Source: Telmatactis stephensoni
Taxonomy: Eukaryota > Cnidaria > Anthozoa > Actiniaria > Isophelliidae
DNA length: 64,000 bases
Reading direction: 5' to 3'
Assembly (NCBI GenBank): GCA_029948255.1
Contig: JALIZF010001518.1
Coordinates: 1 to 64,000, forward strand
The position numbers and the translations under genes were made by a program. Every line of letters starts with the position of its first letter. Position 1 is the first letter of the stretch. Below, piece after piece: positions 1 to 64,000 of this stretch. The notes under the pieces are model-generated. The model did not search any database, had not been told where the DNA came from, and saw only the letters and a list, made by a program, of their open reading frames with translations.

Positions 1-1703
1 GCTGAAAACAGATCGAAACCTTGTCATATCTTAGTGCTGAAATCGGCAATCAATTCAGGTCCCCAGATTGCCGGGTGAACATGCATATGGAGATGTTATC
101 AGATCTCAGTGCTCGAATCGACATTCAATTCAGGTCCCCAGATTGCATCAGAGCCGGGTGAATGGAAAATACAAAATCAACGAATGCTCTTTTTTAGAGT
201 TTATACTTTCTTAGAGTTCAGTGATTAACTATTAACATATGTTAAATTATTGTCGGGCATACAGTTGTAAAAAAAAGCGAGATAACGACAAGCTACTTGT
301 TTATATTTTTTTTTCCAAACGATAAATATAATATCTCGCTACCATTTATTTGGAGGCCGAAATATCATATTTATCGTTTGTAAATCAAAAATATGAACAA
401 GTGGCTTCTCGTTATGGAGAAACAATCGTCAAGCTGAAAACAGATCGAAACCTTGTCATATCTTAGTGCTGAAATCGGCAATCAATTCAGGTCCCCAGAT
501 TGCCGGGTGAACATATGGAGATGTTATCAGATCTCAGTGCTCGAATCGACATTCAATTCAGGTCCCCAGATTGCATCAGAGCCGGGTGAATGGAAAATAC
601 AAAATCAACGAATGCTCTTTTTTAGAGTTTATACTTTCTTAGAGTTCAGTGATTAACTATTAACATATGTTAAATTATTGTCGGGCATACAGTTGTAAAA
701 AAAAGCGAGATAACGACAAGCTACTTGTTTATATTTTTTTTTCCAAACGATAAATATAATATCTCGCTACCATTTATTTGGAGGCCGAAATATCATATTT
801 ATCGTTTGTAAATCAAAAATATGGACAAGTGGATTCTCGTTATGGAGAAATAATCGTCAAGCTCAAAACAGATCGAAACCTTGTCAGATTTTAGTGCTGT
901 AATCGGCAATCAATTCAGGTCTCCAGATTGCCGGGTGTATGGAAAATACAAAATCAACGCATGTTCTTTTTTAGAATATACACTTTCTTAGAGCTCAGTG
1001 ATCCACTATTAACGGCATAGTATGTTAAAATATTGATTCGGGCATACACTTGTAAAAAAACGATATAACGACAAGCTACTTGTTTATATTTTTCATTTCC
1101 AAACGATAAATATAATATTTCGCTGCCATATATTTCGCATGATAGCCGAAATATCATATTTATCGTTTGTAAATCAAAAATATGAACAAGTGGCTTCTCG
1201 TTATGGAGAAACAATCGTCAAGCTGAAAACAGATCGAAACCTTGTCATATCTTAGTGCTGAAATCGGCAATCAATTCAGGTCCCCAGATTGCCGGGTGAA
1301 CATATGGAGATGTTATCAGATCTCAGTGCTCGAATCGACATTCAATTCAGGTCCCCAGATTGCATCAGAGCCGGGTGAATGGAAAAAGTACAAAACCATC
1401 GCATGTTCTTTTTTTACAGTATACACTTTCTTAGAGTTCAGTGATCCACTATTAACATATGTTAAAATATTGAGTTGGGCATACACTTGTAAAAAAACAC
1501 GAGTTAACGACAAGCTACTTGTTTATATTTTTTATTTCCAAACGATAAATATAATATCTCGCTACCATATATTTGGAGGCCGAAATATCATATTTATCGT
1601 TTGTAAATCAAAAATATGGACAAGTGGCTTCTCGTTATGGAGAAATAATCGTCAAGCTCAAAACAGATCGAAACCTTGTCAGATCTTAGTGCTGAAATTA
1701 GCC
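1..1703. repeat. ~430-bp tandem repeat, four copies plus a fragment
   Basis: Units begin at 1, 433, 861, 1222 and 1656, each opening with GCTGAAAACAGATCG or GCTCAAAACAGATCG. Unit 3 is about 70 bp shorter because it lacks the segment with the second ATTCAATTCAGGTCCCCAG motif. Each unit holds an imperfect hairpin: CAAACGATAAATAT is followed about 25-30 nt later by its inverse ATATTTATCGTTTG. Short open frames here, such as 453-656 and 1242-1853, repeat with the unit and show no protein family. The fifth unit is interrupted at 1699 by an inserted element and resumes at 2826. Diverged pieces of the same repeat recur at 4498-4630. Confidence 0.9.
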
Positions 1704-2825
1704 TGCGTAGCGGCCCTAAAAAGGAGGGGGAAGGGAGGGGAGGGGCTTGGGGAGAGAGGGGGAGAGAGGGGAAAAGGGGAGGGGGAGGGGGAGAGGAAGG
1801 AAGGAAGGGCCTGCAAACATCACCCAGGTTTATTCGGAACGCCCCCTAATTAATTATACAGGTTTCTTGCGAACGTCAAGTAACACTTGTCAAAACCATC
1901 CAATCAAATTGCGAGGTCATTTCAAGGTCAACGTACAACGTAAATACTAACAACCGCGAACTGTCATAAAACCAAAACATTTCACATGTGAAAACATGTC
2001 AGACACTAAAGGAAAATTCAAGTAAAAATTATAGAGGCAGAAAGCAAGAAAATACCAACAATGATGTATGTCGTTTGTGTGACATAAACCTAAGGGTTAA
2101 GTTGGAATCCTGCGCGTTCAAGAGTTTTGCGAATCTCTTCAAAATATGCCACAGAGAAGGTTTTAATTATGTTCTCGCAGATCGTCTCCTCGCCGCTGGA
2201 TTTGTATTAGAAAATCATCCTGAATTGTCCCAGTATGTAGTACCTGCTTACGAAAGACCGATAACTTCTTCCAGTTCCACGATATTTTATCTCGAAAAGC
2301 AAAGAAGGCAACGGCAAAAACTCCCGAGAGGAAAACCACGGAGCGGAAAGTTCTAACACCGACCGGAAAAAAGTCCTAGCTCTGCACAAAGAAAGAGTGA
2401 ATTCACCACATTATCGAACCGCGAGTCCCTGTTTACGAATCCAAACGAGGAATATTAAACATCGATGATTTAGATCCATCTTCTTTCGAATTGCCATCAA
2501 ACCTTTCTTATTATACAAGTGTTCAATCGCCAGTCGTCGTTCGGTCTTTAGAACAAAATTAATACCTTTTACTTTATAAGAATGAAGTTTTTGATCAAAA
2601 TCCTCCGCCGTTGTTCTCTTGAGTTGTCTCCTTCACGACTGGTTTATATCAAGTTTGACGTATCTTATGTCTCGACCAATCAGGATTTTTCGTTCGTATA
2701 CGAACGGAAATTTCAAAAAAACCTGGGGGTTGTCTGCAGGCCCTTCCTCTCCTCCTCCTCCCCAGTCCCCCTCCCTTCTTATTCCCAGTCCCCTACCCAT
2801 CCCCTTAGGGCCGCTACGCAGGCTA
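1699..2825 (+). mobile_element. MULE-like DNA transposon remnant with 9-bp target duplication
   Basis: The ends are perfect inverted repeats: TAGCCTGCGTAGCGGCCCTA at the left and its exact complement at the right. Weaker symmetry runs another ~100 bp inward: a purine-rich left flank mirrors a pyrimidine-rich right flank, and GGGCCTGCAAAC mirrors GTCTGCAGGCCC. The 9-bp sequence TGCTGAAAT lies at 1690-1698 and again at 2826-2834, and the surrounding tandem repeat reads through if the element is removed. A 9-bp duplication with long inverted repeats is typical of Mutator-like elements, although an 8-bp (hAT-type) reading is possible. At 1.1 kb with one short ORF it is non-autonomous. Confidence 0.75.
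1988..2356 (+). pseudogene. degraded zinc-binding N-terminal domain within MULE-like element
   Basis: This is a 122-residue frame inside the inverted-repeat element. Residues ~27-90 read CRLC, then KSFANLFKICHREG, LADRLLAAGF and YVVPAYERPI. This resembles the N-terminal CxxC...CxxC (ZAD-like) module seen in front of cnidarian transposon-derived proteins. The second metal pair appears lost: VPAY stands where CxxC would be expected. The frame stops at 2356 after a basic stretch, and no transposase catalytic core follows. I read it as a decayed first exon of the parent transposon. The family assignment is from memory and tentative. Confidence 0.4.
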
Positions 2826-3005
2826 TGCTGAAATCGGCAATCAATTCAGGTCCCCAGATTGCATCAGAGCCGGGTGAATGGAAGATACAAAATCAGGGCT
2901 GATAACATATTGAGATCTTATCAGATCTCAGAGCTCGAATCGACATTGAATTCAGGTCCCCAGATTGCAACATGCAGGGGCGGGTGAATGGAAAACACAA
3001 AATCA
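2826..3005. repeat. continuation of the ~430-bp tandem repeat after the insertion
   Basis: Begins with the second copy of the 9-bp duplication and carries two more copies of the ATTCAGGTCCCCAGATTGC core before homology fades near 3005. Confidence 0.75.
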
Positions 3006-3261
3006 TCGTCTATTGTTTATATTCATAATAACTTTTCACAAGTTGCTTTGTTTAAACAGCCAATCAATGTGCGGTTGGCACATGAATGACAAAGCCCTAC
3101 GTCACCGTGAGCACTGCTATACATAGTCCAGTCCCAGACTCTCTTTCTTGCCGCTCTAGGACTCGCGGAGAAAGAGAGTCCAGTATAACTTGCATGCGCA
3201 TGTGCGACATGAGCCAATCAATTGATTAATTAGTATTTTGCGAGCTTGCAATATGCAAATG

Positions 3262-3471
3262 TCAGTGTTTGGTAGCAGTGGTAGTGATGCGTATCGAAAA
3301 ATTCACAAATACGTCTTTCACAACTGTCCATCCGTAAATGGCCTGTAACTGCTCAAACTTTGGTAAAAGATTATAGTTGGTTTTTCCAAGTGCATAGCTC
3401 ACTGAATCAACAAATGGCTTTCCGAAATGAGACTGATATCGTGTATACAAAACACTTTCTTCTTCAGCCAT
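3262..3471 (-). pseudogene. N-terminal fragment resembling a RecQ-type helicase
   Basis: This is a 69-residue minus-strand frame. It starts at an ATG in good context (AAAGATGG, 3471) and includes KFEQLQAIYGWTVVKDVFVN. That matches the stretch just upstream of the Walker A motif in RecQ-like helicases: phenylalanine/glutamine, then EQ..AI, then a hydrophobic DVFV strand. The reading frame leaves the family pattern exactly where the nucleotide-binding loop (TGxGKS) should follow, so this is a fragment and not a working helicase. It sits between the arms of a foldback element, which suggests capture. The call rests on one short motif. Confidence 0.35.
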
Positions 3472-3502
3472 CTTTAATCATTAGATGACTTTAGGATTTG
3501 TA

Positions 3503-3540
3503 ACCACGCGATCACCACATGAATGTGGTGATCGCGTGGT
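3503..3540. repeat. perfect 38-bp palindrome
   Basis: ACCACGCGATCACCACAT, then two bases GA, then the exact inverse. It lies just upstream of the minus-strand helicase-like fragment, inside the foldback element. Confidence 0.9.
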
Positions 3541-3634
3541 CACTAAAATGGCATGCGCATGCAAGTTATACTGGACTCTCTTTCTCCGCGAGTCCTGGAG
3601 CGGCAAGAAAGAGAGTCTGGGACTGGACTATGCT

Positions 3635-4014
3635 CCCGGGGGGGTACTTGACCAGTATTTGGGTGGGGGTGTTCCGCTGGGATCCCAAAACGGTTACCCT
3701 GTTTATGACAAAAAACTCAAAATACCATACCCTGTTTATGACAAAGCATAATAATTGCAGAATGTACTGTACTTATTTGTGTGTAATGCAGATGAGTTTC
3801 CTAACGAGTTTTTTGCGACCGTGATTCGTTGCCGTTGTGGTTAGCTAACTACTAAGGTTGATGAGAAAGCTGCTACCCTGAAAATGACCAGAAGCTAAAA
3901 AAATTGCAAAAAGGATACCCTTTTTATGACAGGGAACTCGAAAAACCATACCCTGTTCAGCGGATCATCCCCGTATAGTAAATATATGGGAGTAACCCCC
4001 CCCCCCCCCCCGGG
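3635..4014. mobile_element. hAT-like MITE, 8-bp target duplication
   Basis: The left end CCCGGGGGGGTAC...GTGTTCCGCTG is mirrored at the right end by CAGCGGATCATCCCC...CCCCCCGGG. The flanks both read ACTATGCT (3627-3634 and 4015-4022). Inside are imperfect copies of CCCTGTTTATGACA. It was inserted at the edge of the preceding foldback, whose sequence resumes after 4022. The frames 3485-3751 and 3519-3824 cross this boundary and are not genes. Confidence 0.8.
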
Positions 4015-4021
4015 ACTATGC

Positions 4022-4170
4022 TATTGCTGGGGTGCATGTGACGTCACGGCAGCCATCTTGGTTGACCTTCAACAAAAGATTTCTCATTAGCGTCTATTGT
4101 TTGGTCATCCAACATGGCTACCGCTTCATTGTCTTTGGATTCCCAAAGGTATGGATGCACCCCAGCAATA
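4022..4170. mobile_element. short MITE carrying a TGACGTCA palindrome
   Basis: The left end TATTGCTGGGGTGCAT is the inverse of the right end ATGCACCCCAGCAATA. The 8-bp CRE palindrome TGACGTCA lies at 4039-4046, just inside the left end. It abuts the preceding MITE. Confidence 0.75.
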
Positions 4171-4323
4171 AACTATTCACAATGCTCGAAATAAAGCACG
4201 AAAACCAAATATCGAGAATATTCCTAAGAAACTTCATCCAACGGATTCCCGTGCAGTCACTGATCCCTAGGGAGAATAAAGAAGAATAAATAGACGGCTC
4301 TCGCTGCATTCTTCCCTCTAAAC

Positions 4324-4452
4324 TTGATCGAGCGCCAGGAGCAGAAATTGATAACGGCCCTCCCACCCAACCCTAATCGCCGGAAATTCGTGGTCACACA
4401 CCACAACGAGGAGAAGGTTTTCACCTTTAGTTCTCCTGTGGCGCTCGATCAA
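4324..4452. mobile_element. short inverted-repeat element
   Basis: TTGATCGAGCGCCAGGAG at the left is mirrored by CTCCTGTGGCGCTCGATCAA at the right (one 2-nt indel). There is no coding content. Confidence 0.7.
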
Positions 4453-4830
4453 CGCTCCCATACCTCGATAAAACAATGAGAGCGTTGTGAAATAGAACAC
4501 TCTCTTAGAGTTCAGTGATCCACTATTAACATGTTTTATTACTGAATAAAAATCTTATAATTTTCAATACCCTTTTCACAGGGAGAAATAATCGTCAAGC
4601 TCAAAACAGATCGAAACCTTTTCAGATCGAATGTGCATGTCTATTCTCTGAGTTGTTGCCGGGGTTTGATTCAGGCTTTATGATATGCATGCCTGCATGC
4701 ATGCGTGTCGCTTTGGCGCCTCGTGCAAAAAATGCAAATACATAAACTATAGTCACGCCAGTGATATCCAGAGTAATGCTGTATATAGCAGTTCCTGCTA
4801 AAGTTTCTAGAACTGTGGTCCTCCAAAGAA

Positions 4831-5105
4831 TTACTGCTGTCTACTCAATCGTTCAATCTCAAAACCTATGGTTATCGCTGCTTCTCTGTCTCTGCTCCTG
4901 TTTTGTGGAACTCACTTCCATCGTCTATCCGTGGTATTGACAGTCTCTCGTCTTTCAAGAAAGAACTTAAAACTCATTTATTTAAGTTAGCTTTTGATTT
5001 ATGATTGTATTTTGTTGTTGTTATTGTTGTTTTGTTTACAGCGCCTAGAACAGACCTGTATAAGCGCTATATAAGAATATATATTATTATTATTATTATT
5101 ATTCC
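4831..5105 (+). mobile_element. 3' end of an L2/CR1-like LINE
   Basis: In the frame ending at the TGA at 5000-5002, residues read KTYGYRCFSVSAPVLWNS, then LPSSIRG and SFKKELKTHLFKLAF. This is the conserved extreme C-terminus of non-LTR reverse transcriptases of the L2/CR1 type (YG-R-FS-AP-LWNSLP...SFK--LKT-LF). It is followed by a short 3' UTR with GCGCTATATAAG and a (TTA)n tail ending near 5101, as in intact LINE 3' ends. The rest of the polymerase is absent: a typical 5'-truncated insertion. Confidence 0.75.
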
Positions 5106-6056
5106 TTGTGCAAAAAGAAAACGGAGAAGTGAAATATTGCTGGAAAACACAGCACTATCAATAGAAGAGAGAGCACTTGTAACGTCAGTATACTACAGCG
5201 TTACTCTGGATATCACTGGCGTGATTGATAGCTCCATGTATTGGCATGTACTAAAACCCGGAACACCGGAACGGAACAGCCGGAACGAAACCACCGGAAC
5301 GACCGAAACCACCTTGGTTATATAAAGATCAAACAAGCTACATTGTTGACTTAATAGTGTACGAAAGCTCTCTGGCTTTCATTACTGATATAAACACGGA
5401 TTTTATCGTCTGCTTGCGGCCTTTTACAAAATGAAGAAGACAAAATGAGTGCTTATCACGTCAATATGAAACTTTACTGAGCGACCATTTAGCGATCCAC
5501 GATACTGCAACTTGTAGCCTATAAACAAATCTGTTTTACCAGTGATCTTTATTTTTGAATAATATTTCTGGCTGATCGTAGGTGCCCAGAGATTTAGAAA
5601 CCATGTCAGATCAAGTCTCAGGTCTTTCAGGTCAAAGTCTAATCGATGCACAGTGAGGTTGCCGGGTGAAAATGAAACTAGAGACAAGTACATATAGGTA
5701 TATGACGTTTTATAACTCCACTCGATTAATTGAAGAAATTGCTGATCATAAAAATGTTCATGCTCTCTTGATATTGTATTATTGACCGTGGAAAGTGCTT
5801 GGTAATCAATTTTGGCAGAATATGCGATAACAAACTGATAGGGAATTTGACATGAACATGATGGGTAGCAAATCCCCACGAGCACCGTGGACTGCTAAAC
5901 AGGATAATGCATTAACCCGTCAACCCGTTCGCACCCCATCACGTGACTTTTCCCGAAGGTTTTATTTAGAGCGCGCGAGTTGGGAAATACGGGTCATATG
6001 ATAATTGCATTTTTTTGCATGAGGCGCCAAAGCGACACGCATGCAGGCATGCTATA

Positions 6057-6333
6057 CACTTATTTCAAAAAACGTCGTCACGGTTCAAAGCAACAAGCGT
6101 CAAGCAAGCCCGAAATGAATCGGATGGTTTTGCGCTGCTAATAATCGATAATATATTCAAATCAGACTTGTTATCACGGAATTAAGTGCGGTATACTAAC
6201 AAGGACTTGAAAATGCTCACATTTTGTAATTAGTTCAATAGAAACGAGTCTGATTTGAATACATTACAAACAAAACCAGCATTCATTTCGGTCTTGTTTA
6301 TCTGAACCGCGACAACATTTTTTGAAATAAGTG
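6057..6333. mobile_element. mariner-like MITE nested in an older element
   Basis: CACTTATTTCAAAAAA at the left is mirrored by TTTTTTGAAATAAGTG at the right, with TA on both sides (6055-6056 and 6334-6335). It splits the right inverted repeat of the surrounding element. A second internal inverted pair, TTCAAATCAGAC / GTCTGATTTGAA, lies inside. Confidence 0.75.
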
Positions 6334-6474
6334 TATCATAAAGCCTGAATCAAACACCGGCAACAACTCGGAGAAGAGAGATGCACATATGGCAATGTTT
6401 AAAAAATTATTTAATGGTCTTAAAAAACTTTAATGACTTTGTAATTTAAACACCTTACTGGTAAAGGATTGAAT

Positions 6475-6567
6475 AGGGTGCCCCTATGTAGTTGGGATAA
6501 CTCTTTTGTTTTGTGTCTCCCAGGGAAAAGAAGCAAAAGAGTTATCCCTACTATATAGGGACACCCT
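6475..6567. repeat. 93-bp hairpin MITE
   Basis: Arms of ~34 bp (left AGGGTGCCCCTATGTAG..., right CTATATAGGGACACCCT) enclose a ~25-bp loop. Both arms contain GGGATAACTCTTTTG or its inverse. A transcript would fold into one long stem. Confidence 0.8.
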
Positions 6568-7067
6568 CTCTCATGTGAACGAGCCGTTAGGGAACAAGAT
6601 AACGCATTGCATCCTGTGACGTACTGGATTGTCTATTGTAGTGCAAATTATGTGATTTGGTGGCACACTGTTAAAACTCTGAACTGTTGAGCACAAGAGC
6701 CGGGTTTGAGGCTGCCGTTTGAGAATCATCTTTTTCATAAGAATTAAAATAAATAACAGCATAAATAGAGAAAAAGAGAGAAGACAAAGAAAGTGAATTG
6801 TCTAGTAAAACTAACATCACTAAGCAATCGTTTAGTTATTCTTCTTTTATTAAGAATTATTCAACAGCATGCGGCAATAATTTATGGACGAAACACAGCT
6901 ACTTGCTGTAGTGATTTTTTAATGTGTTTAATTGGGTGCCGAACACCGTAGTTTTATATGCGTTTTATAAAGCCATTCCAGTTGAAAGATCCATTGTACC
7001 TACAGCAACAACAAACTTTTAGTATTATGTTTATGCACTTTGTTTTTATATATATCTTTTAATACTT
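6568..7067. other. no gene seen
   Basis: AT-rich sequence without convincing coding potential. The 63-residue minus-strand frame at 6571-6762 shows no family motif. Confidence 0.5.
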
Positions 7068-7280
7068 TGTGGGTGGAATGGTTGGCCTAGTGGTGAGGGC
7101 ACTGGCCTTTCACCGCTGTGGTCTGGGTTCAAGTCCCAGCTCGAGCACCCGCATCATATGTGAACTGAGTTTGTTTGATGTGTTGTTCTCTACCATGCCA
7201 CAAGGGTTTTTCTTCTGTGGAGGTATGTTAGAGGTATGTTAGATAGATGTTAATGCTTCTTCGAGTGTGCATTTTAGCGC
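7068..7280 (+). mobile_element. tRNA-derived SINE
   Basis: An internal pol III promoter is visible: A box TGGCCTAGTGGTGAGGGC (7083-7100) and B box GGGTTCAAGTCCC (7125-7137). Partly paired ends (GGGTG / CACCC) resemble a tRNA acceptor stem. A non-tRNA body with TTGTTCTCTACC and GGGTTTTTCTTCTG follows. The tRNA part is too degenerate to be a working tRNA gene. Confidence 0.65.
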
Positions 7281-7287
7281 GGAAAAA

Positions 7288-7392
7288 AATCCGAGCCCTA
7301 GCGTGGTTTCAACCCACGACCTTCGAATTTCCGGCCGTCTGACGCTCAACCAAGTGAGCTATATGAAGGCTCTAGTTGCGAGCAGGTTGAAG
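7288..7392 (-). mobile_element. tRNA-like SINE fragment, minus strand
   Basis: Read on the minus strand, TAGCTCACTTGGTTGAGCG is an A-box-like D arm and GGTCGTGGGTTGAAACCACG contains a B box inside a T-arm hairpin. The anticodon arm is imperfect. The plus-strand frame at 7267-7506 is a by-product. Confidence 0.6.
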
Positions 7393-7639
7393 TGGGACTC
7401 GCGGGAGGGACGTTGCCCCCGTTGTCAAACGGTTCCGTCCGCGCGCACGTCAAAAATCAAATTCTATTTGTTGAGGGCCTTGCGCGCGCGATGGCGAAGT
7501 TACTAAAAATAGCCTTAGGCGCCACGAACATCGCACAGACATCAATACTGAGTTTCGCTCTCTTAGTATTATGGTCTCTTGTCAAAAATCATTACATAAA
7601 TAACATCAAAAATTATCTTGTTACAAATACCTACAAATA

Positions 7640-7940
7640 AAAAGATGGCCATCTCCAGATTCTTTCACCCAAACTTGTAAAAAATATATCAGATCGATCC
7701 AAGAATACCCAGGTTTTTGGCCTATACATTTTTTCTTTTGAACATTAAAAAATAGCTGTCATTTCTGAACATATTATAAGCTCTAACGTAGGAGTTTCTT
7801 GGCTTAATTTTGACCTTTCTGCTTGATTTTTAGGTCACTTAGCCTGTTAGTTAGCCTCATTTCACACGTAATCAAAAGTAATAAAACCGCGGACCGTTAG
7901 GAACGCAGGCTTTTCATAAGGAAGCCCCCTTCTCATTGCT
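7640..7940. other. no gene seen
   Basis: AT-rich spacer before the promoter-like region. No open frame or element boundary could be supported. Confidence 0.4.
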
Positions 7941-8090
7941 CAACCAATCAGCACACTCCTTTTATTCACATCATGCATGGTATCCAATCAGCAGTCACTT
8001 ATTCATTTCGGCGGGAAATTTGTACCAATCAACGATAAGATACCTTTATGCAATCAAAGTATAAAACCTCGTAAAACCTCATTTCCCGCC
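7941..8090 (+). promoter_or_regulatory. putative promoter: 3 CCAAT boxes, 2 E2F-type sites, TATA
   Basis: CCAAT occurs at 7944, 7984 and 8025, about 40 bp apart and in the same orientation. GGCGGGAAA at 8010-8018 and its inverse TTTCCCGCC at 8082-8090 match the E2F/DP consensus. TATAAAA lies at 8060-8066, so a start site near 8090 is expected. CCAAT-E2F-TATA promoters are typical of S-phase genes. A good splice donor follows at 8136. The link to the SET gene starting 3.4 kb downstream is inferred from order and strand only. Confidence 0.5.
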
Positions 8091-8135
8091 AAAACTCGAA
8101 GCGTACTTTTCAGATCAGAGCTGTTATCTCCACAG
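8090..8135 (+). other. candidate 5' UTR exon 1
   Basis: It lies downstream of the TATA box and ends CTCCACAG before GTGAGG at 8136, a strong donor. It has no ATG-led frame of note. The 5' boundary is a guess. Confidence 0.4.
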
Positions 8136-8257
8136 GTGAGGTGTTTTACATGACAATTTCATGAATAGTGAATATGCATATATCTTTACTATGACTGACG
8201 ATTGACATTTCTTTTGCTGTTAGGTTTTTTAATTTACGGGCTCCTGTTTGGTTTTAG

Positions 8258-8317
8258 TTCGCTACGATGAGGATCGCTCTGGGAGTGTAGAAACGAACTT
8301 CCTGAAGAGCTTCACGA
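8258..8317 (+). other. candidate 5' UTR exon 2 with 7-codon uORF
   Basis: The acceptor TTGGTTTTAG precedes 8258 and the donor GTAAGT starts at 8318. The exon contains ATGAGGATCGCTCTGGGAGT followed by GTAG, a seven-residue uORF that stops inside the exon, so it could lower translation of the main frame. Joined to the exon at 11557 it leaves the main ATG as the next start. Confidence 0.4.
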
Positions 8318-10632
8318 GTAAGTGACACTGCCTGTTTAATCCTTTTTCTTAGACTGTGAATCTAAAAAGTCGGATATTTGGATTAGTGATAAAAAAACGT
8401 TTTGTGGATTCTTTCGGTAAAACAAAACCCCTTAAAGACAGTATTTTCAGTTTTTCGTCCACTCATTCACTATGTAAAAGGTGGCACTCATCAAGCGTAA
8501 GCTATCAGTTCAATTTAAATCATTCTCGACTTACGGGCAGTCAATCTTGAACAATCTTAATAGAGATATTTTTTTCTCTGTGAAATAACGTATGTAGTCT
8601 TTTTCGTTTTTGATAACGATCCCATTTTATTGCTGTGTTAGAAACGGCTAGTCATTAGAGGTAATTTATCATGATCACGATGACTAATTGAATGAATCAC
8701 TCAATGACAAACTGATGCACACTTCAAGTTAAATCTAATAAATGCAAGATTAACCTTATTTTTTACTAATTTCGTAAGAAACTCTACAAAAAGAGACAAA
8801 GAGAAATGTCGATCAAACAGCAAAAAACCCGGCAATTTTTGGGCATCCATGGCAACGTCAAAGTCATGCCGCTGACCAACTATGTGTACACCGGAAATGT
8901 ATACACCGGAAATGAAAAGAAACTTCCGGTTGACGAAACATTGCAAAGCACGACGTTGAAAATGATATGACGAGCAATAATGAGTATCATGATTCTCTAA
9001 TCACTTTCTTTTATTTTGAGACGACAATATTTTGTGGTATTTAATGACTCAAAATGGCCGGGCGAGATTAGAAGTTTTATTGTGCAGAATTCATCAATCA
9101 TTTGATTCTGATTCTGATTGAAAAAGAAAACATTTAGAAAACATTAAGCTATTTTACTAAGCAATATCTTATTGGAAACGTAAGGGAAAATAGTTTTTAG
9201 AGAGAAGAAAAGACAGAAAACTCGAAAGAAAAAACCTGAGCACGTGCTCGATGGCAAGTTATCACGCCATACCGCGCGCTATTTTTTTAGGATAATTTTG
9301 CTTTCAATAAGCGAAAACAGATTATAAATTTGTCCTATTTTGTTCTCAAAAAAATTCAGAATCGCGATACAAAACTAATTGCGATTTTAAGATGGCAATA
9401 CCACAAAATATTTACGGCGTTTTGATAAAATACATCCTGTATTTGGCGGAGTTGGGCAGCGACAAAAAACTGCACAGGTCTAGCTGCCGAGCTATTGTAG
9501 TTCTCGTCTAAATTTTCGTTTCGGATTAACATTCTTTTTTTTTTACTAGTGTAAAACTAATATACCGAAATAAAATACTAGTTTGAAAAGGAATTTGGAA
9601 ATTAATTATTCGACTTTCTTCGGCCAAAACCACTAACACACAATTTCAACTCTTTGAACAAATTGATTTTCGTTTTGTAGAACAGCTTGTCACCCACTGC
9701 ATGCATACATGCCAGAATATAATTATCAATTTTCCTCGATTAAAAAAATATTCTTAGCCATTGTTTTAGAATTTTCTTTGAATATATAAAGCTAAATGCA
9801 CTAACGCGTGAAATTTAAAATCTTAGCACCTCAACAAACTAATTGAAAACAAAAACACTTACCCAAGAAAATTTGCTCGGTGTATTTTACCTTGAGCAGT
9901 CATTTTTCGTCTTGACTTTTCGTGGCCTTCTACAGGAATTTACTAAGACAAAATATGTAATACGATATAGCGTTAGAAATAAGTCTATCCATCCACGTGA
10001 ACTTGTGCTAACACTGTAAGTTTTATTGATTTTACAACCCGCTTTTCACTAAGTCAGAAGCACGAATATCACTATTTAGAAAACTTTCAGAATACCATAC
10101 CTTTTTACAACATTGTGCTATTCATCCAAACGAAATTTTCTTAATTGTTAAGCCACTTTTTGAAAAGTAGAAAAGTAATACCATGGATAACAGCTCGATC
10201 TAACAACACATGTGCCAACATTTGCAAGCCAATCTAATGGCGCAATGCATGATGGTGTTGAATCATCAGCCAATCAGTAAACAGACAGACAGACAGACAG
10301 ACAACTTTGTTGTTAAAATTAGGTCATTCACTACCGTTATAAACAGAGTTTGTGATTCTTTCAAAGCAAAGAATGTGTGGATTATATGATGAACAAAGCC
10401 TTTTGTTCCACATGTAATCTTGTCCTTTGTTTGTTTTACCTCTCTTTGCAGGGCCGTATGTACCTTTTCCTAAGTGCCTTTTCCCAATATTTTGATGCTT
10501 AGTTGGGGGGGGGGGGTGCCTTTTGCCAATATATTGATGTACAGTGGGTGGGGAGGGGAACCCACTAGACAAATAACCTCCTACTCAGTAAGAGATAGCA
10601 CGATTATAAATAAGGGGACCTTCGGCTTCAAA

Positions 10633-10741
10633 TGGGGGAGGGGGGAGGGGGGGAGGAGGGAGGGGGGAGGGGGGGAGGGGGGAGGGGGGAGGGGGAGGGG
10701 GGGAGGAGGGAGGAGGGAGGGGGAGGGGGGGGAGGGAGGGG
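10633..10741 (+). repeat. G-rich tract (GGGAGGGG)n
   Basis: About 110 bases made almost only of runs of 3-7 G separated by single A. Many overlapping G-quadruplex patterns are possible on the plus strand. The preceding frame (10474-10746) is a translation of this repeat, not a gene. Confidence 0.9.
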
Positions 10742-10791
10742 GTTGACCCTTTTAACAAATTAAAATGTTAAAGTTGATTTTTTTTACAATA

Positions 10792-10931
10792 GAGTGATCG
10801 CACTTAAACCGTGAAATTGTACTAGCAAAATAATGCAAAATAGTACTATTAAACAATGGAAAACAAAAGATTTTGTACTATTTAGTACTAATTAGATTTT
10901 GTACTTTTTCACGGGTTAAGTGCGATCACTC
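10792..10931. mobile_element. mariner-like MITE, copy 1 of 3
   Basis: The ends GAGTGATCGCACTTAA and TTAAGTGCGATCACTC are inverted, flanked by TA on both sides. The interior carries inverted GTACTA-rich stretches. Confidence 0.85.
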
Positions 10932-11556
10932 TATGAAACTTTGCTTAATTTGTGATTCCACAATCGATTTTAGAAATATTCTTGACATCAGGTTTTTCTC
11001 AATTTAGAAAAAATTCCAAAATTGGAATAAATCAAAGAAAATGGAATACATGCAATATATTTAACAAAAGCTTAATAACAATAACAACATCAACAATAAC
11101 AACCATGTGTCTAAAGTCCCCAATCTTCAAGCACTTGCAAACTTATTTGTCTTCACAATTATCAATGAAATTTAATTCAATTAAATTGGTCTTAAAACTG
11201 GGTAGAAACCTTTTCACAACATGTTTAAGAGCATGCATGGCTGCTAGCTTCCACATGACAGTATGTATTCATGAGCACCTTTTTTAATGAAGTTGCAATT
11301 TAGGGATCAGTTATTAGCAATCAAATTTTGAAACAATTTCGTTTTTAATTTTCACTTATTTATCATTAATTTTTGAGGCAAAAAGTGGAGGGGAGAAGGC
11401 TGGTACTTGTAATTATGTACTGTATAAATGCAAAGGGGACAACCTTTCTGCAAAATTGAGTGTATATGCTTCATACATGAATGGGATGGTGGCTGATACT
11501 TATTATTATATATAACAATGTTATATTATATCGTTATTGTTATTTGCTTTACTTAG

Positions 11557-11596
11557 AATGGAAAGATCTACAAGAAGCAGACACAGAAAAACAGAG
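11557..11596 (+). CDS. start exon
   Basis: The acceptor TTTACTTAG ends at 11556. The ATG at 11558 (AGAATGGAA) opens MERSTRSRHRKTE, and the donor GTACAT starts at 11597 in phase 0, exactly what the next exon needs. This short basic leader is the only in-frame ATG I see upstream of the SET exons. An upstream noncoding exon is implied by the acceptor. Confidence 0.6.
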
Positions 11597-14500
11597 GTAC
11601 ATAAACATTAATAACATGATATGAAGATGTGCAACAAAACTAATAATAACAGAATGATTGGAAGGAGTATTGTATATAGCTATAGCTGTCACTATACACG
11701 CTTGGCATATTAAATGACCCCAAAATTGCTCATCTGAATGTCTCCATTTTATATCATTTGAGACAAAATTTTTGGAGATGGCTCATAACACATCAAAAAC
11801 TCAGTTCACATATTAAATTTTGCATAATAGAGTTGTACGTCATTCACACTATTTTGATATCACAGGAATTGTAACATTTCTCAAGAAAATCCATATCAAC
11901 TCAAGCTTCAATCATAGTTATTAGAAGCTATTGAAAAAATAGGCAGTCTATGACTGCATGCATCTACGAGATATACAAGGAATTTATAGACAGACAATTG
12001 ACAAGGGTTGAAGGGGAGGGATTCAGCTGGAATTCAAGGTTGGCATGGTGGCACAAAATTTTTACCCCGGCCTAATAGCTAAACAGTACCAACTCAAAAA
12101 CAAATGGTTGGATGAATCATAAAATGCTGACTGTTCTTTTGTTTCTATAAAACTAGAGTGATGGCGCTAAACCCGTGAAATAGATAATTATTAGTCTAAA
12201 AGACATTAGTTGATAAAACTATTTTTAGTTTTCTTTTGTTTTGGTTAAAGTATTGGACATTGATTATTTAGTTTGTTCTTTTTTTTCATGGGTTAAGTGC
12301 CATCACTCTACTACACACTAACAATTGAGTTTTTATAATTTAGAGGGTTGTCTACTAAATTGAGGCTCCATGGATATGTTTCTAAAATTTAAAGCTTTCA
12401 GTAATATACTAAACTGAACTGGATTTGCAGGATAGTTGTACATACAAGAAATATTTGGAAACAGGGAAGGATCCACCAGGACTGGAAAAACGGTTCATTA
12501 ATGAATACATTGGTAAGACAAAAATTATCAGTTGATTAAAAATCATAGAAATTTAACAAGTTAAAAGATTTGGTATATAGTATTATGAAAAAGAGCAATG
12601 AACTCAAATGAGCAACACTGAAACATCATTTCATTTGCTATATACTGCTCTATATTATCTTAGCGTGCCTGAAATAGGGCAACTTCGAAATATGCTTTAA
12701 ATAAAGGATTATTATTATTATATCCACATCCACTGGATATGAGCAATCGCATGCGCTCTGATTGGTTCCTCTACTACTAGGATATCAGCTCATATCCCGT
12801 GAGTAGAGAAGTAAACAAAATGCGGAGCGATTTCGCCGACGTTATTTCGCTTTTTAAACTTGAAAATAATTAAAATTCTGCATTTCTCACAATCCAGTGG
12901 ATTGTGGATATATAAAACAATTATTCCACTCAATCTCGTCGTACATTGCTAATAGCCGACTCGCGCTGCGCGCCTCGTCGGCTATGAGCTCATGTACGAC
13001 TCGATTTCGTGGAATAATTGTTAAATATCGCTAAATAATTTTTATGACTACAATCCAGAATCAAGTAGTGTAGTACAATTCTAATTTCGTGCTATTTATC
13101 ACAGAAAACATGAATTGAGGGGTTTAACATTTTGCACAAAGTTATCAAAAGGTAAAAACAGAATTTGAATGTTAATACAAAATGCAATTAATTTGAATCG
13201 AAGCTTGTTTTTGGTACCTTCAGAAATAATTGCTCGATCTTGAAAAAATCTCCTCTTAAATATTAATACTCTACTAAGTCCTGTTTTTTTGTTCATCTTT
13301 TGCCAAATACAATTATAGCAATAATAATACAAAATTTCTACAAACCAATAAGTTTTTAGGAAAATCACAAATACAATAAATCAATTAAAAATATATTCTA
13401 TCTGGCAGGTTATGGGGTCTTTGCCACACAACCATTTAAAAAGGGTGATTTCCTCCTTGAATATAAAGGAGAACATTGTTGTTGTTCGGAGGCAAAGAAG
13501 AGAGAAAAGACATACCCTGCAGAAGCTGGTAGCTATTTGTTTTTCTATCAACATGAAGGAGAAACACATTGGTAAGATACTGTAATGGCAGAATAGGATT
13601 AACAGACAAACACAGATTGACAAACATACACAGACAGATGGGACACATCTAATGGAACATAAATACTCTTCAGTTGATATTTTGATGAAACATATATATT
13701 GCATGTTCTCAAACATTTGTGAACTCTGCTGTTTCAATGTCTTCTATGTGAGTTGAAAACTCATTCTGCTGTAAAACCCAGTCTAAAACTTCGGGTCCTA
13801 AGAGGTATAAAAACTATGTAATACTATGTACCAGTAAGCATTTTTTTAAAGGTTTCAAAATAAATTCATTCAACACAGAGTTGTAATTGTCGTCTAAGTT
13901 TTTCATGCAAAAATGTGTTTTGAATTCATATTTAATCATACGATGACTTTGAAAAAGTTTAATCCACACTTGGTATAGCATTTTGGCTCTTTTTTTATTT
14001 TTTTCAATTTCTTCTTTACTCATGTTAACAAAACACTTGCTAGCGATTTTGTTGCCCACACAATAGTCTGAGTTTCGGAGGTCAGCATGACTATTATTTT
14101 GTTCTACAGTCCGATCTTCTAGTCCAATGAAATTGTGCATCATTTGTTAGGAGGTCACCGTGTGTGTATATACTAATATTGTTTCTTTACTTAATATTCA
14201 TTTATTTATTCATTCATTCATTCATTCATTTATTCCGCTATTGATAATTTCCTAAAGACAGAGAATTCATACAGTAGCAAAAATGACTTAGTTGATCAGA
14301 AATTGGTCATTTTGATGTTAAAACAACTGTGAACCTTATGAAGTCCAATGACCAAGGAATATTAATTCCCCTGCAGGCTCTCAGTAAACTCAACTTAAAT
14401 TTAACTTTGGGATCTCAATTCCTCAACAGCATAGATGCCACCTATCAAAGTACAGAAAGTCTGGGAAGATTTGTCAATGACAATCCCCCAGCAGTAGCAA

Positions 14501-16575
14501 ATGCAGTAATTAAAAAAATCAAATACAAAAATAATGTGCACTTATGCATATTTGCAAAAAAAACCATAAATGTCAACCAAGAAATTAGGATTGACTATGG
14601 TTTAAAGGATCTGCCCTGGAGAAAACCAGGTATATAATTATTCAAACAAATAAATATTGTAAGACATATTTCTAAGGATTACATCACAAAAACCATATCA
14701 TTATAATATATATCTAATAACCCCATCTTAATTAAATAAGTGACACACAATTGTTTATTTTTGTGAAAGTTTTAGTTTATATCAAAATTATATACCATAT
14801 GAAGGTGATTCACATCTACATATTCTTTGATTCTCACTATCTCATGATTGTGTAAACATGAAAAAAATGATGATGAGTATTTTTATGTTTTGTCTTTGAT
14901 TGACAATAGTTTTATACCTGCTCATTTTCATACATTGAGCACTCTTTTATCAGTCAAGACGTATAATAAATATTATGTATATGCCCAGTACTAATATAAT
15001 AATAATTAAATTAATTTTTTAGAGTTCTCCAATTTCCCAAGTGAAAGTGAAGGTACAATAATCAAGTCAGTATTCTGATCTGCTGATCTGTAGTATTAGA
15101 GTGATCGCACTTAATCCGTGAAAATGTACAAAATCTACTTTGTACTAAAAAGTATAAAATCCTTTGTTTTCCATTGTTTAACAATGCTATTTTGCATTAT
15201 TTAGCTAGTACAATTTCACGGATTAAGTGCGATCACTCTAAACTGCTGACAGCAGTAATTAATTAGTAGTAATACCATGGTCACCTCGGGATCCATTGTT
15301 TCAAGAGGGACGTTTAATGTCTAACATCCCTCATTCCTGAACTAAATTTCCTTGGTGATCATGGTATTACAAAATAATACCATGACTTCTTCGGGATATT
15401 AGTGATTAAAATAATGTCCCCTCATCATAAATGCCCTCAGTCTAATCTAACAGATTGCAATATTTTTAATTATTAAAAATATTGCAATCTGTTAGATTAG
15501 ACTGAGGGCATTTATGCTGATTTATGCTTTTGCTGTCTGCAGAGAGAAAACAATAGGTTATGAAGTTGAACAGTAATTATTAAGCTCTCTATAGCTATGG
15601 CAGAGCAAAAGGGTGAAAAAAGATGACTATGAGGAAGAAAATACATTTGACAATGATCTTACTTTGAAAATATTGGTAAGATGATCATCATACCAATATT
15701 TTATAAACTTAATTCAAACCACCACCTCATGATCTGTCACTAGTTACATTGTTAAGTTAGGGCTAGCAATTACTGATGGTCTTATTCTCAATAATTATTT
15801 GGCAACAGGTTGTATGTGATGATTTTTTTACTGTATCTTGAAATCACATGATTGTTGCATTGTTTTTTAGTGAGAGATTTGCTACCAGGTGGAATGGGTA
15901 AGTCAATATTCAGTAATTATGATTATAAAATATTTGAGATTATAATGTGCACGCTGACTGGCTGGCTATCATGTTTATATCAGAGGGCAGAGACATGACT
16001 CACACAAAACCATCAAAAATATTTTATAAAAGCAATATAAAACGATTGCTATATATTTAATATGTCTCTGTACTGTGATATAAACACTCTGATGTAGAGC
16101 ACTCAGAAAACAAGAAAAACACTCGGTTACACTTCACATTTCACTTCATAATTAATAAGCTTGCTTTTCTCTTGCTCTACATCTTCCATCATGTTTACAT
16201 CACAGCACAGAGAAATGTGTGTGCATTTTATATTGATTATAATTTAAGGTATGATTTAAGGGATTATAATTTAAGGTATGATTAAGGGATTATAATTTAA
16301 GGTATGATTTAAGGGATGACTTTACCAATGAAGCTGAGGAGGCCTATGCCACGTAACTGTTTTAAAAGACATTTAAGTAAATTTTTCTTTAAATTACAGT
16401 AACATGAATAATTAATAGATTTTTATAAATTGCAAAGATATTTAAGGACATTTGAACATTTTTACCCAAACAAAAAACAAATTTATCTTAATTCTTAATA
16501 TAAGCATAAGCATAATTATATCAACATTTATTTTTTCCTTTTTTAACTTTTAACTTTCAGCTAATTTTATTACAT

Positions 16576-16606
<31 letters not shown>

Positions 16607-16627
16607 CTGAAAACCACTTAACGTGAC

Positions 16628-16671
<44 letters not shown>

Positions 16672-19600
16672 GTATGATTAAATACCCCAATTTTAATTAA
16701 TTGATGATTCTTTCATTTTTAGTTCTAAAACCTTTGGCAGGCAGAAAAGGTTAGTAGTAATGTTATTTACTTCTTAAAAAGGGATGCCAGCTGGCCAGGA
16801 AATTTCAACAAAATTCAACTTTTCCTGGCAAGGTTGAAAAAATCATGTTCCTCTATTATGGTCAACTATATATAAATTATGCCCTAACTATAGCCATTTC
16901 TAACAAAGTGATGTGCTGCGAGCTGTTTGGTACTGTACTGTACTGTACTAATTGAGATGGAAAGCTAATGTCTTGAAAAATTATTATTCTACATAACTTG
17001 GTATTACAGTCATGTCAGTTTCCTGGGAAAAATGTTTGTCTTAACAGTACCAACATTTGCACTTAATCTTTGGCATTTGAAGTTTTAGCTGATAACAATG
17101 AGCAACAAAAATATTATAGATGCAGATAAAAAGGGGTTTGTATTCTAGGATGAGTTATATTGTAAGAACAAGGGGGTAATCATGAACAATCTGCACCGTA
17201 CGGTAAGTGGTCGGTAAGTGGTCGGTAAGGTAACGGTAAATGGTCGGTAAGTGGTCGGTAAGGTAACGGTAAGTGGTCGGTAAGGTAACGGTAAGTGGTC
17301 GATAAGTGGTCGGTAAGTGGCCGATAAGTGGTCGGTAAGGTAACGGTAAGTGGTCGGTAAGATAACGGTAAGGTAACGGTAAAATAGGGTCGGTAAGGTA
17401 ACGGTAAGATGACGGTAAGGTAACGGTAAGATGACGGTAAGGTAACAGTAAGATGACGGTAAGGTAACGGTAAGGTAATATTATCAGTAAAGGAAGGAAA
17501 TAATATGGTTTGACTTTTATGAATGTGGTGGCTCTTAAAAGAGCCGTTTGATTTCAATGTTTCGCTCTTCAATAACCAGCAGCAATGTCTCGAAGTATGG
17601 CGGATAGTAGATTTGCGTGGACATTTCGTATCTTCCATTGAAAATTCGTCGAGGTATTCTAAGTTATAAGTTAGAATACAGAATACAGTTTCAAAGTAAC
17701 TCGTACTTCTTCCTTGTCCGCTCTGGAAAAGCGAAAAGCGTCCTTTGTAGTGTAAACAAGCCAAACCCAGTCGAAATCAGTAACTCGACAAAAACGTGAT
17801 TTTCTTGTTGAATATACTGCGAAATTTGAAATAAAATATACGGAAGCTGATGTGGTCGGTAAGGTAACGGTAAGGTAAGGGTAAGGTGACGGTAAGGTAA
17901 CGGTAAGGGGTCGACAAACCGAGTTACCGACCACTTACCGTACGGTACAGATTGTTCACGATTACCTAAATACTCATAAAATTTCCAGATAACTATATTA
18001 TATATGTCTAAAATGTACATTTATTTATCATTACAGTTTTAACTGTTGGTTTCTGTATTAATTTTCTGTTTTTCTTCTTCAATTATTTTTCCCTTCTTAA
18101 AAATGATATTCTATCAAAACGGTCATTTGGTTTTTTAAATTATTATAAAAACAGAAGCACTTACAAATCTTTTTTGAACTAAAAAATAGGTTACACAGAA
18201 AAAAAGAAAGTGATAATTTTTAAACGCCCTGTTAAATCATCTGAGAAAGGTAAATTTGCAAGCCTAAAGTGCAGATTGGAAACTGCAGACCGAGAATCTG
18301 AAGGCCAGGAAAACTTGAATAAAAAATATTTTTGTAATGGTTTCTTTACTCCTGTGGGTTTACTGGCTTCTTTTGAGAGCAGGTAGACCATATAATGTTA
18401 ACCTTGTGCCTATAACTGTGGCTGCTAAATATTATTTTTCACATGATGTTCAATAATGTTTGGCTGTTAAAAGAGACTCTGTAGAATCAATATTGTTGAG
18501 GTAAATGTTCAAATTTTGACAAGAAAACTTGCCAATTGTTTAAACGTGGCATGTAAACTTGGCATGTTTTTTGTCTTTCTCTTGTAAATATACACGTATA
18601 GATAAAATCTTTGCTGATACGACTTTGACCTTACATGGTCAAAGAACTTGCACTGTTAGGCACATCAACCTCGAGAGGATTGATAATAATTTATTGTGTC
18701 AAGGCTTGTTATATTGGGATATTTCTTAATTATATGACAAGCCTGAAAACAAAAGAAATAAACCTCTGTATGTATGACATGTTTACTGTGCAGGTACAGT
18801 ATACTTTGACTAAATTAAAACAAGACTTCCTTCCTTCCTTGTCACATATTTCATCGTTGTGGTTAAAATGACTTTTAAGTTTCTTGGCCTGCAGTTTCTC
18901 AGCCTGCAGCTGGTTTCTTGGTCTGCAGTTTCCAGTCTGCACTTTAGACTTTGCACCTCAGCAAGTCTGATCTAGGACCAGAAACTGCAGACCAAGTAAC
19001 TGCAGACTGAGAAACAGTCTGCAGTTTCAGGTCTGCATTAGACTTGCCGAATAGTACTAATTTTGTCCAAATCATCTGATTAACTATATCCTAATAAGAA
19101 AGTGGGCTCGCATGAGATTTTATCGACTGGAGGAATTTTTCTGTAAATTTGCATGTGGATATTTTTGAGTTAGAAACACCAAAACAATAAAGAAAAGGGG
19201 GTTGCAGTGCTACTTTTATCGAGCAGCTATAGTAGTTCTAAGAAGGCCTACTCCAGCAATTTTGAACAAGAACAACATTATCTCAAAGTTTTACCTCCAA
19301 TTGACTTCCACATGTACTCAAGTATTTTGTAGGGAAAGGTAAGTTTTAAAATGATTTCAGAGTTGAAAACACAGTCGGGCATACACGCAAATCGGACAAA
19401 GATTTTGGTGATTTCTCAATTTTCTCAAAACCTATAAAGAAATTTCTTTCTTTTTTGATCATGATATGTTCTAGATCTATATCATAAAAACACACTGAAA
19501 TCAATTAAAAAATGTATAGGTCGTGGTGTTAGATTTTGAGCTAAGGCTTTCAATACCGCTACTTCATGTCTGTCATATTGAAATATTTAGAGAACAGGAA

Positions 19601-22600
19601 GCCCGGTCAAATTTCTAATGGCATGTGAGCACAAAAACATTGAAAGAAGAAGTGATATGAAAGCGTGTGCCCAGTGCCTTAACACACTTTAATAGGTTTA
19701 TATTTTACAGATCCTAAAAAAGTCACTGCAGCTACTAACAAAGGTATATAAACTGTTATCACCCAATTAATAGACCATCAAGAATATCAATTACTGAAAG
19801 TGTTGTGTACTGTCTGTTTATTTACGAACTAACCCAGAACAAATGTGGCTCAAAAATGACTAGTTTACACAGGAACCCAACTAACATTATATGACGATTC
19901 AACTAGGGTGACAAGCAAATTAGAAAATAATGATCAATGAATAAATTGCAAACTAAAAACAACAGTTTCTAAATAGTAACTCTTGATCTAATTTGTAGAT
20001 GAGGAAGTTGCCCTTGGTCATGACAATGGCAAGTATTTTGTCAATACCTAACTATTGTAGAATATATGACTAAATTAATAACCAGTACTATATAATTGCA
20101 AGTTGATACATCTCAATCTTCTCTTGATCTAATTTGTAGATGAGGAAGTTGCCCTTGGTCATGACAATGGCAAGTATTTTGTCAATACCTAACTATTGTA
20201 GAATATATGACTAAATTAATAACCAGTACTATATAATTGCAAGTTGATACATCTCAATCTTCTCTTGATCTAATTTGTAGATGAGGAAGTTGCCCTTGGT
20301 CATGACAATGGCAAGTATTTTGTCAATACCTAACTATTGTAGAATATATGACTAAATTAATAACCAGTACTATATAATTGCAAGTTGATACATCTCAATC
20401 TTCTCTTGATCTAATTTGTAGATGAGGAAGTTGCCCTTGGTCATGACAATGGCAAGTATTTTGTCAATACCTAACTATTGTAGAATATATGACTAAATTA
20501 ATAACCAGTACTATATAATTGCAAGTTGATACATCTCAATCTTCTCTTGATCTAATTTGTAGATGAGGAAGTTGCCCTTGGTCATGACAATGGTAAGTAT
20601 TTTGTCAATATCTAACTATTGTAGAATATATGACTAAATTAATAACCAGTACTATATAATTGCAAGTTGATACATCTCAATCTTCTCTTGATCTAATTTG
20701 TAGATGAGGAAGTTGCCCTTGGTCATGACAATGGCAAGTATTTTGTCAATACCTAACTATTGTAGAATATATGACTAAATTAATAACCAGTACTATATAA
20801 TTGCAAGTTGATACATCTCAATCTTCTCTTGATCTAATTTGTAGATGAGGAAGTTGCCCTTGGTCATGACAATGGCAACTAGTATTTTGTCAATACCTAA
20901 CTATTGTAGAATATATGACTAAATTAATAACCAGTACTATATAATTGCAAGTTGATACATCTCAATCTTCTCTTGATCTAATTTGTAGATGAGGAAGTTG
21001 CCCTTGGTCATGACAATGGCAAGTATTTTGTCAATACCTAACTATTGTAGAATATATGACTAAATTAATAACCAGTACTATATAATTGCAAGTTGATACA
21101 TCTCAATCTTCTCTTGATCTAATTTGTAGATGAGGAAGTTGCCCTTGGTCATGACAATGGTAAGTATTTTGTCAATATCTAACTATTGTAGAATATATGA
21201 CTAAATTAATAACCAGTACTATATAATTGCAAGTTGATACATCTCAATCTTCTCTTGATCTAATTTGTAGATGAGGAAGTTGCCCTTGGTCATGACAATG
21301 GCAAGTATTTTGTCAATACCTAACTATTGTAGAATATATGACTAAATTAATAACCAGTACTATATAATTGCAAGTTGATACATCTCAATCTTCTCTTGAT
21401 CTAATTTGTAGATGAGGAAGTTGCCCTTGGTCATGACAATGGCAACTAGTATTTTGTCAATACCTAACTATTGTAGAATATATGACTAAATTAATAACCA
21501 GTACTATATAATTGCAAGTTGATACATCTCAATCTTCTCTTGATCTAATTTGTAGATGAGGAAGTTGCCCTTGGTCATGACAATGGTAACTAGTATTTTG
21601 TCAATTCCTAACTATTGTAGAATTAATATATGACTAAATTAATAACCATTATATAATTGCAAGTTGATACATCTCGCAATCTTCTCTTGATCTAATCTGT
21701 CACTACAATATATCTCCATTGTTTCGGCAATAAAAACAGTATGATGTCAAAAGTGTGAAAGTAATATGATGAACATCACTCTTCATTCTATTTTGCCATT
21801 GTTTTTATTACTCCGACGTTTTCATTAGCCGACATGCAAAATCCAAAATCCGAGCTTTCAACCCACAGGGCCTAGGGATTCCCAGACCTTAACAGTTTTG
21901 GCTTCCTGTAGTCTTTTAATTTTACCAAAGAATGTATGGAACGATATTCAAGTAAAGATATCTAATGAAAAAAGCTTTAATTTACTTGGAATTAAGTTCA
22001 AAATTGAGGAATGTTGTATTAATTCTCCAAATTGTGAAATTTTGTCTTGCAAAATTGCATGGTTACAACATCTTAACTCCGAGGAAACTTTGAGCTGTTT
22101 TGCAACGGTTCAGCAAGTGCATATAATTTATTTACACAAGGGAAGACTGCTTTTTTGGAGGTCGCTGAAAATGCCACTTAACGTCTATAAACTTTTCAGT
22201 TAACTGCGGAATGACATAAATATATACAAATTCTATTTAGTAAAGAAGTATGATCTTGAAATATTGAGAATTATTAGGAGAAAATCGACATTTTCAAAGC
22301 ATCAATTAAGCTGGAATTGAAGCAGCAGTTGGCTGATCACACAGGGGGTAGATGACAGGCAAAATTGTACTTCTTTGCTAAGTAAGGGGGAGAGGCTGCT
22401 GCACATTTTTGCTAGTCAAGGTGTGAAGTTGCCAATAAAATCATAAAAGTTGGTTCCAATTGCTCTGTTACTTCAGATTCTTTAAGGACACTACCCTACT
22501 TCGAATTAAAATTTTTGACAATCCATTCTAGTAGAGACATGCCGGCTAAGTTGTCCAGCAGTGGAATATGTAAATCAGTACAAATTAAATGTGCCTCTCT

Positions 22601-25600
22601 CCCAACCCCTAAGTGATCAGCCAACTGCTGCTCTTCTAAATTTTAATTAAAAGCCAATATTACTACTGCAGCACCTTAAAGTTAATAATTATGCACATCA
22701 TAATTTGTGTGTGTGTGTGTGTGTGTGAGCGTGTGTGCGTGTGTGTGTGTGTGAGAACATCTTACCCTTTGAATGGCCAGACAGCAATAGCTCCAGTCTC
22801 CACTTTTCAAAGTCACTCCATTATTGGTTGAGTGCATTGATTAATTCTTACTTCATATTGTCCTTTCTTCCTTCTAGATAAAGATGGCGTTGCCAGTAAG
22901 AAGGGTAGGTTGTACAGATAAGCTTTTCAAAGTCACTACATTATTAGTTGAGTGTATTGATTAATTCTTACTTTATATTGTCCTTACTTCCTTCTAGATA
23001 AAGATGGTGTTGCCAGTAAGAAGGGTAGGTTGTGCTCATAAGCTTTTCAAAGTCACTACATTATTAGTTGAGTGTATTTATTAATTCTTACTTCATATTG
23101 TCCTTACTTTCTTCTAGATAAAGATGGTGTTGCCAGTAAGAAGGGTAGGTTGTACAGATAAGCTTTTCAAAGTCACTACATTATTAGTTGAGTCCATTGA
23201 TTAATTCTTACTTCATATTGTCCTTACTTTCTTTTAGATAAAGATGGTGTTGCTACTAAGAAGGGTAGGTTGTACTGATAAGCTTTTCAAAGTCACTACA
23301 TTATTAGTTGAGTCCATTGATTAATTCTTACTTCATATTGTCCTTACTTTCTTCTAGATAAAGATGGTGTTGCTAGTAAGAAGGGTAGGTTGTACTGATA
23401 AGCTTTTCAAAGTCACTACATTATTAGTTGAGTCCATTGATTAATTCTTACTTCATATTGTCCTTACTTCCTTCTAGATAAAGATGGTGTTGCCAGTAAG
23501 AAGGGTAGGTTGTACAGATAAGCTTTTCAAAGTCACTACATTATTAGTTGAGTCCATTGATTAATTCTTACTTCATATTGTCCTTACTTTCTTCTAGATA
23601 AAGATGGTGTTGCCAGTAAGAAGGGTAGGTTGTACAGATAAGCTTTTCAAAGTCACTACATTATTAGTTGAGTCCATTGATTAATTCTTACTTCATATTG
23701 TCCTTACTTTCTTCTAGATAAAGATGGTGTTGCCAGTAAGAAGGGTAGGTTGTACTGATAATTAGCTTTTCAAAGTCACTACATTATTAGTTGAGTCCAT
23801 TGATTAATTCATACTTCATATTGTCCTTACTTTCTTCTAGATAAAGATGGTGATGCCAGTAAGAAGGGTAGGTTGTGCTCATAAGCTTTTCAAAATCACT
23901 CCATTATTAGTTGAGTCCATTGATTAATTCTTACTTCATATTGTCCTTACTTTCTTCTAGATAAAGATGGTGTTGCCAGTAAGAAGGGTAGGTTGTGCTC
24001 ATAAGCTTTTCAAAGTCACTCCATTATTGGTTGAGTGCATTGATTAATTCTTACTTCATATTGTCCTTACTTTCTTCTAGATAAAGATGGTGTTGCCAGT
24101 AAGAAGGGTAGGTTGTGCTCATAAGCTTTTCAAAGTCACTCCATTATTGGTTGAGTGCATTGATTAATTCTTACTTCATATTGTCCTTACTTTCTTCTAG
24201 ATAAAGATGGTGTTGCCAGTAAGAAGGGTAGGTTGTACTGATAAGCTTTTCAAAGTCACTACATTATTACTTGAGTCCATTGATTAATTCTTACTTCATA
24301 TTGTCCTTACTTTCTTCTAGATAAAGATGGTGTTGCCAGTAAGAAGGGTAGGTTGTACAGATAAGCTTTTCAAAGTCACTACATTATTAGTTGAGTCCAT
24401 TGATTAATTCTTACTTCATATTGTCCTTACTTTCTTCTAGATAAAGATGGTGTTGCCAGTAAGAAGGGTAGGTTGTACAGATAAGCTTTTCAAAGTCACT
24501 ACATTATTAGTTGAGTCCATTGATTAATTCTTACTTCATATTGTCCTTACTTTCTTCTAGATAAAGATGGTGTTGCCAGTAAGAAGGGTAGGTTGTACTG
24601 ATAATTAGCTTTTCAAAGTCACTACATTATTAGTTGAGTCCATTGATTAATTCATACTTCATATTGTCCTTACTTTCTTCTAGATAAAGATGGTGATGCC
24701 AGTAAGAAGGGTAGGTTGTGCTCATAAGCTTTTCAAAATCACTCCATTATTAGTTGAGTCCATTGATTAATTCTTACTTCATATTGTCCTTACTTTCTTC
24801 TAGATAAAGATGGTGTTGCCAGTAAGAAGGGTAGGTTGTGCTCATAAGCTTTTCAAAGTCACTCCATTATTGGTTGAGTGCATTGATTAATTCTTACTTC
24901 ATATTGTCCTTACTTTCTTCTAGATAAAGATGGTGTTGCCAGTAAGAAGGGTAGGTTGTGCTCATAAGCTTTTCAAAGTCACTCCATTATTGGTTGAGTG
25001 CATTGATTAATTCTTACTTCATATTGTCCTTACTTTCTTCTAGATAAAGATGGTGTTGCCAGTAAGAAGGGTAGGTTGTACTGATAAGCTTTTCAAAGTC
25101 ACTACATTATTACTTGAGTCCATTGATTAATTCTTACTTCATATTGTCCTTACTTTCTTCTAGATAAAGATGGTGTTGCCAGTAAGAAGGGTAGGTTGTG
25201 CTCATAAGCTTTTCAAAGTCACTACATTATTAGTTGAGTCCATTGATTAATTCCTACTTCATATTGTCCTTACTTTCTTCTAGATAAAGATGGTGTTGCC
25301 AGTAAGAAGGGTAGGTTGTGCTGATAAGCTTTTCAAAGTCACTCCATTATTGGTTGAGTGCATTGATTAATTCTTACTTCATATTGTCCTTACTTTCTTC
25401 TAGATAAAGATGGTGTTGCCAGTAAGAAGGGTAGGTTGTGCTCATAAGCTTTTCAAAGTCACTCCATTATTGGTTGAGTGCATTGATTAATTCTTACTTC
25501 ATATTGTCCTTACTTTCTTCTAGATAAAGATGGTGTTGCCAGTAAGAAGGGTAGGTTGTACAGATAAGCTTTTCAAAGTCACTACATTATTAGTTGAGTC

Positions 25601-28600
25601 CATTGATTAATTCTTACTTCATATTGTCCTTACTTTCTTCTAGATAAAGATGGTGTTGCCAGTAAGAAGGGTAGGTTGTACAGATAAGCTTTTCAAAGTC
25701 ACTACATTATTAGTTGAGTCCATTGATTAATTCTTACTTCATATTGTCCTTACTTTCTTCTAGATAAAGATGGTGTTGCCAGTAAGAAGGGTAGGTTGTA
25801 CTGATAAGCTTTTCAAAGTCACTACATTATTAGTTGAGTCCATTGATTAATTCTTACTTCATATTGTCCTTACTTTCTTCTAGATAAAGATGGTGTTGCC
25901 AGTAAGAAGGGTAGGTTGTACTGATAAGCTTTTCAAAGTCACTACATTATTAGTTGAGTCCATTGATTAATTCTTACTTCATATTGTCCTTACTTTCTTC
26001 TAGATAAAGATGGTGTTGCCAGTAAGAAGGGTAGGTTGTGCTCATAAGCTTTACAAAGTCACTCCATTATTGGTTGAGTGTATTGATTAATTCTTACTTC
26101 ATATTGTCCTTTCTTCCTTCTAGATAAAGATGGTGTTGCCAGTAAGAAGGGTAGGTTGTACAGATAAGCTTTTCAAAGTCACTACATTATTAGTTGAGTC
26201 CATTGATTAATTCTTACTTCATATTGTCCTTACTTCCTTCTAGATAAAGATGGTGTTGCCAGTAAGAAGGGTAGGTTGTACAGATAAGCTTTTCAAAGTC
26301 ACTACATTATTAGTTGAGTCCATTGATTAATTCTTACTTCATATTGTCCTTACTTTCTTCTAGATAAAGATGGTGTTGCCAGTAAGAAGGGTAGGTTGTA
26401 CTGATAAGCTTTTCAAAATCACTACATTTATTTATTAGTTGAGTCCATTGATTAATTCTTACTTCATATTGTCCTTTATTCCTTCTAGATAAAGATGGTG
26501 TTGCCAGTAAGAAGGGTAGGTTGTACATCATCATCATCATCATTCAGATACAGATAAGCTTTTCAAAGTCACTACATTATTAGTTGAGTCCATTGATTAA
26601 TTCATACTTCATATTGTCCTTACTTCCTTCTAGATAAAGATGGTGTTGCCAGTAAGAAGGGTAGGTTGTGCTCATAAGCTTTTCAAAATCACTCCATTAT
26701 TAGTTGAGTGTATTGATTAATTCTTACTTCATGCTGTCCTTACTTTCTTCTAGATAAAGATGGCGTTGCCAGTAAGAAGGGTAGGTTGTGCTGATAAGCT
26801 TTTCAAAGTCACTGCATTATTAATTGAGTGCATTGATTAATTCTTACTTCATATTGTCCTTACTTCCTTCTAGATAAAGATGGTGTTGCCAGTAAGAAGG
26901 GTAGGTTGTACTGATAAGCTATTCAAAGTCACTACATTATTAGTTGAGTGCATTGATTAATTCTTACTTCATATTGTCCTTACTTTCTTCTAGATAAAGA
27001 TGGTGTTGCCAGTAAGAAGGGTAGGTTGTGCTGATAAGCTTTTCAAAGTTACTCCATTATTGGTTGAGTGCATTGATTAATTCTTACTTCATATTGTCCT
27101 TACTTTCTTCTAGATAAAGATGGTGTTGCCAGTAAGAAGGGTAGGTTGTGCTCATAAGCTTTACAAAGTCACTCCATTATTGGTTGAGTGTATTGATTAA
27201 TTCTTACTTCATATTGTCCTTACTTTCTTCTAGATAAAGATGGTGTTGCCAGTAAGAAGGGTAGGTTGTGCTCATAAGCTTTACAAAGTCACTCCATTAT
27301 TGGTTGAGTGTATTGATTAATTCTTACTTCATATTGTCCTTACTTTCTTCTAGATAAAGATGGTGTTGCCAGTAAGAAGGGTAGGTTGTACTGATAAGCT
27401 TTTCAAAGTCACTGCATTATTAATTTGAGTGCATTGATTAATTCCTACTTCATGCTGCCCTTTCTTCCTTCTAGATAAAGATGGTGTTGCCAGTAAGAAG
27501 GGTAGGTTGTACTGATAAGCTTTTCAAAGTCACTACATTATTGGTTGAGTGCATTGATTAATTCTTACTTCATATATTGTCCTTACTTCCTTCTAGATAA
27601 AGATGGTGTTGCCAGTAAGAAGGGTAGGTTGTACAGATAAGCTTTTCAAAGTCACTACATTATTGGTTGAGTGCATTGATTAATTCTTACTTTATATTGT
27701 CCTTACTTTCTTCTAGATAAAGATGGTGTTGCCAGTAAGAAGGGTAGGTTGTACTCATAAGCTTTTCAAAGTCACTACATTATTAGTTGAGTGGATTGAT
27801 TAATTCTTACTTCATATTGTCCTTACTTTCTTCTAGATAAAGATGGTGTTGCCAGTAAGAAGGGTAGGTTGTGCTCATAAGCTTTTCAAAGTCACTACAT
27901 TATTAGTTGAGTGTATTGATTAATTCTTACTTCATATTGTCCTTACTTCCTTCTAGATAAACATGGTGTTGCCAGTAAGAAGGGTAGGTTGTGCTGATAA
28001 GCTTTTCAAAGTCACTACATTATTAGTTGAGTCCATTGATTAATTCTTACTTCATATTGTCCTTACTTTCTTCTAGATAAAGATGGTGTTGCCAGTAAGA
28101 AGGGTAGGTTGTGCTGATAAGCTTTACAAAGTCACTCCATTATTGGTTGAGTGCATTGATTAATTCTTACTTCATATTGTCCTTACTTTCTTCTAGATAA
28201 AGATGGTGTTGCCAGTAAGAAGGGTAGGTTGTGCTGATAAGCTTTTCAAAGTCACTCCATTATTGGTTGAGTGCATTGATTAATTCTTACTTCATATTGT
28301 CCTTACTTTCTTTTAGATAAAGATGGTGTTGCTAGTAAGAAGGGTAGGTTGTGCTCATAAGCTTTTCAAAGTCACTACATTATTAGTTGAGTGCATTGAT
28401 TAATTCTTACTTCATATTGTCCTTACTATCTTCTAGATAAAGATGGTGTTGCCAGTAAGAAGGGTAGGTTGTACTGATAAGCTTTTCAAAGTCACTACTT
28501 TATTACTTGAGTCCATTGATTAATTCTTACTTCATATTGTCCTTACTTTCTTCTAGATAAAGATGGTGTTGCCAGTAAGAAGGGTAGGTTGTACAGATAA

Positions 28601-29503
28601 GCTTTTCAAAGTCACTACATTATTAGTTGAGTCCATTGATTAATTCTTACTTCATATTGTCCTTACTTTCTTCTAGATAAAGATGGTGTTGCCAGTAAGA
28701 AGGGTAGGTTGTACAGATAAGCTTTTCAAAGTCACTACATTATTAGTTGAGTCCATTGATTAATTCTTACTTCATATTGTCCTTACTTTCTTCTAGATAA
28801 AGATGGTGTTGCCAGTAAGAAGGGTAGGTTGTACTCATAAGCTTTTCAAAATCACTACATTATTAGTTGAGTGCATTGATTAATTCTTACTTCATAATGT
28901 CCTTACTTCCTTCTAGATAACTACTAACGTTTACTATATTTTCAGTTTTTGTCTGGACTTTCTATGAATTTCAGAAATATTGTCTAAATATTGATCATGA
29001 CATCCTATGTAACGCACATGTCAGAGCTATCCAAGTAAATGCTGTGTCAGCTTCTAGTTAGTTCTAAACTTCCCTAGGGGACTCCTCAGGGTGATCGAGT
29101 TTGGTAATTGAAGATTATTAACAGTCTGGAGTGGTCACTTGAGTGATGTTTCTAGTTCAGATGAGTTCGTAGTGCGCACAAAAATTATATATTTCTAATT
29201 TCATACTGAAGTAAAACTTCAAATAAATGTTACATTTCTATAATTTCTATATCATTGAGAACACCTTTATGTAGTTCTCGGTGTTTTATACCTTGATAAC
29301 AACACCGTCAACAAGTGTTTCAATAATTGCAATTATTGCAGATAAGTTATTTTCGTGTTTGTCCATCTTCGACATGAAATATTAAACTGAATTTCAATGT
29401 TGGCAGTTTTTGTATAGGTAATAGCATGGTTTGTAGTGATATTTGGCATAAATACCACAAGTGATATTTCAAAATTGTTAAATTTGGGACAATTTTGAAA
29501 TAT

Positions 29504-29537
<34 letters not shown>

Positions 29538-32500
29538 AACATGCTATTATTTGTTAATAATATAACCTAAGAAATTTCTGAAAATTTGATGAAAAACAGC
29601 CACGAGGTTGAATCGCTATACACTCAACTACTTCGAAAAGTGAAAATATATAGCTTTCAAGCCTGTGCAGATAAAAGAAAAGCTAACAATATATTCAAGA
29701 CAAGTAGTCATTCAAAGTCAAAACTATAAATTGAGAAGGTAAAACCACTGGTAATTTTGTTTTCGAATTTAATTTGGTCTGAATGACTTCAATGAATCAA
29801 TCAGTGAAAAACAGACTCGCGAACAAATTGTCATTTGTGAATAAAACGGCATAGTTTGAAAAAAAGATGTCAAAACAACTTTCTAGATAAGATAGACAAT
29901 AAATGCATAAGTGCAGAAAAAACTTTTTTATTACCTTTCATGAACTTTTCAGCCATGTCAATCCTTCAGTTTGCTATTTTGACAAACTTTCACTTCACGT
30001 GTCGCTTTGCCTGATCATTTATCATCTTTTCAGCAGAAATAAGGAAAAACGAACTCTTCATAACCATCAAAAAACCCGTTTCCCTTTCATTTTATAACTT
30101 TTTGACTTGTTTCCATGATTAAATCACTTCCTTTTAGCGGGAGAAAGCTTCCCCATCTGGCTGCCATTTTCTCTTAGCCTTTTTGGCAAAGAAAGAAAGC
30201 AGTTGCCATGGAAACTGTAATTTTCACATGTGAAATTACAAAATTAAGCTGAAATACCAGTGCTCTCAGCCAATCAAATTGCACAAACTTCTTAGGTTAT
30301 ATTATTAGTATAATTATGCCGTACAATACGGGAAATATTGACATGAAATGTTAAGTCGTCACGCAACTATAGCCTGCATGCAACGAAAACAAAAACTGTT
30401 TGAAATCGGCATAAAAATCACACCTCAAATTGCATAAAAAATCGTCCATGTGAACGGGTCTTTAGACCATATGACGTGCACAAGGTAGCCCGACTGAATG
30501 CACTTGTATGTCTAGTTCACCTTGAACTCAGTGCAATATACAGTTATTAACCTCAAATGCAGTGCAATATACAGTAAAAACTGTTATGAACCTCGTCCTA
30601 TTTCTCCTTCTACATTTGAAACATTTGAAAGTTGGACTTAGAAATTTCCTGTTAATTGAATTTTGATGAAAATTAACCGATCTTGATAAATCAGTAACCA
30701 TGATAAGATTACTCATGTAATTGGGACTGCTAATTGCTTGACAACCTCAATCACATAATAAAATATCTAATTACCTCGAAACCTCGCCAATAAGCTCGGG
30801 TCGGTATAGCTTATTGCCTCGGTTCTCGGAAATTAACCCTTACTTACCATCAATTGCCTGAAAATTTTTAGAGATATAAAGGTTTGCAATTAAAAAGCAA
30901 ATGAGATGACGTCATTTCAGGAATTTTATCTGAGTGCTCTTACACTGGATTATCCATAATCTTTATGTTACAACTATGGAAATGATTTGCAATTGACGAA
31001 ATTCAAGTACTTTAGTTTATGTGTCTGTAACATTCACTTCAAGTTTAGTGACCATACAATAATTGTATAGTCACTAAACTTGAAGTGAATGTTACAGACA
31101 CATAAACTAAAGTACTTGAATTTTGTCAATTGCAAATCATTTCTATAGTTGTAACATATTTCTGTTATTGCTGTTTTAGTATTTTCATATTTAATAGAAT
31201 AGTTTAAAGTTAATGTTCATAGAGCCTTAGGTATGGATTTGTTGATAGTTTGAAGCTTACCATCCAGTAATTGAACATCATTTTGCATCATTTTTCTTAC
31301 TTTCTTTGAACTTGTTTTAAATTTTGTATTCTGCGAAAAAGCTGTTTTGCCCTCCAAAATCTCATTGCTACATGGTAACTAAGCACGTGATCATGACCAA
31401 GTCCTGCAAATGCCCTAGATTACAATATAATAGTGTGCAGTCCTGATGTTTCACTTCCAGTTTCTAACACTTATATTAATCTTAGACTGATTTCATCAAA
31501 CCAAAGTGCTTTTTTTAATACTATTACTATTTACAACCTCTTTTCAAAGATAAGCATGGGATTTAAGAAAATTAAGAGACATACCCTATTGCCATAACTC
31601 GCTAATTTTCGACTTTCAAAAAAACATTTAAAAAAACATTTTTTTAAACAGTGCATTCTAGAAATCCATGCTTGTTTCTATATGCGCATTAGCCTATAGA
31701 TTTATTTGAGCTATTATAAATTGTTTAATAATAATGCAATACTTTTGAATAGACTTTTTTCTGTAGTTATCACACCATATGCAATATGTCACAATGATGC
31801 CATGAAATTCTCTCAGGGAAGACTATCTTCTTATTTTGAAAGTGATTTGAAGCCACTTCATAATTATTAGGACACAACCAAATTTCCATAGCAATGGACA
31901 AATTTTATATGTCAGTACACCCTAGCTAACATACATTTTAATCTTGTTATAATTCATTTGTTTTTATCTCGATCTCTTATATTTATAGCTACAAATGGTA
32001 TTCCCAAGGATACTGGTAATAAGATCAAATTTCAGTTGTGATTTTGCCAACTCCTTCAATTCAATAAAATTAATAATTTATTTACCTTTTAAAAGTTACA
32101 CGATAATACATTTACCTGAATTAGGATTTGCAATCTCTTAACAGATGATGTAATGATGGTTGATGAAACTGATCATGATGTAATGATGGTTGATGAAACT
32201 GATCATGAAGATAAATCAGACTTATTAGAACATTCACATCCACTTACCCATGGTAAGATTTTTTTCTTTTAATTTGTTATAGAGGTTTATTCTTCCAAAG
32301 TATAGTACAATTTTGAAGAGTATTCTTAAATATATTAATACATTGACTTTTGTAATTGCACTCAGAACTTGTAGTAAAACAGCTGGTAAATGTATTCTTC
32401 CATTATTTTTGGGTTGCACGTGACGTCATCAAAATGCTAAAATCTAAACTATTCATCACACGAAACTGTTTCCTATATATTTTATTTGTCATTAAGAATA

Positions 32501-35500
32501 GTCCTCACACAAAAAATCGAGTTCTTTCAATGAATAGTTTTCGATTTATTGCGAGTCAATTTCTGTCACGCAACACTGTCACGTATATCGTAAAGACGCA
32601 GAAATATAGGCAAATATGATTCAAATCGTATGACTTTAACTTTGTTACTGATAAATAAGTTTGTTTTGGTGAATATTTGCATAGAAAACACAAATTATTA
32701 ATAGTGATATTAACGTGATTTTGGTCCTTCGTGTTATTGTCTGCCATGTTGGTGTACAATGGTTGTGCACCAAGATGGCGGACCCATACATTTCACACCA
32801 AACAATGAAGATATTTGATGACTTGTATCTCGTTATCAAAATATTCTTATGACTAAAAATTTCGTATAGATACAAACCTTCAACTGCTTTTTTTGATGCA
32901 AAACATCATATTCAAAAATATTCTATATTAAGCCCGAAAAATTTTATGATGACGTCAGTGCAACCCAAGAATTGGCAAGCTTATTTTTAATATAAGTGGT
33001 TAACTGTGAAAAAAGGCACAGCAAGCTGGCTATGATAAAAAATGAAATTTGCTATCAAAATACCAGTCTAAAAAGCTCAATGAAAAATCAGGAAGCCCAC
33101 TTTTCAGTTGAGTTGTGTGTTTCAAAATTCGTTTTTACCAACTGTCGATAAACCAATTTTAAAGAAAACTTTTTTGATATTTAATTCAAGAAAAAAATTA
33201 TTGTAGGCTACGTACAACAGATCAGAACATTTTTAATCAATAGTTTGTTGTATTCTTAACAGTATAATAGTATCCACTTTCTTAGTTTAGTATTCTATCA
33301 AATACTAATAAAGTATTCTTGACCTTTGTAGCCCAGAAGATAAAGAGAAGAGGTAATTAAAGTTATCTTTTTTAAATCATTACATTAATCATGACTGTGA
33401 TTTAAATAAAGGAGAGAGCATGTTATATCATTTGCTTGGCTAGTTCTTGTGGAAGAACCTAAGCTTACAATTCAGCTTTCACTCATCACAAGTTGAAGCA
33501 TTACAATAAACCAATGGGTGCCATAAAAGAACATCCTTGCAGTGGATCCACAAAAGCTTGTTATACACAATATTGTCCCCTCAGGCCCTGGGGTAGTGTG
33601 TGTGTGTGTGTGTTGGGGGGGGGGGGGGGGGTTGGTCTGACTCCCAGATATTGTTGGATGTGGAGGATCGTCATATCTTTAGGGTGTCTAAAAGGTTTTT
33701 GAGCAACAAATAACCCAAGTCTAAGGTGATATCTTTTAGGGTATCTTAGATTATGAGAATTAAGACAATGCTTTCCTAAACCTTTCAAGCAGAAGGTGTT
33801 TGAAATGAACGTCTATAGAACTATTGAAATGCTTGAAAATGTAGATGTTTCCATTTCAACTGGTATCTTTTAGGGATAAAAATTTTTATGTTGCCTCGCC
33901 CATCTTTGTAAGACTCTGGTATCTTTTAGAGGTATTTTTTTCAAATCTCTGACGATCCATCCCATCCTAAAATGAGTTACACATAAATTCAAAAAATGGG
34001 TAGTTTGGATTTGATTTTATAAAACACACATAACATTTTATATTGTCAAAATTTTGTAGTGTTTGGCAAAAAGAAGAGATTTTTAAGAGAAGTTTCTGAC
34101 TGCAGTGATTCAGTAAGTTTTTATGTGACCTAATTTAATTACCTATGTAACTATTCTAAATCTAAGGGTTCATTAATTATGGGGAGTTGGAAAACAAGCT
34201 TGGTAACGGACATCAATAATTTTGAATTATAATTGGTTTTATATAATTCTCTGGTTTTCTGTGACCACATCAAAAATCAAAGTGATTCATTTGTTTTTGT
34301 CAAAGTATTGAAAGTGTAATTCAATAAATATGTCATATATTATGTAATTCCTTTAAATTTGATGTGATTGAGATCAGACTTAATAACAAATAAAGTTTAA
34401 TCAATATTATTATAACAATATCTCTTTTACATAAACAGGAGAATGAATTTGAAGATAGTGATGAAGGTATCTTAATTAGCTAGCCATTAAACTGTCACAA
34501 TCTATCAAATTGCCAGTTTTGTTTGAATTCTTATAATATACATGAAAAAATTACTCAATTTTGATTGGCTGAGGAACAGTGCATTTTAGAAGTAATAATT
34601 CAGTGCAAAAAATGTAATTCAGTCCAGGTATTACTTGATTTCTATTGGTCAAAAACAATCAGATCATATGAAAACAATTCCATAAAATGGATGTAAATTT
34701 TGAACGATTTGAAAAAGTTAGTGAACTGATACAATTCAGCAGCTAAAAATCGACTCAAAGAGCCAATTGAAAATAATATCAAAAGTACAAGGATTTATTA
34801 TCTGTTAATGAGGAAAACAGTCAGGCATCTCTCACTTCTTAGGGACAAACAATTGAAAAACCATATTATGCAACCTCATCCATGACTGGAAGTCAACTGT
34901 TTTGAAGTTTACTCTGAGCTTTACTCATCAAAAGAAAGCTAATTTGGCTGACATTGAGGTTCAAAGAGTGTTTAAATTTCATGGCAGTACCTGCTAGCTG
35001 ACCAAGTAATATCTTGTGCTAAAAAACTCATTGATTAATTAATTGATTAATTCTTACTTCATATTGTCCTTTCTTCCTTCTAGATAAAGATGGTGTTGCC
35101 AGTAAGAAGGGTAGGTTGTACAGATAAGCTTTTCAAAATCACTACATTATTAGTTGAGTCCATTGATTAATTCTTACTTCATATTGTCCTTTCTTTCTTC
35201 TAGATAAAGATGGTGTTGCCAGTAAGAAGGGTAGGTTGTACAGATAAGCTTTTCAAAGTCACTACATTATTAGTTGAGTCCATTGATTAATTCTTACTTC
35301 ATATATTGTCCTTACTTTCTTCTAGATAAAGATGGTGTTGCCAGTAAGAAGGGTAGGTTGTACAGATAAGCTTTTCAAAGTCACTCCATTATTAGTTGAG
35401 TGCATTGATTAATTCTTACTTCATATATTGTCCTTACTTTCTTCTAGATAAAGATGGTGTTGCCAGTAAGAAGGGTAGGTTGTACTCATAAGCTTTTCAA

Positions 35501-38500
35501 AATCACTACATTATTAGTTGAGTGCATTGATTAATTCTTACTTCATAATGTCCTTACTTCCTTCTAGATAACTACTAAGTAACGTTTACTATATTTTCAG
35601 TTTTTGTCTGGACTTTCTATGAATTTCAGAAATATTGTCTAAATATTGATCATGACATCCTATGTAACGCACATGTCAGAGCTATCCAAGTAAATGCTGT
35701 GTCAGCTTCTAGTTAGTTCTAAACTTCCCTAGGGGACTCCTCAGGGTGATCGAGTTTGGTAATTGAAGATTATTAACAGTCTGGAGTGGTCACTTGAGTG
35801 ATGTTTCTAGTTCAGATGAGTTCGTAGTGAGCACAAAAATTATATATTTCTAATTTCATACTGAAGTAAAACTTCAAATAAATGTTACATTTCTATTTCT
35901 ATATCATTGAGAACACCTTTATGTAGTTCTCGGTGTTTTATACCTTGATAACAACACCGTCAACAAGTGTTTCAATAATTGCAATTATTGCAGATAAGTT
36001 ATTTTCGTGTTTGTCCATCTTCGACATGAAATATAAACTGAATTTCAATGTTGGCAGTTTTTGTATAGGTAATAGCATGGTTTGTAGTGATATTTGGCAT
36101 AAATACCACGAGTGATATTTCAAAATTGTTAAACAAAATTTCAAGAGCCGTAGGCGAGTGAAATTTGGGACAATTTTGAAATATCATGAGTGGTATTTAT
36201 GCCAAATATCACGTATAAAACATGCTATTATTTATTAATAATATAACCTAAGAAATTTCTGAAAATTTGATGAAAAACAGCCACGAGGTTGAATCGCTAT
36301 ACACTCAACTACTTCGAAAAGTGAAAACATAGCTTTCAAGCCTGTCACAGATAAAAGAAAAGCTAACAATATATTCAAGACAAGTAGTCATTCAGTCAAA
36401 ACTAAATTGAGAAGGTAAAACCACTGGTAATTTTGTTTTTGAATTTAATTTGGTCTGAATGACTTCAATGAATCAATCAGTAAAAAACAGACTCGCGAAC
36501 AAATTGTCATTTGTGAATAAAACGGCATAGTTTGAAAAAAAGATGTCAAAACAACTTTCTAGATAAGATAGACAAGCTTATCATCCAGTAATTGAACATC
36601 ATTTTGCATCATTTTTCTTACTTTCTTTGAGCTTGTTTTAAATTTTGTATTCTGCGAAAAAGCTGTTTTGCCCTCCAAAATCTCATTGCTACATGGTAAC
36701 TAAGCACGTGATCATGACCAAGTCCTGCAAATGCCCTAGATTACAATATAATAGTGTGCAGTCCTGATGTTTCACTTCCAGTTTCTAACACTTATATTAA
36801 TCTTAGACTGATTTCATCAAACCAAAGTGCTTTTTTTAATACTATTACTATTTACAACCTCTTTTCAAAGATAAGCATGGGATTTAAGAAAATTAAGAGA
36901 CATACCCTATTGCCATAACTCGCTAATTTTCGACTTTCAAAAAAACATTTAAAAAAACATTTTTTTAAACAGTGCATTCTAGAAATCCATGCTTGTTTCT
37001 ATATGCGCATTAGCCTATAGATTTATTTGAGCTATTATAAATTGTTTAATAATAATGCAATACTTTTGAATAGACTTTTTTCTGTAGTTATCACACCATA
37101 TGCAATATGTCACAATGATGCCATGAAATTCTCTCAGGGAAGACTATCTTCTTATTTTGAAAGTGATTTGAAGCCACTTCATAATTATTAGGACACAACC
37201 AAATTTCCATAGCAATTAATGGACAAATTTTATATGTCAGTACACCCTAGCTAACATACATTTTAATCTTGTTATAATTCATTTGTTTTTATCTCGATCT
37301 CTTATATTTATAGCTACAAATGGTATTCCCAAGGATACTGGTAATAAGATCAAATTTCAGTTGTGATTTTGCCAACTCCTTCAATTCAATAAAATTAATA
37401 ATTTATTTACCTTTTAAAAGTTACACGATAATACATTTACCTGAATTAGGATTTGCAATCTCTTAACAGATGATGTAATGATGGTTGATGAAACTGATCA
37501 TGATGTAATGATGGTTGATGAAACTGATCATGAAGATAAATCAGACTTATTAGAACATTCACATCCACTTACCCATGGTAAGATTTTTTTCTTTTAATTT
37601 GTTATAGAGGTTTATTCTTCCAAAGTATAGTACAATTTTGAAGAGTATTCTTAAATATATTAATACATTGACTTTTGTAATTGCACTCAGAACTTGTAGT
37701 AAAACAGCTGGTAAATGTATTCTTCCATTATTTTTGGGTTGCACGTGACGTCATCAAAATGCTAAAATCTAAACTATTCATCACACGAAACTGTTTCCTA
37801 TATATTTTATTTGTCATTAAGAATAGTCCTCACACAAAAAATCGAGTTCTTTCAATGAATAGTTTTCGATTTATTGCGAGTCAATTTCTGTCACGCAACA
37901 CTGTCACGTATATCGTAAAGACGCAGAAATATAGGCAAATATGATTCAAATCGTATGACTTTAACTTTGTTACTGATAAATAAGTTTGTTTTGGTGAATA
38001 TTTGCATAAAAAACACAAATTATAGTGATATTAACGTGATTTTGGTCCTTCGTGTTATTGTCTGCCATGTTGGTGTACAATGGTTGTGCACCAAGATGGC
38101 GGACCCATACATTTCACACCAAACAATGAAGATATTTGATGACTTGTATCTCGTTATCAAAATATTCTTATGACTAAAAATTTCGTATAGATACAAACCT
38201 TCAACTGCTTTTTTTGATGCAAAACATCATATTCAAAAATATTCTATATTAAGCCCGAAAAATTTTATGATGACGTCAGTGCAACCCAAGAATTGGCAAG
38301 CTTATTTTTAATATAAGTGGTTAACTGTGAAAAAAGGCACAGCAAGCTGGCTATGATAAAAAATGAAATTTGCTATCAAAATACCAGTCTAAAAAGCTCA
38401 ATGAAAAATCAGGAAGCCCACTTTTCAGTTGAGTTGTGTGTTTCAAAATTCGTTTTTACCAACTGTCGATAAACCAATTTTAAAGAAAACTTTTTTGATA

Positions 38501-38950
38501 TTTAATTCAAGAAAAAAATTATTGTAGGCTACGTACAACAGATCAGAACATTTTTAATCAATAGTTTGTTGTATTCTTAACAGTATAATAGTATCCACTT
38601 TCTTAGTTTAGTATTCTATCAAATACTAATAAAGTATTCTTGACCTTTGTAGCCCAGAAGATAAAGAGAAGAGGTAATTAAAGTTATCTTTTTTAAATCA
38701 TTACATTAATCATGACTGTGATTTAAATAAAGGAGAGAGCATGTTATATCATTTGCTTGGCTAGTTCTTGTGGAAGAACCTAAGCTTACAATTCAGCTTT
38801 CACTCATCACAAGTTGAAGCATTACAATAAACCAATGGGTGCCATAAAAGAACATCCTTGCAGTGGATCCACAAAAGCTTGTTATACACAATATTGTCCC
38901 CTCAGGCCCTGGGGTGGGGGGTGGGTGGGGGGTGGGTGGGGGGTGGTAGT

Positions 38951-38981
<31 letters not shown>

Positions 38982-41900
38982 GGGGTTGGTCTGACTCCCA
39001 GATATTGTTGGATGTGGAGGATCGTCATATCTTTAGGGTGTCTAAAAGGTTTTTGAGCAACAAATAACCCAAGTCTAAGGTGATATCTTTTAGGGTATCT
39101 TAGATTATGAGAATTAAGACAATGCTTTCCTAAACCTTTCAAGCAGAAGGTGTTTGAAATGAACGTCTATAGAACTATTGAAATGCTTGAAAATGTAGAT
39201 GTTTCCATTTCAACTGGTATCTTTTAGGGATAAAAATTTTTATGTTGCCTCGCCCATCTTTGTAAGACTCTGGTATCTTTTAGAGGTATTTTTTTCAAAT
39301 CTCTGACGATCCATCCCGTCCTAAAATGAGTTACACATAAATTCAAAAAATGGGTAGTTTGGATTTGATTTTATAAAACACACATAACATTTTATATTGT
39401 CAAAATTTTGTAGTGCTTGGCAAAAAGAAGAGATTTTTAAGAGAAGTTTCTGACTGCAGTGATTCAGTAAGTTTTTATGTGACCTAATTTAATTACCTAT
39501 GTAACTATTCTAAATCTAAGGGTTCATTATAATCATGGGGAGTTGGAAAACAAGCTTGGTAACGGACATCAATAATTTTGAATTATAATTGGTTTTATAT
39601 AATTCTCTGGTTTTCTGTGACCACATCAAAAATCAAAGTGATTCATTTGTTTTTGTCAAAGTATTGAAAGTGTAATTCAATAAATATGTCATATATTATG
39701 TAATTCCTTTAAATTTGATGTGATTGAGATCAGACTTAATAACAAATAAAGTTTAATCAATATTATTATAACAATATCTCTTTTACATAAACAGGAGAAT
39801 GAATTTGAAGATAGTGATGAAGGTATCTTAATTAGCTAGCCATTAAACTGTCACAATCTATCAAATTGCCAGTTTTGTTTGAATTCTTATAATATACATG
39901 AAAAAATTACTCAATTTTGATTGGCTGAGGAACAGTGCATTTTAGAAGTAATAATTCAGTGCAAAAAATGTAATTCAGTCCAGGTATTACTTGATTTCTA
40001 TTGGTCAAAAACAATCAGATCATATGAAAACAATTCCATAAAATGGATGTAAATTTTGAACGATTTGAAAAAGTTAGTGAACTGATACAATTCAGCAGCT
40101 AAAAATCGACTCAAAGAGCCAATTGAAAATAATATCAAAAGTACAAGGATTTATTATCTGTTAATGAGGAAAACAGTCAGGCATCTCTCACTTCTTAGGG
40201 ACAAACAATTGAAAAACCATAATATGCAACCTCATCCATGACTGGAAGTCAACTGTTTTGAAGTTTACTCTGAGCTTTACTCATCAAAAGAAAGCTAATT
40301 TGGCTGACATTGAGGTTCAAAGAGTGTTTAAATTTCATGGCAGTACCTCCAAGTAATATCTTGTGCTAAAAAACTCATTTTCAAGTGACTGAATGACATT
40401 GGATGCAAGGCAAACAATTTCTGGTTTTCTGTTTGTGGTTGAATTTACAGTCAATGGCCAACTAAGCTGATTGGAAATTTTCTTGGAAAGTCATGATAAG
40501 TGCTTTGGATAACTCTAGTTCTGGTAGGTCATCGCTGTTAAGGCTTTTGATTGTTCTTCCTTTATGATTCATGCTGTTAATTTGCATTGAAAGACGCTGT
40601 TACTCCTGTGTACTTTTCAATCAACAAAAATACAGTACACGACATTTCAACTGACTTTTTCAGCTGAACAGTTCTTAAATTATGCTTTTGCAAATATTAC
40701 ATATAATTTTAAACTTTTTAAATTTTATTGGCTATGTGAGGCTTTTAGATTCTTTTAGTTGGTTCAAAAAAATTGTGTAAGTTTGAATTATTTTGCAATT
40801 TTATCAGTCGGGCAAAAATGAGCTCACTGGTTGTCTTTGTGAATTTTTTGTTTGTTTTTGGTTTGAAACAGCTGGCTATTTGGCTTTGATTGAATTTCCC
40901 ACTTGTTGCCATAGTAAATGAGGCATGCAACTTTCAGCAAAAACAACCATTTTCTATCATATTTTTCATGTATATTAAAAGTAATCATACAATTTCTTGT
41001 TCAATTTGGAAATAATTTGAACTCGTGTAACTTGTTCAAATTATTTCCAAATTGAACTCGAAACCATATGATTACCTATACAAATAAAACTACATTGGAA
41101 ATGCATTTGATAGATGTATAATCTTTTTTTTTTGAGTGAGAAAATTAATCCAAGCCCTCGGCTTATTATCCATCCCATGCATACTGAGCATAAATAATGA
41201 ACTTCAACCTACTGGTAGAGCATTGAACCAGAAATCCAAATTTATGTTGTGTGTTCAAACCCGCTGAGGCTCTGACAAACTTCACACTAAAAGAAGCATA
41301 CAAATTATAATGAACTTAACTTGTAAGACATAAATTTACTTCAATTCATAAATTGTAACACTAGTAATATTGATTGATACTCATTATGTACATTTCATGT
41401 TTATATGCACAGACTACAGGAAGCTTACAAGAAAAAGAAACAAACAAAGACAAATCTTTTCCAGTTCTGAAGAAAGGTATCAATTGGCCCTTGAATGCAG
41501 TGAATAATTTATATAGATAGTGTATCTAAACTTGTCATAAGTGTTGTACAGGTAACAGGTTAACTCACCCGAAGGTTAAGTCGCCCAGCACTAAGTCGCC
41601 CGGAAAATGGTCGCTTCGCCCGGACTCATGTAGTAAACTCGCCCGATGTAAAAAATCACATCTATTCAGTTAGTTTTTGTCTTTTTTACATCCTAGATAA
41701 ACTCATCTATATTACTAAAGTTATTATTTTGGTTTTGGAATAGTTTCTCAATGAAAAATAGGACTCAAATCCAGAGTTCGAACCGGCGCGGTTGCCAAAG
41801 GACTCGCAGTGCTTGATTGCTTGAGTAGCTTTGACCTGATCCTGATTGACTCAAAATCCGTTCAAGAATCCTATATATTATGCAGAAGGAATCCTAAATA

Positions 41901-44900
41901 AACTCATCAACTTAACTATGCTTTTTATTTTTGCTCTTAAATAGTTTTCTCGACGAAAATCAGACAACATAAGTCAGAGTTCGAACTCAGTGATACGCTC
42001 GGTTGCCAACTCGGACTTCGTGTTCAACTTTATTACTATGTTAGTTCTGACATTCTGATACACTAAAATCTGTCCAAGAACTCAATGTATTATCCTAGAT
42101 AAACTCTTTGACTTTACTTATACTTTATTTTTGCTCTTAAATAGTTTTCTCGACGAAAATCAGACAACATGAGTCACAGTTCGAATTGATACGGTCACCG
42201 ACTCGGACTTCGTGTTCAACTATATTGCTATGTTAATTCTGACATTCTGATGCACTAAAATCCGCCAGCAGCTGGACTAAATGTCTAAGAACATCATCTA
42301 TAGATGACCATGGGATACTTGTTTAATAATATACATGAAAAATTACTCGATTCTGATTGGTCGAGAACAGTGCAGTTCAAGTGTAACACAGTGCAGAAGA
42401 GCTTTAATACAGTGCAAATTACATTTGAATTTATAATTTCAAAGTCGCATTAAGATCTATTTTTCCTTATACTGCTATTGTAAAACATAACCAAGAATTA
42501 CAAAAATTAATATGGAGGTTTTCATTCATTAATTAAAAGTACATGTTTGTTTGAAAAAAGAATGTCAAAAACTATGAGGATCTGGTTGTCAGTTAAATAA
42601 AATTTTTGATGACTTGCACACGCTACTGACGCCATCACATCTCATCGAGCGCGTGCTCAAAGTTTGATTTGATTTTCTTAAAAAATCACTGTTTATTTTC
42701 TTGAATTTTTTCATGTATATTATTAAAAGGTAATCATACGATTTCTCGTTCAATTTGGAATTAATTCACACTCGTGTGTTTTTCAAAGAGCTCAAATTGC
42801 ACTCGCCCTACGGGAAGCTCGCCCTATGGGCTCGTGCAATTTCAATACTCTTTGAAAAACACACTCGTGCGAATTAATTTTAAATTCAACTGGAAACCGT
42901 ATGATTACCTATACAAAACTGATTGTAGTTTGATTTTTAACGAAAATTATATAATCTACAGTAATACATGGGATTCTTGGATGGATTTTAGTGCATCAGA
43001 ATGTCAGAACTAACACAGTATTATTACATGAAGTCCGAGTCGGTGACCATATCACTTCGAACTCTGACTTATGTTGTCTGATTTTCGTCGAGAAAACTAT
43101 TTAAGAGCAAAAATAAAGTATAAGTAAAGTTGAAGAGTTTATTTAGGATAATACATGGAGTTCTTGGATGGATTTTAGTGCATCAGAATGTCAGAACTAA
43201 CATAGTAATAAAGTCGAACACGAAGTCCGAGTCAGCGACCGAGCGTATCACTGAGTTCAAACTCTGACTTATGTTGTCTGATTTTCGTCGAGAAAACTAT
43301 TTAAGAGCAAAAATAAAAAGCATAGTTAAGTTGATGAGTTTATCTAGGATTCCTTCTGCATAATATATAGGATTCTTGAACTGATTTTGAGTCAATCAGG
43401 ATCAGGTCAAAGCTACTCAAGCAATCAAGCACTGCGAGTCCTTCGGCAACTGCATCGGTTCGAACTCTGAATTTGAGTCCTATTTTTCGTTGAGAAACTA
43501 TTCCAAAACCAAAGTAATAACTTTAGTAATATAGATGTTTATCTAGGATGTAAAAAAGACAAAAACTAACTGAATAAATGTGATTTTTTACATCAGGCGA
43601 GTTTACTACATGAGTCCGGGCAAAGCGACCATTTTCCGTGCAACTTAGTACCGGGCGACTTAGTACCGATCGAGCGACTTAACCTTCGGGCGAGTTAACC
43701 GTAAACCGTTGTACAAACTGGAGGCAATATATTAAATTTATAGCTTGGTTAACATTATACATTAGATTTCACTTCTTTCAATTGAGATTTTTAATTTTGT
43801 TAAGTCAAACTAAATATTAACTTATTCTAGTTTATAATAATTATGAATGTTTCATGTGTTGATTACAGTGATGGTGAAGAAATATGTGAAGGAATCTCTA
43901 AGCTTCATGATAATAAAACTGGTAAGAAAAAAGTATGCACATTTGATGAAATGGCAGGGAAAGCTGCATGGAATCTTAGTTCCTTATTGTGAGCTAGACT
44001 TCAGTTTGCTCGATCTTATAGTTTGGTAGACTTTTTTTAGAATAATGTTGATGATGGATAGAACATTATATACAAGGGATTTGAAAAACTTCTGAAAATA
44101 TTGGATTTTCAATTTTTTGCATCATTGTTTCTTGCTACACATAATACCTCAACCTTGGTTATCTTCTATTAGCCTTTCCGAAATTCATAAAGAGACTGGT
44201 GCCGAGTTTGAATCTTGATACAGTTATAGACCCGTAATTACAAGGGTTCGAAAAGTTTGTGTGTGTGTGTGGGGGGGGATCAATTAGAACAAATTTTTAA
44301 AAAATGTCACTCAATGGGTATTCAACCAAATAGACTCAAACTTAAGAATAACACTTATTGTATAGTACGGTCTTTCATATGGCAAGGTTTAGTTTTCGAT
44401 AAGTGGAGAGTTTTCATACTCATTTTCAGATAGACTCCTTTTGAATTTCGGAAAGGCCAATAAGTATGTGAATAATCAAATTGTGACAATATTGTGAACT
44501 GATTATACCAAAAATTTGATTTTCATAAAGATATGTACTGCCTCACGCTTCCCTCATGCATTATAAGTTCATTATTATTACTGCAATAAAAGAACAACCT
44601 ATTTTAACCTAACCCTTATAGCAACAGTAATTTTTATAACTGTTTTATTTTTCACATTATTATATGAAAAACAGAGGGTGATATTCATGTAGATGGTGTA
44701 GGAGAGCAAGGCCGTTTATCAACAGACACCATAAAAAAAGATAAAGGTAACTTTTATTTAGTCTCTAATTGATCTTTTAATTTGTTGTTGGTTAATATAT
44801 TAACCAACAACAAATTAAAAGATCAATTGGTGGCCTTGCTCTCCTACACCATCTACATGTATGCTTAAACTTTGAATAATTTTTTAGTTTGGAATGAAAC

Positions 44901-47900
44901 AAAAGAGATTGGAAAAAATAAAGATCAGGATATTGGAGGTTTGTATACAGTGCTCTTATATTCAATTCATAAATTGGTCTCTAGTCACGTCATGAGCAAT
45001 TTCTGACATTGTCTCTGAAATCAGGTGGCAACATATTAACCAATAGAACAATTGGTGAATTTCTATACTATTCAGAAAACACTTATTATTTAATATCAAA
45101 TATGGCTAATGCTAATATTGTGCTCCTCCAAAAAAAGACATACAAACAATGCTTTCCTTTAGTAATGCCGGTTTACCAATGTTAGTCCTTGTCAGCAAGT
45201 ATTATATAACACCCTTACAGACTATTATAGTTCTTCAGAAATCCATTTGTCTTCTAGGCAAGACTGTTAGCATGATAATGTAAGGCAGTATGTTAGCCAT
45301 CCAAATAAAACCATTAGAAACGACTTAGTAAAGCATTAACCATTAGAGAAAAAGCATTATATGTCACAGACCTTAGAGAAAAAAGAGGTTTAAGTCCATG
45401 TCAGTAGAAAAAAACAGTTATGTAATAATAAATTGTACAATCAATATGCTTTTATTGTTTATTGTCATTTAGTTTTTTTGTCTCTGTGATTAGATTCAAA
45501 ATACAAACAAAACCTGAACAAGATTAGTGATTTTATTCATCAAAAAATACTGTATATTAATTACCTATAATATTAGCCTGGCATATTCTAACTGTCTCAG
45601 GTTACTTTCTCAAGTTTATAATTTATAGTTAAGAACTAAATTCTGCCGTAATAAATTGTTCAAGACTCTTTCAACTGCTTGGGGTTCCTTTGGTTTACAG
45701 ACTCACAGTTCCATAACATAATGGCTAAAGCATTAGCAATTAGAAATATGTTAGAGAAAAGGCATGCCCTGGCAAAGAGTTCATAATTGAGAGGAGATTA
45801 TTATTTCAATAAGCTTAAGTGTTAGTCGTTAAAGAAAAACCGTTAGTTGTCAAAGCTGCACTTTTGCTGTTAATAACTTCTCTAAAAGACTGTTGTTGTA
45901 TTGCTTTCCCATGGAGGACCACAATTTCCAGTGACAATTTATTTGAATCTTAAAATTGTTGTTCTTTTTTAGTCTATGTAAAAGCATCATCGAAAACTGC
46001 ATTTAACACAAGATGCTATGACAAGAAGCATGCCTGTTATTTTTGTGGGAAATTGTACCCCAAACTTCCTAGACATTTAGAAGACGTGCACAAAAATGAG
46101 GCAGAAGTTGCTAGGGTTTTATCTTTAAAAAAAGGATCAAAAGAAAGAAAATGGGGTCTTCAAAAAATTAGCAACCTGGGTGATTTCCACCATAATGCAA
46201 AAGTTTTGGAAACCAAGGAAGGAGAAATCATAGTCTCTAAAAGACCATCAGAGGGGGATGTTGTAGATCCAAATAACTATCTACCCTGCCCCCACTGTTT
46301 GGGATTCCACTGTAAAGCAGATTTATACAGGCATGTTAAAACATGCAACATCAAGAACAACCTGCAAATATCACATGAACAAGAGGAAGAAAAGAGAAAA
46401 GGCATCATTTCTGAAAGTAGATTACTTCTACTACCCTATACCTGCAAAGAAGCTTCTGAGCAGCTGAACAAACAAGTCCTGTCAAAGATGATAAGTGACG
46501 ATATAAGTTTCAGAGTGAGGCATGACAGCCTCATCCTGAAACTTGGAACATCATTAATAGAAAAGCAAGGCCAAGATAGAGCTCAGTACGTTTCGCAAAG
46601 AATGAGACAGATAGCCTGTCTGTTAATAGAGATAAATAAAACAGAAGAGGGAGAACTTAAAGATTTTTTATGCCCGTCAAAGTTTGACATCGTAATTGAT
46701 GGGGTGAGACGGCTATGTAAATTTCCAACAAATGATGAAGAAGACAATGTATCTGGCCCTTCTCTTGCACTTAAACTTGGCCACACTTTGAAAAAATGTG
46801 TCCAAGTATTAAGAGGTATTGGATTAAGACAAAAAGATCACGACTTGATTGAGGACACACGCAACTTTCTTGAGTTGATGGAGGCAGAGTGGGCAGATAG
46901 AGTGTCTTGTCTGTCACTCCAGACACTCCAGAGAAATAAGCTGAACGAACCAGAGATGTTGCCCTTAACCTCAGACTTGGAGAAATTGAGAAAGGACATG
47001 CTGCAACGCATTAAAGAGCTACAAAAGGAAATAAATCAGAAACCAAGTCCTACCACCTGGAAAGAACTGGCAACAGTAGCGGCAGCAAGACTCATTATCT
47101 TCAACAAACTATGCGATTACCAAAACAGAATCGACTGGAAGCAGAGTGGGTGTGAAGCTATAAAAATGACACTGCCCCCACTGGAGAGGCGTCTTTGTGA
47201 AAGGTAATGTTGTTAAAACAACATATCTTATATTAACTGCTGCAGTTTTGATTTTTACTCAAAGTGAGACAATTTTAAATTGTCCCAAGTTTTTATACAT
47301 ATTTATATTATATTATTTATATATTTGTTTATTTGTCTACTGTATTAGTATAGGAAATCGCATGATCTCGAGTACAATTTGGAATCTAATGGGTACAAGT
47401 AATGTTTTGAAAGTGCAATTTAAGAACTTTCAAAACATTACAAGCAGTATAAATAATTATATTATCTACTTATATTATATTAAGCTTATACTGTGTTGTA
47501 CACTTTAATGGTTATTATCAAACTCTAGAAAATCTGGTGAACATGAAGAGTGTTGTATATTCTGATACAAAACTCTGTATACTTCTACTTTCTTGGACAG
47601 ATTCACTTTTATTGCATGAATTTTAGGTAATATACAATATTTGTGTCTGTGCTGTATACGATATGCAAACAATCACCTTGGGCTCCTGGTTGTATATCAT
47701 ATACAATGACAATGTTCACGGCCACTCACTATAATTATATATTACTTAAAGTAGAAGTAGAAGAAGTAGAAACCAGAAACAAGTTTACATAAATCTTATA
47801 AATATTTGTTTTGAAAACTTGCCTTATAGTGGTAATTGTATTTTATGATGCTCTACAGCTAACTTAAGCTTGACACAGATATTTTTAGAATAAAGCTTAC

Positions 47901-50900
47901 CTGGAAATATCCTATTTTAATTCAGGCTTGAGCTAGTAGAAATCGTTGGAAAAAGAGGAAGACATGTGCCAGTCATTCTAACGGATGATGTTAAAGAATC
48001 AATCGATATTCTGAATAAAACAAGGAATGTGGTTGGAATTGAAGATGATAACCCCTATGTTTTTGCAAGTCAGCAGTCATACCTTAAAGGATGGGAGTGC
48101 ATAAAAAAATGCACTGCCCGGGTCCAACTTGAAAAGCCAAAGCTGATCACAGGCAGAAAACTTCGAAAGTATGTGGCAACTGTAACGCAAGTTGGATCAT
48201 TGACCAAAGATGATTTAGACTGGGTGGCGAGGCATCTTGGCCATGATATTACAGTCCACAGAAATTTCTATCGTCTGCATGATTCAACATTGGAATTGGC
48301 AAAAGTGAGCAAACTTCTTCTTGCCGTTGATAGTGGGAACATAGGATCTCTTGTAGGAAAATCACTGCAAGATATTGAAATTGAAGGTAAAACATATAAT
48401 TATTATTTATAGTCAGTGGTTGGTAAGGTGCCATTAAGTGGTTGGTAAGAGTGGTTGGTAAGGAGTCAGTAAGTAAGTAAGGTTGTTAGTAAGTGGTTAG
48501 AAAGGTGTCAGTAAGTGGTGTGAGAAATATTATATAATAATTGGCATATTATGCGCGCTCTGATTGGTCGAACAACCATGTGTGATTAGAGTACACACAC
48601 ATAGATGGCGTCATCGAATCTTACGCGCGCTCTGATTGGTTGGAATGTTTTGATAAATATTATATAAAACAGATAGATTCCGTTTTTCCGTGCGTCTGTA
48701 CTCTAATCGATGCACAGAAGACGTCAAAATGTGGTGAGAACAACAGTCACGCCACTCGACTTCGTCTCATGGCGTACTTTTTTGTTCTCACCACATTTTG
48801 ACATATCATCTGTACAGACGCACGAAAAAATGGAATCTATTTGTTAATTGCTTTCACTTTAATATATTGTTAGATGACCTGTAACAATTCATACATTAAT
48901 TTTATGTTGTTAAAAACACAAACAGATATTCCTGGAGCTGAAATCAAGGATAACGATGATGATGATGATGAAGATGATGATGATTATGTGGACAGGACAG
49001 AAGGTAAGGAATGTTATAAAAAGTTTTATCATATGACTTGGTAATTTACTGAACTCTTATTGGTTGATACATGGGCTGTCGAAATGCATATTCATTCTTT
49101 TTTTCGTATCTGGACCGCTGTTCCGGATGTGTTGCTTTTACTGGTGTGAGATTCAGATTTGTTTGTGACAGATTTTTTACAGTTTGCATGTTGTTAACAC
49201 CAAAAGTTTCAAACTTATGTATTAAATAACAAAGCATTTCACCCTTGGCAGATTTGGGAATCAAAAATTGATGATGTCGTTTTATTGCACTTGTTTTATG
49301 AAATAGAAAATTGGAAATTAGGGTATTTTAATGAACAAAAATGTATGCAAATTTATTCATCGTACTATTTCACACTTTTTCATTTTTTTCCCCGCATTCT
49401 ATTGGATTCTCTGAAAAACTAACTGCATTTTGTAAGGACTTGTTCAATGATTTCATGAAAACAAGATATCATGGCTAGCTCTGTTTTACCTTTATTAACA
49501 ATGATTAAATGATCTCAAAGCATTTAAGTACAGCTCTATGTTTTACCTTTATTATAAGCGCACTTAATCCATGAAACAAAAATAGTACAATACAGGTGCT
49601 AACAAAATTATTCTTATTCCTTTGTTCTCATTGTCTCATCAACATTATTTAGTAGTAATTATTAATATTAATTTTGTTTCACATACTCTGTATTTAGTAG
49701 GAATGATTTAGCTTTGTATTCTTATTTTCCAGCTTTCATATAAACAATTCAATTTTTAAATGATTTGGGTACATAGGCCAATCCTTACTAAAGTCAGTGT
49801 ATACATTAAGGCCCAGTTCAAATGTCGAACTTTTGTCACGAGTGCCAAACCTTATTCTTGAAATTTGTAAATAAGGAATGTGGCATCAGAACCACTTTGA
49901 ATTTGACTAATTCATTAAGAGTTATGCTAGAATTAGGCCAGTTTGAATTACTTTAATTGGTCAAATTTATGCAGCTCTGACGCCGCATTTCTTATTTACA
50001 AATTTCAAGAATTAGGTTCAGTGCTACAAAAATTAAACATCTGAACTGGGCCTAAGCTTTATTAGCATAGACAATTCTTTCTTAGTGCAAATCAGCACTG
50101 AATATTAAAAAAACATAATGGTACATTAAGCCTTCCATGAAAGTTTGAACTTGGCACCTAAAAATAGTTTCTGCTTGATGAGGTCTTAAAAACACATTTT
50201 TCACAGAGAATGTATGGACTCATTAGTGCTTTTGCCACCCAGATTTAGATGACATTTTTTATGTCCATCAAACTATTAAGCTAACTGCAAAATAATTGTC
50301 ACTGAATACATATATGGAAACGTTAGCTTTCCTTGAGCTTTTAAGGAAGACATGTAAAATAGTTTCTGCGAGATGAGGTTTTAAAATCTCTAAATTTTAT
50401 GTATGGGCTCATTAGTGCATTTCCCCCAGAAAGTTCAAATTTGATAATTCAAAAACTATTGCATATTAAGAGCTAATACCTTCACAAAATCCTTTTATGA
50501 ATATGCTCTTTATATTCTAGAATCATTTTAAAATTTTTGTTGCATTTGATTGTATGTTAATGAGCAAAAATAAACAAGTTACATAACATAAGTTTGCTAG
50601 TTCATTGTAATGGAAAGTTCACTCACAAGTGTTTGCTTGTAAAACACGTAATGTCGGCTCTGAGTAGACTAAAGACAAATACTGTCTAATGCTAAAATTA
50701 TTAAATTTCTCAAAACATTTGTCTAGTATACTATGCTTTTTTTTGTATTTTACAGCTTTAGCAATAACAATCCAATTTAAACGATGAGGGTATAGTTGAA
50801 CACGAATACAAATTCTGATCTTCCTGCTCTTGATAATATTCGACGTGTTCTGAAAACACTCAACATATTTTAAGTAGGTCTACAATACAGCTGTGTGATT

Positions 50901-53900
50901 TTGTATGTAGTTGGAGCATATTAAAATGCATATTTATCCCTTGACTTTATTATATACATATATACTTAGATTTATTCACTACAGCTCTATTCAGTATATT
51001 TTTGTACGCTCACCGATGTCTTGCAAAAGAAAAGTTTTTGAGGGAAAATATTTCCAAAACAACACTCTGAGCTGTGATTCACAGCCAAGAGGTCGGAGAT
51101 AATAACCACAAATATAATCCTTTTTAGTCAAAATCTTAGAGAAAATTAATGATAAATCAAGTTCAAGATAATTTGTGTCAAGTTTTAGGGACATTTGAGA
51201 TGCCAGGTATGTTTAATGAGCATAAATTTGACTCATGTTTATCTTTGAGTGAACTCAAAGTCTTTGCATTTGCCAGCTCGTCTTTGTAAACATACTTTTG
51301 TCAGTAAGCAAAAAGTCAAAGTTGCAAATAAATAAATAATAATTTTAAATTGTAATTCACTTTACAGACCTTCTATTAACATAAGAAATAAATAAATGTT
51401 ATTTTGATTCTAATTTGACACTGTTGTTGATTTGAATTTAAGCTTATGTTGTAGCCTCGTAGTTTTCAGGTTGTTTGAAACAAAAATCTTTACCATGGAA
51501 AACGCTGTTTTCAGAGCAAAATGAAAAAAGTATATAGAAATCTCAGTGTGTATATAATAAACAGGAAACAACATGGAAAGTGCTTTGTACAGTTTTTATT
51601 CACTCATTGTTTCGTATCATAAAACTCACTCACTCGTACCTCGCTTGTTCGTTTTATTGATACTTCCAACTCATGAGTAAAAACCGTATGCGCACACTTT
51701 CCATGAAGTATTCTCTATATATGATCACATACCACAACTCACCACTACATATCTCCATCAGATGCTCATGCATTTTATCAAATTCATGCATGCACTTTAC
51801 TTACTTGACTGACTTAGTTTTTGAGGATGACCTGAAAAAGAAAAATTTTATAACTCGACATTCCACAGGAATCTTGAGTAATAAATTAAATCTAATTTAA
51901 AATTATTCATTTGGATAGCTGCAGATTTGGATATGGCAAAGAATCCAGCAACACTCCCAAAAACCTCAAGAAAAAAAGGTATATCAAAAATCCTTCTATG
52001 TAAAATATAGTTGGTAAGTTGTCAGCAATTGTTTCGCAATTAAGGTGTCAGAGAGTGGTTGGTAAGGTATCAGGTCCAAGTGGTTGGTAAGGTATCAGCA
52101 AGTGGTTTAGGTATCAGGAAGCTGTTAGTATGCTAAAGTAAAAAAAGAAAAGTAAAGCAGCCATATTTATTGTCCATAATTCGTAACGTCAGTAATTCAA
52201 CTGACAAACCTGAGGTCGAAGGTGCTCTCATTTTACTCCCCTCTTTCTATCAGTGCTCCATTTTAATGTATTTAAAGCTAATTAAAGCTACACAGAAAAG
52301 AAAAAAGTTAAAACAAGGATGCGAGGTCACTGAGAGTCGAACTCAGGACCTCTTGCAAGCCCAGAAGGGTTGTGTCATCCTTGCTCTTATGGTATCAGTA
52401 AGTGGTTGGTAAGATATCAGTAACTGCTTGGTAAGGTGTCAGGAAGTGGCTGGTAAGGTGTCAGTAAGTGGTTGGTAAGGTGTCAGGAAGTGGTTGGTAA
52501 GATATCAGTAACTGCTTGGTAAGGTGTCAGGAAGTGGTTTGTAAGGTGTCAGGAAGTGGTTGGTAAGGTGTCAGTAAGTGGTTGGTAAGGTGTCAGGAAG
52601 TGGTTGGTAAGATATCAGTAACTGCTTGGTAAGGTGTCAGGAAGTGGTTTGTAAGGTGTCAGGAAGTGGTTGGTAAGGTGTCAGTAAGTGGTTGGTAAGG
52701 TGTCAGGAAGTGGTTGGTAAGATATCAGTAACTGCTTGGTGAGGTGTCAGGAAGTGGTTTGTAAGGTGTCAGGAAGTGGTTGGTAAGGTATCAGGGAGCG
52801 CGTTCACATTTGATTTTTAGTCTAGCTTTATTTCGTTTAAGCTAGCTTTATATGATAACGCCAATGTGAACGTGTTTTTAAGCTAGCTAAACTTTTGCTC
52901 CTGTTTTGCTCTTAATCGCCGTTCACATTGGTAACTTTGACCGACATGGTTTTATTTCATAAAGCGAGATAAAGGTGTCTACTTTGACAGATTTTTTTGA
53001 GTCACGACGGTCCTGTTTCGTCAACTAATCTGGTCTCAAGTTGCACTGATTCAACAGGCCTCGTGTCGCTGGTTGCTTCGCTTTGCTCCCGGGCTTGTTC
53101 CTTAATGTTTTCAGCTTTGTAGCGTTAATTTCCAAGTGTTTTTACAAAAATTATTTGAAATAAATACAGTTTGACTGGCTCAGCCATGTTGACCGCGGCA
53201 ACTCAAATCCCACCAAAGTTCAAATAGCAAGTATTAGATTACTAACTCACGCTCGCTTTAAAATCACAATGTGAACGTCATGTACTATTAAACTAGCTTA
53301 AACCGGAAAAGTGATGACAGACATATCGAGGCTTAAATGACTTAAGCTAGCTAAATTGGACGATAATGTGAACGCGCTCAGGAAGTGGTTGGTAAGGTGT
53401 CAGGAAGTGGTTGGTAAGGTGTCAGGAAGTGGTTGGTAAGATGTCAGAAAGTGGTTGGTAAGATGTCAGGAAGTGGTTGGTAAGGTGTCAGGAAGTGGTT
53501 GGTAAGGTGTCAGGAAGTGGTTGGTAAGGTGTCAGGAAGTGGTTGGTAAGATGTCAGGAAGTGGTTGGTAAGGTATCAGGAAGTGGTTGGTAAGGTGTCA
53601 GGAAGTGGTTGGTAAGGTGTCTTTATTTGGTTGGTAAGGTGTCAGGAATTGGTTATATAGCTTTCACTTGAATATATTCTTAGATGACCTGTAACAATCC
53701 ATACATTGATTTTTTCTTTACAGATACTCCCAGAGCTCAAATTGAGGGAAATGTTGACGATGAAGATGACGATGACGATGATAATTATGTGCCTCCAAAA
53801 ACCTCAAGAAGAAAAGGTACATTTATAAGATTAGCATGCCATTGATTTTTAGGATTAATTATCAAGTCCATTAATAATTCATGAGGAATTTAACACAATA

Positions 53901-55762
53901 AAATCACAACCATGGCAAGCAATCTTTAATTCTTATTAATTCTTACTAAGATTCATCATGATTTGCACAAAATTTAACTTGAATTTTCTCAACAAGAATA
54001 ACTTGTACCTTGAAATTTTAATAGAACATGAAATATCCTAGAAATTTGATAAGTCGGAACTTATTGACTTTATGGCCAACCTCTTGGGATCCCTGGATGG
54101 GGGGGGGGGGACAAACTTGTCAACCTCTAAGTGAACCCTGTTTAGAATTCCTTAAAGAAACAGCATACAATTTTAGTTGCTAAAAGCCACTGTCACATGA
54201 ATCTGCATTTTTTTGAGGATCTTAGATGAAGTATTCATTCTTACTCAAAAGTAATTATTATTTTTAAAAATTTTTTTAACCGTTTGACAATTAATCTATA
54301 AAAGTCACAACACAATACTGGTTTGCAATCCACCGAAGTTGCTAAAATTGTTCAAAATATAACAGAAGCCTTTGTTGAAATAAAAGAATCTCATTTAACA
54401 TATCAGGGCTAAAAACCAGTCAAATCTTTTCATGGCCAGTCATTGTGACCAGTCACTTTTAAGCAGAAACACTGAATGCTTTTCACACGAAGAGTAACTT
54501 CATTTCAAAAGGTCATCAACTGAACCTCTTTCCTTGCGTTCACATTAAAATGCATCGATCGGCATAGGTTGGTGTTTGCATTTTTTATCACTTCTTATTC
54601 GTCATCAAGTCACAATAATTAAGAATTCATTACAAAGCCAAATTAAACTGAATATTGAATATCATCAAAATATTGTAAGATGAATATCTTGAACACGCAA
54701 ATCGATTGCAAAAGCAATTTGAGATGAGCCAGTTTCACGTTATTTTTGCTCCTACAAAATTACAAATTATTTGTCACATTTCTTTACAAATAGATTGCTC
54801 TACTAATCCTTTAGGCTTCGCTACAGTTAACATGCTTTAGCAAGTAAAAAATCACTTGCAAGTACGAAAATATCATGTAAAAACATTTAGAAGAAATGTA
54901 TGTAGTCGAATCCCAAGTGCCTTTGCAATCCTAAACTCACTTTAGCCCTCAAATCGTTTCAGTCTACAGTGTATAGTGACAGATCTATCGTTGATTTAGA
55001 TCTACAATGAGAGTATATTTTAGCTACACTAATATGTGATTAGTGTAGCATACCTTAGTGGACACAGTGATTATAACATGTAGCACACTCTGAACTTTAT
55101 CAAAATACTTTAGTGCCACTTTGAAGTCTTCTCAAAAGCATATCATTTATTCAAGACGCGGGAAAAACACTTAAAGCAACTCATCTTCAAATAAAACAGA
55201 ATTTGTTGCAGCGACTGTTCTTGTTTACAGTATTGTCATCGGGTTGCTATGGGACGCTTTCACAGCAACTCAACGGGGACTCAACAAAAGACAACCAATT
55301 CACTTGATGAGGATCTTGGTTTTAACTTGTAACAGTTTCTTACCTTTATAGTATCTTATATTTAATAAGTAAATAAGTAAACAAAGACTACGATTTGGAA
55401 TGAGAATTTTACAAGATTGGCTTTACGTTTGCTCTGTTTGCTCAGCGAACACTTAATGTAGTATTTTCAGTTCTTGACAAGATTGGCTTTTCGTTTGCAC
55501 TGCGGACACTTAACGTAGTATTTTCAGTTCTTTTACTGTCAGTTTCATATTACATATATCATAAAACCTCCTTCACTGGGCTTATAGTAGATGCAGACTT
55601 AACACTTGTCATTTAAGTATTTTAAATGCGTGGGCGAGATGGTGTGGGCGAATCGGTCCGTGGGCGAGTTGACCGGATACCACTAATATTACATTTATTA
55701 TAATTGTAGACAGAAAAATTTCTGGCCTTCAAAAGTCTTTGAATGACAAAGAAAGTGAATAG
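11558..55762 (+). CDS. SET-microexon repeat-tyrosine recombinase-like fusion gene (whole reconstruction)
   Basis: Conceptual splicing gives 95 coding exons, 5163 nt with stop, about 1720 residues. Domains in order: SET methyltransferase ~35-161; short linkers to ~220; 12 x DEEVALGHDN ~221-340; 50 x DKDGVASKK ~341-790; cassette 1 ~791-869; four more DKDGVASKK ~870-905; cassette 2 ~906-984; linkers; two zinc-finger-like motifs from ~1086; recombinase-like fold ~1475-1628; Asp-rich tail. Nearly all exons are phase 1, so units can be added or skipped without frameshift. From memory, predicted fish and invertebrate proteins share the SET to zinc finger to Crypton-like order, and the lysine methyltransferase KMT5A is the closest well-known SET relative. 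The expected site is the nucleus. Exon structure is inferred, not confirmed by transcripts. Confidence 0.65.
12156..12308. mobile_element. mariner-like MITE, copy 2 of 3
   Basis: GAGTGATGGCGCTAAACCCG is mirrored by GGGTTAAGTGCCATCACTC, with flanking TA. It is more diverged than the other two copies and lies in the intron before the first SET exon. Confidence 0.8.
12431..12512 (+). CDS. exon 2, pre-SET segment
   Basis: The acceptor TGGATTTGCAG precedes it and the donor GTAAGA follows. It encodes DSCTYKKYLETGKDPPGLEK then RFINEYI, ending in phase 1. The segment ends where SET domains begin (next codons G-Y-G-V-F). Confidence 0.75.
12690..13022. repeat. inverted-repeat elements in intron
   Basis: A GGATATGAGC / GCTCATATCC pair lies at 12738-12797. 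A longer hairpin (12916-13022) has arms AACAATTATTCCACTCAATC and its near-inverse ending GTGGAATAATTGTT, with GC-rich TAGCCGAC / GTCGGCTA nested inside. No coding content. Confidence 0.7.
13409..13571 (+). CDS. exon 3, SET domain N-terminal half
   Basis: The acceptor ATCTGGCAG precedes it and the donor GTAAGA starts at 13572. It encodes GYGVFATQPFKKGDFLLEYK then GEHCCCSEAKKREK and GSYLFFYQHEGETH. G-x-G-VFA is the start of the S-adenosylmethionine-binding motif of SET enzymes, and FLLEYKGE matches the conserved LLEYxGE strand of KMT5A-like proteins. Starts in phase 1 and ends in phase 2, completed by the first base of exon 4. Confidence 0.85.
14430..14629 (+). CDS. exon 4, SET domain C-terminal half
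   Basis: The acceptor TTCCTCAACAG was chosen over an earlier CAG (14376) because it restores CIDATYQS, the counterpart of the (Y)CVDAT strand of KMT5A. It continues ESLGRFVNDNPPAVANAVIK, HLCIFAKKTINVNQEIRIDY and G, ending LPWRKP at a GTATAT donor. The NHS motif of active SET enzymes is here VND, as I recall from related animal proteins. The catalytic Tyr of the DYG motif is kept. Activity is therefore plausible but unproven. Confidence 0.8.
15023..15052 (+). CDS. linker microexon EFSNFPSESE
   Basis: 30 nt, phase 1 on both sides, acceptor TTTTTTAG, donor GTACAA. Encodes a short acidic/serine segment directly after the SET domain. Confidence 0.65.
15099..15238. mobile_element. mariner-like MITE, copy 3 of 3
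   Basis: Inverted ends GAGTGATCGCACTTAATCCG and CGGATTAAGTGCGATCACTC, TA duplicated. 140 bp, the same length as copy 1. Confidence 0.85.
15269..15370. repeat. short inverted-repeat element
   Basis: GTAATACCATGGTCACC is mirrored by GGTGATCATGGTATTAC around a ~65-bp centre. A third partial copy, AATACCATGACTTC, follows at 15376. Confidence 0.7.
15426..15516. repeat. perfect 91-bp palindrome
   Basis: Arms of 45 bp beginning CATAAATGCCCTCAGTCTAA are exact inverses around a single central base. A transcript would form an uninterrupted stem, like a long pre-miRNA or young MITE. Confidence 0.9.
15871..15897 (+). CDS. linker microexon VRDLLPGGM
   Basis: 27 nt, phase 1 on both sides, acceptor TGTTTTTTAG, donor GTAAGT. 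It has the same length and phase as the later tandem microexons, though the sequence is unrelated. Confidence 0.6.
16237..16316 (+). repeat. short minisatellite
   Basis: Three copies of a ~26-bp unit containing TTATAATTTAAGGTATGATT, in an intron. Confidence 0.8.
16723..16749 (+). CDS. linker microexon VLKPLAGRK
   Basis: 27 nt, phase 1, acceptor TTCATTTTTAG, donor GTTAGT (weaker). Basic peptide. Confidence 0.55.
17175..17966. mobile_element. inverted-repeat element made of GGTAA minisatellite, with histone-like stem-loop inside
   Basis: The two ends are ~42-bp inverted repeats with about three mismatches (left starts GTAATCATGAACAATCTGCA, right ends TGTTCACGATTAC). Inward of each lies a minisatellite of GGTAACGGTAAGTGGTC-type units (17195-17476 and 17852-17910). 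The unique core contains GGCTCTTTTAAGAGCC on the minus strand. The frames 17180-17764 and 17671-18020 translate the minisatellite. Confidence 0.75.
17531..17546 (-). promoter_or_regulatory. histone-type 3' stem-loop sequence
   Basis: On the minus strand the 16 nt GGCTCTTTTAAGAGCC match the metazoan replication-dependent histone 3' stem-loop: a six-base stem, a UUUA loop, CAAAC before it and ACCAC after it. About 100 bp upstream on the same strand, ATGGAAGATACGAAATG reads MEDTKCPRKST, loosely like the H3 start MARTKQTARKST with a one-residue gap. A broken, captured histone gene fragment is possible. Confidence 0.4.
18190..18249 (+). CDS. linker exon, basic
   Basis: 60 nt, phase 1, acceptor AAAAAATAG, donor GTAAAT. 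Encodes GYTEKKKVIIFKRPVKSSEK, a lysine-rich segment that could act as a nuclear localisation signal. Confidence 0.6.
18260..19050. repeat. dispersed CTGCAG-rich short repeats
   Basis: Variants of AAACTGCAGACC and its inverse GGTCTGCAGTTTC occur at 18279-18292 and many times between 18889 and 19045. They form several possible stems. No coding content recognised. Confidence 0.65.
19051..19710 (+). other. intron sequence, nothing recognised
   Basis: No exon with compatible phase and no element ends identified. Confidence 0.4.
19711..19743 (+). CDS. linker microexon DPKKVTAATNK
   Basis: 33 nt, phase 1, acceptor TATTTTACAG, donor GTATAT. It is the last unique exon before the tandem arrays. Confidence 0.6.
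19970..21700 (+). repeat. array A: 12 tandem 141-bp exon-plus-intron units
   Basis: Each unit carries TTGATCTAATTTGTAG, the 30-nt microexon, a donor and ~111 bp of intron with AACTATTGTAGAATATATG. Units are nearly identical. Three have an extra CTA just after the donor (144-bp period). Two features, a GT donor and CAATATCTAAC, recur together in copies 5 and 9, a four-unit (567-bp) higher-order period. Homology decays in the thirteenth partial unit near 21640-21700. Confidence 0.95.
19999..21585 (+). CDS. array A microexons: 12 x DEEVALGHDN
   Basis: Thirty-nt exons start at 19999, 20140, 20281, 20422, 20563, 20704, 20845, 20989, 21130, 21271, 21412 and 21556. All begin ATGAGGAAGTTGCCC, are phase 1 on both sides, and are preceded by TTTGTAG. 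Joined head to tail they read (DEEVALGHDN)12, an acidic 120-residue block. Donors are GCAAGT in seven copies, GCAACT in two, GTAAGT in two and GTAACT in one, so 9 of 12 are GC donors. GC-AG introns are a real minor class, usually with otherwise strong donors, as seen here. Use of every copy in mRNA is unproven. Confidence 0.7.
22308..22645. mobile_element. MITE-like inverted-repeat element
   Basis: AGCAGCAGTTGGCTGATCAC (22321) is mirrored by GTGATCAGCCAACTGCTGCT (22613-22632), with weaker symmetry inward (GGGGGAGAGG / CCTCTCTCCC). Boundaries are approximate. Confidence 0.7.
22706..22753 (+). repeat. (GT)n microsatellite
   Basis: About 48 bases of TG with two C interruptions. Confidence 0.95.
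22803..28930 (+). repeat. array B: ~50 tandem 120-bp exon-plus-intron units
   Basis: Each unit runs AAGCTTTTCAAAGTCACTAC, TTAGTTGAGTCCATTGATTA, ATTCTTACTTCATATTGTCC, a pyrimidine tract ending CTTCTAG, the 27-nt microexon, then GTAGGTTGT. TTGATTAAT is a plausible branch point. Introns vary more than exons (TGTACAG, TGCTCAT, TGCTGAT after the donor). A seven-unit block is itself duplicated: copies 9-15 and 16-22 share a GATGCC variant and an ATTAGC insertion 843 bp apart. One intron holds (CAT)n at 26526. The last unit (28911) keeps the acceptor but its exon is lost. Confidence 0.97.
22878..28823 (+). CDS. array B microexons: 50 x DKDGVASKK
   Basis: The first exon is 22878-22904 and the last is 28797-28823. 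Spacing is 120 bp except for a few indels in introns. Every one is 27 nt, phase 1 on both sides, with an acceptor CTTCTAG (TTTTAG in two) and a donor GTAGGT. The joined product is (DKDGVASKK)50, a 450-residue charged, lysine-rich repeat, presumably disordered. Coding variants are rare: Ala-Thr-Lys-Lys in copy 4, Asp for Val in copies 9 and 16, His for Asp in copy 43. The rest are synonymous. A competing donor GTAAGA lies inside the exon. DKDG recalls calcium loops, but the full EF-hand pattern is absent. Confidence 0.7.
28831..29897 (+). repeat. cassette flank, copy 1
   Basis: Sequence after the array, repeated at 35482-36572 with small indels. It includes an inverted-repeat element (29420-29549) with AATAGCATGGTTTGTAGTGA mirrored by ATATCACGTACAAAACATGC. 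No exon recognised. Confidence 0.85.
29898..31247. other. 1.35-kb segment present only in copy 1
   Basis: The second copy jumps from the equivalent of 29897 to that of 31248, where both sides read GATAGACAAGCTTA-like sequence. The segment contains the long palindrome at 30965-31157. Two short frames (29903-30097 plus, 30528-30716 minus) show no family. Confidence 0.8.
30965..31157. repeat. 193-bp near-perfect palindrome
   Basis: Arms of ~96 bp starting ATGTTACAACTATGGAAATG, differing from the exact inverse at only a few bases. The centre is ACAATAATTGT. Confidence 0.9.
31989..32015 (+). CDS. cassette 1 exon a: ATNGIPKDT
   Basis: 27 nt, phase 1, acceptor TATTTATAG, donor GTAATA. Repeated at 37314. 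Confidence 0.6.
32145..32252 (+). CDS. cassette 1 exon b: acidic, with internal 30-nt duplication
   Basis: 108 nt, phase 1, acceptor CTCTTAACAG, donor GTAAGA. Begins with Asp, then DVMMVDETDH twice in direct succession, and ends EDKSDLLEHSHPLTH. The duplicated block is exactly ten codons. Strongly acidic; no family recognised. Confidence 0.65.
32409..32968. mobile_element. MITE with CRE-containing ends, copy 1
   Basis: TTGGGTTGCACGTGACGTCA is mirrored by TGACGTCAGTGCAACCCAA. The interior ORFs on both strands (32356-32619, 32556-32875) are repeat-derived. The same element is present in the duplicated block. Confidence 0.8.
33332..33352 (+). CDS. cassette 1 exon c: AQKIKRR
   Basis: 21 nt, phase 1, acceptor CTTTGTAG, donor GTAATT. 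A seven-residue basic peptide. Short, so confidence is lower. Confidence 0.5.
33597..33631 (+). repeat. (GT)n followed by poly-G
   Basis: Microsatellite inside the cassette 1 intron. In the second copy it is expanded and preceded by GGGGTGGGT units. Confidence 0.9.
34060..34112 (+). CDS. cassette 1 exon d: VFGKKKRFLREVSDCSDS
   Basis: 53 nt, enters in phase 1 and leaves in phase 0 before GTAAGT. A basic stretch followed by a Ser/Asp run resembling a casein kinase 2 target. It pairs with exon e, which starts in phase 0. Confidence 0.65.
34439..34466 (+). CDS. cassette 1 exon e: ENEFEDSDE
   Basis: 28 nt, phase 0 in and phase 1 out, acceptor ATAAACAG, donor GTATCT. It restores the phase used by the following microexons. 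Confidence 0.6.
34535..34700. repeat. dispersed repeat (ATACATGAAAAAATTACTCA family)
   Basis: Related sequences occur at 39890 (duplicate), 42330 and inverted at 40967 and 42710. Contains ATTGGCTGAGGAACAGTGCA. Confidence 0.6.
35031..35570 (+). repeat. array C: four further 120-bp units
   Basis: Same unit as array B. It starts abruptly at the junction AAAACTCATTGATTAATT, where cassette 1 sequence joins the middle of an array unit. The last partial unit has lost its exon in the same way as at 28911, showing this is the duplicated array end. Confidence 0.93.
35084..35474 (+). CDS. array C microexons: 4 x DKDGVASKK
   Basis: Exons at 35084-35110, 35204-35230, 35326-35352 and 35448-35474, all 27 nt and phase 1 with CTTCTAG acceptors and GTAGGT donors. 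They sit between the two cassettes, so the repeat block is interrupted in the predicted protein. Confidence 0.65.
37314..37340 (+). CDS. cassette 2 exon a: ATNGIPKDT
   Basis: Identical to 31989-32015, same splice signals and phase. Confidence 0.55.
37470..37577 (+). CDS. cassette 2 exon b: acidic, duplicated DVMMVDETDH
   Basis: Identical in length and coding to 32145-32252, including the internal ten-codon repeat. Confidence 0.6.
38653..38673 (+). CDS. cassette 2 exon c: AQKIKRR
   Basis: Identical to 33332-33352. Confidence 0.45.
39414..39466 (+). CDS. cassette 2 exon d: VLGKKKRFLREVSDCSDS
   Basis: Differs from 34060-34112 by one substitution, Phe to Leu at the second residue. Splice sites intact. 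Confidence 0.6.
39795..39822 (+). CDS. cassette 2 exon e: ENEFEDSDE
   Basis: Identical to 34439-34466, phase 0 in and phase 1 out. Confidence 0.55.
40380..41412 (+). other. intron with hairpin and SINE-like fragment
   Basis: A hairpin element at 40967-41090 (CAATTTGGAAATAATTTGAA and its inverse). A weak tRNA-like piece near 41210-41265 (CTACTGGTAGAGCATTGAAC, then GTGTTCAAACCCGC). The 61-residue minus-strand frame at 40745-40930 is unrecognised. Confidence 0.5.
41413..41476 (+). CDS. linker exon, basic
   Basis: 64 nt, acceptor TATATGCACAG, donor GTATCA. Enters in phase 1 and leaves in phase 2. Encodes DYRKLTRKRNKQRQIFSSSE and E. A competing acceptor seven bases inward would give a 57-nt frame-keeping exon in another frame. 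The longer form is preferred because its phase-2 end fits the next exon. Confidence 0.6.
41546..43716. mobile_element. 2.2-kb foldback transposon in an intron
   Basis: Long inverted arms of roughly 750 bp. The left begins TGTACAGGTAACAGGTTAAC and has CCCGAAGGTTAAGTCGCCC; the right has the inverse GGGCGACTTAGTACC and ends GTTGTACA. Both arms contain TCTCGACGAAAATCAGACAA-type and AGTTCGAACTC-type sequence. The centre (42330-42914) is another inverted-repeat element with CACACTCGTGTGTTTTTCAA. No transposase frame found. Confidence 0.8.
43869..43921 (+). CDS. linker exon, acidic
   Basis: 53 nt, acceptor TTGATTACAG, donor GTAAGA. Entering in phase 2 it completes a Ser and reads DGEEICEGISKLHDNKT, leaving in phase 1. 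With the previous exon it forms a basic-then-SSSEESDGEE pattern like cassette exons d and e. The ATG frame at 43847 is out of frame with this and is rejected. Confidence 0.6.
43922..44674 (+). other. intron, nothing recognised
   Basis: Contains GTGTGTGTGTGGGGGGGG near 44258 and otherwise AT-rich sequence. A CCGAAATTCA / TGAATTTCGG inverted pair (44179, 44443) suggests an old MITE. Confidence 0.4.
44675..44746 (+). CDS. linker exon EGDIHVDGVGEQGRLSTDTI...
   Basis: 72 nt, phase 1, acceptor GAAAAACAG, donor GTAACT. It continues KKDK. Bases 44686-44713 have an exact inverted copy in the downstream intron. Confidence 0.6.
44767..44859. repeat. 62-bp perfect palindrome plus inverted copy of the upstream exon
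   Basis: 44767-44828 is a perfect palindrome with 31-bp arms (AATTGATCTTTTAATTTGTT...). 44832-44859 is the exact reverse complement of exon bases 44686-44713. The transcript can therefore pair exon with intron. Confidence 0.9.
44888..44938 (+). CDS. linker exon VWNETKEIGKNKDQDIG
   Basis: 51 nt, phase 1, acceptor ATTTTTTAG, donor GTTTGT, the weakest donor used in this model. Confidence 0.5.
44939..45972 (+). other. intron, nothing recognised
   Basis: AT-rich. It contains loosely repeated CATTAACCATTAGAGAAAAA-type sequence between 45320 and 45840. No exon with matching phase. Confidence 0.4.
45973..47203 (+). CDS. large exon: two zinc-finger-like motifs and recombinase N-terminal region
   Basis: 1231 nt, acceptor TTCTTTTTTAG, donor GTAATG, phase 1 in and phase 2 out. 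Starts VYVKASSKTAFNTRCYDKKH, then CYFCGKLYPKLPRHLEDVH (C-x2-C-x9-H-x4-H) and, ~65 residues later, LPCPHCLGFHCKADLYRHVK followed by TC (a C-x2-C...H-x4-C finger). A helical region follows with LALKLGHTLKKC, LATVAAARLIIFNKL and LPPLERRLCER. From memory the same order precedes the recombinase core in Crypton-like animal proteins, where FNxRRxGE carries the first catalytic Arg. Here that site reads FNKLCDYQNR and looks degenerate. It is the best-conserved coding sequence in the window. Confidence 0.85.
47204..47925 (+). other. intron
   Basis: Retains an open frame (47197-47508) that is AT-rich and unlike the domain. Contains a TTTTGAAAGTGCAATTTAAG-type hairpin near 47404-47440. Confidence 0.5.
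47926..48386 (+). CDS. tyrosine recombinase-like catalytic domain exon
   Basis: 461 nt, acceptor TTTTAATTCAG, phase 2 in and phase 1 out, donor GTAAAA. Encodes LELVEIVGKRGRHVPVILTD, NPYVFASQQSYLKG, TGRKLRKYVATVTQ, then VARHLGHDITVHRNFYRLHD and LAKVSKLLLAVDSG. LRK-VAT corresponds to the second-Arg motif (HxLRHxxAT) and LGH...FY to the His and nucleophilic Tyr of tyrosine recombinases, with the usual nine-residue spacing from His to Tyr. The His of HxLRH is Gly here. This is most like Crypton-type recombinases. With the first Arg region degenerate, it may be a domesticated, non-cutting DNA-binding module. Confidence 0.8.
48415..48525 (+). repeat. GGTAAG-type minisatellite
   Basis: Units such as GTGGTTGGTAAGGTGTCAGT, imperfect, in the intron after the recombinase exon. 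Confidence 0.8.
48530..48850. mobile_element. inverted-repeat element inserted after minisatellite
   Basis: GCGCGCTCTGATTGGT occurs twice. A hairpin has arms CAAAATGTGGTGAGAACAA and TTGTTCTCACCACATTTTG, flanked by CGTGCGTCTGTAC / GTACAGACGCACG. Confidence 0.7.
48926..49003 (+). CDS. acidic tail exon 1
   Basis: 78 nt, phase 1, acceptor AAACACAAACAG, donor GTAAGG. Encodes DIPGAEIKDN, then an Asp/Glu run, then YVDRTE. Paralogous to the exon at 53724 (DTPRAQIEGNVDDEDD...NYV), so the tail also grew by exon duplication. Confidence 0.7.
49004..51924 (+). other. long intron, no exon supported
   Basis: A decayed relative of the GAGTG MITE begins near 49556 (GCGCACTTAATCCATGAAAC). An inverted pair CAGTTCAAATGTCGAAC (49814) and its near-inverse at ~50031, with CTTGAAATTTGTAAATAAGG / CTTATTTACAAATTTCAAG inside, marks an old MITE (49809-50053). 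A second diverged pair AGTTTCTGCTTGATGAGG / AGTTTCTGCGAGATGAGG (50168, 50361) is a direct repeat. Remaining frames are unrecognised. Confidence 0.45.
51925..51978 (+). CDS. tail exon 2: DLDMAKNPATLPKTSRKK
   Basis: 54 nt, phase 1, acceptor TAGCTGCAG, donor GTATAT. Its end, PKTSRKK, matches PKTSRRK of the next exon. Confidence 0.65.
52310..52385 (-). mobile_element. tRNA-like SINE fragment
   Basis: On the minus strand TGAGTTCGACTCTCAGTGAC is a T-arm/B-box sequence followed by CCTCGCATCC. The A box is weak. Confidence 0.45.
52797..53379. mobile_element. MITE with GAGCGCGTTCACATT ends
   Basis: GAGCGCGTTCACATT at the left and AATGTGAACGCGCTC at the right, with inner GCTAGCTT/AAGCTAGC pairs. Inserted inside the minisatellite, with TCAGG on both sides of the insertion. 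Confidence 0.8.
53724..53816 (+). CDS. acidic tail exon 3
   Basis: 93 nt, phase 1, acceptor TTTCTTTACAG, donor GTACAT. Encodes DTPRAQIEGN, an Asp-rich run, then NYVPPKTSRRK. It looks like a fusion of tail exons 1 and 2. Confidence 0.7.
53817..55709 (+). other. intron, no exon supported
   Basis: A poly-G run near 54099, a short hairpin CTACACTAATATGTGATTAG at 55024, a ~70-bp direct duplication (ACAAGATTGGCTTTACG at 55421 and ACAAGATTGGCTTTTCG near 55478), and a GTGGGCGAG-rich end at 55631-55677 resembling the right end of foldback elements. Confidence 0.45.
55710..55762 (+). CDS. terminal exon with stop
   Basis: Acceptor TATAATTGTAG, entering in phase 1: DRKISGLQKSLNDKESE then TAG at 55760-55762. 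With this end the model totals 5163 nt, a multiple of three. A poly(A) signal lies 167 bp downstream. Confidence 0.6.
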
Positions 55763-55928
55763 AATTCATGAAATGAGAATTTTCTTGAAATACCATTTGT
55801 CCAACCAAAAACCGGATATGATCAAGCTAAAATTGATTTGGCCAGACACGATGTCCAGCCACAGACCAGCCATTATTTTTAGCCTTGCATACACATATGT
55901 ACATGCAATCAGGATGAATAGTGTTCAA

Positions 55929-55934
55929 AATAAA
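55929..55934 (+). terminator. poly(A) signal AATAAA
   Basis: AATAAA, followed by GTTCTTCC/TTTTCTTG-type downstream sequence, 167 bp after the stop at 55762. A natural 3' end for the gene. Confidence 0.5.
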
Positions 55935-56176
55935 GAGCTGTTCTTCCAATTTTCTTGACTTCCTGGCTAAAATAAGACATGTTAAACACTAGGACTCTCT
56001 TGACTGTATTTCACAACAGAGAAAGTGCTTATTTTTTATATTTTTCATTTCCTTTCTCAAAACTTACTATGATTATTTATAAATATAAGGTGTTTACAAA
56101 ATATCAAACATGGCGATACTTTATACAAGTTATGTGAATTCTTTGGATTCTGACATATTACTTTTACCACTCTTAG

Positions 56177-56230
56177 AATCAGATGGAAATAATGATGGCC
56201 GCCTAAATGCATTGGATTTAACAACCAGAG
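56177..56230 (+). CDS. possible alternative 3' exon ESDGNNDGRLNALDLTTR
   Basis: 54 nt, phase 1 on both sides, acceptor CCACTCTTAG, strong donor GTAAGG. It could splice from 53816, skipping the stop exon at 55710. The acidic/Asn-rich content suits the tail. Confidence 0.45.
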
Positions 56231-56415
56231 GTAAGGAATACACTTCAATATTCACCATCTCTCCATTTGAACCACACTACATTTTTGGAACAAATTGAAA
56301 GTTAGTTTGCTCTCAGCCTCATTTAAAGAATTACAGTTTTAAAATCACATTTCGAACTCTGATCACTTTCTCTTTCCATCCTATTGATTTTTGTCCCTCC
56401 ATATATGCTTTGCAG

Positions 56416-56516
56416 TGGCAACTAAAACCCAGTCTCTGACTTGTTTAGAACATGGTGAATTTCAACTATTAATTACTATTTGTCCAAACATTTCTGTTAC
56501 AATATCTAGAGTATAA
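56416..56516 (+). CDS. possible alternative terminal exon
   Basis: Acceptor ATGCTTTGCAG, phase 1: VATKTQSLTCLEHGEF... to TAA at 56514-56516. With the exon at 56177 it gives a 1754-residue alternative. No clear poly(A) signal nearby, so weaker than the 55762 stop. Confidence 0.3.
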
Positions 56517-57835
56517 TCCTGATCAACCTATCTAATATCAATTCTTTAAAGACAATGTCAAGTTTATTTCCTCTTAATAATTAATAATGGAGCTCAGAAG
56601 CTGTACATAATTGCATTTATTATATGGCAGGCCGGTCCAAAGAAAAAGGGGAAAAATCTGATTGGTTCTCAGAGCGGTCAGAATCCTCCAGTCCGGACCG
56701 GCGTTCCGGACCGGCTTTCTAGATTCCGAAACGGCACTGACACTTTTTTATGTTTCTTGGCTGTTTTCTCTCTATTTGTTTCGTTTAAAAAGCTAACAGT
56801 TGACATGAGTGAAAAATGCAGCACAAAAATCAAATGACCCTCATTTTAGAATAAACTTTGGACATTTTTGAAAAGATAAGACGACACCGATCCACTGTAC
56901 AAACACCGTCAATAACTACTGGCTGCGTGTAGCCAAAAAATAACAAGCTTACAATAATTTTCCTAGAAAGTATTTCATGTTTGATCGAACAGCTGATGAG
57001 AAATGTGATGAAATGAAAATGCATATCCAAAGTTGTATAAGCAGTTCAGATTCAGCTTTAATACAACAGATAACAAGACATACATTACAATCAAACTCAT
57101 TGAGACATCATACAAAATACGCCTTGAGAAAATGACTATCCTTTCACTCATTCTCTTCAAAAAGACTTGTTTTTTCCGGCCGTTGTCTTCAAGAGCCACG
57201 TAAATTTGGTACAAAGCAATTGTAGACATTTTGAGAGAGTCTGGGTGTCAGCTTTAACTCGTTTCTTCCTTTTAAAGTTGCAGTGAAGACCATGACCTTT
57301 CAGGCAACGATCGAGCAACCAAACTCAACAAAAGTGCAAAAGATGCTGTTTACAGCTCCAAAAAAATTGCTTCCAGCCCAATTACGACAGCTTGAAGTCG
57401 GCAAATTGAAGCAAAAACTATTTTTCTGTCCTTTTTTCTGTCCTTCGTTTTAAAATCAGCTCAGTTCAAAGCGAAAAGTCAGTTTGCTTTTTATCAAAGA
57501 AGCACAGAATTCCCACCCATTTGGTGTGCAGACGCGCGCGTCCACCGCCTTAACAGAAAGCACAGGAATTTTTTGCTAATTGTTTTGATTTGTTTGGCTG
57601 GGAAAAAAAGTTTTTCTAATGCTGTTTTACTTTAGGTTTTTGGCTATTTTTCTTTGGAATGGCTCCTTATTTTTTACAAAGTGATGATATCTTTATATTT
57701 GACAATTTCTGTTCCTTGCTAGTGAACCGGAAGTCAACTGAACGGAGCCAGTCAAAACTGGCGATTTTTTCTTTATTGAGTTTACCATGCAACGAACTTT
57801 TTTTGAAATCAGCTGGTCAGCCATATAATAAATAA
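56517..57835. other. no gene seen
   Basis: GCCGGTCC and GGACCGGC repeats at 56632-56717 suggest an element end. The minus-strand frames 56830-57030 and 56975-57229 show no motif. Confidence 0.45.
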
Positions 57836-57994
57836 GTTATTGACCGAGCTTGTTCGGTCCGGATAGAAGGATATTTGGTCTTGTTCTTTTTTGCGTTTGT
57901 ACAGACCTCACCTATCGGCTTGGTCCGTACCTGCACGCAAAAAAAGAACTCGACCAAATATCCTTCTATCCCGACCTCACGCTCGGTCAATAAC
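57836..57994. repeat. hairpin element
   Basis: GTTATTGACCGAGC is mirrored by GCTCGGTCAATAAC, with ATAGAAGGATATTTGGTC / GACCAAATATCCTTCTAT inside. Confidence 0.8.
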
Positions 57995-58921
57995 ATATAT
58001 GTCTGAAGTTGTACTTACAGCAATGAGTTCTAGTTCCACTTTTCCAAGTGACTGACAAGTAAACCCAGACATCAAGCTAGCATGTTTAACAAAATATTGA
58101 TTATGATAAATTTTGCCATCTAACATTATAAACAGAAAGACTATCTACTGGGTAAAGTAATTTTAAAACCTGCCATGTCCTGATGTTCCAATTATCTGTG
58201 GTCATCCATATAACCAATTTAGACCAATTTACACAAAGAACAAATTTAAGTGATCTAGCCTGCGTGCAGACCACCAAAAAATTTACCGTTAAGTCGGTCT
58301 GCAAATAGACCTTTTTGGCAAAACGGTGCATCATGGGTCGTGCAGTCAGTCATGAATAAAAACTCAACTTGTCCTGTCTCAAAACTATTTTTGTTTTGTA
58401 AGCAAAAAGCAAGTTTGATGAACGTTTTTCACATCAGTTAATGCCTTTAGCTCTAGTGAATTAAATCAAATTGAGAGAGCATTTTCGAGATATCACTGAT
58501 GAGAGATTTTAACTGCAGAAATTAAGCGTAAACAAAACAACTTTTTAAATCTCCTACAATTAAAAAGAAAGTAGCACATCTAAGTTAATTTTTCATCTCA
58601 AATTGTTGTGAAGATATCATATTTGGCTACTGAAAGAGATGAGAGAAATCACATTAATTGATATCGAGAAAAGTGAGCCAAACTCATGTATATGGACATG
58701 CTGAATTTGCTTCTGTTGCCCAAATTTCGCTCTATTGTTACATAAACTGCAATATTTAAAGATCCCTTTGATAAATATTGTTTAAAAATTAGTATGGTTT
58801 AGTTTTGGTAAAAGGCATTATAATGTAGCATTTTCAGATTTACTGAATCATTTTAAGGCTGTCAAATATAAGCCTCAAATCAGTATATTTTTCAGCCGGA
58901 TACAGTGGTTGACAACTCATT
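57995..58921. other. no gene seen
   Basis: AT-rich. The minus-strand frame 58101-58334 runs through CCTGCGTGCAGACC, which looks repeat-derived. Confidence 0.45.
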
Positions 58922-59299
58922 GATGCATGATGTAGCTCTTTTGTTTTAGTTTGTCATGTTTTCATGCATTCTAGCACCTGATGCAAATTGCGGAACATTT
59001 CAATACCTTCCGATCACTCTTCCGAGATATGGTAATCACTAGAAAGAAACTTTTTAACTGTACATTTCTTTGCAGCATGTCAGCACATCGTTCTATAATT
59101 TTTTACTTTGTCTCCATCTGCGGTTGTGTGACAAAAAGTTTCTTTCCTTTTTGACATTCTTATGTAAATTTCGTTTTAGCAATTACCATATTTTCGGAAG
59201 AGTGCTTGGAAGGTAATGAAGCATTCCGTAATTTGCATCAAGTGTTGGAATGCATGAAAACATGACAAACTAAAACAAAAGAGCTGCATCATGCATATC
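58922..59299. mobile_element. inverted-repeat element with ~130-bp arms
   Basis: Left GCATGATGTAGCTCTTTTGT..., right ...ACAAAAGAGCTGCATCATGC, near-inverse over ~130 bp, including CATGTTTTCATGCATTC and GATGCAAATT segments. Confidence 0.85.
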
Positions 59300-59420
59300 T
59301 GGCTCATTAAAATCGAGAATGTGTAAAAAGGGGAATTCTTTTAAGGCATCACCATAATAGCGCCCATCTCCATATAACATACGTCATCATAAACTTTGAT
59401 CTTTGTCTGATAAGGGTGTA

Positions 59421-59962
59421 GTCTCCCTCGCAGCCGTGTTTAACCTTGTCACGCAACGCTCCCTCAGAAAAACACGGCTCCTTCAACAAGCGCTACATTC
59501 CATTCCAATTCGTTAACCAATCAGAGCTTGACTCTCAAAATCAAGGAGCCATTCGCGCCAAAAGGTCTACATATAGCATTCCATTGACTTGGAGAATAAT
59601 TGGATTAACCTCGGATCCCAAAGCAACAGCTTGTTTACAAACACTTCACTTTGTTTCATTCGAAGTATCTGGTATCATTTTGAGAAATATACAAAGAAGA
59701 AAGTTTTACTGATCTTCCATCTGTATATATCTTTTCGTATTGAAAAATTTGAAACTTATTTTTGGTAGTGCAATGTTTACTCTCTTCACGGTGTTGACAG
59801 ACATAAAACTCATTTCCGGAATGCGGGAAATGGACCGTTTGCAGATGTATCTTCTGATTGGACAACTGATACAATTGGAGTGGAATGTAGCGCTTGTTGA
59901 AGCAGCCGTGTTTTTCCGAGGGAGCGTTGCGTGACGAGGCTAAACAGGGTTGCGAGGGAGAC
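59421..59962. mobile_element. inverted-repeat element (GTCTCCCTCGCAGCCGTGTT ends)
   Basis: Ends GTCTCCCTCGCAGCCGTGTT and ACAGGGTTGCGAGGGAGAC. The arms are ~95 bp, including CACGCAACGCTCCCTC and CAACAAGCGCTACATTCCA. The frames 59446-59712 and 59656-59874 lie inside and are not convincing genes. Confidence 0.85.
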
Positions 59963-59963
59963 T

Positions 59964-60526
59964 TAGGGATTGTTCGTTTATTATGGCACAGGGGGGCTGG
60001 TGGTTTTTGTGGAAAAAAATGTTTTTAAAAAGTTACCCCCCCTCTCAAAACGTTCTGTTAACTTTTACCCCCCCCCCCCCCCACTCTAACATATGATTTG
60101 AATTTTTACCCCACCCCTGCCCCTAACAAAACTCAAGTACCAGTCTTCCTCATAAATCAAAGCGCCAGACCAAGCGCCAGACCACCTTTTATTTGAAAGT
60201 CACCAAAGTAAAAGAACCTGAACCAAAACCATTTAACTGGCAAGAAAAAAGGTCAGAGGTCCTGAAAAAAAATCTGTGAAGGGAAAGTATATCAGAAGCT
60301 ATTTACAGTCTCTCAATGAAATGGATATTTTGCTTGTGATTTTTTATTGGTGTTTCTTGTTTACATTCCCTAGTTTGCTTATTTGTTTCATTTTGAAAAA
60401 TTAACCCCCCTATGTAACTTCCAAAATCAAATTCTACCCCCCTAAAAAACATTTTTCATAAAATTTACCCCCCCCCCCCAATAAAACCACCATCCCCCCT
60501 GTGCCATAATAAACAAACAGTCCCTA
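59964..60526. mobile_element. inverted-repeat element (TAGGGA-TGTT-GTTTATTATG ends)
   Basis: TTATTATGGCACAGGGGGG at the left is mirrored by CCCCCCTGTGCCATAATAA at the right. The interior has C-rich runs and AAAAAACATTTTT-type segments. TA may be the target duplication. It abuts the preceding element. Confidence 0.85.
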
Positions 60527-62811
60527 ATAAGGGTGCCATACTTAATTTACTATCAGACTGTTGATGAACAAATAGTTTTCACTCAAAGACGACTGGTACC
60601 TCTACTGAAAAACTCGATCAAGCCACCTTAAGAGGAGTGCAATAGAAAATTCGAATTTTTTTCTGTTAAAACACAAAAGAACTAAGGTTTATCTTACCTG
60701 AAATTCTGGCACTCTGGACAAAAGCACGAGATGCTGAAATATAAAGAAATACTTGCACTTAGCTATACCACTTAGATTCCTTCAAACAATAATTCTGTTT
60801 CTCACAACACACTCTTACCAAGTACAATAGAACATGCTTTAGCCACGTGTAAATCCTGGAAGGCCATACAAGCCCGTGTCATTCTGCAGTTTGTTCGCCA
60901 TGTTCCACATTGCAAGCCCATTACAAGTCATTACAGGCGAGTTGAGCCTATGTAGCATTTCTTCCAATAATAGGCTGCTACTAGCAGTTTACCGCCGCTT
61001 GTTTAATGTCTTGTTTAATAAATATGAAGGAAAACTGCTATTAGCACGTGAAGATCGACTCCGTGCATGCAAACCCTTCCGACGAGCCGACTCCGAACCC
61101 GATGACTTTGACCCGATTGTTTCCGAACATTTGAAGAATTCAGTAGCTGCTTTTGGGAGCTTTTACCAGTTTTCTCTGGTTCCTTCCTTTTCCTATCCAA
61201 CCTTTCATCGTTTTCGTTGATGAACCAATAATAAAAATGAAGTTCTTGCTGACCAAATTGGTCAATTATTGACCATTAAATCATATTATAAATCCAGCGA
61301 CGAAATCTTATTGCAAAATATCTTCTTTTCACGGTCGAGGGTCCAGGAAATCTCTTATAATTTCAGCAAATAAAAAAAATACAAATGTGATCATTTACAG
61401 GAGCTCATCAGTTTAAGGTGAGTCAATAGTTCCAAATGGCCGAATCGGTCATATCGGTTTTTGGCTCATAACTTTGACTCCCTTTGAGCAATGACCGTCA
61501 AATGGCACCAAAATCTAAAACAGTCATTCAGCTATAATATGATATACACTGATCGCGTTTTATGTCAGTAATTTGTGATATATACGACATTAAACGAATG
61601 AGCTGTTGTCACAAAAACTCGATTTTGTGGAAAATCTAGCCGTTTTATTTCGCTGAAAAATTTAGAATCCTTTTAGCTAAACATAACAGACAACTCGGCC
61701 ACGTTTTAAGAAATTCGTCGGAACTGAAGTCTCGCAACAGAAGCGAACAGAAAAGGCACCTAAATTCTATATTGTCATCATCTTGAATGTTGTGAACGAA
61801 ATAGTCGCTCCCTAAACATGCTTTAAAGCCGCGGTTTTAGGCTAAAGCTGGCGGCAATTCATTATACTTTCGACTGTCATACCGCGATTGTCGACCAGAC
61901 TGACCGTTTTAAAGTATTTTAAAGTTGTATGAATGTAATAAAATGCTCAAATACCTGCCTAGGTCCAAGAAGTTGCGTTTTCTCCAATTTCTTCGTACTT
62001 TTTTCAAATTGTTCCGTTAGAATTTTCCCACATAAGCTTCAAAGCACTTTGGAATAAGAGAAATTACGTTTTTGGTTGAGCTCAGTTCCATTTCGTCGTT
62101 CAAATCAAACTCTTTGCTTCTTTGTTTTTGAATACGCAATGAGGCAAGGTGCAAGATATGTCAAGAATTCGCACCCTTGTTAGGGGAAGCCCAGAGGAGG
62201 AGCGCACACCTTCCCAAGATACATTGCGCCTTTGAAACGTGGATTTGTAAGGGATTTGTACAAAATTTATGGTGGAAACGGAGCTAATTTTTGGTCGTTG
62301 TATTGAGATGCAGAAATTAATTCCTTTACGAATAAGAAGAAGTGGTAAAAGAGCTTTCAAACTATTACAAATTTAGCAAATTTTGACATTTCTAAAGGTT
62401 TGTAATTTAGATTTGAACTTGAAGTACATTGGGGCCTGAAGAAAATACCCAATATTCAAACATCGCTTTCTTTAAAACGAATCAATATAAACTGGTTCTG
62501 ATTATAGTGTCTTATAGAGCGATCCTTCCCCTTTTTTGTGGTCTCAAAGTGACCCTTAGTGACCCAGGATTTCAATTCGAAACTTTAGAATTTATGCGGG
62601 ATGTTTTGACGTCAAACACAAGCAGCCTGTAGCCATTGCTGATAAACCACTGGCTCAGGGTCTGGGTTTAAAATCGCGTCAATTTGCATCATAGTAAAAT
62701 ACCACTTTGCTCTTTGGATTGTGAGAGTAATTCAGGCATCATATGAAAGGCGTAATGATAAAAATTATACATGTTCTTAGAGCATAACGACTAATGTATG
62801 GCTGTCGGTAA
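60527..62811. other. no gene supported
   Basis: A 114-residue plus frame (60876-61220) and an opposing minus frame (61015-61200, no ATG, lysine-rich) overlap a locally CpG-rich stretch at 61040-61140. It could be a first exon or promoter of a gene reading leftward, but neither frame shows a family. The frames 62100-62360 and 62429-62632 are also unrecognised. Confidence 0.35.
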
Positions 62812-62861
62812 AATGCGGTTGCGGACTGCGGGCTGCGGGCTGCGGACTGTTTGCGGACTCC
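62812..62861 (+). repeat. GC-rich minisatellite
   Basis: Repeats of TGCGGACTGCGGGC, about 50 bp, next to an inverted-repeat end. Confidence 0.8.
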
Positions 62862-64000
62862 TATTTTTAGCACTGAATATCATTGTTTTGTCAATCAATC
62901 AATCAACGTCAATAAAAGAAATATCTAAGATGTCATGTTATTCGAATAAAAATAACTTCCGTTTTACTAGATGCCAGCCGGCCTAGCTAAGTTCCACTGC
63001 CGGGTATATAGCTTATATTTGCAGACACTAAGTGCTAGTCATCGGACTCTAAGGAAAGACAGGCATTGATATCAAACACTGCATTTTTTACGTACCTTTG
63101 ATAGAAGCGTTTGGTGTTTTATAACACTGAAATCTACTTTAGATTTCTTGAACTTTTGTAAAAATTTGCGACTACCACCCATTGAGCCAGTCTGAAGACA
63201 GTTCTAGTTCTCAGAAATTTCTCTTGCGTAGCGTAGCCGTCGTCAATTTTGTTGAATCTTTTCTTAATTATAGAAATAATACATTGTATTTTGCCAAATT
63301 TATCTTTTTTCGGCGTTTGTAAATGAATTCTGTCATTGAAATGGTCACCTCAAAAGTTTCGCGGTCACGCAATCTCACTCTTACCATATGATACCAGATT
63401 TGCATAACTATTTGTATCAACATTTTGCCTGGACCTGAAGATTTGTCCGTATATTAATTATTCGCATTAAGACATGAAAAATTCATGCTGTAGAAGTACT
63501 TTGGCAACCTGCACGCATGAAAATTTTTACATTTGGTGCCGATCTCACATGAACACTGAAAAGGCTGGTTACTATGAAATAAATATCGAGCTCGAACAAA
63601 CGAACAAGCAACTATTTTGAAAAATACTTGAAGCAAGATTTAATTACGCTTTATATAATGAAATAATTTCAGTATATTTTGATGTACAAATATGGAGAAT
63701 TTGCCTACCTCACTTTACCACTAGTAACACATCTCACGCTACTGACTGCTGAAACTGAGGATAAATATATAAACATTTTTTTACTTACGGGCATTCCATC
63801 AAGGAATGGTCGTCGTCAGAATCCATTCTGTCGACCCTCGTTTATATGATTTAGTTTCTTCTTTAGTTTCTTCTGCTCCTGACTCTTGACTCTTAACTGA
63901 ATTTCACTTAACATTTTCGCCCTAACTTATTAACTTATTAACCTAATGACGTTGATTGATTGATTGACAAAATAATGATGTTCAGTGCTAAAAATAGGAG
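62858..64000. mobile_element. inverted-repeat element running to the window edge
   Basis: CTCCTATTTTTAGCACTGAA at 62858 is mirrored by TTCAGTGCTAAAAATAGGAG, which ends exactly at 64000. Both arms include (TCAA)n/(TTGA)n next to GACGTT/AACGTC. The GC-rich minisatellite beside the left arm suggests that the element continues past the window. The interior holds no recognised gene. Confidence 0.75.

Follow-up and report, generated by a model that had tools for sequence, protein, structure and literature searches.

A minisatellite of fifty near-identical predicted microexons within a likely chromatin gene of a sea anemone

Can a tandem repeat be built so that each unit carries a complete predicted exon and intron, and would such an array be read into protein? 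The question is raised by a stretch of 64,000 nucleotides from Telmatactis stephensoni (contig JALIZF010001518.1, positions 1 to 64,000), hereafter the window, which has a GC content of 34.6% and contains many other tandem repeats. We consider the array real and probably coding. Our preferred reading, to which we give a probability of roughly 0.55, is that it is a minisatellite of predicted exon-intron modules in a likely chromatin gene, spliced to give a charged (DKDGVASKK)n stretch between the SET and C-terminal domains or after the SET domain.

The first-pass annotation had described about 50 repeats of a 120-bp unit made of acceptor, 27-nt exon and donor. TRF places the tandem array at 22803-28920 with a period of 120 and 50.7 copies, and the count proved to be 50 units, each reading TAG, 27 nt and GTAGG:

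22803..28920, plus strand: main array (TRF), 50 whole head-to-tail units of about 120 bp (predicted exon and intron) and a partial 51st with the acceptor only
22878..28823, plus strand: 50 predicted phase-1 exons of 27 nt, encoding DKDGVASKK in 46 of 50, with introns mostly of 93 nt

A mismatch-tolerant scan of the 64-kb window recovered 54 copies of the exon, 50 at 22878-28823 and four at 35084-35474, and none on the minus strand. All 54 are exactly 27 nt long, with TAG upstream and GTAGG downstream, and are free of stops in phase 1, as had been claimed in describing every exon as phase 1, nine codons and without frameshift or stop. Each segment follows a polypyrimidine tract ending in TAG, whose G opens the first codon in the phase-1 reading, and all 54 units contain a whole predicted exon with its intron, in frame. 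The coding differences are as few as first noted: one change each in copy 4 (S>T), copies 9 and 16 (V>D) and copy 43 (D>H) of the 50-copy array. In the spliced model described below, introns between adjacent DKDGVASKK exons measure 93 nt in 44 of 52 cases.

A minisatellite with a continuous open reading frame is ruled out. If the intron is retained, translation runs into a stop 4-5 codons beyond the exon's end in 49 of the 50 units and further on in the other; coding therefore requires that the unit be spliced. A minus-strand feature is also ruled out; that strand lacks any copy of the exon, and its best exon score in one unit is -2.8 against 9.49 on the plus strand.

Two further arrays lie in the window, and the first of them would encode a different peptide:

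19980..21700, plus strand: second array (TRF), 12 units of 141-144 bp with a 30-nt phase-1 predicted exon, DEEVALGHDN
35042..35571, plus strand: third array, four DKDGVASKK predicted exons in units of the 120-bp main-array type, again with a terminal acceptor and DNY-stop

The DEEVALGHDN segment is identical across all 12 units of its array, and the donors there are GC in nine units and GT in three. Altogether the arrays hold 66 exons with no stop and no exon indel. In the model, the DEEV block carries a net charge of -48 and the 50-copy DKDG block one of +49. The DEEV array, the four-copy DKDG array, the downstream block duplication, the terminal DNY-stop and the likely host gene are additions to what the first-pass annotation had found.

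An EF-hand, as the DKDG start might suggest, was ruled out by the lack of any Pfam match for 12 repeat copies, and a match of the DEEV repeat to PF09296 (NUDIX-like) at 22.3 bits (cut-off 22) spans 26 residues of repetitive peptide and was read as chance. A query of four DEEV and 12 DKDG copies had no significant match among the 7986 candidate proteins sharing most words with it, one row reaching E = 1.8. The exact 27-mer had no match in viral_contigs or genome_contigs, nulls that are uninformative because these collections are of viruses and prokaryotes.

What gene would host such arrays? We joined candidate exons by eye and then checked the frame; the single-copy linker exons are predictions. 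The spliced model comprises 92 exons from 11558 to 49003 and 1654 codons without a stop, with 85 of 91 introns in phase 1 and 80 exons of the phase 1-1 type. Outside the arrays it consists of the following parts, together with the blocks treated further on:

11558-11596, 12431-12512, 13409-13571 and 14430-14629, plus strand: predicted 5' exons with a complete KMT5A-like SET domain (Pfam SET, PDB KMT5A)
15023-15052, 15871-15897, 16723-16749, 18190-18249 and 19711-19743, plus strand: single-copy phase-1 linker exons, predicted by eye
31989-32015, 32145-32252, 33332-33352, 34060-34112 and 34439-34466, plus strand: block A linker exons, predicted by eye
37314..39822, plus strand: block B, the same five predicted exons as in block A
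41413-41476, 43869-43921, 44675-44746 and 44888-44938, plus strand: linker exons, predicted by eye
45973-47203 and 47926-48386, plus strand: C-terminal domain exons, a zinc-finger-like and tyrosine-recombinase-like region with one arginine motif missing
48926..49003, plus strand: acidic phase-1 exon after the C-terminal domain, predicted by eye; the 3' end of the gene was not found

The SET domain lies upstream of the arrays and is split over two exons; its Pfam match (E = 1.8e-12) covers profile positions 1-105 of 105, and the best 14 PDB rows are KMT5A/SETD8/SET8 or are labelled H4 lysine-20 specific. No Pfam domain other than SET rose above the cut-off on the plus strand (three frames over 8001-17992, 39501-49492 and 49001-63992; one frame over 1-11010), and the minus-strand scan covered three open reading frames.

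At the other end of the model, the C-terminal exon 45973-47203 (searched as 45990-47204) has 45 homologues at E <= 0.001, the best of them 54% identical. Relatives in Acropora muricata and Montipora foliosa show 40-43% identity and one in Molorchus minor 24%; there were none in phages or viral_contigs. We read this domain, from its motifs, as a possible Crypton-type tyrosine recombinase. Its recombinase profile scores are all weak (Phage_integrase, E 0.044 in 1 of 27 members; XerA, E 0.07 on P0009), and a PDB search with the domain profile gave no recombinase match. The motif N-x-[RK]-R, presumably the first catalytic arginine motif of the tyrosine recombinase, is found in 41 of the 43 homologues that cover the site and is absent from the copy in the window, a loss compatible with decay.

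The two ends of the model are also found together elsewhere. From a model shortened to 1007 residues we took the N-terminal 360 as a query against proteins of 0.55-1.75 times the query length, and one of the 4345 candidates was significant, an uncharacterised protein of 1297 aa from the sea cucumber Apostichopus japonicus. It matches the model in the SET part (44%, E 2e-33) and in the C-terminal domain (24%, E 2e-25). The domain order is the same in this protein, so that at least one other animal has both ends in a single protein, and the arrays fall in the linker. The first-pass suggestion that exons were amplified inside one gene is supported for nine-codon, phase-1 exon-like segments with intact signals, and the host is likely a chromatin gene.

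Are the array exons equipped for splicing? We scored splice signals with a simple generic score of our own construction. Array exons have median scores of 4.97 for the acceptor and 4.52 for the donor. The medians of the non-array exons, among them the ten exons of the duplicated blocks, are 1.48 for the acceptor (25 exons) and 2.87 for the donor (26 exons). Of 1000 dinucleotide shuffles of one unit, 3 reach the score of its best symmetric exon (9.49). The array does not end with its fiftieth exon, however, since one more acceptor follows:

28903..28928, plus strand: 51st acceptor, with AG at 28915-28916, then D-N-Y-stop; AATAAA at 29222

If the 49 internal introns are spliced owing to their sequence, the fiftieth would be likewise, which makes a truncated product a serious possibility; full inclusion of the array may thus lead to a truncated protein. 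On this account the array is spliced and its last intron uses the 51st acceptor, yielding a protein whose SET domain is followed by a long charged tail and which lacks the C-terminal domain, or transcripts that are degraded. Donor and acceptor of the final intron are of the type found throughout the array, and the terminal acceptor scores 4.4, compared with 3.4 for the next model acceptor, that of the ATNG exon 3.1 kb downstream. An AATAAA lies 305 nt past the terminal acceptor, and the four-copy array ends with the same acceptor and DNY-stop. Yet AATAAA occurs at a density of 1.25/kb in the window, so that its presence nearby means little, no stop interrupts the C-terminal exons, and the sea-cucumber protein joins both domains. 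We regard such premature termination as possible but on the unlikely side. Should it occur, the protein repeat length that the first-pass annotation expected to follow unit number and splicing may apply to the truncated product.

Downstream of the main array, a large segment is present twice:

28830..35032, plus strand: block A of the duplication, with predicted exons ATNG, DDVM, AQKI, VFGK and ENEF
35481..40379, plus strand: block B, a copy of A with 18 mismatches over 4827 aligned sites, without about 1.35 kb (29900-31252)

The blocks differ by 0.37% in substitutions, and one of the 18 mismatches falls among the 237 exon sites. Ahead of block A stand 50 units, and ahead of block B only four. 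Both blocks end in AAAAAACTCATT, which is followed by array-like sequence after A and by unrelated sequence after B. A recent tandem duplication with fast change in unit number would explain the unequal arrays and near-identical blocks, as would haplotypes stitched together by the assembler. Under an assembly effect, the A/B duplication and with it the four-copy array would be two haplotypes placed in tandem, or the copy number of 50 would be a consensus error, and either is compatible with the other explanations considered here. The difference between A and B lies within the range of heterozygosity in such animals. Against an assembly effect, 37 distinct sequences occur among 49 units of the 50-copy array, which argues against assembler stutter, and at the end of block A, CTCATT runs directly into the array-like GATTAATT, sharing the CATT common to array units, as would fit an end-joined tandem duplication, although stitching fits this junction too. 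We think an artifact of assembly quite unlikely.

The same features can also be read as debris of rearrangement in a recent pseudogene. A decaying gene copy would be in keeping with the absent arginine motif, the GC donors in nine of 12 DEEV units, the stop after the terminal acceptor and the recent block duplication. It is at odds with a hand-spliced model that stays free of stops over its whole length and with array exons that have acquired neither a stop nor an indel in any of 66 copies, and we find it very doubtful.

Whether the exons are maintained by selection can be judged from variation among the units. The diversity test used the 50 main-array units and was repeated with 49, unit 1 being dropped (p = 0.23); unit 51 was left out, as its non-homologous 5' edge inflates the contrast between exon and intron (p = 0.008 with unit 51). 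Across the 49 interior units, the exon has a mean diversity of 0.0116 and the intron one of 0.0538, so that exons are about 4.6-fold less diverse and, by this measure, more uniform than introns, as had been proposed. Counted as variable sites, the contrast is not significant (5 of 27 in the exon, 29 of 93 in the intron; Fisher p = 0.23), and by this count the proposal is less well supported. The exon together with the splice core has 6 variable sites of 40 against 28 of 80 in the rest (p = 0.031). When a 27-nt window is slid round the 120-nt unit, five of the 120 positions show fewer variants than the exon does, and 11 positions, counting that of the exon itself, show the same number; by minor-variant cells, four positions are lower.

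Five of 40 substitution events fall in the exon (binomial p = 0.087) and six in the exon and splice core, one third of all sites (p = 0.008). The eight variants carried by at least five units all lie outside the exon (p = 0.13), as do the insertions, which occur in six units. At the rates seen in the remainder of the intron, 9.15 amino-acid-changing or stop events would be expected in the exon, where three were observed (p = 0.019), and adding splice dinucleotides and indels gives three against 12.3 (p = 0.0018). Synonymous events match expectation, at two observed and 2.3 expected. These tests assume independent events, an assumption that copying from unit to unit renders approximate. The hint of selection voiced earlier thus has some support from changes that would alter the coding, while by site count the contrast is modest. 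We read these data as a recently amplified unit under moderate constraint. In the duplicated blocks, the exons differ at 1 site of 237 and the remainder at 17 of 4590 (p = 0.60); this test, of little power, gave no sign of constraint.

Could the array nonetheless be a passenger? The 120-bp unit might have expanded as neutral intronic DNA, its exon mostly skipped and harmless on account of its symmetry. The array does change readily: units 7-12 and 14-19 differ in at most one column at a seven-unit offset, which indicates that blocks of units have been copied, and arrays of 50 and four units precede blocks 0.37% apart. Many other tandem repeats share the window, and the selection signal is weak by site count. 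A passive origin sits poorly, however, with the lack of any disabling event in 54 copies, with the deficit of coding-altering events (p = 0.0018) and with splice scores above those of the model's non-array exons, and we hold it to be unlikely. The odds we attach to these readings do not sum to one, because termination at the 51st acceptor overlaps with our preferred reading and an assembly effect could coexist with any of them.

Several genes rich in microexons or repeated exons are already known, and what sets this case apart is the near-identity, number and density of the exons, and the host gene. Tandemly repeated exons of Ag10.3/MEG-4.1 were reportedly described by Davis et al. in 1988. 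In our model most internal exons are short and symmetric (75 of 92 exons at most 30 nt, 81 of 92 divisible by 3), as in micro-exon genes (MEGs). Where MEGs have a long 5' exon encoding a signal peptide, and a small secreted product, the model has 1654 codons and a first exon of 39 nt that leads into the SET domain, and by eye it shows no signal peptide. Schistosoma MEGs, according to PMC4671649, PMC10526429 and PMC3723592, include the tandemly repeated exons of Ag10.3/MEG-4.1 and resemble the array in having many short symmetric exons, some in tandem, that can be dropped without loss of frame. As described there, MEGs encode secreted, mostly small proteins from 10-20 very short exons with long introns, whereas the array has 50 near-identical predicted exons, 93-nt introns and a large, likely nuclear protein. 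A tapeworm genome paper also mentions micro-exon genes and tandem duplication (PMC7653826).

Among the bicycle and megacycle genes of aphids (PMC9168663), megacycle is a single gene of more than 100 microexons, with apparent growth by internal tandem duplications, and the internal exons of bicycle genes are nearly all of one phase. In M. sacchari the megacycle gene has 15 units and 118 exons over about 100 kb (PMC9168663). Its repeats are larger and mutually different and serve a salivary protein with a secretion signal, and bicycle exons are phase 2, whereas the array copies are near-identical, phase 1 and spaced one per 120 bp. Human LPA kringle IV-2 is likewise a coding repeat unit with exons and introns; as partly set out in PMC4378929, its unit is 5.5 kb with two exons of 160 and 182 bp, in 1 to more than 40 copies between people, against one 27-nt exon per 120 bp in an array known from one assembly. 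The titin PEVK region, in the relevant passages of PMC6469411, shares with the array more than 100 short repetitive exons shaped by duplication and loss, but these vary in sequence, structure and length and serve a muscle spring, unlike near-identical exons in a SET-domain gene.

For the host gene, the nearest likeness is with the Crypton-derived DUF3504 genes, animal genes with a tyrosine-recombinase-like domain whose catalytic residues are lost, as passages of PMC3212892 describe. Those passages contain no SET fusion, and the putative recombinase identity of the domain in the window comes from motifs and weak profile matches. Among literature titles and abstract starts, with subscription journals mostly outside this coverage, we recognised no SET-recombinase fusion or comparable array of identical microexons beyond the systems named.

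How might the array grow and be spliced? We propose a model where a symmetric phase-1 exon can be gained or lost without breaking the frame, so that unequal exchange or slippage of the 120-bp unit would be tolerated with the exon kept intact. Introns of a uniform 93 nt could be recognised across the intron, which may favor the inclusion of 27-nt exons, as very short exons need. Since the donors and acceptors are nearly the same and match in phase, each donor could be joined to any acceptor downstream of it, and length would change in steps of nine residues only. By the same logic the 51st acceptor might be used, giving a truncated SET-(DEEV)n-(DKDG)n-DNY protein unless it is bypassed, a step of which we are uncertain.

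It is tempting to go further, and to view this locus as a chromatin enzyme gene in which an exon-intron minisatellite acts as a frame-proof length dial. In this tentative picture, to which we attach low confidence, the opposite-charge arrays (12 x DEEVALGHDN, 50 x DKDGVASKK) would form a disordered stretch with segregated charges, its length inherited through the number of units and tuned by splicing in nine-residue steps, and the terminal acceptor would switch between full-length and truncated protein. A role of the charge blocks in condensation or binding is speculation.

Such short, repetitive exons are easily missed, which makes this locus a hard case for gene annotation. If transcribed, the array would offer a natural system for studying splicing, with 50 near-identical microexons and near-identical 93-nt introns between them, so that exon inclusion, skipping and order could be deduced from repeat length alone. 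It would also show that a protein repeat can grow by whole exon-intron units, each step unseen by the reading frame.

GC donors are in the majority in the upstream array of 12 short predicted-exon units (9 of 12; window 19999-21585), and their distribution seems to follow a 4-unit copying pattern. It is possible that this GC donor represents a weakened donor that was itself amplified. A stretch of about 790 bp at window 17175-17966 is bounded by 43-nt inverted ends that are 95% complementary, houses CGGTAAGGTAA-type repeats and, on its minus strand, matches Rfam family RF00032, the stem-loop of histone 3' UTRs, with an E-value of 5.8e-07. This stretch may be a mobile element with histone-derived sequence as its cargo.

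Inverted sequence occurs elsewhere within the gene. The large inverted repeat at window 41577-43662, with arms of 126 and 512 nt and 94-95% complementarity, sits in a predicted intron. In the predicted EGDI exon of the linker, which joins the SET and C-terminal domains, 31 nt (44683-44713) are found again in inverted orientation in the next intron (44832-44862; 97% complementary), thereby placing the exon's donor within a possible hairpin. A near-perfect palindrome with 97-nt arms (window 30964-31158) belongs to the segment of block A that is missing from its near-identical copy, block B.

Short tandem repeats are also present. Those of the 22-bp GGTGTCAGGAAGTGGTTGGTAA family lie at window 52391-52795 and 53378-53654, and a similar motif is found near 48.4 kb. 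Inside a predicted linker exon, an exact 30-bp repeat (2.1 copies, 100% matches) appears at window 32145-32208 and 37470-37533, and is one more short-scale expansion within the gene.
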